20,937 bases of DNA, taken from the IMG/VR virus record IMGVR_UViG_3300031952_001943, positions 1-20,937 of that record; one strand, 5' to 3'. The DNA is from a virus. This document shows, piece after piece, positions 1-20,937 of the stretch. How positions within the stretch are numbered: position 1 is the first letter of the stretch; every line of letters begins with the position of its first letter. A program made the translations under genes and the position numbers. The notes under the pieces were generated by a model. It did not search any database. It was not told the DNA's origin and worked only from the letters and a program-made list of their open reading frames with translations.

Positions 1-333
1 CGTTCGCCTTCTCGATGTCGGTGCGGAGCTTCAGTCCAAGGCTCATGGCCGAGTCCTTCCAGTTCACCAACTGCGCCTGCTTACCACCCACCGACACCAC
101 GAGGATCGCCCGCTCCGGCTTCACCTGCGCCACGGCGGCCAGCACTACGTTCGTCTTGCCGAGACCCGGCTCGTCCATGAGAAGGTATCCCCCATGCACC
201 GCCAGCCCTTCGAGGATGCGCTCCGCTCCCTCGATCTGGTGCGGGTAGAGTGAACGACCGTCCTTCATCTTGCGAAACTCCGGCCGGAGTTTCGCCTTTA
301 CGTCAGGAAGGAACTCGCGGTAGTCTGTGACTG
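1..333 (-). other. Start of SNF2-type superfamily 2 helicase domain (cut by window edge)
   Basis: In the same frame as the giant protein, the sequence reads DYREFLPDVKAKL, then SLYPHQIEGAERILEGL (Q-motif-like HQ), then GGYLLMDEPGLGKTNVVL (motif I, Walker A, with K1740), then ERAILVVSV (motif Ia region). This order is typical of SNF2/DEAD-like superfamily 2 enzymes. The usual DEMGLGKT appears here as DEPGLGKT. The DEAH-like motif II and the second RecA lobe would lie beyond the left edge. Confidence 0.85.
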
Positions 334-3300
334 CAACTTCCTGTTTCGGATCGTCTCGTACTGCCGCTTCCACTGGCGCATTTTCTCGAACAGCGACTTC
401 TGCTCCTGCTCGTTCAGAAGCTCGATGCCGTCCAGTGCCACCACCGTCTTCGGATCGAGTGGGTTTGACTCCTTCGGGTTCTCCTGTTCCACGGCCTATC
501 CCTCCCTTCGGCATATCCTTCGTCGGATCGACGAGGACGGTCTGAATGAATGTCTTGCCCGTCCGCGTGACCATGATCTTCTTGCGGATGAGCTTCGGGT
601 TGTCCTTCTTCCTCCCGGCCTTCAGGAGGTCAACGAGCGTCGCCCATCTCGACCGGATGAATCGCCCCGGAGGGAGAAGTACCGTGTCAGGATGTGCCCA
701 CCGCTTCGCCGTGTACGTCTTGCCTTTGCGCTTGACGTAGACGATCTTCGGGAACTTCGCACCACGTTTCGAGACGGCCTGTCCTGCCTTCAAGAGGGCC
801 AGCCCCTCCTCCATCGTGAGACCGGCCTTCTCAAAGAGCCTCCCCTGAAACGCTTCCCGGCCGATGTAGGTCTCGAAGTCGAGGTCACTCTCACCTTCGG
901 TGCGGCTCCCCGAGGTTTCGAGAGAGGACACAACCTCGACCTTGTGCGGGTTGATCGCCCGGTACAAGGCGTCCAGCATCTCGATCTGAACCGTCGTGAG
1001 GTGCTGAGGAAGGGCAACCTCCATGTCCCCGCCGATCTCGCCGAGGTTGGACAGCTTGACGGCATGGTACTTCTTCACGAACCAGTAGGGGCTGATGTAG
1101 TCCGAGGATTCACCGTAGTAGTCCGGCGCGTGGCCCTCTTCGAGTGCCCTCGCCGCTTCTGCCGTCCGAACGTGATCGCTCGGTTCCCCAATGCGCCTCC
1201 CGGCGAGCAGTACCCCATCCGGGAGGAGGTAGATCGCCTCCTTCCAGTTCTGCGTCGTGCCGATCTCCTGCTTCAAGTCCTCAAGGACGGACTTCGGCGT
1301 GATCTTCTTCGGCTCCCGTTCCTTCGTGACCACCGCTTTCTTCGTCCGGGGATCGGTGCGATAGTACCCCTTGTGCTTCGGAGATGGGGAGACGTAGACA
1401 CGCTTCGACTTCTCGAAAGCCTTCGCGTAGGCCAGTGCCCGCTCCGGCACCCGGAACGTGCGGCCCGCTTCGTCCACGATCCTCGCAAATCCCTCGCCGA
1501 TCTCCTTCACCCGCCCCACGATCCCACGGCCAAGAGAACCGGACGCCGCCGCACTGATCCGCACGGTCTCTCCCACATCCGCCGTCGGCTTCTTCTCCTC
1601 GGGTTGCTTGTGCTCATGCCGACGCCGGATGAACTCCTCAGCCTGCTCCCGCGTCTTCCCGACCTTCAGCCACCGGCCGCCGTGCTGGATGTAGAAGCCG
1701 TCCGGGCGCTTCTGAATGTCGTCCGGCTTCGGAGCCGGTGCCTGTTGCTTCGGCGCTTCACCCGGCTTCACCCACCGCTTCTGGTAGATGACACCCGTCG
1801 GCCGGTGCACCATGATCTGTTGCTGGATGAGTCCCGGAGCCGGGGCGGCTTTGAGTAGGCTCTTCAGAAGAGTGAGGCCGCTCTTCGTGATGCAGGCCCG
1901 GATCAGCGGCTCGACCTTTCCGAACTCCTCGTCCGTCAGGTAGGCGTGCTTGTAGACCTCGGGAAGGTTCTCTCCCGTGAGGTAGTGACCGTAGGGATGG
2001 ACAGCACCCGCCTTGTATTCGCCCCCCTCCTTCCGAGTCTTGTTGGCCGCGAACTGCTCGAAACACCGCGCCCACACTTCCATCGGGGAAGCTATGTACT
2101 CACTGATGTCCAAGAACCGGGAGACCGTTCCCATCCCCGCCAACTTGTCCCACAGTGCGACGAACTCGGTGCTCGGAGATGTCTCTCCGAAAGGCCGCAA
2201 CGCTCGGTTCACCACGTCGGGGGACAGCCACTTCTGCACTTGCTCGGCGGTGATCGGGTTGTTCCCGATACCCACATGGTAGTTCTTCACACCATGCTTC
2301 CGAGCATCCTCAAGCCATGCGTCCACGAGTTCCCGAGCCTCTTTCATGTCGATGCTGTAGAGAGCCTCTTTCGCCACCTCATCGTAGAGAGCCGATAGCA
2401 CCACTTTCTGCGGAAGGGATGAAGCCCCCCGTATTTCCTCATTCGACTGACGGTCGAACTCCTTGAGATTCAACCCGCGCATCATTGTGACGCCAGAATG
2501 GTAGTCAACAGCGTGCCCGATCTCATGCCCAATCGTTTCTTGGGAGTCACGCCGGATGTGGATGACGTTGTCCGACGGAACGAAGTCTCCCCGAACGGCC
2601 TCTCGGTTGAACCCGAAGCTGGTCTCGACGGAAAGTTCCACACCCTTGTCGTGAAGGAAGTCCCCGAGATCGCCGAAAGCCTCCCCGAGGTTGTTCAGGC
2701 CACGTTCCAGATTGTTCTGCGCCTCCAGAGGAAGAACGTGCAGACCTCGAACCTCCTTGAATCCTCGAAAGACAGGACGACCCTCTCCCTTCTTCTGCTC
2801 GGTCTCGGCGGGTGCACTCTCTGTGGCGGGTTCCTCACCCGGCTTGATCCACCGATCCGAGTAGAAGGTCTTCCCCGCCCTGTGTACCAGAACCTTCCTC
2901 TTCACCAGACCGGGTCGTGCCTTGAAGAGATCGAGTGCCTTGCGCCACAGGCTCTTCTCCTCCGGCTCGTAGGCAAGCTCCTCGGGCGTGTAGCGGAACT
3001 CCTCGGGTTGCTGGATGCCTTCACCCGGCATGGCGGGCACGATCTTGCCGCTCACCCGGTCGTACTTCTCCTCGTCCGGGAAGATGTGCTCCCACCAATG
3101 CCGACAACAGTTGTGCACGACGCACCCTCGCACAATGTAGCTCTCGTCATTTTCTACCGCCAGATTGTAGGTCGTTCGATGCTGACTACTCTGTGAAAAC
3201 CGAACCACTCGAACGCTGGAGACTTCTACGTCGGTGAACTCATACTCGTGCCGATCGTTTGCGACCACTCTCTGAACTTCCTCAACACAGGAGTCCACAC

Positions 3301-5374
3301 CCTTTGTGATCTCCGTACCGGAAAACCGCAACACTCGAAACCCCTCGGCTTCGATCTCTCGTTGCCGTTTCGCATCGTACTCCTTTTGCCGAAGATGCCA
3401 GTATTCCCCATCGCACTCGATCAGTACGTTCGTTCCAGAAACTCGGAAGTCTGCGAAGAACCTCCGCACGGGGAACTGCCGTTCGTAGCCGATGCCAACC
3501 TGATCCAATGCCTTTGCGAACCGAACTTCCAAAGGACTTCCCTTCGCTCCCTTCGCACAGGATTGCATCAGCTTTCTCCGGGACTCTGGAGTATTCAACC
3601 AGTTGAACTCGGCCATCTTTCGTCGAGCTACTACACGCGCGGCCTCTGTGATTTTCCGACGATCCTCCTTTGAGGTGCTTGCATACCTTTTCTGGACGAT
3701 CTCTCCCATCTGCCCTTTCTTGATCGCTCGGTATTCCGGCTTTTCCCACGTCCTCCTCATTGATAGCGTAGAGCGGCACGATGCACTGCACACGTCATTA
3801 GAGTCGAACCGCTCCGCATCACTCCACATGATGAGTTTTCCACAGACCTTGCACCGCTTCGCAAGCACTCGAACCTTGTCCCCTTTGCAAAGGTCTTTTG
3901 CGTCTACCCACCCTTTGCTCGTAAGGAACGGGTGCTCGAAAGTGCTCCGAAGAATGACCCGTCGATGCGTGTAGCTCCCCTTCTCACGAGCAAGGACGTG
4001 AAGCTGGACGTACCCCCTCGTTTCCTGTCCTCGATGAACTTGTGTCACGCGCCGGAAGCGCCCCTGATGGGTGAGAACAAGGTCTCCCACTCTGATTTTG
4101 GAAATCCCCATCCATCCCTTTGAAGTGAAAACCGGAATGGTGGGGTCTATGAAACACGGATGCGAAGGGATCGCCGCCCACCACTGGCTCATCTTCCGGC
4201 CGATGTTGTTCTTGCCGATCCATGTCACGCCGGTTGCCCACGGATCGAGTTCGATCCCGATGCGGTCGTCCTGTCTCTGCTTCACCGACGGATCGGCCAC
4301 GAGGAGGTAGATGTTCCCGATGAACTGGTTGCACCCACCCGCACCCTCCGGCGGATAGAACGGCCCGGAGTAGACGACGTAGGCTTTCTCGCCCTTCTCG
4401 GTCGCGTCCAGCACGGCCGCGAGGAAACCGTTGTTCATGGCCGTGCTCATCTCGGTGATCGCGATACGCCGCCAGTCCCGTTGCAGGTATTCGAGGTTGG
4501 CCTTGCTGTACTTCCCGCCGAGAGCATCCTGCGGGTCGATGTGGAAGAGACGGCTCGCGAGTGTGCTCGGGCCAGCACCGTCCTCGATGCTTCCCGTCAC
4601 CACCTTGCGAACGGCGTCCACGATCCCTCGCCGCAACGTGCCGTCCTTGATCGAGAGGTACTGACCGGCGCTCTGCCTTGCCTGCTCGACGCACCGCCGC
4701 ATGACCGGCCCCATGTCCACCGCATCTCTCGTATCTGAAAGATTTCGGGGCAATCCGTCCTTGAACTTGTCCGAGACCTGTGTCAGCGAGAGGTTCTTCA
4801 GTCCCTCCCGATCCAGCCCCTCCACGGCCCCATACGAGTATCGAAGCATCCCTAGCAGGCCAGCACGGAGGCCCATCTCGTCCCCGATGTCCCCGAGGTT
4901 TTCACGGAGGAACTCGACCATCCCGGTCTCCATTTCCTTCCACTGTGCCTCTGTCATGGGTGTACCAGTCTCGGGATTCGTGAACGTCCTGCCTCCGAGC
5001 TTCATCGGCTTTATGGTGCCTTTACCCGCGATGCCGTACCGCTTGTAGTAGTCGTGGAGGGGCGCTGGATCAGAAAGGTCTTCCAGAAGCGCCTTCAGCG
5101 CGTCCGGTATTGCCCACACGGGGGCTTTCGCCGCTTTGATGAGATCGGCCACGGGAACCGTGACCGACTTGGAGATGCTGTCAGGATCGACCCCGAACTT
5201 CCGCGACACGCCGCGCATCACTTCGCGCATCACGTCTCGGACGTAGGCGATGACGGCCTCCTGATACTCCCGCTCGAAACGGAACTCGGACAGAGGAAGC
5301 TCCCGCACCTCCCGCGCCTTCGCGAGGAGCGCCGACTGATTCAGCCGTTCGCCGTTGGTGATCGAGAACTTCAC
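1..5374 (-). CDS. Giant polyvalent protein, partial: MuF head-morphogenesis domain, intein, HExxH peptidase, SNF2 helicase start
   Basis: The minus frame is open from a GTG at 5374 to the left edge, giving 1791 full codons with no stop, so the C-terminus lies outside the window. Residues 1-406 resemble MuF-type head-morphogenesis proteins, ending in WWAAIPSHP. A 349-residue intein (407-755) follows, then the extein resumes with CCRHWWEHIF, so splicing would restore the MuF-like HPxCR motif. After repeat B2 comes a zinc-peptidase-like region with HEIGHAVDY (HEIGH at 950-954). Next are repeat B3, an SH3-like segment (GRGIVGRVKEIGEGFARIVD), repeat A4, a region with YLLPDGVLL, repeats B4 and B5, and a SNF2-like ATPase with DEPGLGKT (D1734 to T1741). 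Known MuF proteins attach at the portal, and polyvalent proteins are thought to be injected with phage DNA. The GTG start has only a weak ribosome site. Frame continuity was checked by translating the whole stretch by hand. Confidence 0.88.
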   Translation of the reverse strand, partial: MKFSITNGERLNQSALLAKAREVRELPLSEFRFEREYQEAVIAYVRDVMREVMRGVSRKFGVDPDSISKSVTVPVADLIKAAKAPVWAIPDALKALLEDLSDPAPLHDYYKRYGIAGKGTIKPMKLGGRTFTNPETGTPMTEAQWKEMETGMVEFLRENLGDIGDEMGLRAGLLGMLRYSYGAVEGLDREGLKNLSLTQVSDKFKDGLPRNLSDTRDAVDMGPVMRRCVEQARQSAGQYLSIKDGTLRRGIVDAVRKVVTGSIEDGAGPSTLASRLFHIDPQDALGGKYSKANLEYLQRDWRRIAITEMSTAMNNGFLAAVLDATEKGEKAYVVYSGPFYPPEGAGGCNQFIGNIYLLVADPSVKQRQDDRIGIELDPWATGVTWIGKNNIGRKMSQWWAAIPSHPCFIDPTIPVFTSKGWMGISKIRVGDLVLTHQGRFRRVTQVHRGQETRGYVQLHVLAREKGSYTHRRVILRSTFEHPFLTSKGWVDAKDLCKGDKVRVLAKRCKVCGKLIMWSDAERFDSNDVCSASCRSTLSMRRTWEKPEYRAIKKGQMGEIVQKRYASTSKEDRRKITEAARVVARRKMAEFNWLNTPESRRKLMQSCAKGAKGSPLEVRFAKALDQVGIGYERQFPVRRFFADFRVSGTNVLIECDGEYWHLRQKEYDAKRQREIEAEGFRVLRFSGTEITKGVDSCVEEVQRVVANDRHEYEFTDVEVSSVRVVRFSQSSQHRTTYNLAVENDESYIVRGCVVHNCCRHWWEHIFPDEEKYDRVSGKIVPAMPGEGIQQPEEFRYTPEELAYEPEEKSLWRKALDLFKARPGLVKRKVLVHRAGKTFYSDRWIKPGEEPATESAPAETEQKKGEGRPVFRGFKEVRGLHVLPLEAQNNLERGLNNLGEAFGDLGDFLHDKGVELSVETSFGFNREAVRGDFVPSDNVIHIRRDSQETIGHEIGHAVDYHSGVTMMRGLNLKEFDRQSNEEIRGASSLPQKVVLSALYDEVAKEALYSIDMKEARELVDAWLEDARKHGVKNYHVGIGNNPITAEQVQKWLSPDVVNRALRPFGETSPSTEFVALWDKLAGMGTVSRFLDISEYIASPMEVWARCFEQFAANKTRKEGGEYKAGAVHPYGHYLTGENLPEVYKHAYLTDEEFGKVEPLIRACITKSGLTLLKSLLKAAPAPGLIQQQIMVHRPTGVIYQKRWVKPGEAPKQQAPAPKPDDIQKRPDGFYIQHGGRWLKVGKTREQAEEFIRRRHEHKQPEEKKPTADVGETVRISAAASGSLGRGIVGRVKEIGEGFARIVDEAGRTFRVPERALAYAKAFEKSKRVYVSPSPKHKGYYRTDPRTKKAVVTKEREPKKITPKSVLEDLKQEIGTTQNWKEAIYLLPDGVLLAGRRIGEPSDHVRTAEAARALEEGHAPDYYGESSDYISPYWFVKKYHAVKLSNLGEIGGDMEVALPQHLTTVQIEMLDALYRAINPHKVEVVSSLETSGSRTEGESDLDFETYIGREAFQGRLFEKAGLTMEEGLALLKAGQAVSKRGAKFPKIVYVKRKGKTYTAKRWAHPDTVLLPPGRFIRSRWATLVDLLKAGRKKDNPKLIRKKIMVTRTGKTFIQTVLVDPTKDMPKGGIGRGTGEPEGVKPTRSEDGGGTGRHRASERAGAEVAVRENAPVEAAVRDDPKQEVAVTDYREFLPDVKAKLRPEFRKMKDGRSLYPHQIEGAERILEGLAVHGGYLLMDEPGLGKTNVVLAAVAQVKPERAILVVSVGGKQAQLVNWKDSAMSLGLKLRTDIEKAN
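518..586 (-). repeat. Protein repeat B, copy B5 (giant protein)
   Basis: It encodes RKKIMVTRTGKTFIQTVLVD followed by PTK, preceded by LVDLLKAG and placed just before the SNF2 part. Confidence 0.8.
686..751 (-). repeat. Protein repeat B, copy B4 (giant protein)
   Basis: It encodes PKIVYVKRKGKTYTAKRWAH followed by PD, preceded by LALLKAG. Confidence 0.82.
1337..1408 (-). repeat. Protein repeat A, copy A4 (giant protein)
   Basis: It encodes SKRVYVSPSPKHKGYYRTDP followed by RTKK, at residues 1323-1346. It is preceded by KAFEK, as A2 is preceded by KSFEK. Confidence 0.88.
1751..1825 (-). repeat. Protein repeat B, copy B3 (giant protein)
   Basis: It encodes QQQIMVHRPTGVIYQKRWVK followed by PGEAP, just after the peptidase-like region. 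Confidence 0.85.
1830..2830 (-). other. Zinc metallopeptidase-like domain (HExxH) inside the giant protein
   Basis: This segment lies between repeats B2 and B3 of the giant protein. It contains IHIRRDSQETIGHEIGHAVD, with the zincin motif HEIGH at residues 950-954. Downstream, SPMEVWARCFEQFA (E1099) resembles the conserved E...ARxFE segment seen in phage polyvalent-protein peptidase domains and could supply the third zinc ligand. Family knowledge suggests such domains act on host or virion proteins after injection. A role in maturing this polyprotein is my inference. The domain borders are approximate. Confidence 0.72.
2831..2902 (-). repeat. Protein repeat B, copy B2 (giant protein)
   Basis: It encodes KRKVLVHRAGKTFYSDRWIK followed by PGEE, just after the MuF extein resumes. 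Confidence 0.85.
3110..4156 (-). other. Intein with Vsr/DUF559-like homing endonuclease domain
   Basis: This is a 349-residue in-frame insertion within the giant MuF protein. It starts with Cys1 (CFIDPTIPVFTSKGW) and has a block-A-like segment ending IRVGDLVLTH. Block B contains STFEHPFLT with T72 and H75. Block F/G reads TYNLAVENDESYIVRG then CVVHN, ending in the canonical His-Asn, and the +1 extein residue is Cys. The Hint splicing fold occupies about 1-100 and 305-349. Between them are a Cys cluster (C102, C105, C123, C127) and a PD-(D/E)XK-like nuclease resembling Vsr/DUF559 (SPLE at 207-210, FFADF at 233-237, ECDGEYWH at 247-254). The insertion lies in the most conserved MuF motif, as is usual for inteins. 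GC looks lower than the host gene: hand counts of 60-base blocks give 50% at 3661 and 57% at 3421. All splicing residues are present, so activity is likely. Confidence 0.93.
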
Positions 5375-5383
5375 GCCGTCACT

Positions 5384-6829
5384 CTAGCCTCTCGGAGGCT
5401 GGTTGGGCTTCGCCTGTGCGATGGGCGTCCCGGTCTTCATGGACGACGCACCCGCACCGCGCACGAGCTTCTTCGGCCGGGGTTCCGGCGTTTGCAACTT
5501 CGCGAGTGGCGCAGTCGAAGGCTTTGGTGGTGCTTTCGAGCCGAGGGTCTGCGCGATCTGTTGCGGGAAAGCCTTCACGAGCCGCCCATCCTCCAACGTG
5601 CAGTTGAGGTCGTCGTCGGTGAAGATCGACTTGCGGAGGAAGGACTTCCCGTGAACCTCTCCACCCTCCTTCTTCCGCTGGTATGATGCTTTTCGCGCCT
5701 GCGACTCTTCGTGCTTTCTCACCGCTTTACCCTCGGGGGTCTGGTAGAACAAGTCGTGACGACGCTTATCCTCCACAGTGTCGCGCCAGCGATTGTACCC
5801 AAACTCCAAATCTTTCAAGCCCTTCTTTTTCCGCCACGTATCGTAGGGATGCTCCAAACCCTTTTCTCCTGCCTCTGCCCGCCGAAAAAGGTCTGCTACC
5901 CTCTCTTCCGCACTCGCGCCTTTTGTCTTCTCATGAGCCGCTCTCGCCTTTTCCCCACGAAAAGGTTCACCCTTCGGCCCGAACTTCTCTACGGTCTCTT
6001 TCCGCGTCCACGGCTTCTTCGCCAGCATCTCATTGGTGAAGTCAACGCCAGCCTGCATCCCCTTGACTTTCGCGGCAATCGCGTCCGTCCGTTCCTTGTC
6101 CCCAACGAATCTGGCCGCCCCTGTGTCCTCCGGCTTCTCTCCCGTGCTCACCCACTGCTTGCGCTGGAACGTCTTGCCCCCGCGCTTCACCGTGACCTGC
6201 TTCTGCGTGAGTTTGGAACGGTCGAAACCCTTCAGAAGACTCTCTTCGAGAAGCGCCGAGGCGTCTTCGAGACTCTTCTCGACCGAGGGCGGCCCGGACT
6301 CCTTGCCCGTCTCGATGCCGAACCGCTTCGCGGCCTTCCTGATCCTCGACCAGATCGACTTCTGTTGCTCCGGGCTGTAGACGCCCGCGTTCTTCGGCTT
6401 GCTGAAGTAGGAGATCGCCGCCCGAACGTGCCCTTCGTCGTCGATGGGGTACTTGAAGTTCTTCGGATCGGCGTACTGCTTCTCCTTCTTCGCCCCGCCC
6501 TCGCGGTACTCCTTCGGCGGCGTCTTGTGCCCGCCCTCGACCCCCGCCTTCGGGAGAGCCTTCACGAGCCTGCCGTCTTCCAGCGTGGCGCTCTTCAGCA
6601 GATCGTCGCCGTCCTTCTCGAATACACTCTTCTTCATGGCTCCAGCCTCCATTTTCTTCAGCCGTGTGTAGTAATTAGAAAACTCGGCAAGGTGATCGAG
6701 GGCAATCTTCCGAGCCAGCTTGGGATCGTTCGTGTGCTCCATCTCCACCTTGACGCCCATCGCCAACTCCCTCGGATCGGCGTCCTTCTCGGTGAAGTTT
6801 TCCTTGTCGGCCTTGCCTTCCATGTTCAT
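5384..6829 (-). CDS. Multi-module virion cargo-like protein: DUF5661 + DUF6582 + linker repeats
   Basis: This 481-residue protein starts at ATG 6829, which overlaps the upstream stop in an ATGA junction behind AGGAAG. A longer in-frame extension to 7045 overlaps the previous gene and is rejected. Residues about 22-60 (GVKVEMEHTNDPKLARKIAL) match my memory of DUF5661. Residues about 84-175 (DPKNFKYPIDDEGHVRAAIS, KSIWSRIRKAAKRFGI) match DUF6582. Repeat copies C3 (67-94), B1 (210-234), D2 (326-390) and C4 (399-423) follow, and the tail is Pro/Lys/Ala-rich. Nothing catalytic is visible. It sits just before the giant MuF gene and shares repeats with the sigma-like and giant proteins, which suggests a capsid-packaged or injected protein. 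That role is inferred. Confidence 0.85.
   Translation of the reverse strand: MNMEGKADKENFTEKDADPRELAMGVKVEMEHTNDPKLARKIALDHLAEFSNYYTRLKKMEAGAMKKSVFEKDGDDLLKSATLEDGRLVKALPKAGVEGGHKTPPKEYREGGAKKEKQYADPKNFKYPIDDEGHVRAAISYFSKPKNAGVYSPEQQKSIWSRIRKAAKRFGIETGKESGPPSVEKSLEDASALLEESLLKGFDRSKLTQKQVTVKRGGKTFQRKQWVSTGEKPEDTGAARFVGDKERTDAIAAKVKGMQAGVDFTNEMLAKKPWTRKETVEKFGPKGEPFRGEKARAAHEKTKGASAEERVADLFRRAEAGEKGLEHPYDTWRKKKGLKDLEFGYNRWRDTVEDKRRHDLFYQTPEGKAVRKHEESQARKASYQRKKEGGEVHGKSFLRKSIFTDDDLNCTLEDGRLVKAFPQQIAQTLGSKAPPKPSTAPLAKLQTPEPRPKKLVRGAGASSMKTGTPIAQAKPNQPPRG
5561..5635 (-). repeat. Protein repeat C, copy C4 (DUF5661/DUF6582 protein)
   Basis: It encodes RKSIFTDDDLNCTLEDGRLV followed by KAFPQ, a shortened copy in the same protein as C3. 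Confidence 0.78.
5660..5854 (-). repeat. Protein repeat D, copy D2 (DUF5661/DUF6582 protein)
   Basis: A module of about 65 residues: EHPYDTWRKKKGLKDLEFGY, then NRWRDTVEDKRRHDLFYQTP, then EGKAVRKHEE. It aligns with D1 almost without gaps. Confidence 0.88.
6128..6202 (-). repeat. Protein repeat B, copy B1 (DUF5661/DUF6582 protein)
   Basis: It encodes KQVTVKRGGKTFQRKQWVST followed by GEKPE. Pattern of family B: hydrophobic-x-V-x-R-x-G-K-T-F-x-x-x-x-W-V/I-x-x-G-E, preceded by an LLK segment. Confidence 0.85.
6548..6631 (-). repeat. Protein repeat C, copy C3 (DUF5661/DUF6582 protein)
   Basis: It encodes KSVFEKDGDDLLKSATLEDG followed by RLVKALPK. Confidence 0.82.
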
Positions 6830-7197
6830 GACTTCTTCCTCGCTTCGGGCGGCCCGGACAGCCTGTCCACGACCATACCCCATTCCTTCGTCGCGATTCT
6901 CCTGATACGTTTCCAGACCGATACTCGCTCCTTCACAGGGTACACGAGGTAGTTCTTCGGCTTGGAGAAGTCCCGCACCGCCGCCCTCACATGGGTCTCT
7001 GTGCCCATCGGGTACTTGAAGTTGTGCGGGTCGCCGTAGTCCCACTTCGACGTTTCCCCGGTCTCCCGGAACTGTTTCGGTGGTACGTTGTGCGCCCCTT
7101 CAGTGACGACTCTCTCCTTGCGCTCGCCCTTCTTGGTGATCCTTCCGGGGAGCGCCTTCACGAGGAGATGGCCGTTCATGAGGATGGCGTCGAACAC
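6826..7197 (-). CDS. DUF6582-like protein (123 aa)
   Basis: The preferred start is GTG 7197, which shares its G with the upstream stop (TAGTG). An internal ATG six codons later is an alternative. The protein begins VFDAILMNGHLLVKALPGR, a divergent copy of repeat C. Residues about 38-108 carry a DUF6582-like domain (DPHNFKYPMGTETHVRAAVR, then VSVWKRIRRIATKEWGM), clearly paralogous to that in the next gene. The two genes overlap by four bases and look like a duplication of the repeat-C plus DUF6582 unit. The function of DUF6582 is unknown; it is often found in phage structural neighbourhoods. Confidence 0.82.
   Translation of the reverse strand: MFDAILMNGHLLVKALPGRITKKGERKERVVTEGAHNVPPKQFRETGETSKWDYGDPHNFKYPMGTETHVRAAVRDFSKPKNYLVYPVKERVSVWKRIRRIATKEWGMVVDRLSGPPEARKKS
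7138..7197 (-). repeat. Protein repeat C, divergent copy C2 (123-aa DUF6582 protein)
   Basis: It encodes VFDAILMNGHLLVKALPGRI at the N-terminus; only the second half of the pattern is well kept. Confidence 0.6.
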
Positions 7198-7559
7198 TAC
7201 GAAACCAGCACGATGTTGACTACGTTCGCATGGGTCGTGTCGAGGTTCGTGAGCTTCAACGCCGTGATCGCCGATCCATCGGCCAACACAACGATCTTCC
7301 CGGATGAGACGGCTGTGACGATGGCGTTCCACTTCGCGCTCACCGCGTAGTCCGCGAAGATGAAGATCGCCGTGGCCGAGGTGATCTCGCCGAAGTCAAC
7401 GACGTGATCCGCTTCTGCCGCCGTCAGCGACACGTCCTGCACCACCGCTTTCGTGATTCCAGACAAGGTTTTGTTCACCACCCTGTTCACCCGGTCGTTC
7501 ACCGAACTCGTGGTCGCCGCACCGTAGAGCCGGAGCGAGATTGAGAGTGTCGCTTCCAT
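7197..7559 (-). CDS. Small beta-rich protein, possible virion structural component
   Basis: This 120-residue protein starts at ATG 7559, one base after the upstream stop (TAGCATG). It is Ala/Val/Thr/Ser-rich with alternating hydrophobic stretches (TSATAIFIFADYAVS, NAIVTAVSSGKIVVLADG, ALKLTNLDTTHANVVNIVLV), suggesting a compact beta sandwich. It has no Cys, no membrane segment and none of the A-D repeats. Its place between cargo-like genes in the head operon fits a minor head, decoration or fibre-like protein, but I recognise no family. Composition differs sharply from its Lys/Arg/Glu-rich neighbours. Confidence 0.75.
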   Translation of the reverse strand: MEATLSISLRLYGAATTSSVNDRVNRVVNKTLSGITKAVVQDVSLTAAEADHVVDFGEITSATAIFIFADYAVSAKWNAIVTAVSSGKIVVLADGSAITALKLTNLDTTHANVVNIVLVS

Positions 7560-7560
7560 G

Positions 7561-8640
7561 CTACTTCCCCGCCTTCTTCCGCAGGGCGTTGTGCGCCATC
7601 TTCTCGGCGGTCTCGTCGCTCATCTTCGGGTTGCCCTTCTTGAAGCGGGCGGCCATCCCCTTCGACTCGGCGCACTTCAGTAGGTCGCTGGCCTTCTGAA
7701 GCGACGCCATCGCGCCCTCTTCGGACGCCACCTTTGGCCCACCGAAATCGGCACCGGGGTTCTTGGACTTCTTGCCCTTGTTGGCGAGGCGCTTGCCCAT
7801 GCCACCCGGCTCTTTGTCTCCGCACTTCTCCAGCGGAATCTCGACGAGGTTGCCGTCCACGATCTCGTGGCTCTTCAGGAACTCGTCACCGTCACCGAAT
7901 ACCGAAGTCCTCTTGTCCGCGTTCATGATGTACCTCCCGACAGCGCCCCAAGACTTCAGGACGCGCTTGTCGTCGAAATCAGGGAAGTTCAAGCTGAACT
8001 TCCGAACCCGGCCGTCCGACGTGCGAACTTCCGTGTAGTAGTCCTCCATCTTGTCGCTCAACGTGAAGCCGTTCCCCGGAACGTACTTCCCGGCATCGCC
8101 CCCCGTGGTGTAGATCATCTGGTGCTTGCCGCCCTCGCTGTAGATCACGCTCTCCTGATTGAAGTCCTTGCCAAGCGCCGTGACCTCCTCGCGGTTCGCA
8201 TCGTGCACCAGCACGAGGTAGCTGTTCTCTTCGCCGCCGTAGTGTCCCTTGACCGGCGTGTAGACGTAGCCCAACTCCTTCAGCTTGCCCCCGAGCTTCT
8301 TGTGGCGGGCCTCGAAGTAGGGATCGTCTCCCTTCATGGCCTTCTCTTCGTCGGAGCCGGGGTTGCGCCCGGCCGAGACCAGCGCGTAGCGCACCTTCTC
8401 GGACTTCAGGAGCACCTCCAAGTCCATCGAGGACATGGCGTACTCGCGGCCCTGCCCCTTCTCCTGCCGCTTGGTGCCGTTCAAGAAGCGATAGACGGCT
8501 TCCTGCCTGTGATGCTCCGGCATCTCCTCGTAGGAAGCGTACCGCTTCTCGGCCGGTTCCTTCGGATGGGCCTCGCGAGGATCGAGCCGGTAGTAGGGTT
8601 TGCGCCCGCTACTGCCGCCGGGAACGAAAATCTTCTTCAC
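7561..8640 (-). CDS. DUF3293-like protein with N-terminal repeat A and internal repeat C
   Basis: This 359-residue protein starts at GTG 8640, sharing a base with the upstream stop (TAGTG), with AAGGGG upstream. A longer reading to 8760 runs into the upstream gene and is rejected. It begins directly with repeat A3 (VKKIFVPGGSSGRKPYYRLD). Residues about 84-185 resemble DUF3293: YALVSAGRNP, RHKKLGGKLKELGY, EENSYLVLVHD, then LGKDFNQESVIYSEGGKHQM. Repeat C1 is at 245-272. The last 45 residues are basic (SDETAEKMAHNALRKKAGK). DUF3293 function is not established. The repeats link it to the sigma-like and giant proteins. Confidence 0.85.
   Translation of the reverse strand: MKKIFVPGGSSGRKPYYRLDPREAHPKEPAEKRYASYEEMPEHHRQEAVYRFLNGTKRQEKGQGREYAMSSMDLEVLLKSEKVRYALVSAGRNPGSDEEKAMKGDDPYFEARHKKLGGKLKELGYVYTPVKGHYGGEENSYLVLVHDANREEVTALGKDFNQESVIYSEGGKHQMIYTTGGDAGKYVPGNGFTLSDKMEDYYTEVRTSDGRVRKFSLNFPDFDDKRVLKSWGAVGRYIMNADKRTSVFGDGDEFLKSHEIVDGNLVEIPLEKCGDKEPGGMGKRLANKGKKSKNPGADFGGPKVASEEGAMASLQKASDLLKCAESKGMAARFKKGNPKMSDETAEKMAHNALRKKAGK
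7825..7908 (-). repeat. Protein repeat C, copy C1 (DUF3293-like protein)
   Basis: It encodes TSVFGDGDEFLKSHEIVDGN followed by LVEIPLEK. Pattern of family C: S-V-F-x-x-D-G-D-x-L-L-K-S-x-x-L-E-D-G-x-L-V-K. Confidence 0.75.
8572..8640 (-). repeat. Protein repeat A, copy A3 (start of DUF3293-like protein)
   Basis: It encodes VKKIFVPGGSSGRKPYYRLD followed by PRE, at the extreme N-terminus. Confidence 0.85.
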
Positions 8641-10661
8641 TAGTCGGCCCCTTGCACTTCCGCTTCGGTCATGTGCCTGCCACGAACGGGGTGCATCCCG
8701 GCGGCCTTCGTCGCAAGCTCCTTCGTCGAGTACACCGGAGCCGGGCGCTCTTGGCCCCATCCCTTCTGCCCTTGCGGGATGTAGGTGAACCCGCCCTTGA
8801 TCTTCATGATGTCGCGAACCATGTCGTCCGCACCGAACACGCTCCCTACCTTGCCCTCACCCGCCGGTTCCCCGGACTCTGCCACGCGGGTCTGCTTCCT
8901 CTCACGAGCGGCCTTGCGAGACGCCGCATCTTCCTGCTTCCGAAGAGCCTGTCCCTCCGGGGTCTGGTAGAACTTCTTCCGTCGAGCATTGTCCTCCGTG
9001 ACGGCCTGCCAGTAGTTCCCCTTGAAGTCCAGAGGTTTCATCCCCTGCTTTCTCTTCCATGCGTCGTAAGGGTGCTCCTTCTTCGCCGCCGGAGTTTGCC
9101 CGCCCACCGTCCCTGTCATGGCTCCCGAACCATCGGGGAGCTTCGCCATTGTTGCCTTCTTCTCTCGCGGGTCTTGACGGTAGTACCCCTTCCGCTTCGC
9201 TGAAGGCTTCACGAAGATGCGCTTGCTCTTCTCAAAGGACTTTTCCTCATAGAGTGGTTCCGTTTCAGTCCTGTCGATGAAGTCCTCCAACATTCCTCGC
9301 GTGACGTGCTTAGGAAGAAAACCGCTGATAGAAGATGACCTGTCCCAAACGTAGTCACCGAAGGTTTGGAGCAGTTCTCGCTTCAACCCCACATTCTTCA
9401 CACCCTTCTCCGAGAGAAACGCCTCGACCACTTTCTTTGCCCTTGCATCGTACTGATCTTCCTCTTTTCGAGTTCTTGGATCGTTCCTGTAGTAGCCCTT
9501 GTGTCTCAGCGAGGGCTTCACGAAGATGCGCTTGGCCTTCGCGAGGAGACTCTGGCCGACCCGCATCACCCACCCGATCTTCGGCTCCTGCAACGCCTTC
9601 TCCAGCGTGACGATGTTCTCGAAGAGCGCCTTCTCCATGCGCTCGCCGACCTTCTCCAGTACGTCGTCGGGCACGTCGGTCAGGCCGAGGCTTTCGATGG
9701 CCTTCAGCATCTCCTCGGCCACGATGTTCTCGATGACCTGCGACGCCGTCTTGGCCGGGTACATTTCCCGCATCACCCACCCGCTCAGTGTCTTGATCCG
9801 GGCGAGGTGCTTCTCGACCCCCTGCCGCGTCATGCCCAACTGCTTCGCCACGGCCGAGTGCGTCGCGGGCCTCCCGCTCGTGCGCTGGTTCTCGATGAGA
9901 ATCTGGAGCACCTTCGACTGTGTGGGGTTGAGCTTCTGGTAGACCTCTTGCAGGATGCGGTCGGCGTTCATTCGCTGGAAGATCGCTTCGTCCATCGCCA
10001 CCGGCTCGTGCGCCGCTATCGTTTCGCCAAGCGAGACTACCTCGTCGCCCTCTTCGCCACCTCCCGCAACCGGCTTGTCGAGACTCACCTCACCCGGCCC
10101 GGCGCTCATCACGTCCACACCCATGCCGCCCCGCTTCTTCGTTGCGGCCGGGACGAAATACTCGTGCAGAGCGTCCCGGAGCCGCCGGTAGGCGTAGGTG
10201 CCGAACGTGGCGGGCTCACCCGTCGTCGAAAGGGTGATGGCCTTCTTCGGATCGAAAGTGCTCACGGCCTCCCACAGAGCCAGCCGCCCCACCTGTTGCG
10301 CGTCCTCGTCGGCACGGGACATCTTCGGCTTGTGCGCGTAGAGCCGGTCAATCCAGTTCCGTACCATCGCTCCGATCAGCCGGTCGTTCGTCTTGTAGAA
10401 CGTGCGGAGGGCGTCCTCGTTTCGCCGAACGCGGGCCACGTCCATCTCGCTCATGTCCCGGATGAAGTAGTCAGACTGCTTCGTGCGGCCCTTCGCCGCC
10501 CCCTCCATCTCGTGCTCCTCGATGGGCCGGATGTAGAACGTCTGCCAGTAGCCCTTCTTCGTCTGAATCTTCCGGGGGATCAGCCCCGCCCGGTCGATCC
10601 TCGGCATCGCGAAGCCCTTCTCTAGGAGCTTCTCCGGTATGGGAAGGATGAAACGCATCAT
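8640..10661 (-). CDS. Sigma-70-like factor fused to a virion-cargo-type repeat tail
   Basis: This 673-residue protein starts at ATG 10661, overlapping the portal stop as ATGA, with GAGAGAAGG upstream. Residues about 91-170 resemble sigma-70 region 2: ADEDAQQVGRLALWEAVSTF followed by DP, then FGTYAYRRLRDALHEYF. Residues about 244-295 form a region-4-like helix-turn-helix (LNPTQSKVLQILIE, then HSAVAKQLGMTRQGVEKHLA). An acidic/Gly linker separates them. The tail carries repeats A1 (376-400), A2 (479-502) and D1 (529-590). Sigma factors direct RNA polymerase to promoters, and a phage copy could switch on viral genes. Its position between portal and MuF genes, plus repeats shared with polyvalent proteins, suggests it may be carried in the virion. 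That is inference; the alternative is a normal late regulator. Confidence 0.85.
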   Translation of the reverse strand: MMRFILPIPEKLLEKGFAMPRIDRAGLIPRKIQTKKGYWQTFYIRPIEEHEMEGAAKGRTKQSDYFIRDMSEMDVARVRRNEDALRTFYKTNDRLIGAMVRNWIDRLYAHKPKMSRADEDAQQVGRLALWEAVSTFDPKKAITLSTTGEPATFGTYAYRRLRDALHEYFVPAATKKRGGMGVDVMSAGPGEVSLDKPVAGGGEEGDEVVSLGETIAAHEPVAMDEAIFQRMNADRILQEVYQKLNPTQSKVLQILIENQRTSGRPATHSAVAKQLGMTRQGVEKHLARIKTLSGWVMREMYPAKTASQVIENIVAEEMLKAIESLGLTDVPDDVLEKVGERMEKALFENIVTLEKALQEPKIGWVMRVGQSLLAKAKRIFVKPSLRHKGYYRNDPRTRKEEDQYDARAKKVVEAFLSEKGVKNVGLKRELLQTFGDYVWDRSSSISGFLPKHVTRGMLEDFIDRTETEPLYEEKSFEKSKRIFVKPSAKRKGYYRQDPREKKATMAKLPDGSGAMTGTVGGQTPAAKKEHPYDAWKRKQGMKPLDFKGNYWQAVTEDNARRKKFYQTPEGQALRKQEDAASRKAARERKQTRVAESGEPAGEGKVGSVFGADDMVRDIMKIKGGFTYIPQGQKGWGQERPAPVYSTKELATKAAGMHPVRGRHMTEAEVQGAD
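8892..9077 (-). repeat. Protein repeat D, copy D1 (sigma-like protein)
   Basis: A module of about 62 residues: EHPYDAWKRKQGMKPLDFKG, then NYWQAVTEDNARRKKFYQTP, then a basic helix. It is collinear with D2. Confidence 0.88.
9156..9227 (-). repeat. Protein repeat A, copy A2 (sigma-like protein)
   Basis: It encodes SKRIFVKPSAKRKGYYRQDP followed by REKK, about 100 residues after A1 in the same protein. Confidence 0.88.
9462..9536 (-). repeat. Protein repeat A, copy A1 (sigma-like protein)
   Basis: It encodes AKRIFVKPSLRHKGYYRNDP followed by RTRKE. Pattern of family A: K+-hydrophobic-V-x-P-S-x-x-+-K-G-Y-Y-R-x-D-P-R. Confidence 0.88.
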
Positions 10662-12373
10662 GACCTTCTCTCCTCGTCGTCACGCCCGCCGAACCGGATT
10701 GTGACGTACTCGTCTGCCAGTGACTTCGCGGTTTCGGACTCCTTCATGGCCTGATCGACGCCTGTGTCAACGGCCTGTCCCATCTCTTTGTCGTTCAGCG
10801 CGTCGAACCCACCCATGCCACCGCCCTCTTCCTCACCGGGCTGTCCGGGTTGCCCCGGCTGGCCGCCCATCGCCTGTTGCTGTTGCGCCATCTGTTGCTG
10901 TTGCGCCATCTGCTTCTCTTGCTGGATGAACTGGACGTAGGTGGGGTTCAGAATGATGTCGCCGCCTTCGATGGGGGGATCGTCATGGAGAGCGCGAATC
11001 TCATTGATGGTCTTGCGATACGAGACCTGCTGTTGCTCGATGGCCGTGGCTTCACGCTTGTCCTCGATCTCGACGCCCGTGAAGACGAACTCGAAGTCCT
11101 CCCATCCCTTCTGCTCGGCCATGATCTTGTTGAAGAAGTGCCGCAAGAAGAAGAGGAGGTCTTTCACACCCGCATCGTGGCTCGCCTTGCGTTGCTGATC
11201 GGCGGCGATACCGCTGTTGCCGATGCTGATCGACGATGACTGCTCGAAACGCAGGCCGACTTCGGAAGGGTCGATCTTGTGGATCGAGCAAATCCACGCC
11301 TGCAACGTGTCCATGTACTTCGTGTACTCCATGTCGCGGTTCGCCGGGGCGAGGTTGTTCCACCGTGCCCCGTACTGGAGGAACGGCGTCTTCCACATAC
11401 CCTTGATGCCGCCGAACATCGCCATCCACTGCCGCTGAAGCTCTTCGAGTTGCTCACGGTCGAGCGTCCCCGTCTTCGGATCGAAACTGAAGAAGCCCTT
11501 CGGCATGGCGCTGTTGGAGAACTGGTCACGGTTGTACGCCGTCGCAAAGAGGAATGACGTGATGGTGTCGATGCTCTGCTCCAGCGGGCTGTAGCCGAAC
11601 AATCGGAACTTCACGTCGCTCCGCTTGTTCATGAAGTCGAAGAGGAGGTCGTCCCACCCGAACTCGGACACGATCTGGTCGAGCACCATCTGGACGTACC
11701 CGACCTCCATGTCTCCGTTCAGCCCCTTGCGAGGATCGACCGGGAAGATCGTGGCCGCATCGAGAACGTGCCAGTCGAGTACCTGACCGCCGTTGCTCTT
11801 GCGAAGCTCAACCGCCACCTGATCTATCGTGAGGAGGTCGCGCACGAGCATTTCCATCGCGTCGCCGAGCTTGGGCCGCTTCTTCGGCTCACCCTTCGGT
11901 GGATCGAACTTGAAGCCGGTGTCGTCGAACCATTTCGTGATCTGCTTGATGGCCTTCTTCTCACCGGACGAAGGATCGCGCTCTTGATCCTTGATCGTGA
12001 TCTTCCAGCCGGGCTTGTCGTCGTCGGTGCTCGGCTCCGAGAACGTCCTGATCTGTGACGCCCGCTTGTTGTGGATCGCACCGACCACTACCACCTGATC
12101 GGCCACGCGCCGGAGGATGTCGAATGAGAGGTTGAAGAACTTGCGACGGATGCCACGCGGATCGTAGAGGCCGAACTCGTACCAGTAGAGGGGGAGTTGC
12201 TCACCCTTCAGCTTCGGGACTTTCTTGCCCGTGATGACCTTGCTCTCTTCGCCGCCTTCGACTTTGCGGGACTGATCGGCTTTCATGAGGTTGGCGAGGC
12301 TGGAGAAGTCTTCGCCTTCGGAGAAGTAGGGTACGAGGCTGTCCTGTGTGTTGGGATCGAACTCTTCAGCCAT
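10658..12373 (-). CDS. Phage portal protein
   Basis: This 571-residue protein starts at ATG 12373 behind GGAGG at good spacing, just after a terminator. Portal proteins form the dodecameric ring at the packaging vertex. Features fitting the family are the stem/wing-like core (VELRKSNGGQVLDWHVLDAA, TIFPVDPRKG), the conserved segment RLFGYSPLEQSIDTITSFLF, then AYNRDQFSNSAMPKGFFSFD, and QQVSYRKTINEIRALHDDPP near the end (compare the common T.NE.R...g..p). The C-terminal 80 residues are Gln- and Gly-rich with two MAQQQQ units, an unstructured tail. The stop overlaps the sigma-like gene by four bases, implying coupled translation. Confidence 0.93.
   Translation of the reverse strand: MAEEFDPNTQDSLVPYFSEGEDFSSLANLMKADQSRKVEGGEESKVITGKKVPKLKGEQLPLYWYEFGLYDPRGIRRKFFNLSFDILRRVADQVVVVGAIHNKRASQIRTFSEPSTDDDKPGWKITIKDQERDPSSGEKKAIKQITKWFDDTGFKFDPPKGEPKKRPKLGDAMEMLVRDLLTIDQVAVELRKSNGGQVLDWHVLDAATIFPVDPRKGLNGDMEVGYVQMVLDQIVSEFGWDDLLFDFMNKRSDVKFRLFGYSPLEQSIDTITSFLFATAYNRDQFSNSAMPKGFFSFDPKTGTLDREQLEELQRQWMAMFGGIKGMWKTPFLQYGARWNNLAPANRDMEYTKYMDTLQAWICSIHKIDPSEVGLRFEQSSSISIGNSGIAADQQRKASHDAGVKDLLFFLRHFFNKIMAEQKGWEDFEFVFTGVEIEDKREATAIEQQQVSYRKTINEIRALHDDPPIEGGDIILNPTYVQFIQQEKQMAQQQQMAQQQQAMGGQPGQPGQPGEEEGGGMGGFDALNDKEMGQAVDTGVDQAMKESETAKSLADEYVTIRFGGRDDEERRS
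10874..10909. repeat. 18-bp tandem direct repeat (2 copies) in the portal gene
   Basis: Two perfect copies of an 18-base unit (plus strand CTGTTGCTGTTGCGCCAT) lie end to end and encode two MAQQQQ units on the minus strand. This low-complexity segment in the portal tail is a likely site of length variation. Confidence 0.9.
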
Positions 12374-12384
12374 CCGTGTCCTCC

Positions 12385-12438
12385 AAAAAGAAAACGCCCG
12401 GTCGCGCTCCCTCTTCTTCTGAGAGCATCGACCGGGCG
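12385..12438 (-). terminator. Rho-independent terminator
   Basis: On the minus strand a perfect 10-bp stem (CGCCCGGTCG at 12429-12438 pairing with CGACCGGGCG at 12395-12404) encloses a 24-nt loop and is followed by TTTTCTTTTT (12385-12394). It lies between the DUF2292-like gene and the portal gene, whose ribosome site GGAGG follows immediately. It should end or attenuate the transcript from the terminase side. Confidence 0.88.
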
Positions 12439-12467
12439 GTTCTTCCTATCCCGGACTTCTACATCCG

Positions 12468-12689
12468 CTACAAGTCTCGCTCGATCTTCAGGGCACCCAT
12501 CGGGATCGTCTCTCGACGCTCGATGAGCACCGGATCGCCCTTGCGAAACCTTACGACGACCTCCCCGTAGAACCTGTCTCGGGAGAGCCGCCGCAGGTAG
12601 GACACGAGTTCATCCAAGCTCGCGTTCCTGTGTATGATTATAGGCTTCTTTGCCCCTTCGTCAACCCTTTTCCGAGCGTCAGATGACAC
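12468..12689 (-). CDS. DUF2292/YezD-like small protein
   Basis: This 73-residue protein starts at GTG 12689, overlapping the end of the terminase gene by 11 bases, with GGAGGGG upstream. The core LDELVSYLRRLSRDRFYGEV, then VVRFRKGDPVLIERRETIP resembles the small DUF2292/YezD family (helix followed by a strand-turn-strand ending in IE+RE). The function is unknown. Its stop is followed within 30 bases by a strong terminator, so it is the last gene of the terminase transcript. Confidence 0.8.
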   Translation of the reverse strand: MSSDARKRVDEGAKKPIIIHRNASLDELVSYLRRLSRDRFYGEVVVRFRKGDPVLIERRETIPMGALKIERDL

Positions 12690-14508
12690 CGGGCACCCCT
12701 CCTCCCCTGTCCCGGCCGGTCATCCGGTCGTACCCGATCCGGGCGTAGTTGTACGCATGGGCGAAGTGATCCGGGCCGATCTTCCCCACGACCTCGTACT
12801 CGGCCCCCGTAGTGGGGTCTTCTATCCGCTCCACGGCAAGGGCGCAAATGTGGTCAACGAACACCGTCGTAAGGGGGTCGAGCCGGGGGAAGGAGATGTC
12901 CTTCTCCCGGAAGCTCTTCAGAATGAGCTTCAGGGTGCCTGTACGACTCACCGTGACCTTGTTCTGGTTCAGAATCCACATGGGTTCGATGACCTTGGTG
13001 CGCTTCTTCTGCTTCTGCTTCTCATCGGTGTCGTAGAACAGACCGTATGCCCGCATCTTGTACCGCCGGATCAGGATTGAGTTGCGGTCGTTTCCGATCC
13101 CGTTCGCGTCGTTGACGACGATCCCGGCGCTGAAACGGTCAATGATCTGCCCCGCCCTTCCGACGTGATCGGTGTCGGCCCCGGAGAACCCGTGCTGTTG
13201 CAGGCTCTCCTTGTCGATCCGCTCCATGTAGATGACCGAGGGAGTGTCCGGGTTCCCCGGTACGCCGTCCCCCATCACCACCACCCACGAGACTGTCGGC
13301 CCCCAATCTATGCCGATGGCGGTGTTCTTGACCGTCGCCACCTTCATGAAGCTGTTGGCGAGAGACGGATCGCTACACGCTTCCACCGACGCCCTCGGGA
13401 TGTTGGCGTCCTCCCCGACGTAGGCGTAGCCCACCACCTCGTTCCAGAACTGGTGGACGTAGCGGTAGCCGTGGTACTTGTAGAGGATTTCCTTGCCCGT
13501 CTTCCACGGGAGCATGAAGTACGTCACGCGGTAGCTGTGTCGCAGTCCCTCCAGTGACGGCCGCCTTGCGTACCACCCCGAGTGCTTCAGGTAGAACGGG
13601 CTTGTCCTGTCGATGTACTCCTTGCAGAACTTGCACCCAATGTAGACCTTGTCGAGACGCTTCTGGTAGCTCCCCTCGTCCTCCCGGAGCGCCGTCTTCT
13701 CGAAGAACCCTATGATGCTGTCCGGGAAGGTCATCTGCTGACGCTTGTGACACCTCGGACAAACTAGCCACCACTCGTGCCCTGTCGCATCGCTGAAGCG
13801 GGCGTCGATACCGCCCCCCGGAAACATGGGGGTGCTGATCCTCGTGCGCCTTGCCAGCGTAGAGTGTGATGTGCTCTCCCCGAAAATCTCCTCGATCTTC
13901 TCGTTCTGGCTCTCGTACTCGTCGAACGTGATCTTGTCACTGGTAGGGCCGCGTCCCCCGGTCTCCGAGTACGAGGACGCCACCGTGTAGAAGCTCCCAT
14001 TCGAGAAGCCGTGCGACGACAGAGAGATGGGCTTCAACAACCGCACCCGCACAGACGGGCTGTTCATGATCGAGGGATGGATGCGCTCCTTCGCCACTTG
14101 GTTCGCCACCGAGGCGATAGGGAAGATGTGCCGTACCATCGTATTCGGCCGGGTACAGGACAGGTAGATGTTGTCCGAAATCTCGGATTCGGTAAACTCG
14201 GATTGGCGACATTTTATAATGCTCTTGTCCTGTACCGTGTCCTTCAGCACCTTGTTCAAGTAGGGCCGGGGCGCGGTCGTCAACGGGCCGTCCTTCTCCC
14301 CCCGCATCATGGACACGCCCGCATCGTCGTAGCGGAACGGCTTGCCGCTCAGAAGCCGGTTCTTCTCCGTCCACGCCATCACGTCCAGCGTCCCCTCGAA
14401 GCTGTCCGGTATCTCCTCCAAGTCACTGAACGCAGAGAACAGCCTCTCCCCGACGTGGCGCTTCCCCGTTCCCGGTATGATCTCTAGGTGCTTGAAGTCG
14501 ATGCCCAC
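12679..14508 (-). CDS. terL: Terminase large subunit, GpA-like
   Basis: This 609-residue protein starts at GTG 14508 with GGGAGGGGAG upstream. It is the ATP-driven DNA packaging motor and headful/cos nuclease. Visible features are a motif-I position IIKCRQSEFTESE (98-109), a Walker B DKITFDEYE (191-199), and an inserted zinc finger (C250, C253, C292, C295) of the kind found in lambda gpA-type terminases. The RuvC-like nuclease has GIDWGPT (D401), VVNDANGIGN (D467) and GPDHFAHAYNYA (D580). Length fits the family. The Walker A lysine region is unusual because Gly-Lys is replaced by Glu-Phe. No small terminase is recognisable nearby; the 88-residue gene just upstream occupies the usual place. 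Confidence 0.92.
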   Translation of the reverse strand: MGIDFKHLEIIPGTGKRHVGERLFSAFSDLEEIPDSFEGTLDVMAWTEKNRLLSGKPFRYDDAGVSMMRGEKDGPLTTAPRPYLNKVLKDTVQDKSIIKCRQSEFTESEISDNIYLSCTRPNTMVRHIFPIASVANQVAKERIHPSIMNSPSVRVRLLKPISLSSHGFSNGSFYTVASSYSETGGRGPTSDKITFDEYESQNEKIEEIFGESTSHSTLARRTRISTPMFPGGGIDARFSDATGHEWWLVCPRCHKRQQMTFPDSIIGFFEKTALREDEGSYQKRLDKVYIGCKFCKEYIDRTSPFYLKHSGWYARRPSLEGLRHSYRVTYFMLPWKTGKEILYKYHGYRYVHQFWNEVVGYAYVGEDANIPRASVEACSDPSLANSFMKVATVKNTAIGIDWGPTVSWVVVMGDGVPGNPDTPSVIYMERIDKESLQQHGFSGADTDHVGRAGQIIDRFSAGIVVNDANGIGNDRNSILIRRYKMRAYGLFYDTDEKQKQKKRTKVIEPMWILNQNKVTVSRTGTLKLILKSFREKDISFPRLDPLTTVFVDHICALAVERIEDPTTGAEYEVVGKIGPDHFAHAYNYARIGYDRMTGRDRGGGVPGVI

Positions 14509-14535
14509 TGCGCTCCCCTCCCAAGAAGCACACCC

Positions 14536-14802
14536 CTACCGCTCTACTGCGAAAGGGATGCGCTTCTCCTTCCTCCACCACAGGTGGCCCTTCGTCAGCA
14601 CGGCGAACACCGACATGGGGTTCGCGAATGGTGACAGGGGGCGCTCCAGCCTCGCCACCTTCCAGCCCCGATGCAACCTCTGGAGCTTCACAAGCTCCAC
14701 CTCGACGCGAAGCGCGTACCCCTCGGCGGCCATCTTCACGGCGTCGGCCACCTTGCCCCACGCCTCGCCCTTCTGCTCATCGTTCAAGGCTAGGTACAAC
14801 AT
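14536..14802 (-). CDS. Hypothetical protein (88 aa) upstream of terminase
   Basis: The start is ATG 14802 behind GGGAGGTGAC, two bases after the preceding stop; a longer reading to 15009 overlaps another gene and is rejected. The sequence has an amphipathic helix (EQKGEAWGKVADAVKMAAEG) followed by alternating hydrophobic and basic strands (ALRVEVELVKLQRLHRGWKV) and a Trp/Lys-rich end (HLWWRKEKRIPFAVER). No family is recognised. It occupies the position where a small terminase often lies, but no helix-turn-helix is evident. Confidence 0.72.
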   Translation of the reverse strand: MLYLALNDEQKGEAWGKVADAVKMAAEGYALRVEVELVKLQRLHRGWKVARLERPLSPFANPMSVFAVLTKGHLWWRKEKRIPFAVER

Positions 14803-14804
14803 TG

Positions 14805-15155
14805 TCACCTCCCTATCCTCTGCATCTCCTGCGTCCACCCGCCCTCCCACGGGGCAATCCTCTCCCAATCCAAGTAGGGACACCGACAGGGCTTCCCATC
14901 TCGGAACGCCTGCCGTCCTTCCTCGTGAACCTTCGCACTTAGAACTCGGGCATCCTCCACCCTCCGCTCCTTCTCCTGCTCGTCGCGCCTGTCCTGCCAC
15001 CGGCACCACAGCACCCGGACACCAACCCCGATCCAGAACAGGAGGAACAACCCGACAACGAGCAGGACGCCGATGCCCATCCCATTGACCACCCGCTCGA
15101 ACCCCTCCTTCACTCCCGGCGGTATTCTGACTGCTAGCACATTCGTAACAGTCAT
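14805..15155 (-). CDS. Membrane-anchored protein with Rmf/CrpP-like C-terminal module
   Basis: This 116-residue protein starts at ATG 15155 in an ATGA overlap behind GGGGAGGG. Residues about 26-50 (MGIGVLLVVGLFLLFWIGVG) form one clear transmembrane helix. A charged, probably coiled region follows (RRDEQEKERRVEDARVLSAK). The C-terminal 42 residues (HEEGRQAFRDGKPCRCPYLD, ending PWEGGWTQEM) fit the pattern G..A...G....CPY......W..GW of ribosome modulation factor and CrpP-type small proteins. The topology could put the module in the cytoplasm. The Rmf resemblance is from motif spacing only. Confidence 0.72.
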   Translation of the reverse strand: MTVTNVLAVRIPPGVKEGFERVVNGMGIGVLLVVGLFLLFWIGVGVRVLWCRWQDRRDEQEKERRVEDARVLSAKVHEEGRQAFRDGKPCRCPYLDWERIAPWEGGWTQEMQRIGR

Positions 15156-15310
15156 CTCACCCTCCCCGGCCGCTCATCATCCTCGGCCTGCTCCAGAGCC
15201 TTTCGCACCTTGTCCACGGTTCCCTTGCGTAGAATACGAACACCGTGCGCTGTCGCCATGTTGGCAAACATTTCCCGCACCTCATCTATCAGCTTCAGGC
15301 TCGACTTCAC
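15152..15310 (-). CDS. Hypothetical small protein (52 aa)
   Basis: The start is GTG 15310 directly behind GGAGGGAAGC, which lies inside the end of the preceding gene (29-base overlap). The stop overlaps the next gene as ATGA. The protein is charged and helical (VKSSLKLIDEVREMFANMAT, then ILRKGTVDKVRKALEQAEDD). Both junction signals and an in-frame start support it. No family is recognised. Confidence 0.7.
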   Translation of the reverse strand: MKSSLKLIDEVREMFANMATAHGVRILRKGTVDKVRKALEQAEDDERPGRVR

Positions 15311-15548
15311 GCTTCCCTCCTTCCAGCATCTTCGGCTTCTCGATCTCGTAGGTAGCCTCCGCTGTCACGTTCTTCTCTCGTGGCACGAGGCTGTCGAACA
15401 TCCCCTCCAGTATCCTCTGCAACACCCGTTGCTCCCGTTCGAGACACATCTGATCCTGAAGGTTCCTCGCCATCGCGCCCTCCATGTCCGGTGGCAGCCC
15501 GAACCCCGACGGTGGTATCGTGTACTTCAAGCGATTCTTGCCCTTCAC
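15282..15548 (-). CDS. Hypothetical protein (88 aa)
   Basis: The start is GTG 15548 in a GTGA overlap with the preceding stop; a longer in-frame reading to 15743 runs through the previous gene and is rejected. The protein has a Pro/Gly-containing N-terminus (YTIPPSGFGLPPDMEG), a central helix (ARNLQDQMCLEREQRVLQRI) and an acidic end. No family is recognised. Its 3' end contains the ribosome site and start of the next gene. Confidence 0.7.
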   Translation of the reverse strand: MKGKNRLKYTIPPSGFGLPPDMEGAMARNLQDQMCLEREQRVLQRILEGMFDSLVPREKNVTAEATYEIEKPKMLEGGKREVEPEADR

Positions 15549-15724
15549 GGCACCTTCCTCCGCATCCGCTCCTTCGCCGAGAACCGATGCTCCCACTTGT
15601 GCTTGTACCCCGTGAACTGGCACCCCTTGTTGTTCTTCTGCTTCCTCGCGTTCACCCGATTGGGCTTCGCCGGTACGAACCCATCCCTCCTCGCGTTCTC
15701 TCCGTTGTCGGTCTTGAACATCAT
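15545..15724 (-). CDS. Hypothetical basic protein (59 aa)
   Basis: The start is one of two consecutive ATG codons (15724 or 15721), the first overlapping the upstream stop, with GGAAGAAG upstream. The protein is basic (NARKQKNNKGCQFTGYKHKW, then SAKERMRRKVP) and could bind nucleic acid. The family is unknown. Both ends overlap neighbours by four bases. Confidence 0.7.
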   Translation of the reverse strand: MMFKTDNGENARRDGFVPAKPNRVNARKQKNNKGCQFTGYKHKWEHRFSAKERMRRKVP

Positions 15725-15864
15725 GGCTTCTTCCAACCCGCACGGAAGACGAGCGTAGCAGGATGAACCCGCCCCGGTGGTGGTATCGGCTCGATCTTCA
15801 CCTTCGGCTTCACGCTCTCTAGGAGGGGTTTTTGGGCCTCACCCTTCTGGTCAGGTTTTTCCAT
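15721..15864 (-). CDS. Hypothetical small protein (47 aa)
   Basis: The reading frame begins at ATG 15864, inside the end of the preceding gene, and stops at 15721, overlapping the next start. It reads MEKPDQKGEAQKPLLESVKP and continues with a Pro-rich KIEPIPPPGRVHP to an end in RAGWKKP. It fills what would otherwise be a gap between coupled genes. No good ribosome site is visible, so confidence is moderate. Confidence 0.6.
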   Translation of the reverse strand: MEKPDQKGEAQKPLLESVKPKVKIEPIPPPGRVHPATLVFRAGWKKP

Positions 15865-16297
15865 GAGGTGCTCTCTTCCCCTTGAAAATCGGGGTCTTCC
15901 ACTTCGCCCCGCGCATCACCTTCAGCCACATACCGTACAACTTCCGCATCAGCTTGTCGTCCACCGAGGACACGAGCCTCGGAGCGTTCACCGGAAGGTC
16001 TACGCCCTCTTTGGCGCACAGTCCCACCGACGCCGACAACTCACTCCATCCCGGATGGAGCGTGAAGACCTCGTAGTACCAACCACCAAAGAGGTCTCGC
16101 AGGCCAGCGAACCCCAAGTAGTAGCAGGCCCAATATCCGTTCTGCAACGAGAGTTTCCAGCACCACCTTCTCCCCACAATCTCCACGTCGTCCTTCGCAC
16201 CGAGCATAGTCCGAATCTCGACGATCTTGTAGCCCTTCCTCCGAAGAAACTCCTCCGAGTCCCGCACCCTCGCAGGGAACACGTCGTTGACCGTCAT
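15851..16297 (-). CDS. Hypothetical protein (148 aa)
   Basis: The start is ATG 16297 in a TAATG overlap; the upstream in-frame extension to 16480 is shadow sequence over two other genes. The protein is Trp/Tyr-rich (RRWCWKLSLQNGYWACYYLG, FGGWYYEVFTLHPGW) and ends with a basic stretch (MRGAKWKTPIFKGKRAPHGK). No family is recognised. The aromatic, two-Cys core suggests a compact fold. Confidence 0.75.
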   Translation of the reverse strand: MTVNDVFPARVRDSEEFLRRKGYKIVEIRTMLGAKDDVEIVGRRWCWKLSLQNGYWACYYLGFAGLRDLFGGWYYEVFTLHPGWSELSASVGLCAKEGVDLPVNAPRLVSSVDDKLMRKLYGMWLKVMRGAKWKTPIFKGKRAPHGKT

Positions 16298-16359
16298 TAC
16301 TTCTTCCCCTTCCCCTTCCCCGGTTTCTTCCGGCTCGGCTTCGTCGAGCACCAACTCAT
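16297..16359 (-). CDS. Tiny basic ORF (20 aa)
   Basis: The ORF starts at ATG 16359, overlapping the preceding stop as ATGA, with GAGGAGG a few bases upstream. Its TAA overlaps the next ATG. The product is MSWCSTKPSRKKPGKGKGKK, very basic. Perfect coupling signals at both ends suggest it is translated, perhaps mainly to couple its neighbours. A role as a leader rather than a functional protein is equally possible. Confidence 0.5.
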   Translation of the reverse strand: MSWCSTKPSRKKPGKGKGKK

Positions 16360-16514
16360 CTTGCCTCCTCCCGGTTCTTCTTCGCCGCGTAGGCGCGGGC
16401 CTTCGCGAGAGAGCCAAACCATTCCGTAAGTTGCCTCTGCGTGTCGTAGACCGGATAGACCCACTTGCCGCTTCGGGCACGCACCCGACTGTACACTACC
16501 CACCGTTTCTTCAC
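16356..16514 (-). CDS. Hypothetical small basic protein (52 aa)
   Basis: The start is GTG 16514 in a GTGA overlap, with GGGGAGGAGGG upstream. The sequence (VKKRWVVYSRVRARSGKWVY, then EWFGSLAKARAYAAKKN) shows three short strands followed by a basic helix, the layout of small DNA-binding beta-sheet domains such as integrase N-terminal or AP2-like arms. The family is not assigned. Confidence 0.7.
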   Translation of the reverse strand: MKKRWVVYSRVRARSGKWVYPVYDTQRQLTEWFGSLAKARAYAAKKNREEAR

Positions 16515-17320
16515 GACTTGCCCTCCTCCCCGAATGGATTGCACTCGATCAGTTTCTCCCGCAGTTTTCCAAGCTCTTGAATGAGTCCGTCGATCCGCAA
16601 CGGCATACCCCGTGTTCCTTCCACGAAAGCCCGCGCGACGTTGAAAGTCGCGGCCGGGATGCTGCTATCCCAAGAACCGATCTCGATGCCCGTACATTCC
16701 TGAAATCGTTTGACCGTTTCCCGCAGTTTCTCGGCCTTGTCGAGATCGTATTTCAGGTGCACCCTCTCGGATTCCTCTCCCTTCTTGCGCTCCTCTCCCA
16801 ATCTGGTTTGGAGCATATCGTAAGGCACCGTTCCTCGTTGCTGTATCTCGGTCTCTTCCTGTACCCGGCGCAGAAACGCCGCGAGAAAAGAATGGGTCAA
16901 CGGTTTTGCCTCCGTCTGGACGGCCTGTTTCCTCATCGTGAGAACGTATCCCGTCCCTTTCGGCGTGACTTCCAGCCATCCCCATGCGTCGGGAACCTCG
17001 CCGTCCTTCACCACGTCTGCCTCGGCAACGATCCACCAGAAGTCGCATAACGACGCAATCTCCTCGGCCTTGTCCGGCGTGTCCTTCTCCCGCGTCCAGT
17101 CCCCTCTGTGACTCTTGATCTCGAACCCGTGAAGGTTCAGACCTCGGCTCGGCCACAGACTCATCGCCACCGCATCTGCCGTCCTCGACTTCCGCCACCC
17201 CGTTGCATCTCCGATAGACGAGAAGATCGCCCATGCCGGAGGAGCGTACCGAATCCGAAGTAGGTCAAAGATGCCACCCTCGGTGAGTCGCAGTCTCGTT
17301 GCTTTCGTTTTTCCGCTCAC
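16511..17320 (-). CDS. PD-(D/E)XK nuclease-like protein
   Basis: This 269-residue protein starts at GTG 17320 in a GTGA overlap. Residues 45-75 read SRTADAVAMSLWPSRGLNLH then GFEIKSHRGDW, giving the PD-(D/E)XK pattern with D49 and E67-x-K69. DKAEEIASLCDFWWIVAEAD follows, the core of a phage/bacterial endonuclease-like family I recognise but cannot name exactly (MmcB-like repair proteins are related in pattern). The C-terminal half is helical (KYDLDKAEKLRETVKRFQEC). It may act in recombination, repair or DNA processing. Confidence 0.75.
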   Translation of the reverse strand: MSGKTKATRLRLTEGGIFDLLRIRYAPPAWAIFSSIGDATGWRKSRTADAVAMSLWPSRGLNLHGFEIKSHRGDWTREKDTPDKAEEIASLCDFWWIVAEADVVKDGEVPDAWGWLEVTPKGTGYVLTMRKQAVQTEAKPLTHSFLAAFLRRVQEETEIQQRGTVPYDMLQTRLGEERKKGEESERVHLKYDLDKAEKLRETVKRFQECTGIEIGSWDSSIPAATFNVARAFVEGTRGMPLRIDGLIQELGKLREKLIECNPFGEEGKS

Positions 17321-17553
17321 CGTTCCTCCCCGTACCTCTCTTCGGCCCTGTAGTGTTTCTCCGTGAGCGGATGTTGCGGGGGGTACGCACTGCTCGCTTC
17401 GGCCATCATTCGTGCTCGCGCTTTCTCCTCTTCCTCCACAGCACGACAGGCGTCGAGAAGCGGCTCCACGATTGTCTCGTACCCTCCGACTAGTGCCATC
17501 GTACCTGCCGCACCCCTCGCTCGAATCACCAGCATCCTCACCGCATCAGTCAT
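17317..17553 (-). CDS. Hypothetical protein (78 aa)
   Basis: The start is ATG 17553, eight bases inside the preceding gene, with GGGAG upstream. It is Ala/Glu/Arg-rich and probably helical (VEPLLDACRAVEEEEKARAR). The end is highly charged (EKHYRAEERYGEER). No family is recognised. Confidence 0.72.
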   Translation of the reverse strand: MTDAVRMLVIRARGAAGTMALVGGYETIVEPLLDACRAVEEEEKARARMMAEASSAYPPQHPLTEKHYRAEERYGEER

Positions 17554-18019
17554 GGTCTCCCGTCCCTGTGTGACTCGTTCCCGTCGTGATCGTGTACGAA
17601 CTGAACGACTGCTTCTCGACCAGCTTCTCCAGCGCGTAGGCGATCCGCTTCATCGCCTCCGCTTCCTGATACAGAAGGTCTTGCTGTGCCCGCCACACCT
17701 CCTTTTCCTCCGTACTCGGCACCCTCGTCACCGTGGCTGTTTTCGAGATGCTGATTAGACCGCGCAACAGAGCGAGAAGTTCCTCCATCCCATCGACGCG
17801 CACCGTCCTGTCCAAGGTGTTTTCTATGAACTTGCCGGGGTGCGGTATCGACCCACCCAACTCGTCGTCAGGAGGTAGTGCCTGTGCCTTCATCGTCCCG
17901 TACCCATTGTCAATCAGCCACTCCTCACACAGTTGCATCAGAAGCCGAAGCTGATCCGTACTCCAGTCCAGTCTGCCTAGCCACTCCAGCAAGTCTCGTA
18001 CAGGCTTCGCGTCCTTCAT
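17546..18019 (-). CDS. Hypothetical protein (157 aa)
   Basis: The start is ATG 18019 in an ATGA overlap, with GAGGAG upstream. The N-terminal 40 residues are helical and Leu/Trp-rich (LLEWLGRLDWSTDQLRLLMQ). A central helix follows (MEELLALLRGLISISK), then a coiled-coil-like stretch (AQQDLLYQEAEAMKRIAYAL). The C-terminus is Ser/Thr/Gly-rich. No family is recognised. Confidence 0.75.
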   Translation of the reverse strand: MKDAKPVRDLLEWLGRLDWSTDQLRLLMQLCEEWLIDNGYGTMKAQALPPDDELGGSIPHPGKFIENTLDRTVRVDGMEELLALLRGLISISKTATVTRVPSTEEKEVWRAQQDLLYQEAEAMKRIAYALEKLVEKQSFSSYTITTGTSHTGTGDHD

Positions 18020-18225
18020 CGTGTTGACTCCTCACTCACTCCGTATTTCTTGACGCACCATTTCCGACGCCCACCCACCCACGCTTTCCCTTCTTCTCGT
18101 TCTGATTTGTCCCACTCGCCTTCGGGGCACTCGGGATTGCGACACTCTATGGTGTCGTAGTCGAACGGACAATCGTCGCAACTGTACCCATCCGGTATCG
18201 CCACTTCAATCAGATGCTTGCTCAT
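18016..18225 (-). CDS. Small Cys-rich protein (69 aa)
   Basis: The start is ATG 18225; the stop overlaps the next gene as ATGA. It contains YSCDDCPFDYDTIECRNPEC followed by PEGEW and later KWCVKKYG, a CxxC...CxxxxC...C arrangement likely to bind zinc. Similar small treble-clef-like proteins are common in phages. No function is assigned. Confidence 0.75.
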   Translation of the reverse strand: MSKHLIEVAIPDGYSCDDCPFDYDTIECRNPECPEGEWDKSEREEGKAWVGGRRKWCVKKYGVSEESTR

Positions 18226-18238
18226 CGCTTCGCGTCCT

Positions 18239-18514
18239 TCATAGTCCTACCTCACCCCCCTCATTGAGCAGAAACAAGGCATATGGCTCCACAGAAACCA
18301 ACAGAGCAACCACTTGCGGATCGCCGGTTCCTAGTCCGCTATCCCCCAAGATGTGTGAACGAGCCGCCCGCAACCACCCACTCACCCACCGCTTCCTCTC
18401 CTCGGAGTCCTTCACGTAGGGACACCGTGCTTTTCTCTGGAGCAGACGATATGCCTCTACTCCCTTCAGTCCCTCTTCTCCAAGATGGGCAGACTCCACG
18501 CTGTAAACAGTCAT
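18239..18514 (-). CDS. Rmf/CrpP-like small protein (91 aa)
   Basis: The start is ATG 18514 behind a perfect AGGAGG. Residues 15-50 read LKGVEAYRLLQRKARCPYVK then ERKRWVSGWLRAARS, fitting the ribosome-modulation-factor/CrpP pattern G..A......CPY.......W..GW..A. In bacteria Rmf dimerises 70S ribosomes, and CrpP-like proteins have been described on plasmids. Here the C-terminal 40 residues form an extra hydrophobic part (PQVVALLVSVEPYALFLLNE). Motif-only assignment. Confidence 0.75.
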   Translation of the reverse strand: MTVYSVESAHLGEEGLKGVEAYRLLQRKARCPYVKDSEERKRWVSGWLRAARSHILGDSGLGTGDPQVVALLVSVEPYALFLLNEGGEVGL

Positions 18515-18533
18515 CGTTTCGCCTCCTATTTCT

Positions 18534-19583
18534 TCACTGACCGATCCCCGGCCACTTATTCAGGCACTCCTTGCACCGCATCGGCCCTTTCAGCCCACAC
18601 ACCAACCCCTTACAGAATAGGTGGCAGATATCTGGACGATGCAGTTTCGCACACGGGCCGCAGTCCTCCCCCGCCCCGATCTCGAACTCGTCAACTACCT
18701 TCTGCGTGGTTGGTTCTTCGTATGCCTCATTGTCCTCTTCTCTTTCCCACCTACCGCTCTCCCACCAGTAAGCCCAACCACTCCGGTAGTGTTTGTCGAT
18801 GGCCCCAATCGTACCTACCATCCCATCTTTTGTATCACGAACCTTCTGCCCCACCTTGAACTTCGGTGCTGAATGTTCTTCTGCCTTCAACCAGCACTCC
18901 ACGAAAGACCGTGACGTATCCCCTCCTAGTTCATATCTCCACCCGTCCCCATGTTCCCCACACTCCGTTGGAAACCACTTCGGATCACTCGAAACCGAAT
19001 ACACTCCAGTAGTGTCCCCATCTCGTGTGACCCGATCTCCCTTCTTGAACTTCGGCTTGGATCGTGACTCTTCGTACACGAACGACAGATTGCTCTCACG
19101 CACCCACCCGAGCTTCTCAATCAGATACTCCCATCCCTCTACACCACACCAAAGCGGGGCATCCTCTATCCTCCTGATCTCACGGAACACCCGAACCACT
19201 TGCCCCTTCGCAAACTTCGGTGCAGTGGGAATCACCATCACAGGGCGCTCCTCTTCCCTCTTCGCCTTCGGCCTTGCTCGGCAGATTTCTCTACCCACAT
19301 CTTCAAGCATACGCAGAACCGATATACTCACTCCAAGACCGGCGTCCATCTCCTCTACCTGTCGCGCCATCACCCACTTCTCCACCCTACCGAGGGCCTC
19401 GTTGACGGCCTTGTCGATCTCGTCCTGCTGTTCCCCCACCAGCCCCTTCACGAACTCCAACACCTTGTTGAACGTCCGCGCCCTCACTCCCTGATTCGTC
19501 CTATCAAGATCGTGAAATCGGAGTTCCGTGTTCTCCCTGATCCGGTCGATGAGCCACTCCTTCAGTTCGTCCAGTACGTTCAC
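18534..19583 (-). CDS. Protein with three SH3/KOW-like repeats and Cys-rich tail
   Basis: This 349-residue protein starts at GTG 19583 in a GTGA overlap behind GGAGGAGGAAG. The N-terminal 110 residues are helical. Three repeats follow, each opening with PKFxxGxxV and passing through a W-x-Y segment: APKFAKGQVVRVFREI (about 121), KPKFKKGDRVTRDGDTTG (about 177) and APKFKVGQKVRDTKDGMVG (about 239). The tail holds many Cys (DCGPCAKLHRPDICHLFCKG, then MRCKECLN), likely zinc-binding. SH3/KOW-like repeats bind proteins or nucleic acid. No family is recognised for the whole. Confidence 0.78.
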   Translation of the reverse strand: MNVLDELKEWLIDRIRENTELRFHDLDRTNQGVRARTFNKVLEFVKGLVGEQQDEIDKAVNEALGRVEKWVMARQVEEMDAGLGVSISVLRMLEDVGREICRARPKAKREEERPVMVIPTAPKFAKGQVVRVFREIRRIEDAPLWCGVEGWEYLIEKLGWVRESNLSFVYEESRSKPKFKKGDRVTRDGDTTGVYSVSSDPKWFPTECGEHGDGWRYELGGDTSRSFVECWLKAEEHSAPKFKVGQKVRDTKDGMVGTIGAIDKHYRSGWAYWWESGRWEREEDNEAYEEPTTQKVVDEFEIGAGEDCGPCAKLHRPDICHLFCKGLVCGLKGPMRCKECLNKWPGIGQ

Positions 19584-19903
19584 GACTTCCTCCTCCCCAA
19601 TCTCTCCCTCCAACCCCTACGCAGGATCGGAATCTTGAATACCTTCGCGAGTTCAAGCTCCATCCCCATGCCCTCTGTGATCTTCCTACCGAGCACCACC
19701 ACGGCGTCACACCGCCCCATGAGCACGATGCTGTGCATCATGGCGACGAGCCTCTCTTCCTCCTCCGAGATGTACCTATCGAGGAAGAGTTGCGGTGCCA
19801 CCGGGACGCACAACTTCCGGTTCAGATGGCACCACCGCCTGATCCTCTCGACGTTCCTCTCCACATCCCCGGAGTACGGGGCACAGACGTAGACAACGGT
19901 CAT
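19580..19903 (-). CDS. Nucleoside 2-deoxyribosyltransferase-like protein (DUF4406/DUF7768 type)
   Basis: This 107-residue protein starts at ATG 19903, overlapping the preceding stop as ATGA with GAGGAGGAG upstream. It begins MTVVYVCAPYSGDVERNVER, has VAPQLFLDRY, and later MGRCDAVVVLGRKITEGMGM followed by ELELAK. This pattern (YVCAPYSG, D-x-V-V-V-G, S/T-x-G-M-x-x-E) is that of nucleoside 2-deoxyribosyltransferase-like proteins often carried by phages. The likely substrate is a nucleotide or nucleotide sugar, not defined by sequence. Confidence 0.85.
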   Translation of the reverse strand: MTVVYVCAPYSGDVERNVERIRRWCHLNRKLCVPVAPQLFLDRYISEEEERLVAMMHSIVLMGRCDAVVVLGRKITEGMGMELELAKVFKIPILRRGWRERLGRRKS

Positions 19904-20283
19904 GGCTTCTCCTCCTCGATGCGCTGGATTTCGCGCTCCTTCCGAAAACGCTCTAGGTTCCCCATCGCAAGATCGTTGTCGAGAAAACACCCAACTCCAC
20001 CGCCGATCTTGATCTCTCTCAGCGTTTCTGCCGCTTGAACGTTTTCGCCGCAACAAAAGCCTACGCCAAGCCTATCCTTGGCCGAAGATCGGTAAAGCGC
20101 GAAAAGGGCCTGCGCCTTCACCGCCTCCACGATCCGCTCGGCCCGCCCCGGCATCTCCGCGAGAGCGGGACAGTCGGGACGACCCACTGAGCATCCGTTC
20201 ACGGAACACCCAAGACCATCGAGTTCTACACCAATGCACCGTTTCGCCATCCACGCTTGCAGTTCCTTGCTCGGCTCGCTCAC
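19900..20283 (-). CDS. Hypothetical Cys-rich protein (127 aa)
   Basis: The preferred start is GTG 20283, in a GTGA overlap with the preceding small gene behind GGAGGAAG; the longer reading to 20373 is shadow sequence. It contains RCIGVELDGLGCSVNGCSVG then RPDCPALAEM, and later GFCCGENV and GVGCF. Metal binding is possible. No family is recognised. Confidence 0.72.
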   Translation of the reverse strand: MSEPSKELQAWMAKRCIGVELDGLGCSVNGCSVGRPDCPALAEMPGRAERIVEAVKAQALFALYRSSAKDRLGVGFCCGENVQAAETLREIKIGGGVGCFLDNDLAMGNLERFRKEREIQRIEEEKP

Positions 20284-20456
20284 AGCTTCTTCCTCCCTCT
20301 CACACGATGACACTGATAGCAGACGAGAAGGACTGTGTCGTCCGACCGTTGCCATGATCTCGTCCTCACACACCAGACCAGTCGGCGACGCCCCTTACCG
20401 ATTCTGCGATACTTCGTCTGCGTCGCACTCTTGCACGTTCCACAACAGCGTTTCAT
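20280..20456 (-). CDS. Small zinc-ribbon-like protein (58 aa)
   Basis: The start is ATG 20456 in an ATGA overlap behind GGGGAGGG; the stop overlaps the next GTG. The product starts MKRCCGTCKSATQTKYRRIG and ends VCYQCHRVRGRKKL, giving CxxC near the N-terminus and CxxC near the C-terminus, with a Trp-Cys in between. It is basic and may bind nucleic acid. Confidence 0.75.
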   Translation of the reverse strand: MKRCCGTCKSATQTKYRRIGKGRRRLVWCVRTRSWQRSDDTVLLVCYQCHRVRGRKKL

Positions 20457-20899
20457 TTTTCACCCTCCCCGATGTTCACGATGCCGACCTTCGACCCGTT
20501 CTCCCCGTGCATCACCGCCGTTCCCGGAGGCAGAGCCGGGCACTCTCTCACAGAAAGTGACAACGGCCCCTCGTCCCTCACCACCTTCTCCTCGTGAGGA
20601 AGCACGAACCACAGTCCCTCTTCTCCCGTGTTGCTCATCCTGACCTCGTAGTCCCCTTCCGATTTCCGTGTCACCTCGATGCGCCTGACTGCGGACACGT
20701 CCTTCCACTCACCCCGCGTAGTCAGCCCGACCATGACACAAGGAGGAAAGCCGAGAAGATACGAGGGCCGCCGGAACACACCCGTATACCAGTCGTCCCC
20801 TCGCGTCCTCGCCTCGTACTCCTTCATCCACTCCCGAAGCAGGTTGTCCAGCGCCGGGACGTTGTCCACCTCGCACTCAATCGTGAGCTTGATCTTCAT
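20453..20899 (-). CDS. Hypothetical protein (148 aa)
   Basis: The start is ATG 20899, overlapping the stop of a partial upstream frame as ATGA. The protein alternates strands and turns (MKIKLTIECEVDNVPALDNL, then SAVRRIEVTRKSEGDYEVRM) with an end in KVGIVNIGEGEK. It looks globular. No family is recognised. Confidence 0.75.
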   Translation of the reverse strand: MKIKLTIECEVDNVPALDNLLREWMKEYEARTRGDDWYTGVFRRPSYLLGFPPCVMVGLTTRGEWKDVSAVRRIEVTRKSEGDYEVRMSNTGEEGLWFVLPHEEKVVRDEGPLSLSVRECPALPPGTAVMHGENGSKVGIVNIGEGEK

Positions 20900-20937
20900 G
20901 CCCGCCCCACCCCACGCAACGTGGCTTCCATCCTCCG
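20896..20937 (-). CDS. C-terminal end of a gene cut by the right edge
   Basis: A frame open from the edge reads RRMEATLRGVGRA and stops with TGA overlapping the next ATG, matching the coupling pattern of this cassette. It is too short to identify. Confidence 0.4.
   Translation of the reverse strand, partial: RRMEATLRGVGRA

Follow-up and report, generated by a model that had tools for sequence, protein, structure and literature searches.

Inteins are usually discussed as residents of DNA-handling enzymes. The DNA analyzed here, a 20,937-nucleotide virus record (IMG/VR IMGVR_UViG_3300031952_001943; hereafter the window), raises the question of what a 349-residue insertion represents when it interrupts the most conserved motif of a phage head gene from an environmental sample. 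A preliminary description had read it as an intein at 3110-4156 (minus strand), and translation shows those limits, and the length, to be exact to the base: the insertion lies in a single open frame of 1,791 codons (window 2-5374, minus strand), which continues past the end of the contig, and runs from residue 407 of that frame (Cys1) to residue 755 (the terminal Asn349), with Cys+1 as the next residue. Each of the splicing residues named there (Cys1, T72 and H75, the terminal His-Asn pair H348-N349, and Cys+1) is present.

The insert is a complete predicted self-splicing intein and not a chance resemblance. Its N-terminal splicing (Hint) part, with Cys1 and the block B residues T72xxH75 (3857-4156, minus strand), was delimited by PF07591/PF14890, by invariant columns of the family alignment and by high-pLDDT strands in the structural model; the C-terminal part (3110-3250, minus strand), which ends in VVHN ahead of Cys+1, was delimited by TIGR01443 and the invariant H348 and N349. 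Pfam returned Intein_splicing (E 3.5e-7) and PT-HINT (E 1.3e-6, over its cut-off), and the score for NCBIfam intein_Cterm (TIGR01443) is likewise over cut-off. In an 18-member family alignment C1, T72, H75, C102, C105, C123, C127 and E210 are invariant, as are D236, E247, D249, G250, W253, H254, H348 and N349. An AlphaFold model of the intein (mean pLDDT 82.3) finds solved inteins (6qaz, 7qss) when compared with the PDB by Foldseek, and the G+C content of the intein is 0.54 against 0.61-0.62 in the flanking gene on either side. The Hint fold, Cys1, TxxH, His-Asn, the +1 nucleophile and an in-frame insertion that has no counterpart in homologues are the features of a class 1 intein.

The center of the intein, overlooked in the preliminary description, is by sequence and predicted fold a zinc finger followed by an endonuclease domain of the Vsr/DUF559 (EDxHD) type. 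The zinc-finger-like element (3776-3853, minus strand) consists of four cysteines, C102-C105...C123-C127, that are invariant in 18 relatives. The nuclease (3257-3535, minus strand), with conserved E210, D236, E247-C-D249 and H254, matches DUF559 (Pfam, E 3.9e-15), and Foldseek aligns the model with the catalytic domain of I-Bth0305I (3r3p; TM 0.80 on target); a family profile search retrieved 3hrl (4.1e-12) and 3r3p (9.5e-11) as well as PI-MtuI and Vsr. Both the catalytic-domain fold and the conserved acidic and histidine residues of EDxHD homing endonucleases are thus found within the intein. In the alignment with 18 relatives, the linker between zinc finger and nuclease is ~40 residues shorter in the window than in most, and because these residues are absent, nuclease activity could be altered. 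A search of the window's own intein for a nested antisense nuclease found none.

The protein that carries the intein is harder to classify. Its N-extein (4157-5374, minus strand), which ends in ...IPSHP, appears to be a divergent MuF-like head-morphogenesis domain; we say MuF-like because the PF04233 score (E 6.3e-4, 14.6 bits) falls below the curated cut-off of 29.6. The PHROG head morphogenesis profile matches at 3.5e-4, and hhalign against MuF exteins gives an E-value of 7.3e-5 and a probability of 62%. The context is that of a MuF-type gene, as the spliced sequence SHPCCRH yields the HPxC motif and genes for the terminase large subunit (12679-14508, minus strand; phrog_675, 4.9e-87) and portal protein (10658-12373, minus strand; phrog_12, 7.6e-40) lie upstream. 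We therefore place the protein, with moderate confidence, in the MuF family as a divergent member. The C-extein (2-3109, minus strand) is an open frame of at least 1,036 residues, cut off at the contig end, whose first codons, CCRHWW (3092-3109, minus strand), would complete the HPxC motif on splicing. Further along it contains a metallopeptidase-like HEIGHAVDYH motif (2471-2533, minus strand), recognized by inspection and with a weak Peptidase_M48 match (E 0.06), a GSRxxGxSDLD nucleotidyltransferase-like motif, also seen by inspection and unsupported by Pfam, and, truncated by the contig end, the beginning of a SNF2/helicase-like domain (113-241, minus strand; PHROG 62 DNA helicase, 9e-11; SNF2-rel_dom, 0.0095). 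A MuF-like domain with an enzyme-like C-extein fits the 'polyvalent proteins' described by Iyer et al. (2017, PMC5512222), fusions of MuF with enzymes that are presumed to be injected, and joining the two parts of the window protein, the second more than 1,000 residues long, would need splicing.

The surrounding genes have features of their own. Motifs of ~28 residues recur in ~10 copies between the domains of four adjacent proteins (window 2-10661; for example KRKVLVHRAGKTFYSDRWIKPGEEP and KRIFVKPSAKRKGYYRQDPR) and may serve as a common signal for packaging or processing. A match to S-adenosylmethionine lyase (7561-8760; PF23780, 1.8e-7), a known anti-restriction activity of phages, lies among the head genes, and a sigma-factor-like protein (8640-10661; phrog_351, 2.1e-17), whose tail contains the recurring motifs, is encoded directly after the portal gene.

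Direct searches of viral contigs and 50,697 phage records returned no match to the N-extein, and relatives identified through the portal (L056, L057) had no detectable MuF relative; an empty-site homologue, L215, was reached via relatives of the terminase. This 430-residue protein, encoded on a 39.6-kb viral contig, is 37% identical to the window protein, lacks the insert and stops shortly past the motif. The spliced window product aligns with it across the junction without a gap, IPSHP/CCRHWW against IPAHP-QCIHYW (a slash marks the point of insertion; IPSHPCCRHWWEHIFPDEEKYD against IPAHPQCIHYWSEIDPTVEEWD), and the local alignment score is 674 for the spliced sequence compared with 633 for the unspliced one. 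A more distant relative, L219, is also free of the insert (VHPHCRGRW). The preliminary description, which had located the intein within the HPxC motif of a MuF-type protein, had proposed Hint profiles and an alignment with insert-free relatives as checks on its reading; Intein_splicing, PT-HINT and TIGR01443 all match, L215 is gapless across the junction and L219 is likewise empty. Neither of the outcomes that it had named as counting against an intein, a failure of Hint profiles to match or retention of the same residues by homologues as a constant part of the protein, was encountered, since the profiles do match and a homologue without the insert aligns gaplessly.

The analysis covered 66 distinct full-length inteins from scans of viral and genome contigs, counting the window's, with ten of them in other genes; those named by eye reside in SufB-like (archaea) and DNA-methylase-like (bacteria) hosts (L074, L075, L089, L101, L102). 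Uncultivated phages carry about 50 distinct related inteins in MuF-type proteins, almost always at this same HPxC motif, and 35 of 43 N-exteins scanned match PF04233 MuF at E ≤0.01. The commonest forms of insertion are HPx/CRC and xIN/CRC. Two inteins, L131 and L137, are inserted at the next cysteine of HPxCxC, and as each clusters separately in the tree with an HPx/CRC intein (support 99 and 96), the insertion register has apparently shifted at least twice. The window insertion, HP/CCRH, is shifted upstream by one codon relative to the usual register, to a site equivalent at the DNA level to entry between two adjacent cysteine codons (TGT TGT), which would be compatible with microhomology during homing. 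One MuF protein, L154, contains two inteins, at an upstream cysteine site (DSRT/C...HN/CIRC) and at HPx/CRC. Mini-inteins that lack the nuclease and have intact ends occupy the same site (L064, 143 residues; L072, ~145 residues), and the coexistence there of full inteins, mini-inteins and empty sites is what a homing cycle would predict. The window intein itself is an isolated long branch in the tree, and no close relative was found in the collections searched.

That the window, from a tailed phage, carries a full-length class 1 homing intein, active or recently active, in its MuF-like head protein seems to us highly probable; splicing residues, zinc finger and nuclease residues are all intact and the gene is open across the insert. 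From the biochemistry of inteins, one would expect Cys1 to attack first, the acyl group to be transferred to Cys+1, and cyclization of Asn349 to release exteins ligated as SHPCCRHWW, which would restore the HPxC motif and link the MuF domain to the enzyme-like tail. The EDxHD nuclease would cleave MuF genes that lack the intein, close to the conserved motif, and the intein would be copied in during repair; such homing would explain why insertions recur at a single motif in phages that are unrelated. It is very improbable that the element is instead a Hint autoprocessing domain, of the pretoxin PT-HINT kind of polymorphic toxins or of the BIL kind, that cleaves the chain and frees its downstream part without ligation. 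The PT-HINT match over cut-off and a large enzyme-like C-extein whose release might benefit a phage would suit such a role, but the insert ends in His-Asn followed by Cys+1 (a cysteine present at +1 in 66/66 inteins analyzed), has a homing nuclease inside, and is followed by a C-extein that takes up the MuF motif gaplessly relative to insert-free L215. A polymorphic toxin with a PT-HINT pretoxin domain was rejected because the MuF motif resumes past the insert in this way.

Two further readings leave splicing in place. An intein whose nuclease is dead and which persists through vertical inheritance alone, a variant of the homing-intein reading rather than its opposite, is a possibility to which we give some weight, though well short of an even chance: the shortened linker and the isolated long branch would suit it, whereas E210, D236, E247, D249 and H254 are all retained in an open frame and other short-linker members of the family exist (L031, L131, L133). 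We consider it improbable that the intein is a regulated switch in which the timing of splicing sets the attachment of enzyme-like cargo to the head domain. Splicing is indeed required to connect MuF with the long tail, yet nothing in the sequence demands a switch, and empty-site relatives manage without an intein.

Having found a homing intein the best reading of the window, we turn to how exceptional its host is. The preliminary description had called a MuF protein an unusual one, which is contradicted by a 2004 report, by dozens of uncultivated phages and by six groups of cultured phages: MuF inteins were found in phages of Gordonia, Vibrio, Aggregatibacter, Idiomarinaceae, Escherichia and Salmonella. 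Their insertion sites include EVIN/CRC (Gordonia Lennon), PNA/CRS (Vibrio 1.266.O) and HPN/CRS (Salmonella Jerseyvirus), and the Hint parts of Gordonia inteins rank among the window's best matches in cultured phages. Escherichia Kagunavirus phages bear the annotation 'minor head protein with inserted intein'. In Salmonella Jerseyvirus, 58 of 351 matching records span 80% or more of the gene with the intein, and the site is empty (HPNCRS) in relatives, SETP3 among them. Among cultured Escherichia phages, fEg-Eco06 and KMB36 carry the intein and BEU33 and BASEL Bas71 lack it. Near-identical culturable phage pairs that differ in whether they have a MuF intein make it possible to measure splicing and homing directly, together with any burden on head assembly. 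The window intein is thus by all appearances genuine, yet not unique, and the MuF head protein is a common and under-recognized landing site.

In all eight cultured phages examined (Escherichia fEg-Eco06, Salmonella celemicas, Gordonia Fosterous and Vivi2, Aaphi23, Idiomarinaceae 1N2-2, Vibrio 1.265 and PvVp04), an EDxHD nuclease homologous to that of the window family is encoded antisense within the MuF intein, always codon-aligned, with no nuclease recognized in the sense frame. Vibrio 1.266.O has such an antisense nuclease as well (DUF559, 2.1e-10). The loci concerned are L220 3180-3947 (plus strand), L228, L229, L230, L231, L232, L233, L234 and L055. Between Gordonia Fosterous and Vivi2, substitutions at sense codon positions 1/2/3 number 37/11/23 in the spacer and 13/6/78 in the exteins (positions 1 versus 3, spacer versus exteins, Fisher p 1.9e-9); between Salmonella celemicas and BPS11T2 they number 17/6/6 in the spacer and 7/6/46 in the N-extein. 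As position 1 of a sense codon pairs with position 3 of the antisense codon, the spacer appears to evolve as an antisense protein gene. The inteins of celemicas and dunkel are identical and those of fEg-Eco06 and KMB36 differ at 2 of 894 bases, in exteins that have diverged strongly, pointing to recent homing. The Gordonia Lennon MuF intein (L054 3128-6238) has a 237-codon antisense open frame that looks LAGLIDADG-like by eye (AAYVAAFIDGEGTV), with Pfam support absent. A search for the antisense nuclease in 369 genomes from the class to which G010, a Dokdonella MAG, belongs, run with no positive control, gave no match at 1e-6. It seems likely, on balance, that tailed phages in general have an intein hotspot at the MuF cysteine motif, used by one EDxHD lineage that takes two forms, in frame (the window and ~50 relatives) or as a nested gene on the opposite strand (the six cultured groups), with registers shifted between neighboring cysteine codons and the window one codon upstream.

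That inteins recur at the MuF motif makes a virion component one of their standard targets, and several known systems help to place the window's. The 2004 genome paper on Methylococcus capsulatus Bath reported an intein in F (gp30) of a Mu-like prophage (PMC517821); among open-licence papers we found no other description of MuF inteins. Its host, as in the window, is a MuF-family head protein, but that intein was reported to have no recognizable endonuclease and to be closest to archaeal IF-2 inteins, unlike the one here. The inteins of Gordonia phages (Lennon, Barsten, Vivi2), Vibrio 1.266.O and Salmonella Jerseyvirus share the window's motif, although none has a recognized sense-strand nuclease and most have an antisense one, whereas the window's is sense and in frame. 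A survey of mycobacteriophages (PMC5050341) described TerL inteins at sites a and b, one residue apart, which resemble the window family in occupying a conserved motif and in the closeness of their sites; there, however, the host is the terminase, and the text makes no mention of MuF or capsid proteins. I-Bth0305I (PDB 3r3p) has the same Vsr-like catalytic fold as the window nuclease but resides in a group I intron rather than an intein. The antisense form, if true, would be a new architecture for inteins: an out-of-frame nuclease has been described in a phage methylase insertion (PMC11855218), but, in the excerpt of that report considered here, it lies in another frame of the same strand and is not accompanied by an intein splicing domain, whereas the nucleases of the cultured MuF inteins are antisense.

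Follow-up and report, generated by a model that had tools for sequence, protein, structure and literature searches.

Hairpin repeats behind putative capsid-type cleavage sites as candidate head-targeting tags on phage effectors

Introduction

Detailed knowledge of how phages select the proteins packed in their heads comes mainly from T4 and, more recently, from P1. An IMG/VR virus fragment of 20,937 bases (hereafter the window, meaning this whole stretch) raises that question, as five neighbouring genes close to its portal gene share short protein repeats. An original prediction, made by reading the sequence, sorted these repeats into four families (A to D) and suggested for them a common signal for head packaging or protease cleavage. 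Here we ask what the repeats are, where else they occur and what they may do.

Results

Gene content of the window

All head genes of the window are encoded on the minus strand. The terminase comes first, followed by the portal, the sigma-like protein, the S-adenosylmethionine-lyase/DUF3293-like protein, one small protein, the two DUF6582 proteins and, last, the giant protein. The genes that matter here are the following.

2..5374, minus strand: giant protein, open at the contig edge (Pfam and PHROG profile matches)
5384..6829, minus strand: DUF5661 + DUF6582 protein with A5, two copies of C and one of D (domain matches)
6826..7179, minus strand: small (first) DUF6582 protein (start inferred)
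7561..8640, minus strand: S-adenosylmethionine-lyase family/DUF3293-like protein with an N-terminal B (PF23780, E 1.8e-7, above the cut-off)
8640..10661, minus strand: sigma-factor-like protein with a weak A, two copies of B and one of D (phrog_351, E 2.1e-17)
10658..12373, minus strand: portal protein, SPO1-like (~33% identity), without A or B and with one LMK↓A site near its N-terminus (here and below, ↓ marks the candidate cut)

The tagged genes lie 5-10 kb from the portal gene and 7-14 kb from the terminase gene on the same strand, and the capsid and protease genes are outside the contig. As originally predicted, neither the portal nor the terminase of the window carries A or B. The DUF3293-like gene starts at GTG 8640, hence its B copy is the very N-terminus of the protein. 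Likewise, ATG 7179 is the probable start of the first DUF6582 gene, which would make a C copy the N-terminus of its product. Proteins of the S-adenosylmethionine lyase family are of a type familiar from phage antirestriction. With the sigma-like protein as query, no relatives were found in viral contigs and phage records.

The giant protein runs from a MuF-like N-terminus through an intein and a metallopeptidase-like region to repeats A1-A4 and B3 and the start of an SNF2/DarB-like helicase. It holds several effector-type domains in one polypeptide (intein/DUF559, a weak LPD1 match and the SNF2-type helicase region). Its N-terminus matches phrog_2468 (head morphogenesis, E 0.006) and phrog_3759 (E 8.5e-5) with no Pfam Phage_Mu_F match, and its C-terminus matches phrog_62 (DNA helicase, E 9e-11) in a domain cut by the contig end. 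The intein-like insert (window 3080-4165, minus strand, residues ~404-765) splits the MuF-like part and has Hint/intein-splicing matches on both sides of a DUF559/Vsr-like nuclease domain.

Repeat families in the window

Ungapped BLOSUM62 comparison of the window proteins was set against 15 composition shuffles, whose maxima were 43-56. Pairs of A scored mostly 50-95, pairs of B 101-128, D 190 and C 52-57. In the DUF3293-like protein, the B copy at the N-terminus scores 39-51 ungapped, yet reaches 52 bits in a profile that includes it. Repeats A, B and D are above chance, and C is borderline by itself.

The copy numbers first proposed (A four, B five, C four, D two) hold for D and had to be corrected for A and B. 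Repeat A has five clear copies (four in the giant protein, one in the second DUF6582 protein) and a weak sixth at the sigma-like N-terminus (E 0.004); B has four (two in the sigma-like protein and one each in the DUF3293-like and giant proteins), and C has three or four.

2816..2914, minus strand: A1 in the giant protein, PGLVKRKVLVHRAGKTFYSDRWIKPGEE; LFK↓A upstream at 2918-2929 (pairwise and profile)
1739..1837, minus strand: A2 in the giant protein, PGLIQQQIMVHRPTGVIYQKRWVKPGEA; preceded by LLK↓S LLK↓A (pairwise and profile)
698..748, minus strand: core of A3 in the giant protein, KIVYVKRKGKTYTAKRW; LLK↓A upstream at 785-796 (profile, E 3.8e-6)
515..607, minus strand: A4 in the giant protein, KLIRKKIMVTRTGKTFIQTVLVDP; LLK↓A upstream at 617-628 (pairwise and profile)
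6116..6220, minus strand: A5 in the DUF5661/DUF6582 protein, RSKLTQKQVTVKRGGKTFQRKQWVSTGE; LLK↓G at 6227-6238 (E 3e-18; beta-hairpin predicted by AlphaFold2)
10551..10595, minus strand: weak A-like copy at the sigma-like N-terminus, GLIPRKIQTKKGYWQTFYIRP; LEK↓G at 10614-10625 (E as above)
9453..9545, minus strand: B1 in the sigma-like protein, LAK↓AKRIFVKPSLRHKGYYRNDPR (pairwise and profile)
9144..9236, minus strand: B2 in the sigma-like protein, FEK↓SKRIFVKPSAKRKGYYRQDPR (pairwise and profile; beta-hairpin predicted by AlphaFold2)
1325..1417, minus strand: B3 in the giant protein, FEK↓SKRVYVSPSPKHKGYYRTDPR (pairwise and profile)
8554..8640, minus strand: B4, N-terminus of the S-AdoMet-lyase/DUF3293-like protein, MKKIFVPGGSSGRKPYYRLDPRE (profile and gene start)
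6548..6592, minus strand: C in the second DUF6582 protein, SATLEDGRLVKALPK; preceded by LLK↓S and itself holding LVK↓A
5561..5605, minus strand: second copy of C, NCTLEDGRLVKAFPQ (pairwise comparison and site count)
7137..7179, minus strand: C at the N-terminus of the first DUF6582 protein, MNGHLLVKALPGR (inferred gene start)
7840..7920, minus strand: C-like, FLK↓SHEIVDGNLVE, in the S-AdoMet-lyase/DUF3293-like protein (pairwise comparison)
5669..5854, minus strand: D, ~60-residue duplicated domain, copy in the second DUF6582 protein (score 190)
8892..9077, minus strand: D, copy in the sigma-like protein (pairwise comparison)

A capsid-type site precedes most tags

The LLKA- and FEK-like segments noticed early on beside the repeats are real and correspond to a tetrapeptide, [LIVMF]xK[SAG], directly upstream. 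It lies within 17 residues upstream of 31 of the 38 non-redundant A copies, a count that is not independent since the site had been seen in the same sequences before counting; random windows of the same frames give an expectation of 4.3/38 and a maximum of 11 in 2000 draws. An independent set is provided by the later-found tags of a 76-kb virus contig (G040), where 12 of 13 are directly preceded by [LIMV]xK[SA] (by reading). Within the window, the giant protein has 17 LxK[SAG] sites against 7.5 expected (1 of 1000 shuffles was as high) and the DUF5661 + DUF6582 protein 9 against 2.9, compared to 1 against 2.1 in the terminase.

In phages of this group, sites of this kind are found where capsid proteins mature. 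According to the mat_peptide annotation of its record, the mature capsid protein of A511 begins at residue 24, SVQEDALK↓SFTTGYG. For phage 812, where the mature start rests on the depositors' choice of chain, the 439-residue chain 9row aligns to the full-length 5lii from S25, VVK↓SFQTGYG. Capsid and protease sequences of the SPO1 type have D-x-[LVI]-x-K↓[AS]LxAG[YH] at the matching place. The tag sites, [DN]-[LIV]-x-K↓[ASG], agree with this capsid and protease consensus of related phages, the window phage's own capsid gene being off the contig. A literature search that was thin on subscription journals and preprints returned no experimentally sequenced Herelleviridae cleavage site.

We also noted that in SPO1 the stretch surrounding the K↓[AS] site is homologous between the C-terminus of the protease (9084-9854) and the N-terminus of the capsid protein (10618-12024). 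The same holds for another record (L003, protease 13549-14361 and capsid protein 15834-17285).

Copies of A without an LxK[SAG] site are found in LysYB1, in Lalka8 and in most of the lineage of contigs G008 and G027. In G008 (L029/L076) and G027 (L054), the stretch ahead of the hairpin has Q as its last residue in most cases (FLEEQ, FIKKQ, YIEKQ, FLRKQ), which possibly reflects a different protease specificity. In a further contig (G015, L038), WVNKA stands before the hairpin.

Repeat A recurs near the portal in other phages

One A copy, used as a tblastn query, led to Lysinibacillus phages LysYB1 and LysYB2 and Exiguobacterium phage EalM-132. Further searches led to SPO1 gp5.3, encoded directly upstream of the SPO1 portal, and to a DarB-like protein of a Thermus phage. 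The A motif is also present in several PHROG families of unrelated content. Two degenerate DNA patterns run on viral contigs picked out 48 stretches, and by reading a genuine A stood in a long frame in 32/40 and 6/8 of them. The profile search of phages that the original prediction had called for matched A in 40 of the 41 records examined (E<=0.01), a figure of consistency and not of frequency, because most of these records had been collected beforehand with A-like DNA patterns.

At E<=1, no A turned up when the whole genomes of P1, T4, lambda, Mu, phiKZ, N4, phage K and LP65 were searched, nor was A found in solved structures. Matches by tblastn in Serratia, Mesorhizobium and a fecal scaffold were weak (E 0.2 to 6) and set aside; Serratia MyoSmar was likewise rejected as a carrier, its record giving no profile match and its annotated protein lacking the motif. 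In cellular genomes, the exact A-type DNA pattern gave four matches across 84,980 bacterial and archaeal species, all out of context, none of which reads as A in frame within a long ORF. This pattern was stricter than the viral one by an extra following proline codon, and such an exact-pattern test bounds the cellular occurrence of A only from below.

In the nine long records (two of which, G004 and G029, were read as circular), every A copy lies 0.6-31 kb upstream of the portal gene on the same strand, in line with the portal-region enrichment expected of a head signal. In the window, G008 and G020, A lies downstream of the portal, again on the same strand; Thermus phage Lalka8 has it on the opposite strand, about 5 kb off.

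The domains that carry A within these distances are unrelated: PARP, ParB, Zeta toxin, topoisomerase IB, SNF2/DarB with N6-methylase, MuF and DUF3626. EalM-132 has five proteins with one A apiece, and in the window A is found on two or three unrelated proteins. This recurrence on unrelated domains fits the idea of a common signal as far as A is concerned. Nonetheless, 23 of the 40 non-redundant carriers form one linked group with homologous stretches outside the tag, so that 40 carriers are not 40 independent acquisitions. SPO1 gp5.3 is mostly tag plus a charged tail and not an effector.

In one other record (L007), three neighbouring proteins, from the ORFs at 12240, 15725 and 17076, share a further short repeated domain of the form ~W-K-x-W-x-K-x-H-G-G-x-P.

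Predicted hairpins and the distribution of repeat B

From 33 aligned A segments, AlphaFold2 predicts a helix that runs up to LLK↓G and, behind it, a hairpin of two strands (pLDDT averaging about 90 at the hairpin centre, whole-model pTM 0.32). Repeat B is likewise modelled as a short hairpin (core pLDDT 95), and the whole-model pTM of the hairpin models is 0.32-0.36. Homology of A and B was rejected by profile comparison (hhalign probability 1%). The two are thus analogous at most, and a single receptor is not implied.

Repeat B was found only in the window and in one further virus source, represented by two contigs (G040 and G041). A B profile run on 45 records matched the window alone, the two contigs emerging later, and tblastn with B and with VKPF-type tags gave no matches in phages. 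One match of a B DNA pattern (L009) was discarded as chance. G040 carries 13 hairpins of B type or of a related VKxHxR type, all of them upstream of its portal and at most about 28 kb away.

In G040 and G041 (76 and 114 kb), which come from one source, the coordinates of the portal and of the B-type tags are identical. In a 932-residue ORF of G040 (L008), the C-terminal end, SLTKSLTKSLTKSLTKSLTKS, is a tandem LxK↓S tetrapeptide.

The proposed common signal thus fits the evidence for A, and the grouping of four repeats in one class has to be given up: A is widespread, B occurs in a single further source, C overlaps the LxK[SAG] site itself and D is a duplicated domain of ~60 residues without tag behaviour. 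C was also dropped as a third hairpin, as it contains LVK↓A itself.

A remote homologue of A in virions

Weak matches to the A profile were obtained for phiEF24C ORF006 (E 5.6e-5) and A511 gp75 (E 0.013). The gp75 homologue of phage K aligns with A when searched singly, despite the lack of a whole-genome match. This gp75/ORF36 family is represented in about 520-531 phage records, its members often labelled virion structural protein, and its A-like hairpin is the densest conserved stretch, far from the N-terminus. Compared profile to profile, the family and A match with E 1.1e-5 and probability 82%.

The Listeria phage CKA15 member, CKA15_094, matches the A profile weakly, with the tag ~90 residues into the protein. 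Mass spectrometry of virions purified on CsCl detected this protein through 10 peptides, which cover 45% of it (PMC12282133, Table 1). Its gene is located outside the structural module, and the same study cautions that proteins encoded outside that module are perhaps not all genuine particle components (PMC12282133). The Herelleviridae gp75/ORF36 proteins are therefore like the tagged effectors in carrying an A-like hairpin, with one member found in virions, and unlike them in being a conserved single protein with an internal hairpin and a weaker profile match. A candidate maturation site just before A, together with a remote homologue detected in purified virions, adds to the case for a head signal.

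Discussion

We favour, with a probability of roughly 0.6, the explanation that the cleavage site and the hairpin together form a capsid-targeting and maturation tag for effectors that are packaged in the head and ejected, the giant protein being a polyprotein of such modules. Mature proteins, or modules of a polyprotein, would begin with an A or B beta-hairpin or carry one close to the N-terminus. Before most of these hairpins, a short hydrophobic helix would end in [DN]-[LIV]-x-K↓[ASG], the type of site at which the major capsid protein is processed in this phage group. Genes near the portal would give rise to tagged proteins, which helix and hairpin would carry into the assembling prohead by binding to scaffold, portal or shell. 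There the prohead protease would cut after K and the helix would be lost; in the giant and DUF6582 proteins, such cuts would part modules that each begin with their own hairpin. The matured effectors (anti-restriction SAM-lyase-like, sigma-like, peptidase, SNF2/DarB-like and others) would then be ejected with the DNA.

By analogy, the T4 capsid-targeting sequence of IPI-III and Alt is a short signal on unrelated internal ejected proteins, beside a prohead-protease site, as the proposed tag would be. The T4 sequence is a short N-terminal peptide that is lost on cleavage. Unlike it, the predicted hairpin of the window type follows the K↓[SAG] site and would be retained, with only the helix removed: in the 31 of 38 copies that have the candidate site, the hairpin is downstream of it, not upstream as in an element that is cut off. 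In P1, residues 1-30 of DarB suffice to bring a reporter into the capsid (PMC9024508). This is an N-terminal packaging signal on a DarB-type antirestriction protein, and the DarB-like protein of the Thermus phage carries A. Unlike in P1 DarB, however, A is found ~100 residues in, behind an N-terminal LLAK↓A segment. Neither the T4 nor the P1 signal shows sequence similarity to A, whose profile finds nothing there at E<=1.

Polyvalent proteins have been described as multidomain effectors (MuF, peptidase, ParB, ART, helicase) encoded near portal and terminase genes, for which packaging is predicted (PMC5512222). The giant protein resembles them in its multiple effector domains and its proximity to portal and terminase, and in the accessible part of that survey we found no shared short packaging tag. 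In SPN3US, the substrates of gp245 are head and ejection proteins with N-terminal propeptides cut at a common motif, with several cuts per protein (PMC10052503). The examples of that motif in the accessible part of the study end in E and thus differ from ours, and a shared retained hairpin is not described there.

The T4 precedent suggests a different division of labour, in which the LxK-ending helix is the true targeting peptide and the hairpin a separate element of the mature N-terminus, for example a basic one for DNA binding or passage through the portal. Site and helix are common to capsid, protease and scaffold, the hairpins vary by lineage (A, B, VKxHxR) and are rich in Lys and Arg, and the T4 targeting peptide lies upstream of its cleavage site. 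However, LysYB1 and the SAM-lyase-like protein start with the hairpin without an upstream helix, and in the gp75 family it is the hairpin, distant from the N-terminus, that is most densely conserved. We regard this division as unlikely. A role in ejection or unfolding, with hairpins that start the threading through the tail or bind host targets after entry, would suit their presumed place near the start of the matured proteins, and the carriers with known domains do resemble early effectors. Nothing in the data specifically favours ejection over packaging, however, and gp5.3 of SPO1 with its tag and charged tail does not look like such an effector; among the alternatives we find this one the least probable.

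The repeats could also be scars of recombination or mobile linkers, left by exchange among neighbouring genes and without a signalling role. Tags are slightly more alike within a genome than expected by permutation (0.508 vs 0.462, sd 0.021; a weak effect, z about 2, near-identical records included), as local exchange would give, and D is a plain duplication. Against this, A is conserved over distant lineages and on unrelated domains, keeps a constant position after one tetrapeptide, is confined to the portal region and, at the level of the exact pattern, is absent from cellular genomes. We consider scars improbable. Returning to the packaging tag, we propose more tentatively, and with less than even confidence, a general form of it: several lineages of tailed phages may use a modular address tag made of a prohead-protease site and an interchangeable hairpin (A, B or VKxHxR). 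Such a tag could be fitted to any effector or repeated in a giant polyprotein, from which the head protease would free, inside the prohead, a set of effectors that each bear a tag and are injected together.

A recognisable tag would allow injected effectors to be listed from sequence only in SPO1-like and other phages, and would account for the clustering of many unrelated hypothetical proteins beside the portal. It would also offer a handle for loading cargo of choice into heads of the SPO1 type in laboratory Bacillus. Should the giant protein indeed be such a polyprotein, head maturation would be a step of effector release as well.

Follow-up and report, generated by a model that had tools for sequence, protein, structure and literature searches.

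A sigma-70 family protein with features of capsid cargo encoded beside the portal gene in phages distantly related to SPO1

Overview

The late operon of an uncultured phage encodes a 673-residue protein that is probably a virion-delivered sigma factor trimmed by the prohead protease. The protein combines a sigma fold with repeat modules, a conserved gene location and an enrichment of a head-specific sequence motif. Since it has modules in common with other head-operon proteins and bears likely capsid-protease sites, it is probably packed in the particle. We infer that packaging would be followed by cleavage, injection and early action of the protein. The window, which is the stretch of DNA analysed here and the entire 20.9-kb virus record, belongs to a phage group distantly related to SPO1; its TerL and portal proteins show ~26% and ~33% identity, respectively, to those of SPO1 and other Herelleviridae, as expected of distant relatives.

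The sigma gene in the late operon

The open reading frame at positions 8640..10661 on the minus strand, marked as a sigma gene in the preliminary description, is real, and it has sigma-70 family matches. Its ATG overlaps the stop codon of the portal gene in the sequence ATGA, with a good Shine-Dalgarno sequence ahead, and the TAG that ends it overlaps the GTG at which the following gene starts, so that it belongs to a late operon. TerL lies upstream, and the operon continues in the order portal, sigma protein, S-adenosylmethionine (SAM)-lyase-like protein, 120-aa protein, DUF5661/DUF6582 protein and MuF with attached domains. The sigma gene therefore does lie between portal and MuF, but three other genes separate it from MuF.

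The portal protein (10658..12373, minus strand) matches PF04860 (E=1e-17) and phrog_12. The gene following the sigma gene (7561..8640, minus strand, with a presumed GTG start at 8640) encodes a repeat-A-like tag joined to a SAM-lyase-like cargo protein (PF23780, E=1.8e-7), perhaps an injected anti-restriction SAM lyase; it has 4 protease-type sites of the kind described below versus 1.2 expected. The 120-aa protein (7200-7559, minus strand), which is without a clear family match, is encoded between the SAM-lyase-like gene and the gene of the DUF5661/DUF6582 cargo protein (5384..6829, minus strand, with a presumed start at 6829), which contains modules B and D. In the MuF-type head protein (2..5374, minus strand), which harbours an intein and runs off the window, the MuF part is joined to modules A and B and to the beginning of an SNF2-type helicase. 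This intein (~3107-4159, minus strand) bears a DUF559/Vsr-like nuclease, and a similar Hint region is seen in MuF genes of Gordonia phages. A promoter scan within the window gave one consensus match, equal to chance expectation.

Structure of the sigma domain

Residues ~83-295 of the protein form a sigma-70 family domain with regions 2 and 4. The preliminary description had spread these regions over the first 300 residues; both are present, but the domain is confined to this narrower span, in which regions 1.1 and 3 are not evident. Region 2 (residues ~83-175; 10137..10415, minus strand), the part with the helices for core RNA polymerase (RNAP) binding and -10 recognition, contains the core RNAP-binding motif DEDAQQVGRLALWEAVSTFD, FGTYAYRRLRDAL, and the helix-turn-helix of region 4 (residues ~236-295; 9777..9956, minus strand) is identified by both profile and model matches. 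Profile searches bear out the proposed sigma identity. PHROG 351 (RNA polymerase sigma factor) matches residues 80-290 with E=2e-17, and TIGR02937 (sigma70-ECF) matches residues 83-290 with E=4.7e-10 and 39.3 bits, slightly below its cut-off of 42.9, which the portal-linked sigma domains of the relatives all exceed (47.8-63.4 bits). The Pfam profiles Sigma70_r2 and r4 by themselves are sub-threshold in the window. A profile built from the window protein and six relatives finds sigma factors of known structure with E=4e-13 over a span that reaches from region 2 to the end of region 4, and its alignment to sigma F likewise extends through region 4.

The AlphaFold model consists of two helical domains of fair confidence with an uncertain linker between them (mean pLDDT 69.7), and its best structural matches are sigma factors. 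It superimposes on region 2 of sigma28 with an rmsd of 2.3 Å over 78 residues and on region 4 of sigmaE with 2.4 Å over 69 residues, so the sigma fold is present. The intact core-binding and -35-binding regions predict that the protein binds core RNAP and confers promoter specificity.

The region 2 motif with a tryptophan pair in primary sigma factors is FSTYATWWIRQAI. The corresponding FGTYAYRRLRDAL of the window protein is without this pair, and the inter-domain linker is poorly predicted, raising the alternative that a packaged, sigma-derived DNA- or RNAP-binding protein serves in host transcription shut-off or in organisation of the packaged DNA, not in the start of phage transcription. 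However, alternative sigma factors such as SigF are also without these tryptophans, and the core-binding region 2 and the -35-type region 4 are both kept across seven divergent phages, making such a role quite improbable.

Repeat modules flanking the sigma domain

The part of the protein behind the sigma domain contains two copies of repeat A and one repeat D. The first copy of repeat A, AKRIFVKPSLRHKGYYRNDPRTRK (residues 376-399; 9465..9536, minus strand), comes immediately after the tripeptide LAK, and the second copy, SKRIFVKPSAKRKGYYRQDPREKK (residues 479-502; 9156..9227, minus strand), immediately after FEK, whose lysine K478 is encoded at 9228-9230. Repeat D covers residues 529-614 (8820..9077, minus strand). 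The MuF protein also contains repeat A (hmmsearch iE 6e-17 or better), the SAM-lyase-like protein matches it weakly, and repeat D recurs in the DUF6582 protein with 46% identity (E=1e-19). Thus, the repeats are real and, as first described, shared with proteins of the cargo block, here the MuF and DUF6582 proteins, but they fill less than half of the C-terminal part instead of making up the other half of the protein. The N-terminal stretch resembles module B, but this similarity is not significant. Modules A and B of the window were compared with the modules of its AT-rich relatives and no homology was detected, and so the likeness of the modules across these phages is one of position only.

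Conservation of the portal-linked arrangement

A group of uncultured phages was collected through TerL and portal searches. The sigma domain is found downstream of the portal in seven of the eight distinct phages that have sequence there, namely G000 (the window), G008/G016, G012, G013, G015, G017 and G018, and it precedes MuF in every contig long enough to reach MuF. That this arrangement is kept in seven divergent phages lends further support to the packaging reading. The portal-linked sigma protein has ~250-340 aa in most relatives and is an 877-aa multi-domain protein in G012. The exception is G019, which is without a tagged sigma: an SNF2 protein comes after its portal, its sigma genes lie elsewhere, and the one sigma that was read completely is untagged.

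The sigma of L038 includes a DUF5661 domain, which in the window sits in another cargo protein; the cargo domains are thus shuffled from one polypeptide to another. Further domains seen in the cargo blocks of relatives are a zeta-toxin-type kinase, InPase (PF18823), and a MuF fused to InPase and an ADP-ribosyltransferase-like domain (loci L039 7267-9546, L037 7568-9010 and L028 10185-12593). Direct searches by tblastn and by pattern, made with the complete window protein or with the sigma domain, yielded no matches or weak ones, among them sigma factors of the SPO1 group; the sigma alignment is too diverse for use in a further scan. A scan of genome contigs found no prophage, and a search of named phages with a tagged protein gave no match. 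In a more distant group (L004/L005), there is no sigma match, and a giant polyvalent protein shows no enrichment of the motif.

A candidate prohead-protease motif

The pattern hydrophobic-x-K-S/A is abundant in the prohead protease and scaffold of the group, and one such site lies at the N-terminus of the major capsid protein (MCP). The protease and MCP of the window phage lie outside the window. The motif was first spotted by eye, with the hydrophobic class also chosen by eye, and a pattern scan then checked the K-S/A part and the hydrophobic position. When all hydrophobic-x-[KRE]-X patterns are ranked, the top two in protease plus scaffold are KS (z 10.2) and KA (z 4.8), and in the cargo set they are again KS (z 12.5) and KA (z 6.0). 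A T4-type LxE leader was also looked for, but no glutamate pattern approaches K-S/A in protease plus scaffold.

Motif counts were compared with those in shuffled sequences. Protease, scaffold and MCP together have 38 sites versus 7.4 expected, cargo proteins 171 versus 67, MuF proteins 43 versus 13.4 and sigma proteins 33 versus 13.6, whereas tail genes (19 versus 17), 122 other ORFs (69 versus 74) and untagged sigmas (1 versus 2.4) show no such enrichment. The reversed motif is not in excess in head or MuF proteins, with 2 occurrences in head proteins and 78 in cargo, and part of the excess in the sigma set may reflect composition because this set also holds 21 reversed motifs. An N-terminal motif is present in 28 of 39 cargo proteins and 16 of the 122 other ORFs (Fisher p=1e-11).

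The assignment as a cleavage motif is based on this enrichment and on one annotated site in a relative. The annotated mature capsid protein of Listeria phage A511 (Herelleviridae) begins at residue 24, QEDALK↓SFTTGYG, suggesting that cleavage occurs between K and S/A (arrow). The A511 protease bears a near copy of this stretch, and the MCP and protease of G008 likewise have one stretch in common; the N-terminal MCP sites of the group are equivalent to the A511 capsid maturation site. The A511 site has alanine, and no large hydrophobic residue, two places ahead of the lysine, and the exact motif is hardly enriched in the A511 scaffold (2 versus 1.3). The SPO1 scaffold has 11 sites versus 1.1, and the SPO1 MCP has LNK↓ALEAG. 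SPO1 gp2.12 (L012 2643-3266), a ParB-like protein encoded next to TerL, has 4 protease-type sites versus 0.6 expected, suggesting that it may also be capsid cargo.

Motif sites in the sigma proteins

The window protein starts with the leader MMRFILPIPEKLLEK (10617..10661, minus strand), which ends in the variant site LEK↓G. Since this is K↓G, not K↓S/A, the leader-site evidence is weaker in the window; the equivalent leader ends in relatives are LLKA, FLKA, LEKS, FFKS and LIKS. The stretch after region 4 (9537..9704, minus strand) has four candidate sites, K320 (MLKA), K344 (MEKA), K355 (LEKA) and K375 (LAKA). By itself, the window protein is borderline for the motif, with 5 sites versus 2.0 (p=0.055). 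All seven portal-linked sigma proteins have a site 4-25 residues behind region 4, and in five there is a leader site ahead of the module, or in six when the interrupted start of L036 is read through. In L036 (5291-5344), a TGA stands directly behind the sigma leader MKLLMKAKKMPIGTVSK, at the place of a glycine in relatives, which could be a sequencing error, a mutation or recoding. In the window, G012 and L033, the sigma domain contains no such site. Motif matches occur within region 2 or 4 in four relatives, and so some of the matches must escape cleavage.

The proposal that the protein is packaged, made originally from gene position and shared repeats, is thus strengthened as a prediction by an independent line of evidence, the prohead-protease-like K↓S/A sites that are specific to head-interior and cargo proteins and lie in the sigma proteins and beside their sigma domains. 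Phage sigma factors usually act as middle- or late-gene factors, as do SPO1 gp28 and gp34, and the window protein could in the same way be an ordinary sigma made during infection and left unpackaged, its gene lying in the head operon by chance and its modules being passengers of recombination. In agreement with this, SPO1 has a PHROG 351-related sigma, gp2.21, which like other Herelleviridae sigmas resembles the window protein in being of the sigma-70 family, in coming from a related lineage and in having its gene close to TerL. Unlike the window sigma, however, gp2.21 is without modules and cleavage sites, and its gene does not adjoin the portal, whereas the portal-linked sigma bears head-type sites and modules in seven phages. 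G012 and G019 have separate, untagged sigmas; that of G012 (81824-82297, minus strand) is a second sigma-like gene of 33 bits far from the head genes and is a candidate middle or late transcription factor. Moreover, a gene co-read with portal and MuF is made once late transcription is already under way. An ordinary role is therefore unlikely.

Comparison with known systems and proposed mechanism

The kind of system is familiar, namely injected proteins for host takeover, and the new element would be a sigma factor as the cargo. Internal proteins of T4 and its Alt protein have a capsid targeting sequence that is removed by gp21; they are injected, and Alt modifies host RNAP. The proteins described here are similar in arrangement, with N-terminal leaders that end in a candidate prohead-protease site, but this site is K↓S/A where T4 has LxE, and a sigma factor takes the place of an ADP-ribosyltransferase as cargo. 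N4, phiKZ and crAss-like phages bring in virion RNA polymerases with their DNA, and so their early genes need no prior expression. In the proposed reading, transcription machinery would likewise enter with the DNA, but instead of a whole polymerase only a specificity factor would be brought in, which would use the host core enzyme.

Polyvalent and MuF-fused multi-domain proteins encoded near portal and MuF have been proposed to be injected, and their modules include MuF, SNF2, ADP-ribosyltransferase, Zn-peptidase and linker modules (Iyer et al. 2017; PMC5512222). The window protein is similarly multi-domain, lies in the head gene neighbourhood and has repeats in common with the MuF protein, but here a sigma factor is among the cargo domains and the cargo is marked by capsid-protease-like sites; the word sigma is absent from the main text of that study. 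Since MuF is a head component and the enzymes attached to it are thought to be injected (PMC5512222), injection of the sigma protein would follow by analogy. Proteomics of the Herelleviridae phage CKA15 found that its particles contain the prohead protease as well as proteins not belonging to the structural module (PMC12282133), a result that does not bear on the K↓S/A motif. No report of a virion-packaged sigma factor was found in the literature searched.

These features lead to a plausible sequence of events for a virion-delivered, protease-trimmed sigma factor. The late operon encodes a sigma-70 family protein whose regions 2 and 4 are flanked by internal-head-protein modules and candidate cleavage sites, and this protein would enter the procapsid along with MuF, the SNF2 helicase, the SAM-lyase-like protein and other cargo. 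The prohead protease would then cut at hydrophobic-x-K↓S/A, removing the leader and tail modules and sparing the sigma core. Upon infection, the trimmed sigma would be ejected with the DNA, bind the host core RNAP and direct it to phage promoters ahead of any phage gene expression.

Implications

The protease-site signature may allow candidate capsid cargo to be listed from sequence alone in this phage group; candidates by this signature include the anti-restriction-like SAM lyase, the SNF2 helicase, a pyrophosphatase-like domain and an ADP-ribosyltransferase. Injection of entire RNA polymerases, or of enzymes that modify RNAP, is already known in phages. It is on balance rather likely that a lineage related to SPO1 carries a protease-trimmed sigma factor in its capsid, whose injection would place host RNAP on phage promoters at once, independently of host-type early promoters. 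If so, injecting a sigma factor would add a third and more economical route to the takeover of host transcription at time zero, and the early promoters of these phages would be freed from having to resemble those of the host.
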